64,000 nucleotides of DNA from Ulota crispa. Taxonomy: Eukaryota; Streptophyta; Bryopsida; Orthotrichales; Orthotrichaceae. Of this stretch, positions 1 through 64,000 are shown piece by piece. The DNA lies in contig OY987245.1 in NCBI GenBank assembly GCA_963920765.1, positions 25,126,727 to 25,190,726 on the forward strand, in the 5' to 3' direction. The notes under the pieces were generated by a model. That model was given only the letters and a program-made list of their open reading frames with translations. It was not told the DNA's origin and did not search any database. Position 1 is the stretch's first letter; each line of letters opens with the position of its first letter. A program made the position numbers and the translations under genes.

Positions 1-103
1 ACTAGTGGTCTGTGTTCATCTTTGCCTGCTTTACCACCAGCTTTCCTCGGCGTAGTGTCAAACGTGCTGGTCCTGATCCACTGATTATTATGTTCGCGTG
101 CAG

Positions 104-785
104 AGGGCATTTTCTGTCGTTTAAGCGAGAGATGTTGCTGGCAACTAGCCACCCTGATAAACTACAACAGATTAATACGAAAGTGCGGAGAGATTTTCAT
201 GCCATCAGGAAGGTGAGACAGTAATTTGAGATGTTACAAGGCTTTTCTTCTTGTCTCAAAGTAGCTCAAATTTTGGACGCAAGTTTTTTGTTGCATTTGT
301 CTGTTTTGGTTTATGCGGTATGGTTAATGTGTCTATGTATTTATTGCTGAGGTATATTTCTCTTAATTGTAGTCTGACATTTTATTGGTATTCAGGAATT
401 TAAACGAATGCAGAAGACCTTCGACATTTTGCATGATGAACTGCAGGTCCGATATCACATCCTACCTTTAATTGCTGCCATATTTTTTTGTACTTTTTGA
501 TAACGGCTTAACTAAGTGAGCAGCAAGCATATACCCCTATGCTCTGACCCCTGGAGGTCCTTCCGTTCAACAATTTTGAGCTAGACTTAGTTTCTCTAGT
601 TGTGTGCTTGTTTTCTCAACATTTGAGTCAAATTTCTTCGTGTGCTACTTCTGATCATCTGTTCTGCTCATCCAGCTCGATTGATATTGTATCGAAAGTT
701 GCTATAATTTGAGTGATGGGTTGTTTGGATGCAGAAAATCAAACATCATCTGAGAATCTTTGCAGGAAAAGCCGGCCAAGGTTGA
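104..785 (+). CDS. 3' end of a multi-exon host gene, tentatively KxDL-like
   Basis: Three short exons can be joined in one frame: 104-212, 396-446 and 735-785, with stop TGA at 783-785. The introns have GT...AG ends (GTGAGA donor at 213; CAG acceptors ending at 103, 395 and 734), and CTGAT/CTGAC branch-point-like motifs lie about 20 bases before the first two acceptors. All junctions of the last two introns are phase 0. The joined C-terminus is about 70 residues, charged and helical, with an LQQI segment and a final KIKHHL helix. The spacing of EMLL, LQQ, MQK and L.KIK..L resembles the KxDL motif family (BORC/BLOC-1-related coiled-coil subunits), but the KxDL signature is not clean. The exon structure is well supported; the family name is a guess. 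The 5' part lies before the window. No open frame worth calling follows until about 2.5 kb. Confidence 0.5.
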
Positions 786-2547
786 ACTATCATTGAAGTA
801 CCTCTATTGTATCTATGAGTAGTGTGGAGCCGAGACTACAACCGTCTTCGAGCTTATTGTTCAAGCAGCTGCGTCAGTACGGTTGTCTCAAATTGAGACT
901 TGAATTGTGTGAATCGAATACCTTCTCATGTAAATTATGCCACTCGCGACCGTTACCTTCAATGAGGTGTACTTGTATACCAAATATCTTGCTTGAAAAT
1001 TGAGAATTAAAATATTTTACAAATTCTCAACCTCAAATTCGTCATTCTATCCAGCTACCGTGGCCGATTTTGAAACTTCAATGTTAATGAAAACTATTTG
1101 GCAATTTCAATATTGGGAAGAAAATGAATTACGAAATTCTGGATTATGTTCATTGCAGCACTTGTACGGTTGGATTACCGGTATAGCATTTTGAAGGTTG
1201 GTGATGAAAATTTGGAAATTTCTTTTCAGCTAGTCTGTGTGAAATGCTAGTTTTAGGGCATCTGCACCTGTACGTGCTAAGCAGTGTACCCAAGACCTCT
1301 GACCGCTTGGACCTATAAGCTGCACCTTGGTTCGCGCGCAAACTGCGTGTCTGTCTTGGGCTCCATAAAATGCATTCCTGTTGCTCCAAGTGTAAGGATT
1401 TGTGTTCTTTGTTGATGCGCCCATTATTTGCTTGAATTATTTGCTTTCATCTCTCATGGCTGAATTTGTTCACATTAACCAAGTGGTTGGGTGTTGCACA
1501 GCAGAAGGCAATGGGCAAGAACCAGGCGTGGGTAGCAATCAGGGTGGCTGCAACAAGGAATGGTGCAGGGAACTCTTTCTGACCAAAGATCTGGTTCAAC
1601 GTGAACAGTAGTTGCAGAGCAGATAATTGGTGGGGAAAACAAAGTAGCCGCAATGTGTAGACGAGCATTGAGCGTGTTGAGTACAAATTCTTTTGAAGCA
1701 GGTTATCGTAAGAACCTTGCTATTGCTCAAGGGGATAGGGGTGGCGAAAATTTTGCGTATGATGCTGATTTGCGCAAAGAAGGATTGGGGATTTTTTTTG
1801 ATTGCATGAAGTTGATATTAATATTTGCGGGTGGCAAGTGAAATTTGTAATTTCCGAAATGCGTGAAGGGATTGAGTTCAATCACATCATTAGTCAAGGT
1901 GAATGTAATATACATGGAAAAGGAAAATTCAACCGCAGTATTGACACATGTGGGGGCAATTCCAACATGGGTAAGAATAGCGAGAGGAATTCAATTTCAA
2001 TATTTGTTTTAGGGTGACTCTAATATGCGTGGGATATTTGGGTTTAATCCCGTAATTGTGCAACGGGTGATTTTGGTCATTTCAGTAGTGATTCAATTAG
2101 CCTGGTAGAGGGTTTGAGCTATCAAAAATGTACTTCAATGTGGGTTGGGAGAATTTTGAAATGCATGATGGTAATATCGGTCTTGGTGGAAGGTTGGTGG
2201 TGTTAGTATAGATTTGCGTGAGAGGAGCTTTGAGTTTCTTGGTTTTTATTTTTTATTTACGTGAAGGTGGATGAGGTCAATGTGATTAAGCCAAGGTATT
2301 GAAAAAAGTGTTTGTTTGTGTTGGGTTAGGGTTGTGGAAGGGATCGACAAACTCTAAACTATGTGCTTAACCCTTAAACGTCGTTAAGGCCAATTTGTGC
2401 CTTTTAGATGACTAAATGTTAATGTGGATCGTGGAACAGCATTGTTTCTCATGCAAGATTTTGTTGGGAAATAGATAATGTAGACTAGTACATGTATATG
2501 GATAGCTTTTGCATGAACAATGTTCACATGAAGGTTCCACTTGCCAA
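786..2547. other. 3' flank and intergenic DNA without a recognisable gene
   Basis: The first 200-250 bases are probably the 3' untranslated region of the preceding gene. The rest is AT-rich, has no frame above about 80 codons with recognisable content, and shows no clear repeat. A telomere-like TTAACCCTTAAACG occurs near 2373. Confidence 0.5.
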
Positions 2548-3199
2548 TTAACCCCTAAATGCCCATGCAACCAAATTTGGGTTGCAACAAAACTTTGAAG
2601 ATGAATAAAACCTTATAAAATCACTATTTTCAGTATTTCTTTTTCAATACAAGTTGGTTTTGAATTCTATTTTCAGCATCAAAAATCTGATTCTGAAAAT
2701 ATAAATTGATGATTATTCTATTCAAGAATTTGTAAGAGGGGATCCACTACAATCTTGAGTTTTCTAGTGTTGGAAGATCTTGAAAATGAGCCTCAAATAC
2801 ACTAGAGCTTGGAGAAAAATCCACATTAGAAATTCATTTAAAAAAAATGTAGGTGTAGATTTTGAAAGCTGTAAATTGATTGAGCTTAGACATGTAATGA
2901 CCTTAAAGCTCATATTTTTTTGGTGACCAACCTTTTAGATATGACATGTGAAATGAGGATTGGAAGACTTCAAGTCACTTTTGCAATTTAACACCCTCAT
3001 GTTCAAACATTATAATGTTTCAATCTACAAGTGGTATTGTTGTGTTTTCTTTTCCCATGTAATCTCTAACATTTTCAATTTGAATTTGTACGATTACAAT
3101 TGAAAAAAACTTGATGAATTTTTTGAAAAGATTGGTTGATTGTTATGTTTTATGAAAATTCCAAGAATCTCAGATATGGCTTGGGCATTTAGGGGTTAA
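2548..3199. mobile_element. Short non-autonomous element with TTAA flanks and inverted ends
   Basis: TTAA at 2548-2551 is followed by CCCCTAAATGCCCA. The reverse complement of the same 13-base sequence, GGGCATTTAGGGG, ends at 3195 and is followed by TTAA at 3196-3199. The 644 bases between hold no open frame. A TTAA duplication plus inverted ends beginning CCC is the hallmark of piggyBac-type insertions, which are unusual in land plants, so an alternative is a different DNA transposon whose own terminus reads TTAACCCC. One further terminus-like sequence (TGGCATTTAGGGGTTAA) occurs at 18662-18678. Confidence 0.5.
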
Positions 3200-5967
3200 G
3201 TAGTAAAGATGCATCACTGTGTTAGTGTATTTTAAGTTTTTTTGAGGGTCTTTTACCAAAGCTCAATGTGAGCTCTTTAAATGATGTGGTTTGAGTTTGA
3301 GCATAATTAAGGTAGAAGCACCAATACAGCAATACCCAATAACTTAAGAGATTTTGCAACAACCTACAAAGAGTTTGAGGTAAAAATAAGATTCCCTTGC
3401 TGAAGAAAAGAAATATTGGGATTGCAAAATTTTCATATATTTGTGTGCAAAATTGATATCATTGCAAATTTTGGGAGTTGAAAAGTGTTCCTGGCCCATG
3501 GCTAATGTCTAGATGTATGTAATTCCACCAATGGCCAAACTACTTTCAACTTATTACTTCCTGCCTCATTTTGGGACATGTGGCATGACTTAAATGGCTC
3601 CAACCTTGAAAAGGACAAAAACACATTCCAAAGCACCTATCCTTGCTCATGGTGGAAATAGCACACCTTATTGGTTGGGTATGGAGCATTAGTGGCAATG
3701 GGTTCTTCCACCTTAGCAATAGAAAGTTGACCAAATCTAGTTTTTTCTTGTAATTTGAGTTTTTGAAAAAATTTTAGTTTTGAAAAATATATTATCATTA
3801 CAAGTTGAAAACCTATTGCCTTGGTATAGTTACTTTTTCTAATATTATTAACATGGGAAAAAAACTTCCATCATGATGGATCTTCATTGTGATTCACATC
3901 ATGGTAAAACACTTAGGATAATTGAATTCATTTTGTAGTTGATATGAATTTATTTAACCCTTGTTTCAAAAAATTACAATAATTTCATAATTTAACCAAA
4001 ATGTGTGAATACTTTTTATACATGTAGCACATACCTTCTTCTACTGAAATTGTAATATTGAGTTTTGATGTTAATTACATTGCCAAAATAACTTCTAGAA
4101 GATGATGGTAAATCCATTGAAAACCCATGGTTGTGGGCCCGTCTTTTAAGGATTAAAGAACAAAAGCAATTGACAAGCAATGTCTTGGCAAAATTTCATA
4201 ATTTTGATTTGTGGAAATCCACAAAATTGTAGAGTGGCTCGGAGGAGATTTTTAAGGTTGTTGGAGTCTTTATGGAATTTGGTTAAACTAGAAATAAATA
4301 ATTTCATAGCGTGTTTAAGCGACTTATTGGTTTTAACCATTGTGCATGGCAAAAAAATTGTATGGCAAATAGATAAGTACACTAATTCATGTTTGAGCAT
4401 TGTTAGTTGTTTGTGAAAGACTTCTCCTTAGGGGGAGAATGCTTGAAGCACAAATGAAGCCATTTTGACAAAAGAAAGGACAACTCCTTCTGATTTGGAC
4501 TCTAAAGTGTCCACCAAAATTGCGGGTTTAAAAAATTTAGGGTTTAGAAAACTTATGAAGGTGAAGGAACAACCCTTAAAAGGACATAATCTTCTTTCCT
4601 CTTATCATTAATTTGAAAAGGTTGTATAATCTTGGTTTAAGTCGTCATAAGAGAGTTTAATAAAAAATAGGATTTGGCTCTAGTTTGTGTTATTTTATAA
4701 TATAAAAGTGTGCATTACATTGGGCCAAATTAGTATTTGTTGGTGACATTGATGTAAACTAATAGCTACATGTATAGAGGGTCAAATTTGTGACCTAGTC
4801 ACACTATTTGGTCAATTTTCTTAGTTTGCAAAGATTTGTTGTAACTAGCAAACGTATTGTACACATAACACATGGTTTTGCAGTGGTTGTTGATTAGCTG
4901 TTGATCTTTTTGTAGTGTGTTTCTACTAGTATCCTAATGGAATAGATAGTTTAGTTCTCTTGTGCATGCTTTATACACCTCAAACATATCACTTTGATTA
5001 GATTTGATTTTAAAACTTAAAATATACATCTAGATTCATAGTCTTTTTTACATAGATATCCGCTTATAACACAAAAACTAAATGCAACTACAACAAGTTA
5101 TCATTAACAAAATATTTGTTAAATGGGGAAAAATAGAAGTACCATTTTGTACTCCACCTTAAACCCAAAAGTCACCTTAAACCAAACTTGAAGGCATCAG
5201 ATTCAATTTGAGCCACTAAGATTTTTTCCCTCACAAATTCCTCCTCACAAGTGAGGGCACGTGTATCAAAAAAAATGCTACGAGCTTGATTTTAGGTGGC
5301 CACCTAAAACTTTCAAAAGTCCCAAAATGTACTTTCTTCCCAATTTAAAAAATATGGTATTCATTACTATCAAAGAATAAACAATAATCTCATTTTTCAT
5401 TCATGAATGAGCTTGTACAAATCACAAGTGTGACCATTTGTTTTTTTTTTGTCTACCATTTGGTGTGTAAATCTCTAATTTTGAAAAATCTAGTAGGGAT
5501 TTTGAGCTTCACTAGCTTGAATGTGCGCATCAAGACCATCCACACAAAATGAGTTAGAATTGGTACAACAAGTATTTTAAGCTTGAAACAAGTGTTATTC
5601 CCTTTGTAGCATAAACAATCCAAAAAACTAATGTAATAGTCAACAAGATGATATTTGTAGAGAAAAAATGATAACATAAATTAGATTTTTCATTCCATCC
5701 AAAACTTGTGTGCTAGATAAAAAAGTTGCCTTGCCCATGCTTTGTAAGTAGAGCCCACTGTGAACATGACTTGAAATGCAATCATAGTCAATCATATACT
5801 TTGGAGCTTGCTTTGAGAGTAGATTGAAATTGAAACCAAGAGTGTTCATAATACACTTAGTTTGTTAGGAGAAAGTTGAATAATCCAAAGTATGATCTAA
5901 GACAATATTGAATTTGAGATCAAGTCATATTTTAGAATAGATTTTGAAGTGGAAACACTTTGGTTTG
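3200..5967. other. AT-rich intergenic DNA, nothing recognised
   Basis: No frame with recognisable protein content, no clear tandem repeat and no paired inverted repeat was seen on either strand. The frames around 4146-4416 overlap on opposite strands, have no similarity that I recognise and are treated as chance. Confidence 0.5.
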
Positions 5968-7495
5968 TGTGAGTCCTAAATTCAACATCAGAAGTCCTAA
6001 ATTTATTTTTTGTTTTACTTAGTTTTGAAATTGCATCAATATAAATGGAATAGCCATTTATGTAAATTTAAATTAGTCAAACCAAATGGTTAGCGGTATG
6101 CTATTTACCCTACTCCGTTTGGTAAGTCATTAGAAGTGATTTAGTGAGAATTAGTAGATTTTAGTTAGTTTGAGCAACATACATATATGGGTCTCGGGAT
6201 CCCCTCCAAAAGTTTCCACTATCTTAATTAGAGAGGGTTAGTTTAGAAATCAATTAGTAGAGTTCCATGGCCAATGGTCACATCATCAGTTTACGTTTTT
6301 AGTTACTACATCATTTGGTGGGTCTATACCCAAGGTTCCCAATACCTTTCGCTTCTTTGAAGGTGCGATTCCTAGCGATCAATCTTGCTAGGCTATTGGT
6401 CAATCCTGGTCAAGGGAGTTGACAAATGGTAGTAAAATGCTACCAAAATTTATGGAAGAGTTTCTCAAGAATTCAAGGCACTTTCCCAAGTTTGAAGTCG
6501 TTTTGATAGCAGCAAGGCCCAGAATAACAACTTCCAGCCAAAACCAAGAATTAGTATAACAGCAAATCGTGAGATAACAACCATCCAGAGTCTAATTGAT
6601 GGAAGCAATGAGTGCTTTCCAACTCCCCCGACAACTTCAAAAGACCTTGGAAAGTCAATTTCACAAATTGGGATGAAGTCCCAATTTTGAGTTTTTCATC
6701 CATTCATCCCTAACCATTCTTTGAAGATTTTTGATGCCCTGTAGCTCAGAATTGGAAGTATGAACAACCAAAACCGGCTATTTTGGGGCCAATGAATCCA
6801 ATAGCGCAGTTTGTTTGTTGTTTGGAGCTACGCTTCTAAAAATATGCAAATTTCATCTAGATTTCATCCAAATTTCATCCAAATTTTATCCATTTTGAGT
6901 TTTTCTTAGATTTTAGGTAGATTTCAAGGGATCTATGGATATTCTAGATATAGAACCAAGGTGTCTTCCTCCAAAATGTATAAAGGGAGGCCTACCTCCT
7001 CCCAAACCATCACTTATTACTTTCATCACTTACTACTTGTACCACCATTTCCTCATTATAATGCATCACTTTTGTTAGAACCATGTCTTTCCTTCACACA
7101 CCCCCACCTTAGTTTGGTTGTGTCTTGTCTTAGTAGAATTTCTTCTCTTGTCGTGATAAGAGTCTTCTTAGTAGTCACATTAAAGATTTAAATCGTTGTT
7201 CTTGCATTTGTCTTACTAACCCCTAGGAAGTGGATTAAGACTGTTGATGCCGCTTTTCCATACTTCCTAGAAGTCCTAGTTTAATTGTATAATTTTTGTG
7301 TCTTCCATTAGAGTTCACCCTTAGAATAGAAACTTGGCATGAGACTTAATCGTCACCCCTTACCCGGCCTTACTAGACCCCAACCCTACGTTATTAGAAC
7401 CATTGAAGCCCTCCTAACAGAGCTATCAAGAATTTGCTTAGCTCAGCTTTGGCCAGCTCTTCAAATTCTTGGAGGGCTCTCTAAGACTCTGTAGC
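5968..7495 (+). repeat. 1.5-kb direct repeat, copy 1 (LTR-like, with TATA-like box)
   Basis: This block is repeated at 9103-10567 in the same orientation, with matching landmarks throughout: the start TGTGA.TCCTA.ATTCA, the phrase AACCAAATGGTTAGC, the TATA-like GTATAAAGGGAGGCC (about 6980 here and 10085 there), and GCTTTGGCCAGCTCT near the end. By eye the identity is roughly 75-80 percent with small indels. Starting with TG and carrying a TATA-like box fits a long terminal repeat. No primer-binding site, polypurine tract or polyprotein was found, so these may be LTRs of a non-autonomous element or just two units of a tandem array of period about 3.1 kb. Confidence 0.6.
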
Positions 7496-7539
7496 TTGAG
7501 CTCTTCATCCTAGCTTTTGGGCTACTGATCTTCATCCTC

Positions 7540-8400
7540 AAATTGCAGATACTCCACACTCACTGGACCTACCCCACGATCCTAGCCCCTCACACTCAGC
7601 TGTGAATTCTCTTCTCTTGACTGCTGCTGATCCAGCTCTCGACTCCTAGCCCTCGCATTTGGCTGTGAACTCTCTTCTCTCGATTCATAGCCTCTTACAC
7701 TTGGCTGCTAGTCTAGCTCTTGATCCCTAACCTCTTTCCTTTGGTTGTGAATTCTCTTCTCTCAAAGCTGCTAGTTTTAGCTCTTGACTCATAACCTCCT
7801 CACACCCGGCTATGAACTCTCTCCTCTCGACTGCTGCTAGTTCAGCTCTCAACCCCTAGCCCCTCACATTTGGCTGTGAATTCTCTCAAAGTTGCTAATT
7901 TCAACTCTTGACTCATAGCCTCCTCACACTCGGCTATAAACTCTCTTCTCTCGGATGCTGCTGATTCTAGCCCTTGACTGCTGATCCCAATCCTCAACTC
8001 ATAGCCCCTCACACTTGGTTGTTGGTTCCAGCTCTTGACTCCTAGCCCTTACATTTGGCTGTGAATTCCCGGCTTCTTGACTGTTAGCTCCAGCTCTCGA
8101 CTCATAACCTCCTCACACTCAGTTGTGAACTCTCTTCTCTAGGCTGTTGCTGATCCCAGCCCTCGACTCATAGTCGCCTCACATCCCACAGATCGATTCT
8201 CTCCTCTCAACTGCCAGCTCTAGCTCTCGGCTCATAGTCTCTCCACATTTGGCCGTGAATTCCCCCTCTTGACTGCTGATCTAGCTCTCGACTCATGGCC
8301 CCTCACACTCGGCTGCTGGTCTCAGCTCTCAACTCATAACCCCTCACATTCAGCCGTGGACTCTCTCTCTTGATTGCTGTTGGTGATCTAGCTCTCAACC
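7540..8400. repeat. CT-rich minisatellite built on a ~21-bp period, first part
   Basis: The phrase CCTCACA..TTGGCTGTGAATTC recurs near 7587, 7651, 7693, 7735, 7798, 7863, 7924, 8007, 8048, 8110, 8173, 8241, 8300 and 8341. Most spacings are close to 42, 63 or 84, multiples of 21. Between them come variants of AGCTCTCGACTCATAGCCC and CTCTTCTCTCGACTGCTG. The array is coding-free; short frames through it are repeat translations. It directly follows the first 1.5-kb repeat. Confidence 0.75.
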
Positions 8401-8404
8401 CATA

Positions 8405-8715
8405 GAATACAATATACATTAAATTGGGAAAAAACAAACATTTTGGGAATTCTGGTCTTTTTTTTGTCAGTTGTGCACTTGATTGTTTACCAATGAAATG
8501 AGATATATGTCTTTCAAAAATATGCTCTTTATTACCCAAAAAGCCAAGAACAAGACCTATTTGTTCCTCAAAACAACAATATTTCTGAAATTTCAGGCAC
8601 AAAGTTCATTAAATACATTTTAGGTTGACCTCCTTAAACATTTATATTGACTTGAGAAGTTTTAGGTGAAATATAGTTTGGAATTTTTTTTCCCAGTTTA
8701 ATGAATACTGTGTTG
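8405..8715. mobile_element. 311-bp MITE inserted in the CT-rich array
   Basis: The AT-rich block interrupts the minisatellite between ..AACCCA and GTCCCTCACATCC. Its ends are inverted repeats of about 30 bases: GAATACAATATACATTAAAT followed by TGGGAAAAAA on the left, and on the right the reverse complement of CAACACAGTATTCATTAAAC followed by TGGGAAAAAA (about 25 of 30 match). A TA at 8403-8404 and at 8716-8717 fits a two-base target duplication, as in Stowaway-like (Tc1/mariner) elements. The interior has no convincing coding frame. Confidence 0.65.
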
Positions 8716-8717
8716 TA

Positions 8718-8890
8718 GTCCCTCACATCCCACTAATCAATTCTCTTCTCTTGACTGCTGCTAATTCCAGCTCTTGACTCATAATTCCTCACATTTGGTT
8801 GTGTAATCCTCTTCCTTCAAAGCCGTCGATTCCTAGCTCCGACTCTCAACCTCCTTGCACCCTGACAGCATGTCTCTTCCTCCAAAAACC
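8718..8890. repeat. CT-rich minisatellite, part beyond the MITE
   Basis: The same phrases continue after the insertion (CCTCACATCCCACTAATCAATTC, CTTGACTGCTGCTAATTCCAGCTC, CCTCACATTTGGTTGTG), showing that the MITE inserted into an existing array. It decays into CT-rich single-copy sequence by about 8890. Confidence 0.6.
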
Positions 8891-9102
8891 ATCGGTCCTC
8901 AGCCCACCGGTCCTCAACTTGCTAGACACCAACTACCAATCCACATCTACCGATCCACAGCTAGTCGGGCTTTGTCCTTTGCCCCAAAGCTCATTACTAC
9001 CAGGGATTCAGCCCTTGGCCAGGTGATTTTGTATTGTTTTTGTGCAAGAAAAGACAAGGCATTAGAAGGGACTTAATTTCTCACCCAATTATTTTGGCCT
9101 AG

Positions 9103-10567
9103 TGTGAATCCTAGATTCAGCACTAGAAGTCTTGAATTTATTTTTTGTTTTCCTTATCTTTGAATTTACATTAGTATAAGTGGAATAGTCATTTATGTTA
9201 ATTTAAATTAGTTAAACCAAATGGTTAGCAGTATGCCATTTACCTTATCCCATTTGGTAAGTCAATAGAAGAGATTTTGTGAGGATTAGTAGTTTTAGTT
9301 AGTTAAGTGACACACTCACTAAGGATTTGGAATCCCCTCCAAAAGTCCCAACTAACCTACTTAGAGAAGATTAGGTGAGGAGTAGATTGGTTATACCATG
9401 ACCCATGGTCATGTCACCCAGTTCACATTCCCAGTTACTACCTAATTTGATGCGTCTATACCCAAGGTTCCCAAAACCTCCTTTTCATAGAGCGTGATTC
9501 CAAACAATCAACCCTACTAAGCTAACGGTTAATCCCGGTCAAAGGGGGTTGACAAATGATAGTAAAATGCCACCAAAATTCATGGACAAGTTTCTCAAGG
9601 ATTTAAGACAATTCTCCAAGTACCAAGTCGTTTTGATAGCGGCAATGCCTTGAATGACCACATCCAGGCTATTTCAAAAGCGAGCACGACATCCAATTTC
9701 AAGATCTTATCCATTTGGAGTCCAATTGATAGAATCAAGGAGCGTTTCTCAACTCCCCTAACAACATTGGAAGACCTCAAGAAGTCAATTTCTCAAGTTT
9801 GGATGAATTTGTAATTTTGGATTTTTCATCCATCAACTCCTAATCCTTCATTCAAGATTTTTGACGCCCTGTAGTTTGGAATTGGAAGTGTGAATAGCCA
9901 AAACTAGCTATTTTGGGTCCAAGAAATCCAATACCACCATCCGTTTGTCATTTAGAGCTATGCTCCAAAAATTATGGCAAATTCATCCAGATTTCATCAA
10001 TTTTGAGTTTTTCTTTGATTTTAGGTAGATTTCAAAGGATCTATGGATCTCCTAAATAGAGGGCCAAAGTGTCCTCCCCCAAATGTATAAAGGGAGGCCC
10101 ACCTTCCTTCTAAATCATCACTTTCTTATGTTTAGATCAACCCCCTTATTTAGATCTCTCTTTTATCACTTGGAACCACTTCCTCTTGTATTAGACCCCT
10201 TTCCATCATCAGTCACTTGTCCTTAGCCTCCTCTCTCACTTGGACCCATATCTCGCTCTTCTTCTCAGACTTGTTGCGTTTCCCTTAGTAGGAATTAGGA
10301 ATTTCTCTTATTAACCACTAGGAGGTTGGATTACAATTGGCAATGCCGCTTAACTATACCTCTTAGAAGTCCTAATTAATCATTGTGATTACTGTTGCTC
10401 TTTAGAGTCATAGTCAGAGTGATGTCAAGGTCCATAGTCTTGGCTTACCACTCCCTAACTAGACCTTTGCCGCCTTACCAAAACTAGCCCTCCTAGTAGC
10501 TCTATTGGAATTCTTTAAACTCAACTTTGGCCAGCTCTCTCAATTCCGTTGGAACTCTCTGAGAAGA
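9103..10567 (+). repeat. 1.5-kb direct repeat, copy 2 (LTR-like)
   Basis: Second copy of the 5968-7495 block in the same orientation, with the TATA-like GTATAAAGGGAGGCCC near 10085. It is followed, like copy 1, by a CT-rich tandem region, but with a different repeat unit. Differences between the copies are spread evenly, so the duplication is old. Confidence 0.6.
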
Positions 10568-10679
10568 CACCAGTTCATTAATCTCCCTCAATTGGTGGCA
10601 TTGCCCCACTTACGGAGATTGTTGGCTAGTGGTTAACCTCCAACTACCCTTTAAAGGGAATGACCCCACCTTTTTTACT

Positions 10680-11560
10680 TTCAAGCCTTGGCTTTTGAGT
10701 TTCTGGTCACTACTCTCACTCCCTTTAACTCAAGCCTCCGGCCTTTGAGCTTCTGGTCACTGCCCTCACCATCAAGTTCCAACCTTTGAGCTTTTGGTCA
10801 TTGCCCTCACCACCAAGTTTTGGCCTTTGAGCTTTTGGTTACTGCTCTCACCACTAAGTTTCAGCTTTTGAGCTCCTAGCCTAGCCAGTCAACCTAGTGT
10901 CAAATTTTGCCAAATCTAACCAGTTACCTCAGTTCCAAACCTTGTTGAGCTTAGCTCTCCGAGCTCTCCCAGAATCCCAGCTAGCCTAGCCAGTTCCCCT
11001 AATCAAATTTTGCCAAGTCTAGCTCAGTCACCCCAGTCTCACATTCTGTCAAGCTAGCTCAGCTCACCACCAATCCAATTCTGTTGAGCTTAGCTCTCCA
11101 AGCTCTCCCAGAATCCCAGCAAGCATAGTTTAGTCACCTTCGATTGAATTCTATCAAGTCTAGCTAGCCAGCCCAGGTCAAATTCTGTCAAGTCTAGCCA
11201 GTTCACTATCGATCCAATATTGTTGAGCTTAGCTCTCTTGCCCCCTCGGAATTCTAGCTAGCCTAGCCCAGTCACCCCAGCTCAAAATCTATTGAGCTTA
11301 GCTTCGTCACCTCCAATCACATTCTATTGAGCTTGGTTCTCCAGCCCTCCTCTGAATTTCAGCTAGCCGAAACTAGTCACCCTAGTTCAAATTTTGTTGA
11401 GCTTAGTTCAGCTCGCCCCCAATCCAATTTTGTCAAAGCTCAGCTCTCTCGCCCCCTAAAAATCCTAGCTACCCCTTGCCAATTCACCCCCAATCACACT
11501 CTGTCAAGACGAGCTCCGCATTTCCAGTTAGCTCCACTAATCCCAGCAAAAGCTCTTGTC
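10680..11560. repeat. CT-rich minisatellites after repeat copy 2
   Basis: Two arrays are visible. At about 10735-10870 a unit near 41 bases, GGCCTTTGAGCTTCTGGTCA followed by CTGCCCTCACCACCAAGTTT, repeats about 3.5 times. At about 10935-11500 longer units begin GTTGAGCTTAGCTCTCCGAG and continue with variants of TCTCCCAGAATCCCAGCTAGCCTAGCC (near 10943, 11080, 11222 and 11325). The reading frame through 11327-11638 is a translation of repeats and not a gene. Confidence 0.65.
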
Positions 11561-12144
11561 GGAGGGACCCCGCCACCTCGGGCATCATTCAGCCCTGCCG
11601 GGTATCAACCGGCCTTGCTGGGTATCAACTGGCCTTAGTCGGGTGACAGAGCGGCCTTACTCCTGTGGCCCGGAACTCTAGGGCTGGCAGCTCAAGAGAA
11701 GAGTCAAAAAGCCAAAAAATGAAAGGGAAAACAAAGGGATATAATAATCTTTAAAAATCTTCCCACCAACCCTCTTGGCTTAAGTAAATTATCTTGGCTA
11801 TTGTCATTTAAGGGCAATTCTTGGATGCTAATCCTAGGATTGTTTTAAATCACAAAAGCTCCCATTTCTAGTCAAAATTTTGTTTTGCATCATGACTTGA
11901 CTTTTGGAATTAGGGTTGTCTCCATCACGCCATGTCTGGATGTCTGAATGCTTGTCTAGACGTTGGGATCCAACCCTAGTGTTTGTCAAGATGAAGTTTG
12001 TCAATAGAATTTCAAAGTGGATGAAAAGATGCATTGTGCAAATGAATGTTTCCGTTGACAGCATATGTGAAATCTCATGGACGAACGTGGCAATGCCTGC
12101 ATTGGACGGCTTTAGCCGACAATAAACCTTGACGGATAGACGGG

Positions 12145-12480
12145 TCAAAGGTCCGCAACTTCACATTGACGGTCAATATGGACGGCCAAATGGATGGCTC
12201 GGTTTGACGGCCAAATGGACATCTTGGTCAGATGGCTAGATGGACAATTTAGTTTGACGGCCTTCTTGGATGGCCAGATGGACACCTTGATTGGACGGTC
12301 CAAATGGACAACCAAATGGACGGCTTGCCCGGACGACCAGATAGACATCTTGGTTGGACGGCCACATGGACGGCCTAGTTTGATGGCCTTCATGGATGGC
12401 CAGATGGACGGCCTTCTTGGATGGCCTTGTTTGACGGCCAAGTGGACAGTCTAGTTGGACGGCTCGCTTCAACACCTTAT
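12145..12480. repeat. GACGG-rich cluster near the left end of copy 1
   Basis: Dense variants of TTGGACGGCC and AAATGGACGG.. recur about every 16-22 bases, with TGGATGGCC as the commonest mutated form. The cluster sits about 240 bases inside the proposed terminus at 11911. The overlapping frames here on both strands are translations of the repeat. hAT transposases bind short subterminal repeats (AAACGG in maize Ac), so a binding array is plausible. Confidence 0.7.
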
Positions 12481-12688
12481 AAAATTCATGCATAACTTCT
12501 TGAATAAATGTGTTGGCTAATGTAGTTTAGTTTTGCCTCCAACAAAAAATTTCAGATTTTTCAATTTTTAATTAAAAAGTTATATTGATGAAAGGGTAGA
12601 AAATGCAAAAGTTTGCAAATCATGATGTGTTGGTTGGTGTTGATGTAATAGTTCTTGGTAGCTGCAATCAATGGATGGAGGACTAGTT

Positions 12689-12876
12689 GACTACAATCGT
12701 GGGCAAGATCTCATCAAGATGTACAGCTCTTCAAAATCAACGAATGGTCCTTAGACAAACCTATCCGGATGTGGTTGTGAAATTCAACCACATCCGGATA
12801 GCTTAGCATGAGAACCACACGTTGATATCAAGGACTAGTACATCTTGACAAGACCTTAGCCACAACCGTGGTCATC
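12689..12876. mobile_element. Fold-back (hairpin) element
   Basis: Two arms of about 90 bases (12689-12777 and 12785-12876) are imperfect inverted repeats. The innermost 17 bases are perfect: CTATCCGGATGTGGTTG at 12761-12777 and its complement at 12785-12801, with a 7-base loop. Further out, ATCAAGATGTAC pairs with GTACATCTTGAC and AATCGTGGGCAAGATC pairs with the CTTAGCCACAACCGTGG side. It could be a fold-back MITE or a young inverted-duplication locus producing small RNA. No reading frame is present. Confidence 0.65.
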
Positions 12877-12885
12877 TACCGCCGA

Positions 12886-12955
12886 GAGGACTTGAATCCC
12901 AGATCCCATGGGTACTAGCCCATGGGCCTTCAGCAACACACCATGTGCTTGGCCA
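12886..12955 (-). repeat. tRNA-derived SINE-like fragment 1
   Basis: On the minus strand an A-box-like TGGTGTGTTGCTGAAGG (near 12928-12944) is followed about 30 bases later by a B-box-like GGGATTCAAGTCC (12888-12900), as in RNA polymerase III promoters. The sequence between resembles that of the second fragment 220 bases away. It does not fold into a full cloverleaf that I can see. Confidence 0.4.
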
Positions 12956-13107
12956 AATGTCCAATAGTGAATTAATACTGTATTTGTATTGTAAATGACT
13001 ATACCATCATAATTTTGCAAGTTCTGACGCCATTTCAATAGACTAGAGTATTAATTTGTTTTTGAGAATCAATATTTGTTAGTGAGAATCTATAAACCAA
13101 GTAGGGT

Positions 13108-13170
13108 CAAGGGTTTGAACCCAAGACCTTGTAGTACCATCCAATGGGCCCTAACCAATACACCACATAT
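13108..13170 (-). repeat. tRNA-derived SINE-like fragment 2
   Basis: On the minus strand TGGTGTATTGGTTAGGG (13149-13165) is followed by GGGTTCAAACCC (13111-13122). These are good A- and B-box matches at tRNA-like spacing. It shares GGTGT.TTG...AGGGCCCAT with fragment 1, which suggests two members of one tRNA-derived family on the same strand. Confidence 0.45.
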
Positions 13171-13838
13171 TAGCACAGATTACAAGAGATAATAAACAAT
13201 GGACTTGTGCTTGAGACGATAGTATTGTCATTATTTTCCTAGTATAGACTTTAGAGTAATATGTATTACATGTGCTTGAGTCCTTAAATTTATTTAGTAA
13301 TATCTTGAAATTTGTTGTTTTAAAAATGAGTTAGAACAAAAATAAATCTTTTCCATTGAAGAGCTTGAGAAAGAAATATTTTTCTACTAAAGAACCTCAA
13401 AAAGAATTTTTTTCCCATTAAAGAATTTTAGAAACAAATATATTTTTTTCCAATAGTGCAATGCATGTGAAAAGGTAGGAAAGTACTATGGTGCACCATG
13501 TTACATTTTACTGAGTTACAAAGATAGTAGTAAAACTAGTTTGTTTACTAGGTCAAGTAATAGGCTCTTCTTATGTACTGCAAGTGACAAGAATACAAAT
13601 GCACAATACAATAAGTAAGACAAGGTAAAATGGAAATGCTTCTTTTCATAGCAAATTTTGCAAGTGCAACAACAACTAATAAGCCTTTCTAAATCCTTGT
13701 TTTGAACAAAGTGCTATACATACTTACATCCATGTAGACTAGTTGCACACGTTTCCAACAAAAACTATTTACTCATCTCCTTGTATTACAATGCCTTGTG
13801 CTTTGGAATGTATCAAAAATGTTTCACAAATGTATAAA
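13171..13838. other. AT-rich spacer downstream of the RING pseudogene
   Basis: No gene is recognised. This is probably the 3' untranslated or non-coding part of the composite element. Confidence 0.4.
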
Positions 13839-16252
13839 CTAGCCATCTTCTAGATCTATAATGTGTTCTGCTAAGTCTATGTCATTTCTAAAAAACCTTT
13901 GCAGCTCTTTGTGAGATTGCAAAGTGATCAACGTCCTAACTATTCTTGCATTGTACGTGTCATGGATGTGGTTGAATATGGAACTTAAGAGTTGAGCCTC
14001 ATGGAATGTATTGTCAGTAATGAAGGTAGATACTTCCTTGAATGTCATATCTTCTCTCCGTCCCAATGCGGTATTGTTGTTGTCATATACAATGCCTTCT
14101 GGGTAGGGTTCTGGTGAATAGACGTCTCTACGTTTGTCCCAATGTCCACTTGCGAGTTGACTTGCATACAATCGTTGCTCATGTTTGCCTTCTAGGATGA
14201 CCTCCTTGATTATGCTAGTGATCTTCTCAACAATCCTACCTTCCATGGCACGCTGCATGGTTTGTGCGGATTGATGTCGTGAGTCTCTAGACTACTTCCA
14301 CATCCAGCACAAATCCTTCCTCCAATGCGACCTATTAGAATCCCTTGGTAAATTATCTTTGTCATGCTTGTGATGAATTGGCACGTGGTTTAGGATGCCA
14401 AACATTTGGTAAAGGCGTCTATGAAAGGGGGCCTTGCAAGTAATGCATCTCTTTTTGGTCACCATGCAGGCAAGGAGACACCCAGGATGGTACATATGCG
14501 GATACATATCAAGGCTCCATTTGCCCTTGGGGCCATAAGGGTCTTAGCACACACTGCATACCGTGCCTTCTTTTAGAAACTCCAAAACTTTAGGTCATAG
14601 TAAGGAGGGTTTGCCTTCTTAGCCTAGGCGCAAGTACCTACATTGTGTAGTGTCATACTAGAACTGCAACTTGGGCGCCACATTCCAATCAATGCTTGCG
14701 TTTAGGTGGTTTGTTGCCAACATGGGGAGGAACATCTCTTTGATGCAAGGCCTCAAAGTTAAGCCAAAATACCAATGACCTCTATCATTGAATTCTGCAG
14801 CAATTCTTCTCAGTTCTTGCTGCATTTGCTGGGCTTTATTTTTTGACATGATGCACGCTAGCTTCATGTTCAACAACAACAACAGCATTCTCTTCCTTTC
14901 AAGGCTCTAGACCAACCTTGTATTCAAGGCTCGGAGGGTGTCCAATTGTTTGCCCAAGTCAGTGTTTACTGAGCTAAGAAACACAACATTTTCCTTAGCT
15001 TCTTGGGAACAACATTCTAGGGCATGCATGGAGTTGTTTAGCTCTTCCATGCTTGCCTTTGTACTAGCAACCTCTGCTTTTGCTTGCTCCGCACATACAC
15101 GCATGGCATTCATTATCCAATGTGAGCCCCTCAAGGTTCTGCACCGCTTGGATTGCTTCAGCCCCAGCCGCATTCAAACTTTCACCCCTGAAAGTTTGAG
15201 ACAAGAATGATAAAAGAGGTCGCACCGCAAAGGTATTTGCACAAGTAGCGGCTATTGGGCTGTCATTCACAGCATACATTGTGCTAGCCACACATCATCT
15301 AGCAATGGAATGTCATCCATGCTTGATTGTCCTTTGCGAGCTAGAAGGGTGGCTTGGCTTCTAACTAGCTTGTCATTCTCATCCATGAGTTGGCTCACTT
15401 TTATTCTATGCAACTCCACATCCGCTGCATGTGCCTTTAATGCCTTGTCTTTCTCTGCTTGCAGAGTTAGCATTAAGTCCCGCAATGACTAGAGTTTCTC
15501 ATCATTGGCACCTGCTCCATGAATTGTGTTTAATCCCACATCTACTTGCTACCGCTGAACATTAGCGTTCCAATTCTTGTGCACTGCTGCTAGCACAGCA
15601 ACCTCATTAGCTACGTTGTTTGCTCCATCAACTCCATGTTCTTCTAGTGGCTCAATATCCACTTCCACATCCAGATCTTGCGCCTCATTTAGATCTGTAC
15701 ATTCTAGACCAAAACTTGTGCTAGGATCTCTTGCATGATTGGCTGAATGTCTTCCTTGTCATGTGCCACCTCTTCCAATATCACGTTTGTATTTGCGGGA
15801 ATGTGGCAAAGTCTGTTTGGAAACATGCTATTCCGTTTCTTGGCCTAGTAAACAGTCCAATCTGCATCTTTCCCAAGAAAAACCTCTGCGTACGCCATTT
15901 GACATTGTGAGAATGTCGCATCCTTCTTTGTGACCTCCTTCCAAAGTGCCAACAAAACCTTAGTCAACCTCTTCTTGAACGCAGGGTGCTTGCAATTTTT
16001 GATTAAAGGCATGCCCGACTTCACATGCATCTTGTACCTAGTAAAAGCCCAATGACGGTTTGTGTGGGCCCAGTTGATATAGGCTCAACATGTCATTCTA
16101 GTCCAAGGTTCAACCTCTTGTTTGTAGCCAGACTTTGCCAAAACCTCCACATTGTTAAATGTAGGCTAATCCACTTTTGACATGTTTCTCCTCCTCTTCC
16201 TTGGGGGTTCACTTTCATTTCTTGAGTGAACTGGAGAGCCTAGAGTAGCCAT
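13839..16252 (-). pseudogene. Coiled-coil/RING-finger protein of the composite element, copy 1
   Basis: The start is placed at 16252, where MATLGSPVHS aligns with the start MATANSLVSS of copy 2. In order there is a basic PPRKRRRN patch (nuclear signal-like), a conserved block with HPAFKKRL...LWKEVTKKDAT...YAEVFLGKDADWT (about 15845-16030), a heptad-rich stretch (15267-15485 and 14907-15173), a KLACIM helix (near 14850) and a RING-like finger at about 14430-14560. The finger reads CSVC, then MYPHMYHPGC, then KRCITC, so one cysteine has become tyrosine. A C-terminal region follows (14258-13839). RING proteins are usually E3 ubiquitin ligases; whether this one was is inference. Many stops and frameshifts, including one stop between the first two RING cysteines and the next zinc-ligand block, make it a pseudogene. 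Confidence 0.7.
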
Positions 16253-16544
16253 ATTATTTACTTGCATAGTAAAAAACCGTAGTCTGTAGGAGGATACAAA
16301 GGCAAATTGCTTTGCCTTCTCTTGCGTGGAGGCAACTGAAATTTGGCAAAGCAAATGCCAAATGTATAACACTTTCCTTGAATTGCAATGCAAAGCTTTC
16401 TTAAGCAGAGACAAAGCAACTCAAAAGAAGAAGCATGCTCATGAGGGAATTCAGCAAGTTTATATACCCCAATTACCCAAGCTAATTGGGTTGGTAATTG
16501 GGGTCAAATTGGCATTAAAACCCCAAATCTAGACCGTCAATCTA

Positions 16545-17060
16545 GACGTACGCGCCCCTTCATTGACGGCCAAGGCATCCACAAAGGTTTGGCAGCCCGT
16601 TGACAAATTTAGGCCTCCGTCCCTAGCCTCATACTGCCATCATGAAAAGTTAAATGCCGTTTGTGTTAATTGATGGGCTGCGCATTGACAGGGAGTCCGT
16701 TGGCAAGTTCGGTAGACTGTCGACCGCTTTGGGGGACCTTTGGCCACTTCAAAGGTCCGTCCAAAGGTTTGGCAAGCCGTCTTCAGGTTTGGATTCCTGT
16801 CCCAATGGTTGGAGCGCCGTCGTTAGCGTTGTATTCTCATAATCATAAATAAAAGGCCGTCAAGGCCTTTGGCGGCCTACATAGACGAACCTACCAACAT
16901 CATCAACAGCCATCATTGCTCCTCAAAGGCATAGAGAGTCCGTCAAAAGTCCCGACGGCCCGCTCCACCTGCCGACAGCCTTGGCAGACGGATGGTCTAT
17001 CTAGTTGGATGGCTACAATTGAACGTCAACATCCCGATGGTTGAGTGCGATGGCCCTCAA
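16545..17060. repeat. GACGG/CCGTC-rich region upstream of the RING pseudogene
   Basis: CCGTC and GACGG variants recur throughout (for example GACCGTCAATCTAGACGTACG, GTCCGTCCAAAGGTTTGGCA, GCCGACAGCCTTGGCAGACGG). It lies directly upstream of the minus-strand gene start. The equivalent position in copy 2 is 62065-62600. Confidence 0.7.
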
Positions 17061-17164
17061 AACTCTCGTCTATCACTCTGTCTCTAGCAGGGTTTCCAAA
17101 TTTGGCGATTTGAGGCAAAAAGGCACCAATTTATGCTAACTACCACCAATAGAAAATAAACTCT

Positions 17165-17340
17165 AATACTTGGATTGAATTGTCAAATAACTTCAAACTT
17201 TGAAAAAACTTGGATGAAATTGCCAAATTGTGAATGAAAACCAAGTTATAGACATGTAACATGTGCTAATGTGATATTTTCTATCCAATGTGTGGATGAA
17301 TGTTGAAATATGGAGCAGCACTATAACATTTTAAATTGCC
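17165..17340 (+). repeat. Dispersed repeat shared with 26265-26445 (inverted)
   Basis: The segment containing ACTTGGATGAAATTGCCA and ATGAATGTTGAAATATGGAG reappears in reverse orientation just outside the right end of copy 1 (26265-26445). It lies inside the composite element here but outside it there, so it is an independent dispersed repeat. Confidence 0.6.
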
Positions 17341-17819
17341 ACTTTGGCACTTCTTAAAAAAGGAAAAAAGAAAACCTGATCTCCACTGGACGTGGGCCCG
17401 TCCATTTCAACGGTCTCGAGTTCTGATGGACAGCAAAGATAACTTCCTATGAAAAGGGTATGTCAACCCCTAGAGGACCACACCCTTTTATTCTTTGAAA
17501 AAAAATTAAAAAAAAAAATTCCACACCAAAATTTCAGGCGCTTTTAACCACTTTTATAACAAAGAAGTTGATGTACCCAAAGCTACGCTCTTTTTTTCCA
17601 TGTAGGAGATCAATGTTGATATATGTGGAAGAATTTTCAAATCAATTGGATTTATACAGCAAAAGGGAAGAAATAGTAAGTAAAAAGAAATAGGAAATGA
17701 GTCAAAACATTGAAATATTAAGCATTTAATTAATGAAATGAAAAATGCAAATCCTAAAGGTTATAGGATTTAGGGTAAAATATCTATTTCCTTTGGTTTA
17801 ATTTTGTTTCCAAAATAGA

Positions 17820-18670
17820 GGAAATCAAGTAAAGCACAGGACTTCAAAGTTCAAAATTTTTGTGGAATTAATTGACGCTCACTCCTTGCTGACCCCCTGG
17901 TCCCCCTTAGGATTCACAATTTTATGTTTTTGTTCAAGGATGGAATAACTAGGGTTCTATTCAAATCACGTAGCAATAATAGTCGGAATGACTTGAAACT
18001 TTACATGAACTTTCAATTAGGGCAAGGGTCATGTGGGAATTTTTCTGGAAATAATTGATGCTAACCCCTTGGTGACCCCCTTAGGGTTCACAATTTCATG
18101 TATTTGTTCAAAGATGGAATATCAAGGGTCTTATTCAAATCACATAGTAATAATAGTTGGAATGGCCTGAAACTTGCACATTCACTTCCAAGTAGGGCAA
18201 GGGTTATGTGGGAACTTTTGTAGAATTAATTGACGCTAACCTCTTAGTGAGCCCCCAAGGGTTCACCATTTCATGAATTTGCTCATATATGGAGTAACAA
18301 AGTTCCTATTTAAAACACATAGCAATAATAGTCGAAATGACTTGAAACTTGCACATTCACTTCCAACTAGGGTGAGGGTCATGTGCAAATTTTTTGGGAG
18401 GAATTGAAACATGGTTCACGGTGACCCCTTTGGGAGTCACATATTCAAATATTTGCCAAAGGATGGGATATCAGGGTGTTTAATTAATATCTATAGCTAA
18501 AAGTGTTGGAATGACCTGAAATATGAACTACATCTTCAAACTAGGGTGTGTGACACTTTAGAATATTTTGGGAGGAAATTGAAACATGGTTCGTGATGAC
18601 CCCTTTGGAGGTCACTTATTCAAATACTTGCCAAAGGATGGGATATCTGAGTGTTTATTTAATGGCATTT
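17820..18670 (+). repeat. ~175-bp satellite-like tandem array
   Basis: About 4.5 units. Recognisable unit starts are ATTGACGCTCAC (17871), ATTGATGCTAAC (18054), ATTGACGCTAAC (18229), ATTGAAACATGG (18403) and ATTGAAACATGG (18578), giving periods of 183, 175, 174 and 175. Each unit carries GTGACCCCCTTAGGGTTCAC, GGATGGAATATC and AATGACTTGAAACTT. Units 4 and 5 form a subfamily. The same repeat occurs inverted at 61600-62045 in copy 2, in the equivalent place between the kinase and RING genes. Confidence 0.8.
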
Positions 18671-18879
18671 AGGGGTTAATAGAGCATAATGATTGATGAG
18701 CGTGTTTAGTTCTATAGGAATATTCCAAGAATTAAATGACCCAATGTTGGTTTTCACCCACTTCTAGCCAGTTCTTGCAGCCAGAGCAAGGCGTGTACAA
18801 ATTCCTTTGGAGTCGCACTCTGAAGTGAATTTTCATGGATACTCTGACCCTAGGTTGCTCCAATTATCTTTGCAAGGTA

Positions 18880-19230
18880 TCCAATGGACGGCTTGCCCAT
18901 CCATTGGACGGTTTCCACATCCATTCCTTGGATGGCTTCCATGACAGACTGCCCATCACCTTGTTGGCGTGCCCAAGACCCTAGATGGCTCGCTTGTCCC
19001 TTGGACGGTCCCCCATTGCCTTGTTTGCCTGCTCGTCACCAAGATGGCCCGCCCGTCTCTGGATGATGGACTGCCCGTCCCCTTGACGGACTATTTGTCT
19101 GCTTAACGGACTGTTTGTCCCCTAGACGGTCCTCTATCGCCTTATTTGCCTACCCGTTGCCAAGACGGCCCGCCCGTCTCCGGAGGATGGAGTGCTTGTT
19201 TGCTTGACAGACTACCCGTCCACAGGAATT
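18880..19230. repeat. GACGG-rich region upstream of the kinase-like pseudogene
   Basis: Variants of TTGGACGGNNTNCCCATC and GACGGACTGTTTGTCC recur at about 20-base intervals. It lies about 200 bases upstream of the start at 19439; copy 2 has the same arrangement at 60955-61330. A telo-box-like AAACCCTAAA follows at about 19397. Confidence 0.7.
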
Positions 19231-19438
19231 GCCTTCTTATACGTCACTTTTGGTTTCATTTGCACGAGTCTCTTTTGCTCTAACAATGCTTCCTAGTCTT
19301 GGATTGACTTCAATCCTTGCTTAGGAGCGCAGGTGCTTAGATAGGGGTTCGGGCAAAGGAAGGGGGGGAGGAGGTCTTGCTAATTTTTCAACCCTTAAAC
19401 CCTAAATCCTTTGTTTCTTATACTTGATTTATATTTCA

Positions 19439-21060
19439 ATGGCCAAGCAAGATTTTTCAAAGGAGAAAGTGGATGCCTAGTTCACTGGCATTGAGGATCT
19501 ATGTGCAAATATCCTCAGAATCAATAGATTGCGTGTTGGAGGATGTGGCGGCTGTACTAGATGCAACTAACGCTCATGGTGTTGAAGAATCTTCAAAGAG
19601 GAAGGAGCAAAAGCAACAAAAACAGCACAAAGCTTCTAGCTCAAAAGATCAGCCAAACAAAACTGCAACTAGGAAGTTGCACAAAGTGGCGTTGACTTTT
19701 TTTTATCATTACTTGATTTCACAGTTGGACAAGACAAACATCTCACATGGAACCCATAGATTGGATCTCATGAAGAGGAAGTTGGGGCACATATTCTGGA
19801 TAGCAATGCATAAAGACAAGTGGCTGGAAGATTGCATGAAAGAGAACTTTGATAAATGGCTCAATGATCAAGTGCAAACGTGCGTCTGCAACCTCGTCCA
19901 AGTGGCCGAGAACATTAAAGCCTTCAAACAAGATGATGAGCCAAAGGAACTAGCGTTGAAGCTGTTGCACGAGAAAGTGTACTGGTGACACAATGCAGTC
20001 CATGGATTCTCTTCAAGCAATATCCGCTCTGCTCCATGGTTTCAGTAGAGTAAAAACTTGGCCATAAGTAAAAAGGAGGCAAGAAGGATGGTGTTCCACA
20101 AGCGAGGGGTGGTGGTAAATGCCTTTTCCAACAATAGCAAAAAATGAGGGTATGAATGGGTGCGTAGAGTTACCCTCCAAAATTCTAAACATATTCTCAA
20201 TACAATAGAATTAGCGGGGAAGACATCTTTGTATGTTGATGATTTGAAGAAGGCTAGGGAGAAGTTGTCCATTGAGGCATTAGTTTGCTCATGCAAGCAT
20301 CTAGGAGTCATCAAATTCTTTGCAATGAATGACACAACTATGGAGTGTTATTCCTAGTGGTGGAATGGAGGTACTCTGGGTGCCATGTTTCACTTGGATT
20401 GCAACAACAAAGATTATGACAAAATTGGAGAGTTTGCTTATCACGTAACTCCACAAGTGATGGAAGAAGCAAAACAAATCATGGCATATAGACGCAACCG
20501 CACCAAATTTGCGTGGGCGTTGATTTGCATCGTGGACGCTGTGCAGCAATATTTGGTACTACACAACAATATAACCCTGGATAACATCATGTTGCACTTT
20601 CCAACAATGATAGAAGAATTGTGTGGATTGGGCTATGCGATTGGGGGATGGGGTGTTGCTTGAATGAAATAACCCCATCGTTGTATCAATTCCAAGACCC
20701 TCAACACTTGCAGACCACTAGACAAAAGCGTTGGTGGGTGGCATCGGAATTGATGTACTTGATTGGAGGGATAGGATCGTTGCTCTCTCCCACTTGTGTG
20801 GTTAAACCACCATGTGTAAGTATACACACAAATGGGTATGCAGTAGGGAAAATTGCGGCAAATATATGGAAGGAAGATTGAGGAAATGAAGAGATGTTTC
20901 TTGATAATACTGCATTTGGTATGTTCCAAGCAACATTGGGTGCATTGTGCAAGGAGAATCCACTGCAAAGACGCTCAAAGACATATGCCGAGCAATAACT
21001 TAGTGTGCTCCAATTAATTGGCCGTCACCCATAGGTTCCTACCGCAAAGCTCAAAAGGAA
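19439..21060 (+). pseudogene. Protein-kinase-like gene of the composite element, copy 1
   Basis: The start ATG at 19439 (MAKQDFSKEKVDA, then a stop) aligns with copy 2. After a lysine/glutamine-rich N-terminal stretch, a block near 20160-20357 (REKLSIEALVCSCKHLGVIK and TMECYS) looks like the helix C to hinge part of a kinase. It is followed by ALICIVDAVQQYLVLHNNIT with LDN (catalytic loop, 20562-20590), LCDWG (DFG-like, 20633-20647) and WWVASEL (APE-like, about 20735-20752). No glycine loop was found. The loop aspartate of HRD is asparagine here (HNN), so even unbroken it might be a pseudokinase. At least one frameshift (near 20620) and several stops break it. It is convergent with the hAT gene. 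Confidence 0.65.
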
Positions 21061-21099
21061 TAAGAAATGAAGGTAGAAAAAGCCAGAATGAAAGGCTAG

Positions 21100-22566
21100 G
21101 CATTAGTATACTACAATTCAAGTGCACATTTTGGGATTTCCTACATAGCATTGGCGTCTATTATAGTGTTGGAGAAGTACATGTGTAGCAATGCTAGCAT
21201 TTTATTTTCAATGTATTGTTCTCTGAGCATTTTTTAAAATATAAATACATATATATTTTCTTAGTCCTTTGGTGGCTTTTTGTAGTGAATTATTTTGCCG
21301 TATATTATTAAGACTGTAATAAGTGTACCTAGAAGTTATATGCAATTATGCAAATTTCAACAAAAGAACTAGAAGCATGGCATGTGCTATTGCATCTTAA
21401 ACTTTTATTAGAAAATTCCTAAACCCGTAAGGGACCATTATAAGTTGGGGGGGAGGGTCATTGGCCTTTGGGAATTTGGAATGTATCTATGTCCGAAGTA
21501 CCTTTGTGTGATTGTATTAGACTATTTGTTCAGGGAAAATGGAACTGAAAAGTCCCTTGTTTTAATCAATTTCCTATATTTTGGGAAACCCATTAAACCA
21601 CCATTAATCAAATTGTTTATCACAACTTCCTAAACCCATTCATAGATGTTACTCATTATGTACTTTTTCTGCTTCCTAATATTCTTGTGTGTCCTAAGCT
21701 TGTATGTATGGTTACAATTTATATGAAAACTCTCCCACCTAAACTTAACTTCAATTTCTCATCTTGTACACAAAGAACTCATAAAGCAATACCTGGTAAC
21801 ATGCTTCATTTATTAAAAATTAGGGAAGGGTCAAAGGCATATGAGTGCACAAATTGTATGGGCATCATGGATTTTAATTTTCATCACCTTATATGAAAAT
21901 ACTATACCCCACAATACAATGTACATCTAGAAAGAGCTGACCCTCACAAATATCTGCTGTAGTCATGGTCATGACATCCCTAAACCCTAAACCCTAAATA
22001 CATAACAGAGAATCCCTTTAAAACCCTGAACTCTCGTAGAAGTGGTAGTTTGCATAGACTTTCACACAACAATTTTTTTTGTCAAGTAGAGGGTGAAGTG
22101 CTAAATAGTCCAAACTCTAATACCTATACAACATGCACATTTTACTATTTTAGTACTACATAACATGCGTAAATTGACAAAAGCACTAGAAAGTTTGTAA
22201 ATCTTTTGTCTTCACGAAAGAACGATAAATTTCAAAATCGATTTTTTTTGAAAGTTTAAAGAAATTATACCTTAAACTAGGCTAACATAACAAAACTTTG
22301 ACATGGTGTGCATGAAGGATGTGAATTGCAATTAAGCTCATCTTTCATGACTTCATGTGAGCAAAAGGAGTGGCACTTCATGTTAATGCAAAAATTGGCA
22401 TGCACAATAATGAGCAATGACCTTCAAAAATTGTTGCAAATGACAACATCAAGACGTTGCTCTATTCCACCTAGAAGCACTCAATGATTTCCATGCCTAA
22501 GGTTGCGCCTAGAACTATTTACTAAACCCTCTTCAGTAGCTATTTGATTGTCGCCAAGTCTAGGTA
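21100..22566. other. Spacer between convergent kinase-like and hAT pseudogenes
   Basis: No gene seen. Read on the minus strand, 22330-22400 (GCATTAACATGAAGTGCCAC, CTCCTTTTGCTCACATGAAG) matches 56775-56825 in copy 2, so the 3' flank of the transposase is shared. A 21-base run of three plant telomere units lies at 21978-21998. Confidence 0.5.
21978..21998. repeat. Interstitial telomere-type motif (CCCTAAA)x3
   Basis: CCCTAAACCCTAAACCCTAAA is three plant-type telomere units in an internal position. Three units are too few to infer a former chromosome end. Confidence 0.8.
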
Positions 22567-25555
22567 TCACAATTTATCGCGGTGCTCTTTAATTGCTATC
22601 TTTGGAACCTTGCCTGACCCACCAAACATAGCACCAACGGATTCGGATTCTTCATTATAATTGGATCTAGCATAGCCACTTTGATTTGATGAATTAGAAA
22701 GGGCGGCGGTGTCAAGAGGGGTTGAAGGATGAACAATTGAGGACACTGTCCAAATAGCTCTTTGCTCGGTTGCATCCATATCTTCGTCCATATTAGGCAT
22801 CTCTACAAAATCAAATGGTAGAGTTGCTGCCAATTCTCTTTGCAGTCTTCTCCACCCTCTTTTAGTCAAGCGTTCATCAGTAGTGCCTTGTTCATATGGA
22901 CGTTTAGATGGATTGTTCGAGCATACACTTGGGCTTGATGGCGCTCTGTTTGAAGTCCTATGCTCTAACGTATTCAACGTTGGCAAGAGATTAGCCAACC
23001 GTGTACCTATCAACAAAGTCGGTGCAGAAAGATGAACCTTGAAAGACGGAATCAACAAACTATGAATTGGTGGATTGTTTGCCATTGGCATTTTGCATTG
23101 TACTCCAATTGGGAATTCAGGTAGAGGAGGCATATCCAACTCTAGATTGCTAGGGGGCCCTTCATTACAAGTGTTTTCAACATGAAGTGCTGGTGCTACT
23201 ACCTCATCATGTTCATGTCCTCTTTGGACACAAACACCATTTGGTAATGTTCTAGTGGCCACTTGTTTGTCAGCAGGGTCTAGACTTAGCACCCTTTATG
23301 CCACAATGTCACTGAATGGATTCCCACCAGGGGGTTTAGCAACCCCTATATTTGACATCTCTATAAACATTCCTTCTTGATCATTGTGGCCATTGTCATT
23401 ATTATTCTCCACATCAAAGTCAAATACAATTTAGTCAATTAGAATACGCCTTTTACGCCTCCCATTGTCTCTAAAAAATGCGTCACCGTCTTCATCGGAG
23501 TTGTCATCTTTGGGGTTAGAGAGAATAGACCCATGGTCCAGACCTCAGATTCTTTTGTCATGGAGTTTTCTAATATCATGTTCTTAGTATATCACCTTCT
23601 TGGATCTACTATAGCCCTTTCCTTCATAGTCTTGGAATTGGTGTAAATGTAAACCAATTGTTTTGCGCGCTTTGATGTCAATCTACTGCAGACCTTGCTA
23701 TGAACAAAAGAGTGCATGCTCCAATTGCATTCATATGATGATGTAGAGCACATTTGCACTAGGATCCTTTTGGCAATTGCTGCAAGTGTATGGGCACTTG
23801 CTCCAAAAAGATCCTACCATTCTTGGGGCTCCAACTTTAGGGTGGTAGGGTTTGGAAGCCCTCCAAAATGGCCATGCCCCTCTCAAAAAGCTTGGTACTC
23901 AAATAGAGCCAAGGCAAATGCTTGGTCTCCAATCAACATTTTGCGCAATACTCTCAATATGGCTTCTTTTGCTTCATCATTGTCTATTAATGATATTTCA
24001 TCCAATAAAAACAGATTCATTAGAGCACCAGCATAACGTAGATATATTTTCATCATATCTCACCTAGTGTAAAATTCCTCTTTAGCGCGACTTGCATAAT
24101 GTGCCAATAATGAAAACGGTGGATCCTTGAAGGATAAAACTGCCTTCTCCACATTCTTTATCACTAGCCATGCCTTCTCCATACAATGGATGTTTGCCAT
24201 CAAGCTCTTGAAGGGCAACCAAGATAGGCTCCACCATGCGCACAAAGTTCAAGCATGACTTCCAAAAGGTGTCTCACCGCACATGTTGTTGAACAACGTT
24301 TGCCTTCCTTTGCATTTCCTCTATTATCAATTTCCTGTAGTACTCATTCCATTGCGGATCATGGATAGTTCCTTCCATGGCTTCCCTTACTTCCACCAAC
24401 CGCTCAATCATGAAGAATGTGGTTGCAAAGCGCTTCTCATTTGGATTTTTGAGCATGTGAGTGTGGGAATGTTGACAAAATAATGCAAATAGCATATGAT
24501 GCCTACAAATATAATTCACAATGACCCTAGTTTTTCCCACAATGCTTGTTATTCAATCTTGTTTTCCCCAATCTTCAAGTGAAAAGTCCAACACATGCGT
24601 TGTACAACCTTGAAAATAAATGTGTGGAAACCATCCAATTATCCAACCCAATGTAGTACGCATGCTCCCTGCATTGTCCGTGCAAACTTGTACTACATTC
24701 TTCCTCCCCACTTCTTTGATGAAATTGAGCATACAATTAGCCACATAAGTAGCATCTTTGATTTCACCCGTGGTATCTACTGATCTAAGGAATACCTCTC
24801 CACTTGTACACGCCATTGTGATATTCATCAATGGCCAATGCAAGACATTGTCCTGTCCGTCAAAGCATATGGTCACACCGTACTTATGGATTGAGCCCAT
24901 CATCTTCTCTGCCACCGTTGCTACCAGTTTGTTCTATGCAGATTCCAAGAGCTTTGTATGAAGTGCATGGTAAGCTGGAGGTTTGTACAAAACTCTTGCC
25001 TCTGATGTTAATTTCACAGCATCCACAAAAGTAGGGTGCTTCACTACATTAAACATTATATTAGCTTCATAAAAAAACTTAACCCACTTTTTGTCTAGCA
25101 TTTGTCTCGTTGAGGAGTTCATCTCTTCTTGTATAGATAATTGTCTCAAAGGTCAACTAAGGGTTAAACTAGGGCCGCACGCCTTTGACAATTGTAGTTG
25201 GGAGCATTGACCCTTGTAGTGTTCGGTCCCTTCACTTGCTGAGACGGAAACAATACGCTGTTGCTCCCCCTATATCGCATTTGTTGGAGCTATTGACGGC
25301 AATGTCACTTCCACATTATTATTAGTTTCACCCAAAGGGCTAGCTGGTACATTTGCCCCACAATTGAAAAACATTGTTTTTGAAATTGGAGGAACTTTGG
25401 TGTACGCCGTGGGGGTTATTATTTCCTTTGTACCCCAAATGGAAATGCATGCAATCTCTCCAATAAGTAATCCCTAAACATCAGTACTTGCATGTGCTTT
25501 TCCCATCTGATTGTTGGGTGTACCATGGATCCCATTTACTCCTATCCCCTCCCAT
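22567..25555 (-). pseudogene. hAT-family transposase (BED, DUF659, hAT-C), copy 1
   Basis: The start ATG at 25555 aligns with MGGGK of copy 2. A decayed BED zinc finger follows (near 25380-25550). The DUF659-type core (25150-24553) includes LDKKWVKFFYEANIMFNVVK, KYGVTICFDGQDN and CTDNAGSMR. A middle helical region spans 24540-24060, the hAT C-terminal dimerisation region lies around 23900-23700 (read as C-S-T-S-S-Y-E-C-N-W-S), and there is an acidic tail (23292-22567, ending HRDKL). hAT transposases cut and rejoin DNA as dimers in the nucleus, using a D-D-E centre. At least four frame breaks and stops make this copy inactive. A GACGG cluster and a terminus lie upstream. Confidence 0.8.
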
Positions 25556-25844
25556 TGCCACTACTTGTTCTTCTACCTAACCCTGCAAAGAAGAGAGCAA
25601 GATTAATATTTTGAATGAAATGTGATGAAGAAACAACACTTGTTGCTCTCACAACAAATGCTCTCCATACACACTATTCTTGGATTTCCCTCCAATGCAA
25701 TGGTTGTACACCAACCAAGTCACAGGATCAAAGATCAACAAGGAAAAGTGACATTGAATAGGAGGGAGTCCTTCTTATGGTCCCGACACTCTAAAATTTT
25801 TGTGGATGCCTAGTCCTACCCAACGATCTGGAAACGTTGGTGAA

Positions 25845-26060
25845 CTGTCCACTAGACAGCTTGTACATCCGGTGGACGTACTGTGCTTTCGGTCAACAAA
25901 CCGTGCGTTTGGTCGACGGAGTTGTTGTCCAATCAACGGACTTATTGTCCAATTGACGGATTCATTGTCTAGTCAATGAACTTGACGTCCAATCGACGGA
26001 CGTGTCAACGAACTTCATCCACGGCCTGGACTGCCCGTCAGCATTGCGGATGGATCCTGC
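25845..26060. repeat. GACGG-rich subterminal cluster, transposase end of copy 1
   Basis: Repeats of TCGACGGA, CAACGGACTTATTGTCCAAT and GACGTCCAATCGACGGACG, spaced about 20 bases, lie between the transposase start and the terminus at 26126. The block aligns base by base, in reverse, with 53150-53345. Confidence 0.75.
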
Positions 26061-26264
26061 CCCGTTTGGTCCCATCACAACATCTAGAAGCAAAATGCCA
26101 GCCTCACATTGGTTTAGACAACCCTGAATAAATCTTGTCAAACTTCATTTTCTCAAATTGAACTTTGTACTAAATATTGCAATTTTGCAAGTTACAATCA
26201 TGGTTGACCAAGGCACATCCCTTTTTTGGATACAGTGACCATGGAGGGTTAAAATGCTATAGTG

Positions 26265-26445
26265 GTGCTTCATATTTCAACATTCATCTACATATTGGAC
26301 AGAACATATAAAATGAGCGCATATTATATGTCTAGAAATTGGTTTTCATTCACATTGTGGCAATTTCATCCAAGTTCTTTTTAAGACTTTGAAGCTTTTT
26401 GGCAATTTCATCTAAGCAAATGTGGTTTTTTTCCACTACTCTTGG
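26265..26445 (-). repeat. Dispersed repeat, inverted relative to 17165-17340
   Basis: Its reverse complement shares ACTTGGATGAAATTGCCA, GTGAATGAAAACCA and ATGAATGTTGAAATATG with 17165-17340. It lies in the flank of copy 1, outside the terminus. Confidence 0.6.
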
Positions 26446-26509
26446 TTAAATTAGAAAAGAAATTGGTGCAATTTTGCCTTTGAATTGCCAAAAATAGAAA
26501 TTATGGCCT

Positions 26510-26790
26510 CCAAGTGACGAGCATTTGATTTGCACTAGCACTCGCCCTTTCCACAACCAGCAATCGTTGTCCTTTGCACTAGCTCCTTCCACAATTGCCC
26601 ATGTGCACTTGCCCCTTCCACAAGCAACGGTCGCTACCATGTGTACTTGCTCCTTGTAGGACCACCCAAGTGCACATGCCCCTTTAACAACCAGCCATCT
26701 TTGCCATGTGCATTAGCCCCTTCTAGAACCGCCCATGTGCAGTCACCCCACTTACGACTAGCAGATGCTCCCATGTGCATGCGCCATTGA
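26510..26790. repeat. Degenerate minisatellite (CATGTGCACTTGCCCCTTCC)
   Basis: Variants of CCCATGTGCACTTGCCCCTT followed by CCACAACCAGC recur about six times at irregular spacings of 35-60 bases. No coding content is recognised up to about 27100. Confidence 0.5.
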
Positions 26791-27269
26791 GCAGATTAGG
26801 GTAAACCAACCCAAACCTGCCCACGGCGTGTGTTGGTACGTACCCGCACTTGCTCAAGGCGACCGCAAATAAGTGAACCGGTGCCCTTTTGCAACTATGG
26901 GTACATAAGGACCACATAAGAGGGATGACAAGTCTCTTCTACTCCCCTTTGCGCAACAATTGTCATTTGCCTCAATGTGGCCGACTGCGCACACGTGAGG
27001 GGAGTAAAAACTCTTTTTGGAGGGGGAAATTTTGCCCTTTTTTACCACATCTTGGTCTATACTAGCATTTAGGGTCCAAAGCCAACACATCAAAGGTTTG
27101 ACTTAGTGTTTCCAATAGCACTAAGGTATTTCAATGATCATTATGGTGAATGTGATGGAAGAATCATGTTCTTCTAGACCAAGAGCAATGATAGCCTTAG
27201 AGAGGAAGGCCACTTGAGACATGATATGAGATCATAAAGGAAAAACTCAGAAGAAGCATGTGCCAATTT

Positions 27270-28604
27270 TGTTGATATGAAGATGAAGGCTTTTAGAGGT
27301 TGGGAAACAAATCTAGAAACTTGGAGGTACAAAACAGTCAAAAAATATGTGGATTGGTGCCACATTGACAAGTTGTTTCCTCTCTGTTGCCGTAAGCGGC
27401 ACTTGAACTAGAATAAAGCAAATCTTGGATACGCCAAAGATGAAGAATTCAAGAACAGATGTTGCAAAGTATGGTGGCAATTATATTTGGAGGCTTCAAC
27501 TTACAGAAACAATAATTTCAATTTATTTCTTCTAAGAATAGTGTATGCTAAACTAATATCATAGAAGAAGGTGGATTGGACAACACTAAATGAGTTTCCA
27601 ATTGCAATGCATCTGGCAAAAGCATCAATTTTGAGGGGAGAAGAACGTGCTGTTTGGAAGGAGATGTTGTCTTTCGTGAGGCCTAGAAAATCATTTGTTC
27701 CAGATGATTTGGTACAATGGTCACTTTTTCTAGCAAATATGAGCACACCCATCCATATGATGGTTACTCTTTCTTTAGCAATGATGAAGATGACAACACC
27801 GCTATAAATATAGAAGACAAAGAGAAATGTGCAGCCCAACAAAAGAGGAAGTGGGAAGATGATTCAATGGTACTTCCCAAGTGCTCTAAGAATATCAAGG
27901 AAAATGTGGCTTATGAACTTGGAAGTCCCAGTTTGCGGCAAGAGCATGTAATTACTGGTAGTGACAGCAATTTAGAGGACAATGATTCTATGTGGATTGC
28001 AAAAATAGAGAGTACTAAGATGTCTTTGCATGCCAAGATTGAGGAGTTGAAGAATATAAGGGAATGTGAAGCAAATTGGAATGCCATGAATGTATTGAAG
28101 CAATGACAAAAGGCTTTGGCGGACGTCATTAACTAAAGAAAGAAGGATATTAATGAATTGAAGAGAAAGTGTGACTTGTGTGTGGAAGGACGTGGTCATG
28201 CAAAATACATCTCCGAGGATGTCTACGCTCAATGGGAAAGTAGACTAGCAACCATTTGAAGCATGTATGAAGATGTAGAACAAAAGAAGGGAAGCTTGAG
28301 TATGGAATCATATAGATTGGAAGAAATTTATTTAGAGGCCACCGTTGAACAAGTCTTGGAGGTGGACAAAGAGAGCAAGTACATTGCATATGGGTATGAA
28401 ATTGAACATGTATTAATGCTTGATAGATGTGTACAGTTTCATGAGCAAAGAATAAAAATATTGGACTATGAGTATGTTGATCTAGCGGCTAAGAATAGAT
28501 GGCTACATGAGCTGTTCAAGTGGAGGAAGGCAACAAAAGGAAAGACATGTATAGATTTAGAAAAGGAGGGTCCACAGCATTTGTGGATTGACTTTCTCTC
28601 ATGA
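27270..28604 (+). pseudogene. Diverged coiled-coil relative of the RING proteins
   Basis: Frame fragments read GWETNLETWRYKTVKKYVDW, then FKNRCCKVWWQLYLEAS, then VYAKLIS and KVDWTT. The spaced residues GWE..E.W...Y..DW, FK.R...V, E.T.....YA and DW match the N-terminal block of the RING/coiled-coil pseudogenes at 15845-16120 and 62990-63260. A lysine-rich linker (KRKWEDD) and heptad-rich segments follow (27960-28106 and 28263-28604, ending in WIDFLS). No RING cysteines were found before the final stop, so either the C-terminus is lost or this is a RING-less branch. Several stops occur. The 28263-28604 stretch is open for 113 codons. Confidence 0.45.
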
Positions 28605-30419
28605 GAAAACCAAAACATAGAAAGTATTGGATAAAACATGAGAGACAAAGTTGTAGGTTGACAATTGTCAATTTTGACTATGCAAATAAACAGTGTTGAC
28701 ATACATTTCCTTGTACATTGTAATCTTAGTGAAAATGTTGTACACAATAGTGTGGAGTGTTTCTGGGTTACCTACTTACCTAACATTACATAGTGTGAAG
28801 AGTTTGGATGTTTCATAGGGTAAATCATAATTGCAATTGATGTATGAATTATCATGTATAGTAATACAGTGCAAGTGTGGATTCTAGATCAAACTATGAA
28901 TCTATGATTCAAGAAATGATTTTGATTTCATGCCAACTTATTTCTAAATGTTAGTTTGATTTTCAAAATATAATATTGAAAGCAAACCCACAAAGTCTAA
29001 GACTCTCATGGCATGTAGCTTGAAAAAATAGACTTTGAAATACCATTTCCATAGAAAAGAGTCAATAGTTTTAGAAATGTTATATATGTGTCGTAGCACA
29101 AGAAAGTAGTTATCTTCAAACTAGTGTTCAAAACAAGCAAAAACACCAATAAGCTGACTTGTTTATTGTTCCGCAAGGATTTAGTTTGTAGCTCCTAGAG
29201 AATTAGTTGGAACAAGATCCAATGATCCCTTCTAACACAAAAACACACATAAACAAAATAGCAGACCAAAAGTTCTACTCGTGTATTGTATCTGACTCCA
29301 AATCTTGTCTTTTGCCCATACAAACTACTAAAACTATCCGTCAATCCGGAAGGAGTATTTGAAATCCTATAGCTCTCTTGGATGCGATTACTCCACACAG
29401 TAACTAGTTTAGAAGTTTAGTCTCTATATCATAGGATTCCACTTTAAGAATTTAGGAAGAATGCGTTAAATCCTACCCTTCTAGAGATTAGAGTGATTGA
29501 AGTACCACTTAAATAAAACAACAAAGAAAACAAAGACAACAAAAAATAAGTATTCCTTTATAGTAGATCTAGAACCATTTTGGAATTGTTCCGGATCAAC
29601 AAGTCACACAAGAAATCCCTACCACCCCGACTGACTACAACAATAGATCTATCTGGATCTAGTTCCCTTGGCTGAGATTGGTAAACGGATAACTAGAAGA
29701 ACTCTATCTCTCTGTTCACCCCACTTCTGGCTATAGTGGGACCTCATCAACTTGTCAACAAGCATACATTTGGAATCTGTCCGGATCAAACTAAGTGTGA
29801 AGGTGGTTATTCCTCATAGAAGTCTCTCGGCCATGAACCAAACAAAAGTTACCCTCTAGTACACACAATCTTCCAACCAACTCAAAAATACTCCGGAAAC
29901 CAAATTGGATAAGATCCAAGGGTTACTCTTCCTTTTCAACACACAACAAAGCTCAACTAATCGCACAAACCATATGGTTCTAGCATTGTTGGCATACCAA
30001 CATTATACACAAAAATCAACGTAGTGCTTTGAAGTGAAAATCTAGAACTTGCTTGCATTATGGAAATCAAAGCATGAAAATATCCAAGACTCTAGTTGTG
30101 TTAGTGGCCCTAATACAATCCTTCAACAATCTAATAGGTGCATTAGTAGGGACCACTAATTGGAAAATGACACATTTTATTCTCTGATCCAAAAAAGGGT
30201 GGTACTACATTCCTATTGCAAATAGTCTTGCTAAAATCAGATCTCAGACCCTATATTTCTAGGTCTATGTCTCCAAGCTCCTTTCTGTTAGGAAGTAACT
30301 TTACAGCTACTTTCTGAATAAGTTATTTTACGTTACCTACTCCTATTACTATAGCTACAATGTAGCTAGGTACTCTTTTTCTACTTCAAAGAGGTACTTG
30401 CCATTTTAGCAAATTCCCT
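28605..30419. other. AT-rich region, no gene recognised
   Basis: CCGGATCAA and TCCGGA phrases occur several times on the left side of the gag-like pseudogene (29590, 29780, 29900). It may be the 3' non-coding or terminal-repeat part of that element, but no paired direct repeat was found. Confidence 0.4.
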
Positions 30420-32210
30420 CCAAGCTAGTAGCTTCCAAGTACCCCGGCATGGGTTCCTTTTGCTAAAGTTGGTCCTTTCTTCTTCCATTTCCCTTAGGCT
30501 AGTGCCACCACTTTTGGATCCTAGTTGTCTGATGAAGCCAAATTTTCTAAATCATCTGAAGAAGCTGATGCCTCCTCACTCTTGGTCAATTCTATTGATG
30601 AATCATTTGGAAGGTTGATCTTGATGGGAGAATTTGACTCTCAGGCTTACTTTGCTATTGTCTTCCTCTTCACCGGGCTTGGTACCTTGGTTGCACCTTT
30701 GTCTTCCAATGTTGTAGGATTTAGTTCCGGTCTTGCAATCTAGGAGTTAGCTTTTTAGTAGCCCCCACATCAATCTTGCTAGGTTTTTGTGCAAAACCTA
30801 GAGTCTACACCACGTCCTTCTCCTTTGGCGTGCTTAGATTTAGTGAACAAAAGGAGGGGGTTTTCCAAGCAAGAGTGAGTTCCTGATTCTTACCGGATCC
30901 TTATCTTGCTTTTGGTGTCAAACTATTGCCCTACAAAAGGGTCTTCATCTCTAGCAGCATCATCTCCATTGTTGCTGAATGCTCCACCAAAATGCTAACC
31001 AGCTTGAATCCCATGTGTGATCCTTCCTTCAAGATTTTGGCATTGAGCAGCTTATCTTTGTTAAACACATCACCCAGATTTCCCACAAAAGTCCGAAGCT
31101 GGGTGACTTCCTTTAGAGTCTTGCGGGCCAATTTTTCTTCCTCTACTTCTTGCCTTAATTAGGCATGAAGATCTTTCACCTATTTGGTCAAGGCGGTAAT
31201 CTCATTCTCCTTCAAGGTCTTAAGTTGAAGGAGAATCTGCAATTGATCAAACATTTGGGGAGGTCCAGGAGCATCCAACATCACACAAAGTTTTTGCGTG
31301 AGTTTTTCATTACAAAGGTTCATTTCTCAAATTTACTCAAGTTTGATCATAACTTTGGTGATGGGATTGGTTGCTTGTCGGTCTGCCCAAATAGGCTCAA
31401 TCCTCTCTGGTCTTTTTGATCCCTCAACTTTATTAGTTGTCTCCTTCCCCTTCTCTTGGATCTCTACATCTTCATCCAATTCTTGTGAATCCTCTTTGGA
31501 TTCCTTATCTTTGATTTCTTGTTTTGGTTCCATATCCAGTGAAGTGGGTGCTGCAACATCACCTTTGCTTTCTTGTATTGTGTTTGTTCTCCATCATTCA
31601 ACAAATCATAAGAATCATAGAGGTGGTACGAGAATAGGGTAATCCTAGAGGCTTCGATGTTTCTTAATGCCCGGAATAACCTGGTTACAAGGTCTCTTAC
31701 TATTCCTCCCCAATTTACCTTACCCTCATCTGATAGCAAACCAAAGACAATGTTTGCAAAGAAGATTCTAAGTTAGATAGGTCGTTCCAGAAGTAAAATT
31801 GGAACCAAAAATTCTAACATTTTCCTTTTCCTATGGTTCTAACAATCGGCTACAATGTAGCCAATCCTTGCGTGTGGTGCCCCAGAGAACTTTCCTTCAC
31901 TAAATCTAGCCGCTCAAGAAGCTAATCCCTCACTTGTTTGGTCAAGGTTGTAGACCTTGCACCAAGCCTCTTTTGTCCAACCTTCTAGTTTGGCCCTCAT
32001 TGTCAGCTACCACTTGCTAGAGGGTTTCCTTGTCAGTTCCCTCACCATATCCTTGTCTTTTAGATTCTTGGGCACAAAAATCAAACCACAACATCCCATC
32101 TTCTTCAAATCTTCCTCTAGGAATTTTTTTTCCTTGCGATTGGTCGGTGTACCCAGAATTGTAGATTTAAGAGCTAGATTTGTCCTCACCATCGTTCCTA
32201 ATACAATCAA
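30420..32210 (-). pseudogene. Gag-like or transposon coiled-coil protein
   Basis: Starting near 32210, fragments in order are a basic N-terminus (KSTILGTPTNRKEKKFLEED), the segment LEGWTKEAWCKVYNLDQTSE (about 31930-31990), VNWGGIVRDLVTRLFRALRN (near 31710), a very acidic linker with lysines (31533-31333), a heptad-rich helix (31260-30931), and a serine/acidic tail with LTKSEEASASSDD (about 30560). It resembles the uncharacterised gag-like proteins annotated in many plant retroelements. No zinc knuckle, protease or reverse transcriptase follows, so it may be a non-autonomous element. At least seven stops or shifts occur. The product class is tentative. Confidence 0.45.
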
Positions 32211-34789
32211 AAATTGGAAATATAGACAAGCTAACTCTCCTAGCTAACAAGCAATAAAACTCAAGCACACACCCACAAAAGATGTATAAAATGCATAAGG
32301 AAAGAGCAAGATCAGAAAACAAGAGAATAGTGGTGGTATGCTCACTTCCTTCTCTTTTCTAGACTCATGTCTAGTCCCATAATCATGATCGTTAAGGGCT
32401 ATAGCACTTAATCATGCTTATTTAAACCCGTACTTTATTCATGTTTTAGGATTCTATTAGTGGATAGTATGCTTGGCTTAATTCTGGTTTATCACCAATA
32501 TTGGTTCCTCTATCAGGAACGTTATATTCTTGATTTAGGGCAACTATTCCGGCTTCTAATTTTGGTTAGGAGGAAAACGTTATTTTCCCCCCTTATCACT
32601 TTAATCCAATTGCACTAGACCAAGTAATCCTAGTATACTAGAACTTGTAAAGGAATATGGAAAAAAAAAAAAAAACTATCAAAAAAAGTGAAGCAACAAT
32701 TTATATGAGGGGCAATTAAAAGGGGGAGTATGTAGTCACATTCATGCCTTCAAATTAACCCAAGTTCATTTTTGGAGAGAAAACAAAGCAAATCAAAGCT
32801 GTAGGAATACCTCTATATGGATCCCCCTCTTAGTTTGGTTTGTGGTTGTTGAACAAGAATTGTTTTGAAAAACTAGCAAATGAAAGAAGGAACATGTTAT
32901 TAGAAATGTAATAAAAGTTGTAATTTTTAACTATTTTTTCATAAACAATATAAAACCCTCATAAAAAACAAAATTGTTATGTACATAGTACATAACAGTT
33001 GGAATACCATTATTTTTTAATAAACTCGTAACAATTTTTATGGAACAAGAGTTGCAATTTTGAAATATTTATAATTCTTTGCAGTAGGCCTTTGGATTTT
33101 AGAGTTTTGAATGGTGAAGACTATCCTTGAAAGAATAAAAAAATAAGTTCTACTTTTAGTAACAAAGAATTTGCAAAATCAAGAGTCTATAAAAACCCAA
33201 AAGAACCATTATCCCTTACAAGTACAATTAGGGTTTTATGGATTTCCGTGTAAGGAAATTTATTGTCATTGTATTTAGATACATGTTATGAATAAAAAGT
33301 AGTTGATAAGGATTGGAGGGATATAAATGTTTTGTTAAGCAATGCCAATTTATTATTATGAACTACAAAGGACCTAGCTCATATTTGGGTCTAAAATGCA
33401 TCATCTTGTTTTCCACATGATATGCATGAGGTTTTTGTGTTTCTCCAACAACTGTGATATTCTGGGTTTTTCAAAAATGTTTACTCATTTCATTCAAATT
33501 TTGGATTTGTTTTCAACTAATCATGGATTATTTTTTTGTTGCAATAAAGGAATAAAGGATTTTCATCATTTTTTCTCCTTGAATGCCTTGTAGCATTTAT
33601 TTAATTATCTAAAATATGCAAGTATTAGGTCTTTGAGAATTTCTAATTTAGTCATGGTTCACTTAGTGGTAGGTAATAACTAACAACTATGATAACCCTT
33701 TGGTACAGATTACTTCATTTCATTTTAATGTAGATGATATAAGAATATGGTACTATTCATTCTATCCCAATGTAGTTGTACAAAACAATTTCTCCTAGAT
33801 TGTGCATGTGGTCTTCCAAAGTAGTGTTACCATGTACAATAAATTTCATTGATAAATGTAAGGCTGAAAGTAATGAGTGTTAGAACCTTAATTATAAAAT
33901 GATTGAAGCCAAGAAAATGAACTAGAGGAAGCACTAAAGACCTTATGCTATGCAACATAAACCTAAATATTTAGCAATGTGTGCTTTGAAAGAATTGAAA
34001 CTCATTACTACACCCTTCTATACTACTTAGGTCAAGTACATGTAACATGTTATGGTTATAAGTTGGAAAAGATTGTATTAAGAAAGATTTTTTATTTTTA
34101 GATCTGTATGTATAGAATTTGTTGTTCTCATTGTTCATCTGCTAAAATATCCATAGGAACTCTGTAGCTTATAAGTACCCTAAGTTATAAAAGAAGCCGT
34201 TTTGAACATGGGTTCTATACAATAGAAGTTGAAACATAGTAGAAGATATAAATGAGTCTCAATGGTTCCATATTTCTATTTTTTATAGAAGTAGGCAAAT
34301 ATTTACCCTAATGTTATTGGTTAGAATTTTGAGATGGCAAGCATTTTGACATTGAAGATTTGTAAAATGAAGTTCCATAAATGATCACATTATTAAATTT
34401 TTGTGACTACACCAAGAATTTTTGATCCATTAAACCCAGTCATCAAAAGTGAAATGAAGAGAAACCCTAAAACCTGTAATAGTGGTCTTCAATGTGGACA
34501 ATGATTTTTGTATGTAATGAGTGACAAAATACAACAATCTCAACTCTCAATTCTTGAATTTAGGTACAAAGAGGAATGTAGTATATTATCAAAATGTAAT
34601 TAATGGAGATTGGCAATACATTTGTACAATTTGCAATTTTGGAATAGTTATTTCTTAAAAATTAGCAAAATAACATGATAACACAAAAATGACTAAACAC
34701 ACCAAGAGTGGATATGCTATGAGTCTATGACCACATGATGCTAGCCTATCTACAGTGTTACTATTACAAGAAATGTCACTTGTGCAGCC
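32211..34789. other. AT-rich intergenic DNA with a short poly-A run
   Basis: No gene was recognised on either strand. A run of about 15 A lies at 32660-32674, and A/T-rich stretches dominate 32880-33060 and 33400-34700. Confidence 0.5.
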
Positions 34790-36875
34790 ACAGTGCAAAA
34801 TTCATTACTTGATAACATTAGGATCCTCATGTGTACCACTATCGCTTCCTTTGCCACGTTCATATGTGGACGCATCTCCAATTGTCAGCCTCCTCTTTGC
34901 ACAAGTCTAAGAAGCTGGCCCATCAGCATTCAAAATGGAATCCATGACATGGGAGTCTTGCAGAGCTTGAAGGATCCTTGTTGTCCCTAGAGAATGTACT
35001 TCCAACAATTAGTCAAGTGCTTGACTCACATATCTTGGTTGGTGCATGGTATCAAGATACGCCTGAGACATTGATAGATTGTAGTTATTTGAATCAACGT
35101 CAACGTCCTTGTTACCCTCAAAATTCCAATGATGCCCTTCTGGGTGAGGACCCCACTTGAGGATTGATGAATACTTATCATAATATCCTCCAAGGCATTG
35201 ATAGAAAAATGCCCTCTTCCCTTTGTATGTAGAGCCTCTTCCCATAATCCTTGGTGCAACTTCTACGGTTTCAGCAGGATCAGTTTTCCAATTCAATTGT
35301 GTGATATTTCTTCCCTTCTCCAAATCATGTTGGACCAATCACCAACTCCAAATCATGTTGGACCAATCACCAACTCCAAATCAAGTCTTTATCCCATAAT
35401 ACTGCATCTAGTGTTATGTCAGGATTGTGTTCCCAAGAAATTGGCATGTACATCATGAGATTGAACATGGCGTACAAACCTTCATAGAATGGAGTTGAGC
35501 AAAGAATGCAATGACGTCTAATCAAGCATTGCGCAATAAGACACTAAGGGTGGTAGACGTGGGGACATGTTCCAAGCGCCCAACCACCTTCTGGTCCAAA
35601 CTGATATTGGCAAATGGCGCATTTCTCAGCAACCTTGATAAAAGAAGTAGGACTTGCCCAAAGCAACATCCGGTCCTTTGGGTCCTCATGGCACATCTGG
35701 TTTTTGTAATCCCAGCCATTTTGTGCCCAATCTATTACATTTAATTATTCTTGATCCACCATGGCCATGTCATTTGGGAACATGTCTTCCAGTAATGCCC
35801 AAGAAGTTATCCCATTTTCTTGTTTTGGACTTTTGGCATGAAAGTTCCTAGCAACTTTAGCCAATTTTGTGCCAATTTGATTAGAATGGTCCACAGTTAG
35901 AATGCAAGCAACCTTCCAATGGCATAGCATTCTCACAATCTCCTCCAAACACTTTCTCACCAATCCATTATCCTCAAGAAGTTCTTTTTCCTTGGCTGAC
36001 GGTAGCAAATGCTCAACTATTAGATAAGAGAGAGAGTCTTGTGTGCCATGTAGAACACCTAGGTCATTTGCAGTGTTTGTCACAACAGTCAAGGTAGCAT
36101 CGCTTGGAATCAATGGAGCATGTCTAGTACGCTTTGAAGGTGGAGAACAATGAGCAATGTGGCAAGTCAAGTCACCTACAATCTTCTCCAAATGTAGTGG
36201 ATTGTGTTCAACAAATGTGTCGTCCATGTCAGCCAAACTAACAACATTGCGTTCTATCTCTTTGAGGCATTGTGGCTCTACAAACTATTGTGAAAAGAGG
36301 TAATTCTTGTGTTCACACTCTAATTGCAATCTACTCATGTCACTTTGTAAAGTGGCAATAATGGCATCCTTTGTCTTTAGGAGATCTAGGGCCTCTACTA
36401 TAATAATCTAGTCCCTAGTTGGATGTAATTGGGATTGCTGAGGAGGTCCATGCGTAGTTGGTTTTGCCATCATGTCTTTGTCATGGCTGAAATCATTGAT
36501 ATGGCTTGCATTTAGCAGGAGTAGAACTAACACATGCAATGCCATTGCAATTGATTTCAATTTATCACAATTGATTGAATGTTGCATTGTTGCCAACGAG
36601 AGGTTCTACTGTCCTTGCGAGGTTGGTCTTGATGTAATTTTCCCACTAGGAGATGCGGCAGGAACTACACTTGGAGTTGTAGCAGGAATTACAATAGGAA
36701 CTACAATAGGAACTACATCAAGACCAGGGGTTGCTTGAACAATTTGTCTTGTCCTAGGAATATGCAAACCATTAGAATCATCATCCTTTTCTGATTCATC
36801 AGTACCCTTTTCAGCCGGCTCTTGAATATTTGGATTACCTTGAACAACTTCAAGTCCATTGTGCGGAAAAGTCAA
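34790..36875 (-). pseudogene. Coiled-coil/RING-finger pseudogene, separate locus
   Basis: One minus-strand frame runs from 36875 to about 35380 with only a few stops. It has a short hydrophobic VPIV/VVP repeat (36640-36730), a heptad helix (TLQSDMSRLQLECEHK, about 36310-36360), an open 163-codon block (36236-35745) and then a RING finger: CAICQYQFGPEGGWALGTCP, HVYHP, stop, CL, RRHCILC (35621-35490). This is the C-x2-C...C-P-H...H-P-x-C...C-x2-C pattern. After the RING, KDLIWSW matches KDLCWMW in the 13.8-16.3 kb copy, and KVACIL matches KLACIM. A 28-bp tandem duplication at 35318-35373 then shifts the frame; the tail continues at 35338-35009. It lacks the N-terminal FKKRL block, and no GACGG cluster is nearby. 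Confidence 0.65.
35318..35373. repeat. 28-bp tandem duplication inside the RING pseudogene
   Basis: CTCCAAATCATGTTGGACCA followed by ATCACCAA occurs twice in a row without mismatch, with a third partial start after it. Twenty-eight is not a multiple of three, so it shifts the frame after the RING domain. The lack of mismatches means the duplication is recent. Confidence 0.85.
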
Positions 36876-37963
36876 AACACCAAACGGTATGGAATAATTC
36901 TCTCAGACAATGCTATTTTGCAAGCATAGAGCGGCAATTGGCAAGCAGGGATTTTTGATTTTAGGATTTTTTCTTAAGAGTTTGGGAAAAAATAGTGCTG
37001 AAACAAAAGGCAACAAAAATTTGCAAATAAATATCAACTAAAAAATACAAATTTAAGAAAAAAAATTTGTCATCTCCTAAGACCATGCAGAGTGACTACC
37101 CTATCACCAAGTGTAAAGATGCAACAAAAATATAAAATTGTATTACCAACTTCCATTGGATGAAAACCATGTAGAACTAAGATTCTAAATTATGTTTGTA
37201 CTAGATATTTTTGATTTGAATAAGCCATGATTTCCTTAAAGAACATAGCACAATTAAGACAAAAGATCACAATTATTGACATGAAATGTGATTTTGTTAT
37301 TTCCAATAGAAATATCAAGACAAAAATGTTAGTGTTTGATTACAAGTAAAGGATGAATCATTACTTGAGACAATCACTGCATCCCTTGTAAAATATTTAT
37401 GTAATGAGATAATCCATGTATGTGGCTTGATAAAGTGAAATAGTAAGAAGAGATATTAAAAAAACAAGAAGAGGCAATCAACCATAATGCTTGATTGAGT
37501 TAGAGAGTGCAAAAAGAATCAAAATACAATTAATACAAAGTAAAGAAGATTGGATTGAAAATGGTCAATTGTAAGCAATGACAAACAATTGCTGAAGCAA
37601 AAGTATGGTGGCACAATAATGTATCCGCATCAAAAAATGGTAAAAATATATTTATGGATTTGAGATACACACAAAGTTGCATTTGAAGCATCTATAATGA
37701 TCTTGTACTTCTAATGCTACAAAATGGTACTAGTGCATACACATTGCACTAGTTCACTTAGCAAAAAGGTAATGCCAAGCACAACTACAAAGGACCTAGG
37801 CAAAGCAACACACACTTAACCTCTAAAAAGCTAAATGTGGGGGCGTGGATGAAGATGAAGATGTCTATATCAAGGTCTAGAGAGCAAATCATCAAGAGTA
37901 GAAAGTATAGGTGCTTACAATGAGCAAATTGTCCACGTTTTCCAAGGGCTTGGGAAACCATGC
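36876..37963. other. AT-rich spacer, nothing recognised
   Basis: No coding frame, tandem repeat or paired inverted repeat was recognised. Confidence 0.45.
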
Positions 37964-38396
37964 TCATAAAATATGGGCATGTACACTCAAGGAGGACCTA
38001 ATGGATATTAGATAGTTCTCAACCTTAGAGTTGGACTTTGAATCCAAAAATACAATACAACCAAAACCAAGATGTGGTACAAGGGTAATTTTCTTCACAT
38101 GTCCTTGAATCATGCATCCAAAAGCACAATTATTGGATTGCTTTGTTGTTGGACCCTTCAAGTTTCATCCAGCAGGCTTACCTACTCTAACCTTAGGATA
38201 CTCATCCGCAAAAGGAGGTATTGGATGTTGACTAATGCTGACTGCACCTGATGACTCACCAAACAAGCAGCAAGGTGAAATTTCTTGCTTTTGAAGAACT
38301 TGACAGCTTACAAGCTCAAGGTGGAGGATCTCCTTTGTGCTCAAATTTGTCCCTCGCTTTATAGGCTAGATCTCAAGAACATGAGGCCTTGATACC
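37964..38396 (-). other. Possible remnant of a copia-type leader with an unidentified frame
   Basis: On the minus strand, near 38396, TGGTATCAAGGCCTCATG resembles the initiator-methionine-tRNA primer-binding site of Ty1/copia elements (TGGTATCAGAGC). A G-rich leader-like sequence (AAGCGAGGGACAAATTTGAG) follows. A 65-codon frame (38161-37964, containing CIVFLDSKSNSKVENYLISI) lies downstream. I do not recognise it as gag, integrase or reverse transcriptase, and no terminal repeat ends next to the site. Confidence 0.25.
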
Positions 38397-38398
38397 AC

Positions 38399-41300
38399 TC
38401 ATTTACACTTGTTGTCTTTCACACAGTGGTTGATGTCATTGTTGCAAAAGTAGAAGTGCATAGTGTCAACTCTATTCTTTTTGTACACCTCCATACTACC
38501 AGTGTAGGTTGGTGTAGGAGTAGTATAACCACCTTGTACAATACTTGCCGTGCATTTTTTCTTGGTGCCAACTTGTTGAGCAAAGCAAGCTTTTGCAAAG
38601 GTGATGGGGAGTCTAGCAATGTGCCACATAGTCTCATCGCAAGCACTCTCATGTACACTATTAATATGAGCTAGATTAGGGTTAACAAGAGGAGAAGAAG
38701 TCAACCCTTGGACAATTCCAACATTCTCTTCATGATTGTTACAAGATGGTAAGTCCTCATCAATTGGAGATAAGATTGCACCTTGCACTTGACAAGTACA
38801 ACCGCCAATATCAACTCGTGGACGGGAGAAATTCACCTTATCTAGATGATGTGACTCCATCTCTGATCCCAAAGAAATAGATGCTTTGTGCTTAAGTGAG
38901 CCAAAGACCTCTTCACCTTCCAAGTGCAATTGGCGTGTACAATAATCATCAGCACTAGGCATTTGACATACAGCAGTAGTGAGCTTTGCTGGATCACCAA
39001 AGTGCAAAGCAAGACGATGTGTTGCACAAATGCACAACTCTTCTTTCCTTGGACCATGTCCTCCAACTTCACCTTGAAGGAAACGATGGCATTAAACCAC
39101 TTGCATAAACGCACAAACAAAATCATCCACAGTGGCAACATAGAGATCATTCTCATGATTGGTGGATTGCTACTTTCACTTGTTATGCATTGATTTTGCA
39201 AGGTTGCAAGAGGGCATTTTTGCACGCTTTGGATCACTTAAGCCCTAAAAAAATACAATAATTTCAATCAAAATAATATAAATAAAAGATCCCAAACATG
39301 AGAGGAACAACTATTTTGCAAAATGTTTTGCACCAAATTTACTAAGATGTAGAGGAATAATACAATTAGTAAAACAAGACTTACCAAAAGCATGAAATCA
39401 CCCCATTGACGGTAGCAAAAATGCCAAAAGGCTAGCCACAGCTCAAGGCGCTCAATACTTGTTGAAGTTGCTGCTCCAAAGGAATGCCACCATGCCCAAA
39501 TTGCAAGATACTTTGTCTCATCTTCATCCATTGACTTGGCATTTTTATACTACTTGCATAGCATGCAATGATGGTTTTGCAAGTCTAGTTGGATATCTAC
39601 TTTCATATGCTTCTCTAGAGACTGTACCCAATAGAAATGACATGTACGTTTGCGGTTTGGCATGGAAATAGAAGCATTGCCATTGCCATATATAGACTGC
39701 ACTACCTTCCAATTGGCTTGAGCACCGTCAACCATAAAACCCTTAAATGTAGGTGCCATCATGCCATGCTTGCTGCAGACTTTGTTCAAATTATCCCAAA
39801 ATAGCCTCTAGGCAGAAGCATCTTTTGATTGCATGTCACAAACATCAATTGATAGAATTTTGCAGTAAATAGAGTCATAAATGTGGCAAGCCATGTTTGC
39901 CCAATGTTTAATACGCTTGATGTGGTCAAACATAACCCAGGCATCTTGAAGATCACCACCACTTTGCATTCGATGAACAAGGTCAATGCCACTAGCTGGT
40001 TTTGTCTCTGACATCTTGAACAAGAAAACCTTGTCTTTGTCAATGCCTTGTCTAGGGAACTTGTTGTCTTGCACAAATGCCCACTTGTTGCAACCTCTAA
40101 GTCTAGTAATGCTGTCCATGACACCATATCTACAAAAATAACAAAATGACACAACGTCATTTCTAATTTCTGGTGATGACATAGAACGACACTTCTCTAA
40201 TATTGGATGAAGATCATGATCATTCAAAACTTTAGGTATAGCGCCTTCTGACGCAAGTAACAATTCACTAACAAGATCCTTATTGGCCTCCATAATGATT
40301 GAAGAAGTTGTTGCCAATGGAGTCCTCTGAACTTGCTCTTCAAGCAAAGAGCAAGTTCTATCTATCAAATTACAATCTTCTCTAAGCTTCATATGGTGAC
40401 TATGTGTACCAAAATGAGCACAAACATAGGACATTTGCTTGTCCCCAAGAATATAATAAATCTTAGCTGGACACTCACTAATACAAGTGGGAATTGTCTT
40501 ACAGATCTTGCAGACAACACTAGACCCAACCGGAGTAAACTCACTTGTTGTGAAAGCAAGCGCAAAAGAACCCTCCCACTCAAATTTTGTTCACAAGACA
40601 GAAACAAAGGGCATGATCTAAACATGCACAATTCCTATAAGTGCACTATAAGTGACCCATACAAAAAGATGACCTAAACTTCAAATTAGCAGGGTTCTTG
40701 ATGTTGTTGGTCATAGTCTTGGTCTAGAAATGACCATCATAGCGTTTATCCATTCCCCTCATCATATCAGACTATGTTTGTAACTAAAAAGAGGAGAGGG
40801 GAGGCAATTCAAAAACAACATCTCCATTGAAAGAGGCTGGAAGATACTCCATTGCACAATAGCAAATGGAATTGTAATCTAAAGTCCTAAACAGGCTGCG
40901 CGTACCTTTTGCAGAAGGAAAATGCTTCAAGAGCTCAAAAACACTTAAAGTTTTGTGAGGAACAACCAAAGATGCAGCAGAGCATCCTGGATTCATAGAG
41001 ATCTAAGAATCTTCTAGCACAAACTTCTCAATATTTTGAGATGGGCATTGGATAGGTAACAGAGAGTTACCAGCAGAATTGTCACTTAGCAACTGCACTA
41101 GTTTTTTGCCTAGTTCTACTTTGATAGAACAAAACAAATGTGTATCTCCAATTGAAATACTAAACTCAGCATGAGTAGCACAAACAAGAGGCATCTCTGG
41201 TTTTGTAGATGGAATTCCATTAACTCTGTATCTTCTTGGAGGAAGTGGCCACTGTTGGAATCTCACATTCTAGTGAGGGAGACAACCAACAAAATACAAA

Positions 41301-41563
41301 GCAACCCTAGTCAAAGGGTCACGCAACTCTTCATCAATGTGCATTGACTCTATTTTAATTGAGATATTTACAGCCAATCTAGAAGTAGGAGCAATCACAT
41401 AGCAACCATTCTCCACTAGAAATAGGAGCGGGACATCCAATTCATCACAATCAACAAGTGCCATGGACCTATGATGATCACAAACAACCAGACGCTCCAT
41501 CTTACAGAAACAATCAACAAGAAAAAATGCAAACATTGAAAGACAGTGTAAGACAAAATCCAA
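38399..41563 (-). pseudogene. Mutator-like (DDE) transposase with C-terminal zinc-binding region
   Basis: Blocks in order on the minus strand: an N-terminal region (41563-40784, one frame with two stops); a cysteine/histidine cluster C-x2-C, C-x3-C, C-x-H (CKICKTIPTCISEC, about 40450-40520); a core (40434-39808) with QRTPLATTSSIIMEANKDLV and AWVMFDHIKRIKHW; VCDMQSKD (first D, about 39835); FMVDGAQANW (second D, about 39730) followed by RTCHFYW (a C-x2-H-like element); and IERLELWLAFWHFCYRQWG (third acid, about 39420). An intron donor GTAAGT follows at about 39383, with the next exon beginning near 39240 (LSDPKRAKMPSC). The C-terminal part (39037-38399) has CDETMWHI...CFAQ...C...FYFC...C, possibly zinc-binding. 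The D-D-E order with a C-x2-H insert fits MULE transposases. Stops and an R/H-for-conserved exchange show decay. Confidence 0.7.
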
Positions 41564-41679
41564 AAGCTACGAGCAATGAGCCATGTGACACCAAAGAAGA
41601 CATGAATACAAGAATACTACACGTCTTATATCTTCTTTCTAAAGAAATTGAATTTCAAAATGATAGTGATGAGGCTTGA

Positions 41680-42019
41680 TGCATATTGTCTATTAAATCT
41701 AACAAATGGTGCTCTAGATGAAGGAGAGTAATATAGCTTGCTAGATTACAATTGTTATATAGGCATCTAAGATCAATCAAATCAAATGAAGCTAAAAATG
41801 ACTGCGCTTAAAAATAGAAGACCTATTAGATGATCACTGGTAGACACCGTTTAGTTAATCTAGCCTCTGCTCCTACAATAATTATTGTCAATAAGAAATA
41901 AAGACAACCTCCAAAAGCTTGTGCATTGATTGAAAGCTTCTCCAAAATCATGGAACAAAAGGATGCAATGTTAGCATATAACAAGCATCCTACAAGAGGC
42001 TTGGAATACTGGATAGAAA
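41680..42019. other. Spacer, nothing recognised
   Basis: AT-rich DNA upstream of the MULE-like pseudogene. No terminal inverted repeat could be identified. Confidence 0.4.
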
Positions 42020-42322
42020 TTGGTAGTAATGGATTTAGTTGTGAGGTTTACGGAACGAGAAGACGGCAATGTGAGTAGGAGAACTAAGAGGCATTCTAGA
42101 CTTAGGTTTAGTAGTCCAAAGTCTCTCAAACAAGCGCGTTTGCAAAGGAAAGCATTGAGAGGTGAATGTAATGATTTGCTTGTAGTTGGGAGGAATTTGG
42201 ACTTCTCTTTGGACTTTCTTGCAGATTCAGGCACTCTAGAACTAAATTATAAAAGGCGTACTAAGTTTAAGTACTTGAATACCATGAGCAAAAGTGACGC
42301 AAAGTTACAAACACTGGAATAG
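42020..42322 (+). CDS. Unidentified 100-codon open frame
   Basis: It is open from ATG to TAG and codes for a basic protein rich in K, R and L (KRHSRLRFSS, KQARLQRKALRG, ELNYKRRTKFKYL). I recognise no family. It may be an exon of an older gene or a chance frame. The composition is less repetitive than the neighbouring minisatellites. Confidence 0.2.
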   Translation: MVVMDLVVRFTEREDGNVSRRTKRHSRLRFSSPKSLKQARLQRKALRGECNDLLVVGRNLDFSLDFLADSGTLELNYKRRTKFKYLNTMSKSDAKLQTLE

Positions 42323-43020
42323 TTTCAAGTGGTCAACTTGGACAAACAAGACAGCTTTGTTAAAATTATTGTAAATTTCCGTATCTTGTATAATGTTTCA
42401 CTTCAGTTATGATTATATTGTCCACGTAGCATCAACAACATGGCTGCCTCTAGATTAGGTTCATATTTGATTGAGTAAATAGATATTTCATTCTAATATA
42501 GTTGCGTGCAAATATTGTTGCAAGCGTTGTATTGTTCATGAGATGATCATTTGACGTTTAGATGAAGACCCTACATCAAATGTATGGAAATTATTCAGGG
42601 ATAACTACATTTTATCATTATCCCTAATCCTTAGATTTTTGGATGTTTCTATAATGATAAGAAAGAAACAATTCCTCTATATGCTAAATATGATACAATA
42701 TTTTTTTGAGGATATTAAAATTGTGTACTAAATTTGTAAATGCATCAGCAATTCCTTTCATTAACAATTCAAGTTGATGCAATTATTTAGTGAAGATCTG
42801 AATAAAATGAACTAGGACAATTTTTTCCCTTGAAAGCGCACAATGACAAGATCCCCTAAGGCTAGGGTTTGTGACTCCTAATTTCATGGACTCCTTGCCT
42901 CATTTCACCTCCTTGCTTCATTTCTCCTCCCTTGAGAGGCATCATTATGGTTTGGTTTCTTGGGTTGGATTACTGTAACAATTCTTCTAGTGTCAAGCAT
43001 CTGCAAGAGAGGCATGTCCG

Positions 43021-43270
43021 TGGATCTGGTTTTTGAATGGTTTAGGGTTTTTGTAGAGCGCATGATTTTTAATTTGGCTTTTGAGTGCTAAAGCGGATTA
43101 TTGTGGAGCGTGTGATTCTTGATCTAGTTTCTAAGTGTTGGTGCAAATTTTTGTAGAACGCGTGATTTTCCATCTGGTTTCTAAGTGTTGGTGTGGATTT
43201 TTGTGGAGCGCGTGATTCTTGATTTGGTTTTTGAGTGTTGGTGCGGATTTTTGTGGAGCGGTGTGATTAG
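43021..43270 (+). repeat. Exact 50-bp tandem repeat, 5 units
   Basis: TTGTGGAGCGCGTGATTCTT recurs at 43051, 43101, 43151, 43201 and 43251, each time at exactly 50 bases, followed by GATTTGGTTTTTGAGTGTTGGTGCGGATT. Substitutions accumulate without any indel except in the last unit. No coding function is seen; the period is not a multiple of three. Confidence 0.85.
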
Positions 43271-43369
43271 AGTAGAGGTGCGCCATATCTGCAAAAGCTT
43301 TCCGTTGTTGATACCACGCTCATCAAGATAGTTCATCAATTGTTCTTTTTCTTCTTTAAGTTTTGTTCA

Positions 43370-45600
43370 ATGCCCAGCGTGAATTGCGTGAGCATTTGGC
43401 ATTGACATAGATGAAAAATCTAGTGAGGCATTGAAAAAAATTCTTTATTTGCTTGATTAAGAAGTAATTGAACTAGCAATTGGCCGCGCGTAGATAGAAT
43501 TCTGAAAGCAAGGGTTTGGGTCCATGTAGAGGAAGCTAATGTATTTTACTAAAGATTTGGAGTTTCTGCCAATGCTCGGGTGGTTTAGATGGTCTGCTTA
43601 GTGCCAACAAGCTTGATTTTCATTTGTGGGGCATTGTCATGATTTAACCCAGGCTACAAGTTTTGGTTACATTTGGGTGTGGTGCCAAGAGTGGAGCCTT
43701 GCAACTCGGCTAAACAATGTACCTTTTTTTTGGTGTTATCACAAATTTTGTCTGTCCTTACTAGACAATTAGTGACCATCTCTGCTATGGATGTGATGAA
43801 ATTTTCTGACGTTATGACAAGGTTTGCGTCAATATTGACCGCTTTGGCATTTTCAAGATTCTATCTAGAGTACTTCACTGTTATTAAAGAATGGCAATCT
43901 TAGAAAGTTGGCTTTGGATGTTGGCTCATGTTGCACAATTTTAGTTGTTTATAGGTCTATTTGAATGTTGTAATTTGGATTGCTGCAACTTGTTTGCGAG
44001 TTGCTGGACCTCAGGATTTGCATGAGAATCACATTACACGCATCTTTAATGATGCTTTTGTGCTTGCAATTTGTTGAAATTTTGCCCAATGCCTTGGTGC
44101 AATATTTTGAGCCAGAGGCACCAATGAGGTGTTTGACTAGGGCTAAGGCATTGACATTATTGGGTGTTATCTCCAAGTTTTGGTTACAAATGTGTGTATT
44201 GGCAAGGTTATTGGCTTTTAAGAAGGTGCAAGTAGAGCATGACATTGTGAGCGAGCGTCTGACAAGATGTCACATTTCTTTACTTGCTACAATCATATCA
44301 ATGCCCCACATCAACAAGTCTTGCTCAAAGGCACCAACGATGTTTGTTAGCTAGGATGGGGCATTCAACTTGTATTGCTCAAGAGCTGCATTATTGCTAC
44401 CTATATATGCAACTTAGCAACTTAGGTAGTTTCTAGCAATAGCAAGGAGTCTAGGGCACATCAAGTAATGGGTCACTTAGATTGGTTGATTGCGCCTTCT
44501 TGTCCCTTCTGTCAATGCCTCGGCCAATCAATGGTAGCCATTGGCATCGACAATGTGCTTTTTGGGTGGGTAGGGCATTGAATTATTTGTAGTTTCAAGC
44601 CCGTTCATCTGCTCCAAGCCTAAGAATGACAAGGATTTGCAAACAAGAGTGCACCGCAGCAGCAAAGACTGCAAAGGCAAGGTCTTGGAGGTAAAAAAAG
44701 CCTCATCCATCTCTTATTTTGATATTTTCTCAATACCACGTTGTGTTTTGAGCAACCCTCAAGTGCCAACAATTAGTTTTTTAACAAGCACGGCATTGAG
44801 AGCATGCCATTGATAAGCTTTGTCTTAAAGTTTTAGACTTTTTCAAATTGTGCACAGGGTGGAGCTGTATGTTGCAAAGGCAAATACAAGTGGGCAAGTT
44901 GCAATTGAGGTTGTCTTTGATTTAATTCATGCGTGTATTTCTTGCTATACCTCGCGTCCCCTTGAATTGGCTAGCGGCACTGATGAGGTACTGACAAGCA
45001 TCAAGGGCATTGGCAATTTTACTTTAAAAACATACTATTTGAGATTTTCAAGGTCACAGTTGGGTTACAATTAGGTCCATGTTGAGAGTCTTGAGTTCTA
45101 CAAGTAGGGCTTTGATTGCTATAGCAATGATTGCAAAGGGAATCATGTGTGCAACTAGCTGGAAGGGATGGAACAGTCTGCATGCAAACGACAAGGAAAG
45201 TCTTTTAGCTGTAGTTCTCATATATTTTCTTCAATCCTCCACCCCATCCAGGGCAAGACTTGGACGTTGACGAGCTGCTTTTATAGCAGCGGGGCACTGG
45301 CTAGTTTGATGGTTTTCATTAAAACTCATTTTGAGCTCAAAGAAGACACTGGTGACTGAGCGCCCTCTGTGCTCATTCTGTGTTTGCAAGTAGAACATCA
45401 ACTAATGAATGTTGTGTTTGGAAAGAGAATCTTGCTTGTTTCCGGCTCATAAGCAGGGGAAATTCTTAAAACAAGCTACGAAGTACTTCTTCAAGCTACA
45501 GCTGTAATATTTCATTGTCAATGCCCCCTTGTAGAGGGTACTTGCTTTGGACACCGCTAAGCTACACTAATCATAGCGAGGCATTGGGCAGATTTGAGTC
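43370..45600. repeat. Region rich in inverted CAATGCC/GGCATTG motifs
   Basis: GGCATTG occurs near 43397, 43428, 43633, 44147, 44573, 44789, 45006 and 45583. The complement CAATGCC occurs near 43371, 44087, 44298, 44512 and 45521. Thirteen or so copies of a 7-mer in 2.2 kb is far above chance. No gene is recognised. It may be a non-autonomous element whose subterminal motif differs from GACGG. Confidence 0.4.
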
Positions 45601-46313
45601 TTTTTGCAATTTTTAGATGCAAGATTGCAGGTGCTTATAATGAATGAGCGCCATTTTAGATCATGATGTGCATTGGACTGGTCTTCAGACATAACTTTCA
45701 AGCTCATGGGATTATTACTAGTTCTAAATTACAAGATTTTCAACAATCATCCGGATGCTCCACTGTGTTATGAACACCCTTTTGGTACCAACAACCTTGC
45801 TTGCGTCAGGCGGGGCTTTAAGTTGAATCTATTGTTTTGTACAATATGCTTGTTTCAACTTGGTCAATAGCTCTATTTGATACTATCTTGATGTTGGTTA
45901 TGGTATTTTTATGGTGCTATTTACAAGAGTTGATATTAGTGGTACTTAGTAAAATGCAGTTGCTATACACAACTCTTGGCTTCTTAGAGTTTTCATATGA
46001 GTATTCAACCATGTAATCCTAACATTTTGTCTTTATGATTTAGCATATTGGTTGGCTTTTAATGTTAATATTTTGTTGAAACCAAGCTTATTTGCTTTGA
46101 CAAAACAAAGAGCAACATAACCTTTTCACCACAACATTACAATGGTTTGCTTCATATTTTCAAACACATTGCTTTTGTCAACTCTGATTTTTGAAATTTA
46201 CAACCAAGAAATATTGTTCTAGGGTTGAAATAGGTGTGTTTCACTGTTTTAGTATGAATGCTTAAGAATGTTGAATTTGATCTAATGTTATTGAGCAGAG
46301 CTTGAAGAGCAAC

Positions 46314-49300
46314 ATGGCTACTTCATCTGCGCCTGTCAAAGAAGATGATGACATTGAAATTGTAGGCACTACAATGGCCTACACTATAGCAAACTCAGAA
46401 GATACTGAGGATGTCAATCTTGAAGAGGAAGACCTTTGCCTGCAATAGAACAATAATACCATACAATTGATTGAAGACCTGTGCATTATGCCTTGGACCT
46501 CATCTAGGTTCATGATACCTCTTTGTAGGATGGTGTGTATGCCAATTGTTTGGCCCACCTTGCAACAAGACATTGATCAGTTAGAGGTGACTTGTGGACA
46601 TGGTTACAACTCTGGCTCCACTCTTTTCTACGTTTCTCTCACAAATGAAAACCAAGACATTGTACATTACAATGAGATTGATGCTGATGGGTGGGGTGCT
46701 TTTTGAAGGGAGGAAAACAACATTTTTGAGAGGTTCCTAAGTGCATGGCTTAAACTCATTCCTTACAGAGGTCGTATGTTCTTTATTTGTGACAATAATC
46801 ACCAACACAAGGCTTGGACTTTGTACATCAATCGTATCCATCCTCAAGATCGTGAGTGGCACATGTCTATTGATTGCATTGTCCTTGATACTTGTGGGAA
46901 GATGGGGACTCTAATGACTGCCATGCATAACATCAACAAGTGAGTTCTGTTCTTGTTTTTGCATGTATGTTAATAGTTTTATCTCATATCTTCTATTTAT
47001 TGTCTATTTGATTGTAAACTAATTCGCTTTCTTGTTTAACATGATAGAAACTTCCCATGTCAAGGCCAGTTTGGTTCACACACTTCATCATGTAAAAACT
47101 ATTGGTTTGCAACCTTTGGAGGTCTTTAAAAACACACTGATTGAAGCCCAATATCTCTAGCAAGTGGGCCACCAAGCAAGGGAGAGGACATGGTATTCTC
47201 TTAATACAAATGTATTTGTAAGCATCATCTTTTGGGTAAGATTTTGATTTAAACATTGAATTGATTTATTCTTTCATTTTATTTGATTTCAACTCTAACA
47301 ACTTCAATCTTATAGCATGATTTTTCTACTACCTCCAAGGAAGGGAAGAAAACTTTTTTGGCCAAGACCTCGGTGAAGGAGAGGATAGCTATTGGCATCT
47401 CTGCAGCAATGCAAAGTGCTGCCAAGACCAAGACTATAGCAATGTGTAACACATTTGGGAAATACTTGGCTATAACCAATCCTGAGCTTGGTAACAGCTT
47501 TCTTCAAGAGGTTTTCTATTCAATCTTCTCTTTTTGTCATTAATCTATTTGCAATGATGATTTATTAGTTCTAATGCTATCATATTAGGCGTCATGTAGA
47601 ATTTACCTCATGAGTGGTTTTGAATATAAGGTCATGGATTGATTAGATGTCTTTCATCATAGGTGTTCTATTATATTGGAATTTTTTCTTTAATGAGTTA
47701 TTCATTTTGTTTTTAGGTCACCTAACATTACAATGACAATTTGTATGTAGAGATGTCATTGAAGAAGTTGCAATTAATTGCAATTGCTCATGTCTTTGCC
47801 CCGCACAAGACCACTTGGCTAAGGTGGTGGAATGCGAGTGAACTTGGGAGATGTTCCCTTTGATTTCTTGCTAAACCTGCATCAGAGAGGGATCTTAAAA
47901 GCTGGCTAAACAAAGCTGCATTTTATGCAAAAGTTAGTCTACTTCACTTTATTGCATAGTTTTTTTGTACATCTTTGCTTAATAATGTGTTTAATATTGT
48001 ATACTTTAATGGTAATGTTATGATGCTTTTTATTAATTAAATTTTTGTATTTGTATTGTAGTTGAGTGATGCTTCATTGGAAGCATATTTGAAGGTTATT
48101 TGAGAGGACAAGGTGCTAGTGAATATGTTTGTGGATCCAAAGCCACTTTCTATTCATGAGTATGTTGAGGTTTGGCAAACTCGTTTATGGGATGCAGGTT
48201 TCATGGCATTTTTTAAAGGCAAATCAGCTTATTCCAAAAAGAACTTTGACAAACACAACAACGTGGATCTTGTGGTGAAGAGAACCATTTATAGGTTAGT
48301 TCTTTGAACTTTTTCATTCACTTTTATGCTTATTAAATTATGTGAAGTCCATTTCATTAAATCTATTTTCTCTTACATCTATGTTTGTTTTCTAGGTACT
48401 TTGCCTTAGAGCTTGTTCCTAAAGGGGCTTTGAAAATTAAAGATCTGCATTTCTTCTTCACCACTTAAGTGGAGGAAGCATTTGCAGATTGCATTTATAC
48501 TCCAATTCAACAGCATGAGTGGTCTGCTACACACTTCAAGCATGGAGGGTGATATCTTAACTGCATTCCTGGTGGTTGCCATGAAGAGGAGAAGGCAATG
48601 AAGGCTGTTTGTCATGGTTTGGACCTTCAGAGGATGCAGCCTTCTAATGTTGATGGAGAAGAGAATGCAAAAGTGAAAGAAGACCTATCGCAATTGGATG
48701 CTAAGGAGTTGAAGAAGGATTTAGCAGAGAAGACCAAGATTGTAGAGAAGGCAAAAGCAAGAGAGGCTAAGGAGGCTGAGTGAGTTATAAAATAGGAGGT
48801 TGTAGTTCAAGCTAAGGCACTAAAGGTGGCTAAGAAGGCTACTGAGAAAGTTACAAAATCTTTCGTGCAAGGTTCAAGATGATCTGCAAGGAATGTAAGT
48901 GCAGTAGAACTGACTACTGCAATTCCAATTTCTCCTCTTGTCTTGATTAGCAACTCTCCTTCTATTGGCACGCCCAAGCGTCAAGCATCTTATGCAAGGC
49001 TTACATCTTCAACACTTGAGCAAAATGTATTTGTCTTATTTTGGCAAATTTAGAGCCAACATCCTCATTGTATGTGGAGTACCTACTCCACGATTCATTG
49101 CTTATAATGGATCAATATTTTCTTGACCATGGTAGCTTTTCTAAATAGTAGAATGACATGCATATTTTCATCAAATTGGTATGATTTCTATTTTTTCTTT
49201 GATTTTGTTATATTTTTGTAACATATTTGAAATTTTTTTGCTTTCTCTTTCATCATCACCATCTCATTATGTTGTGCAACATGTAAGTGATTGGCCTAGG

Positions 49301-50330
49301 TCGCTTAAGGGTGTGATTGGAGGCCAATCTTACAATGCGGACTTCATTTTTGCTGACATACTTGAAGGCTTGCTTGTTCCCAATATCTCAAGTCCTCCAA
49401 ATGCCATTCCACATTGGGATGCCCATCAGCATGGATTTTTTGATTGCTTCTTTGATTTTACAAAAACCTGTTTGCAAGATGGTGCAATTATCATGTTCCT
49501 TGCTAAATCAACCAAATTTGATGAGTTGTTGACTACATTTCTCATAGCCTATGAGTTTGTTGTAAAGAAGAAGTACAATTGTGCTAACCGGATGCGTCTT
49601 GCATATGCCACCAATCCCTTTAGTACAGTAAGTCTAAAATCTTTTTACTACATTTTGTAATACTTCATTTTATTTGAATATGGTTTATTGTATTTAATTA
49701 CCTTGCTTTTTGTTTTGCAGATACTTCTTTTTATATTACACTACTGGTTTGTGGCGTTGCAAAAAGGTGGATTTCCAATTTCAAGATATTTCAGGTTCCA
49801 GCTCTTATAGACATGGGTATTTATTTGGAGAGGGATGACTTAGTGCAAAATTGCATATTGCACAAGAACCAATTTCATCTACATGGTCTTCTTTTGCAAG
49901 GATCTTGCAAGAAGGACCATGGCCTGATCCAAATGTTGATTGAGTCAACGATTCAAGTGAGCAATATAGTCATTGATTATATGGTTGGCATTGGTAAGTT
50001 TTCCTTTCTCATTATTTTGAAAATTTGTTGTTTGTTTTGTTCCATTTTAATTATAAAATTGGTGTTTTGTTTACAATTAGTTGCAATTTGTGCAAGTGCT
50101 TCCATCCATGCATGCTGCTCTGCTGGAAGGAGCTTAGTTGCTATGGAGGACAACGTGTTGCTATAGACAAAAGTACTTCTGCCACTGACCAGTAAAGCAA
50201 GAGCAAGTACTTCAAAGAAGCAACACGTTGATGTCCCAGCTGAGTCAGAAGCAGAGGAAGATGAAGAGGCAGCATTGCCTATCTCTTCTTTACTCCTTCC
50301 TATTGTTTGTAGTAGATTCAATATGATTGT
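46314..50330 (+). pseudogene. Multi-exon gene remnant with DNA N4/N6-methyltransferase-like domain
   Basis: The frame from 46314 (MATSSAPVKEDDD..., acidic) runs to about 46939 with two stops and ends at a GTGAGT donor. Further exon-like blocks, several with GT/AG borders, lie at about 47317-47512, 47700-47929, 48061-48293, 48396-48890 (lysine/glutamate-rich coiled coil, 48660-48790), 49265-49627 (donor GTAAGT), 49721-49993 (donor GTAAGT) and 50080-50330. The last three resemble a DNA methylase: YNADFIFADILEG (where DPPW/DPPY is expected), then CLQDGAIIMFLA, then QVSNIVIDYMVGIG (motif I-like, normally D-x-F-x-G-x-G), then CCSAGRSLVAME (like the C-terminal GR..IGIE). The catalytic DPP motif is lost, and multiple stops occur. 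The order, DPP-like before the FxGxG-like motif, fits permuted N4/N6 methylases. The identity of the N-terminal two thirds is unknown. Confidence 0.5.
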
Positions 50331-50339
50331 GTTTTGTAC

Positions 50340-53076
50340 CTTTAGTTATATTTAACTTCCTATCTTCAATTTGTGATTTTTTGGTGATTTCAATGGTTCA
50401 TTATTTTTGATGCATTTGTTTATCTATGTAGCTCAAGCCTAAGTCCTCCACCAACAGTTTATCTTGACCACCACTCTTTTGTACATGGCAATCATGATTT
50501 GTCTTTTTGTTTGTTGTCTTATGCTAAAAAGACTGCAAATCTTTATGCTACCGGTGATATTGTTTATTAGGAATCACAGCCATTTGTGGAGATGAGAGGG
50601 TGGAGTAGTTCTTGCAAGTCTTTGTTGTTGAGTTAGATGGAGATGATTTCATACCATCTATGTGTGAGATTGATCATGAGTTTGGAGTATCTTTAGGTTG
50701 TACTATTTCTTTGATAGACTCATTTGCAGAGTAGTGCAGAGACACCGGATGTTGCATCATAGATGTCTCTAGCTTTTTAGAGTTTCTATACTTGAGACAC
50801 TACATATTATTGATGTTTTGTCGCTTATGACTTTATATATTTGGATTTGATTGTCATGTTATCATTACCACTCCTTCACAAAACCTTATTTCTTTTTATT
50901 GTCATGTCTACATGTTATTTTTATTGTTACTATTAAAAATTTTGATGTTCATTGCTATTTGAAAATTTGCAAGTATTTTGTTCATGATCATTCCTTTATT
51001 TTTGTTTGTCTTAATGTTATCTTTGTACATCTTTAGGTTGCTCACATCTTTGAATTTTCCTAAACCCTCTAATGTTTTAATTCCTATACCTTGCTTGTTT
51101 AAATATGCCCTTTCTTTCTATATTGGTTTAGATTTTTCATAAATCTCTCTTTTTAGATTTTTCACGATCATAGGAAATTGCCAAGGCTATAGGTACTTAA
51201 ACCCATGGTAATAGGATTTTTCAAATTTCTAGATCAAAATTCTGGCTCCTTCTTTCGGGCTCCCAGCTCTTGGCTCTCGAAATAGCTTTCCGCCCATTCT
51301 CTGGGCGGATGACATACTTAGTTGGCTTCACCGAGCTCTAATCAACCTCCTTTTTCAATGACACTTGAGCATAAATTCTTCTTGCAATAAAGAAGTTGAC
51401 TTTGTTTCTATCAACAAAGGGGGTTTTTGATATGTATAATCCACAACTAGCAAGATTTCTTGTTTGGCATTTTAGAACCAGCTCTTATGCTGCACTTTCA
51501 CATTGTTGTTGTAGCACGGATTTGTATTTTGGTTTTCTATCTAGTGCAAGGGGGCATTTTTTGAGAATGGTTTGTAATCTAGCAAGCTTCATCTCATTAT
51601 TTGTTAGATTGGAGGTGGCCCCTATGCATGGATTTTTGTAGATTTTTGTAGTACCATGCGTTTTTTTGTAAGCAAATAAAAATCACTAGCCAATTTTTGA
51701 AAGTGCTCAAATAACCATTGCCTTCTTCCAAATATTGCATTGAATTGGATCAGGCAACACCTCAAAAAAAGTTAAAATGCTCAAATAGTTCAAAAATGAT
51801 GGCATCAATTCGCAATTTGACAAGAAATTGTGCAATGATAATATTAGATGGAACTATTAAGCATTCTCTATGATACACATTGAAAAGTATCAAATAGGTG
51901 CATAGCATTCTATGAGAATCTTTCATCATACATTCACAGCAATTTGTCTTCAATCAAAAATCCAATTTTCTCTATACAAGATTCTCTAAAACTCTTCTCA
52001 ATATTTTTGATGTGGTCTCAATTGACAGCAACGTGACTTTCAAGATAATATAACCAAGCAATAGCATTACTTGTATTAGTGCCAAAGGATGACTGTAGTA
52101 TTAAGCAACAAGGATGAAGAAGCTGGGAGTACATCCCTTATCCCATGACTCCTATTGGGCTTATTTTGTCCTGTTTCTCCAAATGGTGAACTTGCAAAAG
52201 TCCATGCTATTGTCATTTTTGATTTTGTAGCTCTTGTTGTAAATCTCACTGAGTTTGAAAATTGTTGTTTTTGTGTTCTTGCACTTTTTAAGTTTCAATA
52301 GTAGATTTTTTGATGATTGTTTGTGTTTGGTGATTTTACAAGAATGGAACACCACAACAACTAGTGATACTCACTATAGCAAGAGCAAGCCCTGTGTTGT
52401 GATTTGTGAAGTAAGAATATAGCAATTGAAGTGCTTGATGGTCTCTCACAATACTCATAGTACTACCACTGTTGGCTCATTTATGTGTTTCATGAAAACA
52501 TTGACCTACTTGGACTTTGGAAGCAACCTCCACACAAAGACTTGAAAGTTAAGGTAAAGAAACTTATCTTTTCATCAACAATTTTTCAAATTGTTCTTAG
52601 ATTCAAGAGATCCGTTGGTTTAGAGGCTACAAGTAAATTTGATAATATGTCCTTAATTCTAGCCAAGGACTCTATTGTCATTTCATCTTTATTGGTATTT
52701 TGATTTGAAATCAGATTATATCTGTGAACAAATTTTTAGAGGAGCACATTTCAATATTAAAAAGGGGACATACCTATCTTGCTCTTGTGGATATGCTTGT
52801 TGGTGTATAGCGCCTGTAATGAGAATTTGATCATTGCTACTTCATTAGTTTTGCTATTATGAAGTCTAGGTCATTGTAGAGGCTAAATTTTAATCATAAT
52901 ATTCAAGGGTTATGGTTTTTAGTGAGAGACTTCTAACATTATATGGTTTTCAAAGATTGGAGTGAATAAGCACAATCTGTTTACCTATCATGATTTTTGG
53001 AAATTATCATTAAGGTGCTGCTAATGAAGATAATTTTTTATTGCAAATAGGTGCAAATACCTCAGCTGGATGGAGG
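50340..53076. other. AT-rich DNA between methylase-like gene and composite element copy 2
   Basis: No gene is recognised. The first 450 bases may hold eroded terminal exons or the 3' end of the methylase-like gene. The last part is the insertion flank of copy 2 and has no similarity to the flank of copy 1. Confidence 0.45.
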
Positions 53077-53149
53077 CAGGGTTGTCTATACCAACATGAC
53101 GTTGGCTTTTTATATCTAGATGTCATGACGCGTTTGTCATGACTTGTCA

Positions 53150-53345
53150 GGACGCGGCAAGATCCGTCCAAAATGTTGATGGACTGTCTAGGCCGTGGAT
53201 GATGTATGTCAATCAACCCGTCATCTAATTCATTGATTAGACAGTGAGTCCATTGACTAGACAGCAATTCTATCAACCAAATGGCAAGTCTGTCCAGCAG
53301 CGTCCACCAAACGCACAATCCGTCCACTAGACGGCTCCTCGACGT
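53150..53345. repeat. GACGG/CCGTC-rich subterminal cluster, copy 2
   Basis: It contains GATCCGTCCAAAATGTTGAT, CCACCAAACGCACAATCCGTCC and ACTAGACGGCTCCTCGACG, with many mutated units (TAGACAGTGAGTCCATTGAC). It aligns with the reverse complement of 25845-26060 and lies 70 bases inside the terminus. Confidence 0.75.
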
Positions 53346-53617
53346 TTTCAGTTCATTGTGCAAGTTTGGCTGTTCACAAAAACTTTAGGGTTTCAGGACC
53401 ATAAGAAGGACTCCCGACTATTCAAGGTCACATTTCCTTATTGATCTCTGCTCCTATGACTTGGTTGGTGTACAACCATTGCATTGGAGGGAAGTCCAAG
53501 AAGAGTGTGTGTGGGGAGCACTTGTTGTCAGAGCAGCAAGTGTTGTTTCTACACCACATTTCATATAGAATACTAATATTGTTATTTTGTTTTTAGGGTC
53601 AGAAAGAGGAACAAGCA

Positions 53618-56600
53618 ATGACAATGGGCGGGGGCAAGACTCAATGGAACCCATGGTACAAGCAACAACCAGATGGGAAAAGTGTGTGCAAGTATTGTGG
53701 AACTATTCTAAGTTATCAAAAAGATTGTCTGCTTTTCCATTTGGGGTACAAAGGAACTACTAACCTCTTTGGAGTGAGATTGTGCAACAAAGCCAATGTA
53801 GCTATGAAAACAATATTTTTCAATTGTAGAGGACATGTACTTGCAGTGTCCGTGGGTAAGAATGAAAATATTGTGGAAGTGACATTGCCGTCAACAACTC
53901 CAACGAGTACTATACATGGGGAGCGACAGTCTAATGCTTTAGCCTCAGCAAATGAAGGTGGAGAAAACTATGAGGGATAATGCTCCCAAGTACAATTGTT
54001 GGAGGTGTCTGGCCCTAGTTCACCCGCCAATCCACCTTTGAGGCAATTATCTTTACAAAAAGGAATGAACTCTTGAAAGTTTCAAATGCTAGACAAGAAA
54101 TGGGCTAAGTTTTTTTATGAAGCTAATATACCATTCAATGTAGCAAAGAATCTTGCTATTATAGATGCAGTGAGATCTACATCGGATGCAAGGATATTGT
54201 ACAAACCTTTTGTTTACCATGCAGTTCATACAAAGCTTATGGACTTTGCAAAAGACGAAGTGGTCAAATTGGTAACAAAAAAGATAAAGGGACCAATCCA
54301 CAAGTATGGCGTGACAATATGCTCCAATGGATGGGACAATGTGTCACACCGACCATTGATCAATATCATGTTGGCATGTACAAGTGGAGAGGTTTTTCTT
54401 GGATTTGTAGATACAATAGGTGAAAGCAAAGATGCTACCTATGTGGCTAATTGTATGCTGGCTTTCATTGAAGAGGTGGGAGGATAAAATGTAGTATAGG
54501 TTTGCACAAACAATGCAAGGAGCTTGCGTGCATCCGCAATACAAATAATTTGTTGGTTTCCACACATTTACTTTCAAAGTTGTCCAGCATATGTGCTTGA
54601 TCTTTTACATGAAGATTGGAAAAAACAAGATTGGATATCAACAACTGTGGTGAAAACAAAGGTCATTGTAAAATACATTTGCAGGCATCACATGCAACTT
54701 TCAATCTTTTGTCAACATTCTCCCAATCACATGCTAAAAAATCCAAATGACACGCGCTTTGCAACCACATTTCTCATGATCAAGCATTTGATGGAAGTAA
54801 GAGAAGTTGTGGAATTGACTATCTATGATCCGCAATGCAATGAGTACTTGAGGAAATTGAGAACAGATGATATGTGTAAAAAGGCAAAAAATGTACGACA
54901 ACATGTGTGATCAAATTCATATTGGAAGTCTTGTTTGAACTTTGTGCGCATGGTGGAGCCTGTCTTGGTTGCTCTTTGAGAGTTTGATGGCAAACGCCCA
55001 TGTATGGGGAAGGTATGGCTTTTGATGAAGAACGTGGAGAAGAGCGTTTTATCTTTCAAAGATCCACCATTCTTATTACCAACAAAGTATGCAGGTTGGG
55101 CTAAATACAAATTTTACACATAGTAGGATATGATGAGAAGAGATCTACATTACACATGTGCTCTATTAAATCCCTTCTTACTTGATGAAATTACGCTAAT
55201 GGACAACAATTAAGCACAAGTGGCCATCTTGAGAATACTATGCAAACTATTGGTTGGAGACCAAGCATTTGCATCTGCTTTGTTTGAGTACCAAGCTTTT
55301 TGAGAGGGAAGAGGAATTTTCAGTGAATTCCTTGACGTATACGCTTTAAATTTGGAGCCCCATGAATGGTGGGATCTTCTCAGGGCCCCTGCTTGTACAC
55401 TTGCATTGATTGCAAAAAGAATCCTTGCACAAGTGTGTTCCGCATCATCATGTGAACATAACTGGAGCATGTACTCATTTGTTCACAACAATTCTTGCAA
55501 TAGATTGATATCAGAGTACGCAAAGCAATTGGTTTACATTTACACCAATCCCAAGACTCTCAAAGAAAGGGAAGTAGCAAATCCAACACAATGGTATACC
55601 AAGAACATGATATCAAAAGACTCCATGACAAAAGAATCTGATGGTTTGGACCTTGGGTTAGTTCTCTCTAACCCTGACAATGATGACTTCGATGAAGACA
55701 GTGACCCATTTTTTAGAAGTAGTGGGAGGCATGAAAGGCGTAATCTAATTGATAAGTTTGTATTTGACTTCAATGAGGGGGATAATAATGGCTATGGCCA
55801 CAAGGAACACAATGAGTTTCTACCACAGATGCCAAAGACATGGGTTGCTGTCCAAGTGAGGTACATATGGGAAAGGACATGATGGCACAAAATCCGCCAA
55901 GTCCAGGCCCCATTGATGAACATGTGGCCATTGTAATAGATCTAGAATGCATTGATGTTCAAAGAGGACGCAGCCATGATGCGGTTGTTTCACCATCATT
56001 GCGTGTTCAAACCACTCACACAAAAGGGCCCCCTCATACCCTAGATATTGACATGCCCCCTCCACATCAAGACTCAATTGGAGTGCGACGCCAAGTGCCA
56101 TTATTGGATAATCCACCATCAAGGCCTTTTACTTCCAAAGTTCATCCTTGTGGACCAACTTCATCAATAGGCACATGGTTGACTACTCTTATCCACCTTT
56201 GAGTACGACAGAGCATATGACTGCAAACTAGACTTTGTTACGCCTAGTTCTATGTCCCAATACTCAATCTAAACGGCCACATCAATAGGGTGCTACTAGT
56301 GAATACTTGAATAAAAGAACACGCCAAAGAATGAGAAGAGAGCAAGGGGTAGCCCAACCATTTGATATTGTAGGGATGCCCAATATAGATGGTGTTATGG
56401 ATGCAATTAGGTGAAGACCTATTTGGACAGTGTCCTCTATTGTTTGCTATCATCTTGACGGTCATGCTCTTAATCCCCGTTCTAATTTCTCAAGTCAAAG
56501 TAGTAGTGCTACATCCAATGACAATGACAGATCCATTGGTGGTAGTGTAGGTGCATCCGGTGAGGTTCCAAGAGATAGTGATTATAGAGCACCGCAATAA
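53618..56600 (+). pseudogene. hAT-family transposase (BED, DUF659, hAT-C), copy 2
   Basis: The start is at 53618, or at the in-frame ATG at 53624 that aligns with copy 1. Domains: BED finger (53640-53800, CKYCG...HLGYKGT...C), linker, DUF659 core (54086-54487, LDKKWAKFFYEANIPFNVAK, KYGVTICSNGWDNVSHRPL), helical middle (54524-54910), and hAT C-terminal dimerisation region (55352-55520: EPHEWWDLLRAPACTLALIA, CSASSCEHNWSMYSFVH). An acidic DEDSDPF tail follows, with a C-terminal region to about 56600. The conserved glycine/aspartate context of the core is partly kept, but at least five stops or frameshifts disable it. This is the less damaged of the two transposase copies, with the BED finger readable. 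Confidence 0.82.
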
Positions 56601-56759
56601 GGTCCAGCAGCAAGAGTTGGCAAGAATGACACAGCTGTAAAAGATGTTAATGTCATTAATCATGTACGCACTCTCAGGCATTGAAAACATTGAGTGCGTC
56701 CATGTGAAAGAGAACAATCTCTTCATATTCTAATATGCAATGAGTTATTAGGCTCACTA

Positions 56760-57349
56760 TCTTCCATGCCAATTTTGGCATTAATATGAAACATCCCTCT
56801 TGCTCCTTTTCACTCCCATGAATTGATTAAGAACTTGCATAAGTACAATTACTATCCATTTTGAACAATATCTTCATCTTTTTATATACTATTGTAATAC
56901 ACAATTTTAGTTATTATATATTTTATAAAAGATCACTTTTGACTTATTTTGTTCCTTGCAAAGTACATGGTAGTCACAAATTTCTTGTGCTTGAGGGTGT
57001 CTTAAAAGTTTGGGGTTTATTGAACTGTAGTCAATATAAGGATTTAGAAGTGTAACCCCTAAAGGACTAAGCCCTTTTTCCTATGAAAATCACTAGTAAT
57101 TGCCACTTCTAGGAGGTATTGTAAAAAGGGATTTTTTGATTTGTTTTAGGAAATACAATTCTACAATCTTGCCCAAATCAAAAGTAGTCATGGTATTTGT
57201 GGGAAAAAAATCAGCTCATTATTGATGGAGAGGAGTGACATATGTACATTTGAAGAGGAAAAATAATTGATTTTTTGTGGTGTCTAATAAGTTTTGTAGC
57301 ATTTGGTAATAGTCTTTGACCACTCTTAATACCACAAAGTTCCTCTACC
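56760..57349. other. 3' flank of the transposase, shared with copy 1 at its start
   Basis: The first 70 bases (GCATTAATATGAAACATCCC, TCTTGCTCCTTTTCACTCCC) match the reverse complement of 22330-22400. No gene is seen in the rest. Confidence 0.5.
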
Positions 57350-58120
57350 TAGGTGAATGCATGGTTGAGTGGCTCAAAAATGTGACAAACTATAAAAAAC
57401 TGCACAAACTCAATTTTCAAATGCCCAAATGGTTCATTGGAAATTTTCAAAAAAGAAAAAAAAGTCCAATGCATAGACTTAAGCTTTATTGTAACTACAA
57501 CAATGTTGTTTAGTTTCTTTTCTAGCATTTTATGGAGGTATGAAGGACTTTTGAAAAAACATGAGTGTGACATTTCAGCTGTCTACAAATTTTTCAAGGA
57601 CTTTTAAAGATGATTTAGTTACCTAAAAGAATACAACAAAGTATGATTCTAGTGGGTTTTTGGGTAAATTTTTCAAGAAAACATAATCTTGTTTTGTAAA
57701 TGTATATAGAATGTTTGCAAAGGACTTTTTTACGCCTTTTTAAACCTTCAATCTTACAAGTACTTTTTCTCTTTAGTATTTTTTGTTATTCAAATTTTTT
57801 TTTGTAACTTGAGTATATTTTTGAGTTCTAGGATAGCTTTCAGCAATAAGGACTTTTTGAATAACTTTGATTGATTTAAGTCCAAGTCCTAAAACATAGC
57901 TTGCAGTGGATAATTTCAAAAAGAACAAATACGGAGACATCTGACCGTTGGATTGAGTTTATAAGTCCGTTGTAGATAAGAAGAGGCCATTTAGCTGCCC
58001 AAATATTTGATGCAATTACAAATGAACACTTGAATCAAAATCCTTAAACCCACTTAAGGAACTTTGAGATTAGGGACTTTTGCCAAATTTGAGCCACTCA
58101 ACCATGCATCTACTCACCTG
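57350..58120. mobile_element. ~770-bp block with inverted ends, inside copy 2
   Basis: AGGTGAATGCATGGTTGAGT followed by GGCTCAAAAATGTGACAAA at 57350-57390 is inverted at 58078-58120 (TTTGCCAAATTTGAGCCACT then CAACCATGCATCTACTCACCT), about 38 bases at about 85 percent identity. No matching block is seen between the same genes in copy 1, so it is probably a later non-autonomous insertion. No coding frame is recognised. Confidence 0.5.
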
Positions 58121-58168
58121 AAGTTGTTATCCATGCAAGACCTAAAGTTGTTATCCATGCAAGACCTA
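58121..58168 (+). repeat. 24-bp direct duplication
   Basis: AAGTTGTTATCCATGCAAGA followed by CCTA is repeated immediately with the same sequence. It lies next to the right inverted end of the 57350-58120 block. Confidence 0.7.
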
Positions 58169-58299
58169 AAGTTAGGTATGCTTATGAGAAATCTCAATAT
58201 GCTTGGAAGTGTACCACACATGGTGGAAAAAAAAAGGAACTACGTAGTGAGTGGAATCACTAGATTGTTTAGATATCTATTATTGAAAGCAAACTAGCA

Positions 58300-59215
58300 A
58301 ATTCCAATGGTTATAAACTTATAGTGCTGTGATAAACAATGTACTTCCTACAGTTTAGTATTTTCACTGAAATATTGAAAATTGAGTAAAATAAAAGAGT
58401 TCAATGTTTAATTTTACAATACAAAATCCAAAATTGCTTGCACCCAATAGTCCTCATAACTTTTGTGTCATTCATTGAAATAGACTAATTCAAAGCTTCC
58501 CACATACACAAAATCACAAAGATTACATTTTAGAATTTGTTTCAAGGAAAATTTAATTGTAAAGACATTGTAGGGCTTCCGGAGCCTTGGACAAGCGGTC
58601 CTCTCCTACTCATAAATTCATGCATAACATTTTCATCAAATTCCAAATTGATGGAAAATCAAGATGCCCACATACATCTTTCTATTCCATGCCTTTCACA
58701 AGAGTATGGGAAGATCACACCAAAAGGTTTAGCCAAAGGGTTTAGGTTGAAGTCCAAGTTCTCCTCAAAGGGGTTAAAGCTTCAATTTGTAATGTTCAAA
58801 GCACATATTGTACTTCCAATATTTCTGTTCATCATTGTAAATTTCAATACAAAATTGGAGCTATAATTAACAACCAAAATAATATACAACAAAAACATTT
58901 ATTACAAAAAGGCAAAAATAGAACAAAAAATTTCATATGTATTTATGTGAAAAGGAAATTAGTGAACCATACATTGAAGACAAAATACAATCATTGCTAC
59001 ACATTTTCTTTTCCATTATTGTAGTACATGCAAGTGCTACACAGTACATCTCTAAGTTTGTACTATAATTGTGATACCCAAGTATTTTGTCTTCCTTCCT
59101 AGCTTGTTTGTCTTTCAGTTCTTGTTCTTGACGGTTTAGGTGTAGCAACTTATAGATGGTGTCCGAAATGTTGGAGTACCACTAAGACGTTGTACAACTT
59201 GTGTCACTAACTATT
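58300..59215. other. Spacer before the kinase-like pseudogene
   Basis: No gene is recognised. The open frame 58537-58866 (109 codons) has no recognisable motif and is not supported by copy 1. Confidence 0.4.
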
Positions 59216-59219
59216 GTTG

Positions 59220-60728
59220 CTAAGGATCCTCCTTGCTCAGTTCACCCAACGATGCCTAGAATATAGAAAATGCCAATTTATTGAGAATCATCTCTACATT
59301 TTTGCGGTCTTCTTTTCATACCTTTGTTGCAATTTCCCCTATGCCATATCCGTCAATGTGTATACCAACACATGGTGGTTTCACCACGCAAGTGGGAGAT
59401 ACTAAAGGCCTTGCCTCCCCAATCAAGTACATCAACTTTGGTGCCACCCACCAACATTTATCTCTTGTCTCTTGCAAAAGTCTAGGACTTTGGAAATGGT
59501 ACAAAGAAGGTGTTTCTTCATTAAGGCAATTGCCCATTCTCCAATTGCATAGCCCAATCCACACAATTCTCCCATCATCATTAGGAAAGTGAAGCATGAT
59601 GTTCTTGGGAATGATGTTGTTGTAGAATACTAAAGATTGCTGCACAGCATCCACAATGGAAATCAACGCCCACGCAAGTTTGGTGCAATTGCATCTATAT
59701 GCCATAATTTGTTTTGCTTCTTCCATCCCTTGTAGTGTTGCATAATAAGCAAGCTCTCCAATCTCTTCATGATCTTGGTTTTTATGATCCAAATGAAACA
59801 TGGCACACAAAGTACCTCCATTCTACCATTGAGAATAACACTCCATAGTAGCAACATTTATAGCAAAGAATTTAATGAAACCTAGATGATTGCATGAGCA
59901 AGCCAATGCCTCAATGGACAACTTCTCCCTAGACTTCTTCAAGTCTCCAACGTGCAAGGTTGTCTTTGCCACCAATTCCATTGTCTCAAGAATATGCTTT
60001 GAATTTTGAAGCCTAATTTTACGCACCCTTTCATGCCCCTTCTTTAAGCTGTGGCCAGATAAGGCAACCACCACCACTCCTCTAGCTACCCCTTGACCTA
60101 TGGCCAAATTTTGACTTTGTTGAAGCCATAGAGTATTACAAATACTGTGTGAAGAGAATCCGCGCACAGCATCATGCTACCAATACACCTTCTTCTATAG
60201 CAAGAACAACACTTGCTGAATTCAGAATACAAGCCGTTTGAAGTTTTTTATGGTCTTGGCAACTTGGACAAGGTTGAAAACGTATATTGTCACTTGTTTG
60301 TTAAGCCAACAATCAAACCCTTCTTTTGTACGGTCTTCCAACCACTCATCCTTGTTCATCATTGTATGGAACATGTGGTGGAATTTCCTCTTAATGGTCT
60401 CCATTCCTTGTGTTCCATGTGAAATGTATGTCTTGTCCGACTGCAAGATCAAATATTGGTCATAAAAATTCAATGCCTCTTCATGCAACGTCTTTGTTGC
60501 AATCTTCCTTGGCCACTTCTCCAAATTTGTAGCTTTGTGCCTCTTCCATTGCTTTCATTCTTTGCCCTTCAAAGATTCCCTAACACCAACAGCATTGACC
60601 CCTTTAGGTCCTAGAGCCACGGCCTCAAATACACAATCTGTAGATTTTGGAGACTCTTGCACTACTAAATCTCCAATGCCCGTCATCCACGCATCAACCT
60701 TCACTTTTGAGAAATCAAGCCCCTCCAA
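59220..60728 (-). pseudogene. Protein-kinase-like gene of the composite element, copy 2
   Basis: The position equivalent to the copy-1 ATG reads TTG here (60726-60728), so the start codon is lost. The remaining sequence parallels copy 1: GLDFSKVKVDAWMTGIGDL, ATKTLHEEALNFYDQYLI, HVGDLKKSREKLSIEALACS, WALISIVDAVQQSLVFYNNI then IPKNIMLHF (catalytic loop, about 59590-59615), VWIGLCNWRMG (DFG-like, the D now N), and WWVAPKLMY (APE-like, P kept). The loop again has NN where HRD's aspartate would be. A GACGG cluster lies just upstream (60955-61330). Stops occur near 60180 and 59820. A third of the sequence (59810-59316) is open for 164 codons, longer than in copy 1. Confidence 0.65.
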
Positions 60729-60954
60729 AGTAATAAAAATCAAGCGTTACAAGAGAGGAATAAGGGTTTAGGATTGCATGATGTGCAAAACTTCTCCCCT
60801 GCGCCTCTCTTTCATTCGAGCCCCCACCCAAGCACTCGCGCTCCCAAGCAAGGACTAAAACCAATCCAAGACAAGGAAGCACCATCAAAGCATGCAAAAC
60901 TCATGAAAAATAGAACGTCGCTGAGCCATATATACGCGGTTGCCATTGATGCCT

Positions 60955-61330
60955 AGTCCGTCAAGGCAAAGGACAATCCATCTAGACAACAGCCAATCTG
61001 CCAAGAGGACGGACAATACGCAAAGGCAATGGTTGGTCCGTCGATGGGACGAGCAATACGTAGAAGCAATGGGCAGGGCGTTAAGGCAACGACCAATCGT
61101 TGAGCAGATAGCCACTCCATCTAGGTGACGGCCACTACGACTTGGAGATGGGCAATTCGACTAGGCAATAGCTAGTCCATGAAGAGGACGGCCAGTCCGT
61201 CCAGAAGATGGTTTATCCATTTAATCGACAACAAGTATGTCAACGAGAATTGGGAGATGGATCCGCAGGTTGCATGAGCGATATTAGTGGGGACGGTTAG
61301 TTTGTCCAGTGGTTGATGGGACATTTGTCG
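60955..61330. repeat. GACGG/CCGTC cluster upstream of the kinase-like pseudogene, copy 2
   Basis: AGTCCGTCAAGGCAAAGGAC, GGACGGACAATACGCAAAGG, GGACGGCCAGTCCGTCCAGA and relatives recur about every 20-25 bases. The position matches 18880-19230 in copy 1. Confidence 0.7.
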
Positions 61331-61599
61331 AGGGAAATGTTAGCCTCTATGGCAAAAGGTTGTAGAAGCCATCCCATGAATGAGAAGGCCATCCATCAGA
61401 TACCTTGCGTGGACGGTTGGACCGGCCAGTTGATAGTGTATCTTTAGAAAATCCCTCCACCTCACGACGCCGATTGACTCCATAAAAACATTGCGCTAGT
61501 AGCAACACTGACTCCAAATGGTATAGCCACTGACAATGGATCAATGATAGTTCCAAAAAAGACTACATAACCCTCACCGTCCCTAGATCTAGTGCTGCA

Positions 61600-62045
61600 A
61601 AATTCAGCCCAATCCTAGTGCTTTTGCTAATGAATTTGATTGAACTCCCTTCATCCTTCCTAACTCACAATTGCCAAAAAGTGACTCCCAAAGGGGAAAC
61701 CACTCATAACAACTCCAATGCCTCTTAAAAATTAGTAGAAGGGACTTCATCCTTGCACATATCCCTAGTGCAAATTTAAGCCCCATCCAAGCAAGTGTAC
61801 TATAGAAACATGATTGTCCACCCATTTGACCACATTTGTAATTTGGGACCCTTGTAAGGGGTCCCATGGAAGTTTGTGTCAATTAATTCCACAAATAATC
61901 CCACCCATCTACCACCCTCATTGGCACTCGTGGTCCAAATTTCAGCTCATTCCCAAAGTTTTTGCTAGGTGTTTTGAATAGAATCCATGTTAATCCACCC
62001 TTGAGCAATTTGCCTTGAGTTATGGGTAAAAAAATAGATGTATCT
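61600..62045 (-). repeat. Satellite units inverted relative to 17820-18670
   Basis: The plus strand reads ATTTCAGCTCATTCCCAAAG, TTTTTGCTAGGTGTTTTGAA and TAGAATCCATGTTAATCCAC. This is the reverse complement of the copy-1 unit (GGATGGAATA..., ATTCAAATCACATAGCAATA, AATGACTTGAAACTT). About two diverged units are visible. The place and inverted orientation fit one element inserted both ways round. Confidence 0.6.
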
Positions 62046-62064
62046 ATGCAAATGTTGAAAACTT

Positions 62065-62600
62065 TCCGTCTAAGGACAATGACAGTCGTCCAAGTGGACG
62101 GACCATGCATCTGCTGAGGACGTCAAGGAGCGGCTAGGGCCATTGTGGCGGTCGAGGCAATTGAGTAGCTGCATAGGCCGTCATGGACATTTGATGAGTC
62201 TGTCAAAGCCAAATCACAGCCCTTGAAATGGATGGACCACCCTTCCATTCAATATGTTGAGGAGCAACAAGGTCTGCTGAAGTCGTACAAGGGCAATGAC
62301 AACCATCTAAATGGAAGGGTTGTCCATCAGCTCAGGCCGTTCAAGAGCACCGGGGCCATCGAGACCGTTGAGGCCTTTGAGGCCGTCTAGATGAAATCTC
62401 AACCATCAAAGTTGACCACCAATACCGTCCATCAAAGCCGTTGACTACTAGGGATGGCGTGTGATTTTCCACGGTAACCAAATGAGGTTGGAGACGGCAC
62501 CTTGAACCTATGGATGGACTGCCAAACTTGCATCAACGCCTTGTCGATGCCCTAATCATCCATGGACGGGGCGACTGTCCACAGCAACGGTCCAAATTTG
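62065..62600. repeat. GACGG/CCGTC cluster upstream of the RING pseudogene, copy 2
   Basis: AGTCGTCCAAGTGGACGGAC, GAGGACGTCAAGGAGCGGCT, GAGGCCGTCTAGATGAAATC and others recur throughout. The position matches 16545-17060 in copy 1. Confidence 0.7.
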
Positions 62601-62870
62601 GGATTTGTAGCATGATTTTACCTTAATTCCTGACCCAATTATGTTGGATAAGTAGGGCGTATAACTAGGTAACTTTTTTCATTATTGTGCTTCCTCTTTT
62701 GAGTTGCTTTGTCTTTGCTTGAAAAAACTTTGCGTTGCAATTTAGAAGGAAGTGTTATACATTGGGCATTTGTCTTGCTGCATTTCAATTGCCATCATGC
62801 AACAAAAGGCAAAGCAAATTACCAATTGTATCCTCCTACACATTGTGTTTTGTATTGTGCAAGTAAAAGA

Positions 62871-64000
62871 ATGGCAACTGCAAACTCCCTAGTAAGTTCA
62901 AAATACAAAGGTGAACCCCCAATTAGGAAGAAGAAGAGGAACGAGTCGGAGGTGGATTGGGACATGTTTCAGAATGTCTAGGTTTTGGCAAAACTTGGTT
63001 GGGAATAGGAAGTAGAACCTTGGAGCAGAATGACAAGTCAAATTTACATTGATTGGGCCTACAATAATTGCCATTGGGATTTTACTAGGTACAAAATGCA
63101 TGTGAAATCGGGCACAACAAACATCAAACTTTGCCAGCACCCTGCATTCAAGAAGAAGTTGATTGAAGTGACATTGGCACTTTGGGGGGAGGTCACAAGA
63201 AAGATGCAACGCTCTCACAATGTCAAATGGTCTACGCGGAGGTTTTTCTAGGGAAAAACGTGGATTGGAGAACCTACCAAGCAAAAAAACGGAAGAATTG
63301 GTTTCCCAACAAACATTGCCACATTCCTTCAAATCTCAACGTGATATTGGAGGAGGTGGCGCATGACATGGAAGATATCTAGCCAATGGTGTAAGAGATT
63401 CCGGCAAATGTAGGGGTCCAAGATGTACAAGATCTACATCAATTGGAAGGTCTAGACGCGGATGTGGAACCACTTGAAGAACGTGTGGTTGAAGGAATCA
63501 ATGTAGGAAATGAAGTTGTGGTTCCAACAGCACTCCATGAGAATTTGCATGCAATTTTTTGGCCACAGCAACTAGATGTGGCTTTGAATATGATTGGTGA
63601 TCAAGAATCTTTTGATAGGGAACTCCAGTCATTGCATGAACTAATGTTAACGTTGCAATTGGAGAAGGAAGAAGCATCAAGGACACATGCAATAGATTCA
63701 GAAATGCAAAGAGCAAGAGTGAGGATCGTCATGGAAGATAATGACAAAATTGCTACCCTCAATGCCGACCTTGTATCTAGTGGAAGGCAATTGAGAAATG
63801 AAGATGTTCCATCACTCAATGACATCGTGGCAAGTGCAATGTATGCTACGGATGACAGAATAGTAGGCACTAGCAAGATTGGTCCAAAGTCTTGAAAGGA
63901 AGGGAATGCTGCTCTCCATGTAGAACACAAAGTTGGCTTGCAACATAGCAAAGAACAAAGCCACGCAAATGTAGGGAGAAGTGAAAAAAGTAGCTACAAA
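62871..64000 (+). pseudogene. Coiled-coil/RING gene of the composite element, copy 2 (5' part)
   Basis: The start is at 62871 (MATANSLVSSKYKGEPPIRK). Then come a basic RKKKRNE patch, YIDWAYNNCHWDFTRYKMHV, HPAFKKKLIEVTLALWGEVT with RKDAT...YAEVFLGKNVDW (63130-63270, reached by a one-base frame change near 63200), a PNKHCHIPSNLNVILEEVAH block, and a 150-codon open stretch (63443-63895) with a heptad coiled coil (LHELMLTLQLEKEEASRTHA). The RING would lie beyond base 64000. Upstream DNA (62709-62870) is also similar to 16253-16414, probably the 5' untranslated region. Fewer stops than in copy 1. Confidence 0.65.

Follow-up and report, generated by a model that had tools for sequence, protein, structure and literature searches.

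Two copies of a three-gene hAT element were found in the window, that is, the whole 64-kb stretch of Ulota crispa DNA that was analysed. The first of them, copy 1 (11911–26126, +), is probably the decayed remnant of a hAT transposon with several genes, a member of an old family. It measures 14,216 bp from end to end, has hAT-type ends and contains three genes, namely coiled-coil/RING (-), kinase (+) and a hAT transposase of the DUF659 type (-). hAT elements are usually small and have one gene, the transposase, whereas the elements of Ulota crispa are 14–22 kb long and have two extra genes. We infer that the kinase and RING of these multi-gene hATs work to the benefit of the element, possibly by countering silencing by the host. 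No hATs with a kinase and a RING gene were found among the paper titles listed in a literature search that covered mostly open-access journal papers.

Element Boundaries and the Two Copies in the Window

Copy 1 starts with the left terminal inverted repeat TAGGGTTGTCT (11911–11921, +) and finishes with the right one, AGACAACCCTG (26116–26126, -), so that the inverted 10-mer AGGGTTGTCT is common to both ends (at 11911 and 26126); variants of it are present at other copies. The preliminary description, which had placed the three genes between a hAT-like end and a second end with the same ten bases, was correct in this respect. Left subterminal GGACGG-rich repeats are located at 12168–12464, eight of them lying within 590 bp of the left end of copy 1 and none in its last 626 bp; four other copies have 5, 9, 10 and 11 of them in the first 650 bp and none in the last 650 bp.

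Copy 2 is inverted, occupies positions 53077–64000 (-) of the window and extends beyond it to about 67664. Positions 22377–26126 of copy 1 align with 56790–53077 of copy 2 (73% identity), 19287–21309 with 60881–58878 (71%), 15260–16537 with 63858–62587 (71%), and 13566–14920 with 65239–63874 (70%). Copy 2 is collinear with copy 1 in the inverted sense, as had been proposed for the region 53–64 kb. A recognisable target-site duplication (TSD) was found neither for copy 1 (2 of 8 bases matching at the expected positions) nor for copy 2 (3 of 8), and because of these low matches the window copies alone are insufficient proof of a single insertion. Duplications swapped through an inversion between both copies were also considered, and the flanks, compared by eye, did not match. 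Rfam yielded no match on the window at the gathering score, and no tRNA was detected in six scanned sources, of which the window was one.

Genome-Wide Copies and Target-Site Duplications

Many genomic copies were matched by segments of copy 1. Over the 275-Mb genome, RING, kinase and hAT were present in the same order and orientation in 26 of the 58 clusters of DNA matches, built from searches each scoring the best 40 candidates, and in another order in none of the 58. Chains of left end, RING, kinase and hAT in one orientation were obtained at 20 distinct loci; the right end was also present in 14 of them, with spans of 14.1–22.1 kb. Flanking 8-bp repeats agreed at six bases or more in 11 of the 19 end pairs, five of them perfectly, and the remaining eight pairs were below that level; shuffles gave a mean of 0.9 pairs at 6/8 or better, and the observed level was attained by 0 of 20000. 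A single TSD-flanked end pair encloses all three genes in 10 copies, and therefore one transposition unit can hold all three. The segment separating RING and kinase is also largely common to the copies. The fixed arrangement and the 14-kb hAT with two passengers of the preliminary description are thus upheld, and chance neighbours are excluded because of the genome-wide copies and the target-site duplications.

The refuting condition of the preliminary description, hAT copies that end before the kinase gene, was examined at 40 hAT places. No DNA-level kinase was found within 9 kb of 9 of the 40 hAT places, two of which have a protein-level kinase nearby, leaving 7 of 40 with neither. One of these seven (C11:4.36 Mb) lies 3.9 kb from a RING match; another, at C4:11.77 Mb, shows about 9.7 kb between its ends, a 7/8 duplication and no kinase or RING match. 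A passenger-less form therefore exists, and it is most simply read as a deletion derivative.

Characteristics of the Three Genes

The hAT transposase gene of copy 1 is decayed and has the approximate limits 22567–25380 (-). The DUF659 match within it covers 24520–24978 (-), and the ORF at 24553–24933 (-) matched DUF659 (PF04937) with an E value of 3.5e-25; the domain was also found in copies. The dimerisation region was located by eye in the ORF at 23592–23813 (-), a PF05699 match not being among those listed, and a long tail ORF occupies 22567–23292 (-). The hAT dimerisation domain PF05699 was detected at 55349–55546 (+) in copy 2, and it was above the cut-off in this and other copies. Likeness to the hAT superfamily (DUF659/PF04937 plus Dimer_Tnp_hAT/PF05699) comprises the transposase domains, the short inverted ends, the 8-bp TSDs and the left subterminal repeats. 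The dN/dS of the transposase between lineages was 0.36–0.51, and the shifted-frame controls overlap the true frame, with 0.51–0.79 in one shift.

The kinase gene of copy 1, also decayed, is located at 19428–21005 (+), with the kinase match at 19989–20770; that of copy 2 (59421–60176, -) has 65% identity to the kinase query. Pfam Pkinase was under the cut-off in the window's own family (E 0.03–0.05), whereas homologous ORFs of sister lineages exceeded it (34.8–36.0 vs. 31.7 bits). Searches against the PDB gave PRP4 kinase as the best match of the kinase profile A1 (E 0.19) and MAP kinases for the sister-lineage kinase ORF of L089 (E 0.0002). Between clades the kinase dN/dS was 0.33, compared with 0.65 and 1.03 in shifted frames; changes diagnostic of clades were distributed by codon position as 9/5/25, and singletons as 106/124/118. 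Purifying selection on the kinase while the family multiplied, followed by neutral decay of each copy, is indicated as its probable history.

Among 31 aligned decayed kinase copies, the Lys is conserved in all 31 and the catalytic-loop Asn in 29, while the HxD Asp is kept in 10 (N in the other 21), the DFG Asp in 14 (N in 17) and APE in only 12. Decay is likely to be behind these motif losses, in the case of the DFG change because loss of CpG would fit; an inactive kinase in the window family is possible. The motifs HNDLSPSN and CDWG were observed in L093, HNGLSPSN and CDWG in L089, and YNDLSPSN and CDWG in L090.

The coiled-coil/RING gene of copy 1, likewise decayed, extends over 13566–16537 (-), with the RING region in the ORF at 14292–14543 (-) and a match to P0002, from the protein database, at 13878–14960; the part of the copy 2 gene inside the window is at 62587–64000 (+), and the gene continues past its limit. 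The ORF at 14292–14543 alone had no Pfam match. PF13639 was narrowly above the cut-off in the sister copy L083 (27.4 vs. 27.3 bits), above it also in P0002 and L093, and below it in L086 and L087. The eight C3H2C3 zinc ligands are invariant in four chosen sequences, P0002 included, and all eight are present in three of the eight window-family copies that were read, the other five being without at least one. The product is predicted to be a RING-H2 finger protein, ubiquitin-type. An AlphaFold model of P0002 was uninformative (mean pLDDT 39.4). Evidence of selection on this gene appears mixed, with no third-position bias between clades in the C-terminal part (46/41/43) and no signal in the coil part.

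With respect to a viral origin of either gene, the L022 kinase and P0002 were compared with viral_contigs, where only close relatives are detectable, and no relative was confirmed. No kinase relatives were found in plasmids.

Recurrence of the Trio around Diverged hAT Genes

Within 25 kb of the 96 DUF659-hAT places, a kinase relative was found at 73, a RING relative at 59 and both at 57, compared with null values of 4.1, 4.0 and 2.8, respectively; 23 of the 96 had no kinase match at that distance. A distant RING was present within 20 kb of 23 of the 42 distant kinases (null 0.66). These distant relatives of the trio share 21–38% protein identity, and their genes are arranged in at least five orders across lineages. 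The preliminary description was right about the trio and understated its extent, as it is not restricted to one lineage and recurs around deeply diverged hAT genes. Judged from sequence, the RING-kinase-hAT association is old and not the cargo of one lineage, and we infer that the diverged trios are likewise single elements. Its maintenance across many distantly related families suggests, therefore, that the passengers help the element itself.

Proposed Function and Comparison with Known Systems

The putative transposase would act on the ends and on the subterminal repeats of the left side, mobilising the entire unit by a cut-and-paste mechanism. The kinase and RING might constitute a phosphorylate-then-ubiquitylate pair that serves the element, its most likely target being a host factor for silencing or restriction, a reading that we favour tentatively; the next best target would be the regulation of the transposase itself. 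More speculatively, the deep DUF659-hAT lineage could represent a standing transposase-kinase-RING system, a phospho-ubiquitin module disarming host silencing, in at least five arrangements and yet kept together. Transposons with anti-silencing proteins are known in Arabidopsis (VANDAL/VANC), and the likeness lies in the proposed role of the accessory proteins, conjectural for the present elements; to our knowledge, VANDAL/VANC have no kinase or RING. If kept over deep divergence, the kinase and RING would add hATs to the known sources of proteins that interact with the host, and the trio provides testable candidates for self-regulation or host countering by eukaryotic DNA transposons. Starships are also transposons bearing accessory genes; they are classified by their tyrosine recombinase and reach about 700 kb and hundreds of genes, in contrast with the hAT transposase and constant gene pair reported here.

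That the kinase and RING are host genes captured once by transduplication and merely hitch-hiking is unlikely. Pack-hAT elements resemble the present ones in having non-transposase coding sequence between hAT ends, and in PMC8903248 Pack-TYPE elements are defined as non-autonomous, with captured gene fragments, hAT-type ones being described. The RING results, without codon-position bias in the C-terminal part or signal in the coil part, would agree with such a capture. However, the hAT gene is located inside the same ends, where a Pack-hAT of that definition would have no transposase gene, and distant relatives of both passengers are found again in other lineages. Moreover, the constraint on the kinase equals that on the transposase, and no clear single-copy host donor appeared in the kinase and RING match lists, from which intron-bearing donors could escape.

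Crinkler-type kinase proteins have been linked to transposons, and RING and kinase genes lie head to head in 6 of the 32 places picked. Both observations could point to addiction rather than to anti-silencing, the two genes acting as killer and neutraliser, or manipulating the host, so that losing the element is costly. Such an addiction is quite improbable, as one element form persists without the pair; a role in favour of the element, perhaps against silencing, remains our preferred reading.

Finally, a hAT and a kinase/RING element nested or side by side and later co-duplicated would account for the different gene orders among lineages, for some RING and kinase places with no hAT match nearby, and for the 17 of 40 right-end matches without a DNA-level hAT just before and 11 of 40 left-end matches without a RING after, but it is very improbable against the single order in the clusters, the largely common segment between RING and kinase, and the 10 copies with all three genes inside one TSD-flanked end pair.

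Element Structure and Inverted Copy

The unit at 11911–26126 (copy 1) starts with TAGGGTTGTCT, ends with AGACAACCCTG and contains, from left to right, a decayed coiled-coil/RING gene (13566–16537, minus strand), a kinase gene (about 19428–21005, plus strand) and a DUF659-type hAT transposase gene (about 22567–25380, minus strand), all placed by ORF reading and homology. The preliminary description held that the same gene set recurs inverted, and this was confirmed: copy 2 extends from 53077 to about 67664 (14,588 bp, with the far end beyond the window) and is collinear with copy 1, at 70–73% over long aligned blocks. The first 590–650 bp are GGACGG-rich in copy 1 and in four other copies, a parallel to the subterminal transposase sites of hATs; no such enrichment is seen at the window copy's right end.

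A direct repeat of about 1 kb (5967–7015 and 9102–10123, 76% identical) lies left of copy 1, and a short dispersed repeat occurs at 17093–17369 within copy 1, at 26249–26500 just right of its end and at 72960–73170 beyond copy 2. Remains of a RING gene of a distant lineage are present between the two copies at 35364–35951 (minus strand; 34% to the database protein P0002), with ORFs at 35009–35338 and 35745–36284 that gave no Pfam match; no kinase match of their own was detected between copies 1 and 2.

Genomic Distribution

DNA searches of the host genome yielded, as lower bounds, 40 matches for the kinase (best 40 of 51 candidates scored), 42 for hAT (best 40 of 67) and 48 for RING (best 40 of 64), which grouped at 12 kb into at least 58 clusters. 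With the best 40 candidates per search, RING–kinase–hAT was found in 26 of the 58, kinase–hAT in 5, RING–kinase in 5, and a single gene in the others (hAT 9, RING 9, kinase 4); no other order or orientation of the three genes was observed among the 58 at DNA level. Contig C11 (6.3 Mb, 2.3% of the genome), possibly a sex or accessory chromosome, holds 12 of the 58 clusters.

Once fragments of one place had been merged or omitted, 29 of 40 left-end matches had RING after them (same strand, up to 12 kb away) and 23 of 40 right-end matches had hAT before them (same strand, up to 6 kb away), and at 32 of 40 RING places the kinase came next (opposite-strand kinase within 14 kb: 1 of 40). Chains of left end, RING, kinase and hAT occupied 21 rows, corresponding to 20 distinct loci (the C5:5.04 Mb locus was entered twice), and 14 chains also included the right end, spanning 14.1–22.1 kb. 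The copies also share most of the stretch that separates RING from the kinase, though some of its segments match dispersed places as well (best 40 of 3095 candidates scored).

Copies of the hAT gene ending before the kinase, which would speak against a single unit, were looked for. No DNA-level kinase lay within 9 kb at 9 of 40 hAT places, and a protein-level kinase was detected at two of these nine (C3:33.87 and C11:5.37 Mb). At C4:11.77 Mb, ends about 9.7 kb apart with a 7/8 duplication enclose a hAT match, and neither kinase nor RING was detected there. A form without passengers therefore exists. The kinase is followed by hAT in 31 of 40 kinase matches.

Target-Site Duplications and Classification

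In 19 end pairs, each end was located from its own motif, and the 8 flanking bases were compared between the two sides. The flanks agreed at six or more positions in 11 pairs, five of them perfect (GTGTCAAA, GGTTCAAG, CATTTAAC, CCTACAGG and GCTATCAT), versus a mean of 0.88 in shuffled pairs; none of 20000 shuffles reached 11. Among the pairs scored as misses were C6:21.01 Mb, 7/8 after a one-base shift, and both window copies (2/8 and 3/8). Apart from C4:11.77 Mb, the 11 are all three-gene copies (10), which upholds, from copies elsewhere in the genome, the claim of three genes in one unit with hAT ends. The right flanks of two elements on different contigs (L053 and L056) are nearly identical, starting GGTTCAAGTCC, so both may occupy the same position of a repeat.

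The hAT features tested were all found in this family, which we file as a new variant within hAT transposons. It falls outside Pack-TYPE elements, which are defined as non-autonomous (PMC8903248). The word 'kinase' is absent from the main text of a 2026 review on gene capture by plant transposons (PMC13317346), and no title among the literature matches listed concerned a hAT that carries a kinase, a RING gene or other cargo or passenger genes. Judging from family and ends, the transposase would act on the ends and subterminal repeats and mobilise the whole unit in a cut-and-paste manner, leaving 8-bp duplications.

Characteristics of the Three Genes

The window-family kinase scored below the Pfam cut-off and gave no significant match in the PDB; the protein database yielded one relative (P0001, 65%). 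Homologue ORFs passed Pkinase (cut-off 31.7 bits) at C1:2.94 Mb (34.9), C2:3.49 Mb (36.0) and C5:22.14 Mb (34.8). The motifs HNDLSPSN, CDWG and APE can be seen in locus L093, and L089 and L090 show them with changes of one residue. Among 31 aligned window-family copies, Lys is conserved in all 31, the catalytic-loop Asn in 29, the HxD Asp in 10 (Asn in 21), the DFG Asp in 14 (Asn in 17; TGCGAT to TGCAAT) and APE in 12. We read these losses as probable decay of a formerly active kinase; an inactive kinase is a possible alternative.

All dN/dS values come from simple pairwise counting and not from codon models. For the kinase (30 copies, including copy 1, plus copy 2), the median between two clades was 0.33 (200 pairs; shifted frames 0.65 and 1.03), against copy 2 0.32 (30 pairs; 0.74 and 1.11) and within clades 0.48. 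Clade-distinguishing changes fell 9/5/25 at codon positions 1/2/3 and singletons in nearly equal numbers (106/124/118), the pattern expected of a kinase that was constrained during multiplication of the element, each copy decaying afterwards.

All eight C3H2C3 ligands are present in four chosen RING sequences; of eight window-family copies read, 3 keep all eight and 5 lost at least one. PF13639 was passed by L083 (27.4 vs 27.3 bits), P0002 and L093, and its cut-off was not reached by L086 and L087. The protein database yielded one RING relative, P0002 (49%, 385 aa). Selection evidence for RING (8 sequences) is mixed. The N-terminal part gave 0.31 against copy 2 (shifted 0.93, 1.12) and 0.59 between clades (0.63, 0.89), and the C-terminal part 0.64 (0.60, 0.99) and 0.51 (0.67, 0.96), respectively, without codon-position bias in its diagnostic changes (46/41/43); the coil part showed no selection signal (0.59 between clades; 0.80, 0.57). 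The transposase core gave 0.36–0.51 between lineages (five copies), a narrow margin over shifted frames (0.51–0.79 and 0.71–1.30). The protein database also yielded 13 DUF659 proteins.

Association in Diverged Lineages and Putative Function

Protein searches gave 115 kinase matches (lowest identity 21%), at least 107 RING matches with P0002 (107 of 185 candidates scored; lowest identity 29%) and 111 DUF659 rows, merged into 96 places. Within 25 kb of these, omitting secondary kinase/RING fragments, a kinase was present at 73 of 96 (4.1 expected from random places on the same contigs), RING at 59 (4.0), both at 57 (2.8) and either at 75 (5.4). Restricted to distant relatives, RING lay within 20 kb of the kinase in 23 of 42 cases (0.66 expected) and within 10 kb in 14; for 9 of the 42 kinases a hAT dimer domain was no farther than 20 kb away (0.63 expected).

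Gene order was recorded at 32 of the 96 places, hand-picked outside the window's family (a kinase counted up to 30 kb away, a RING up to 40 kb). Along the transposase, with R, K and H for RING, kinase and hAT and arrows for orientation, the orders were R< K> H> (6), K< H> R< (6), K> H> R< (3) and R> K< H> (3), the rest being incomplete sets and single cases; that of the window is H> K< R>. By these comparisons the trio is an old association, and the varied orders show that gene order has changed while the genes remained close. From this proximity, we infer that the diverged trios are single elements.

The persistence of kinase and RING together close to hAT genes, despite reshuffling between lineages, suggests that they work jointly for the element. 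Our first choice, a tentative one, is a predicted phosphorylate-then-ubiquitylate pair directed against a host factor for silencing or restriction. The next candidate would be regulation of the transposase, and the third an addiction-like pair.

In L093 (C5:22136700–22146500), of a diverged lineage, two tandem RING genes lie beside the kinase gene, and RING pairs were also seen at other places. Two weak DUF659 matches below the family cut-off (C8:734943–735275 and C8:7853069–7853413) fall in stop-free reading frames 419 and 475 aa long. Both are distant from all kinase and RING matches and are possibly domesticated host genes.
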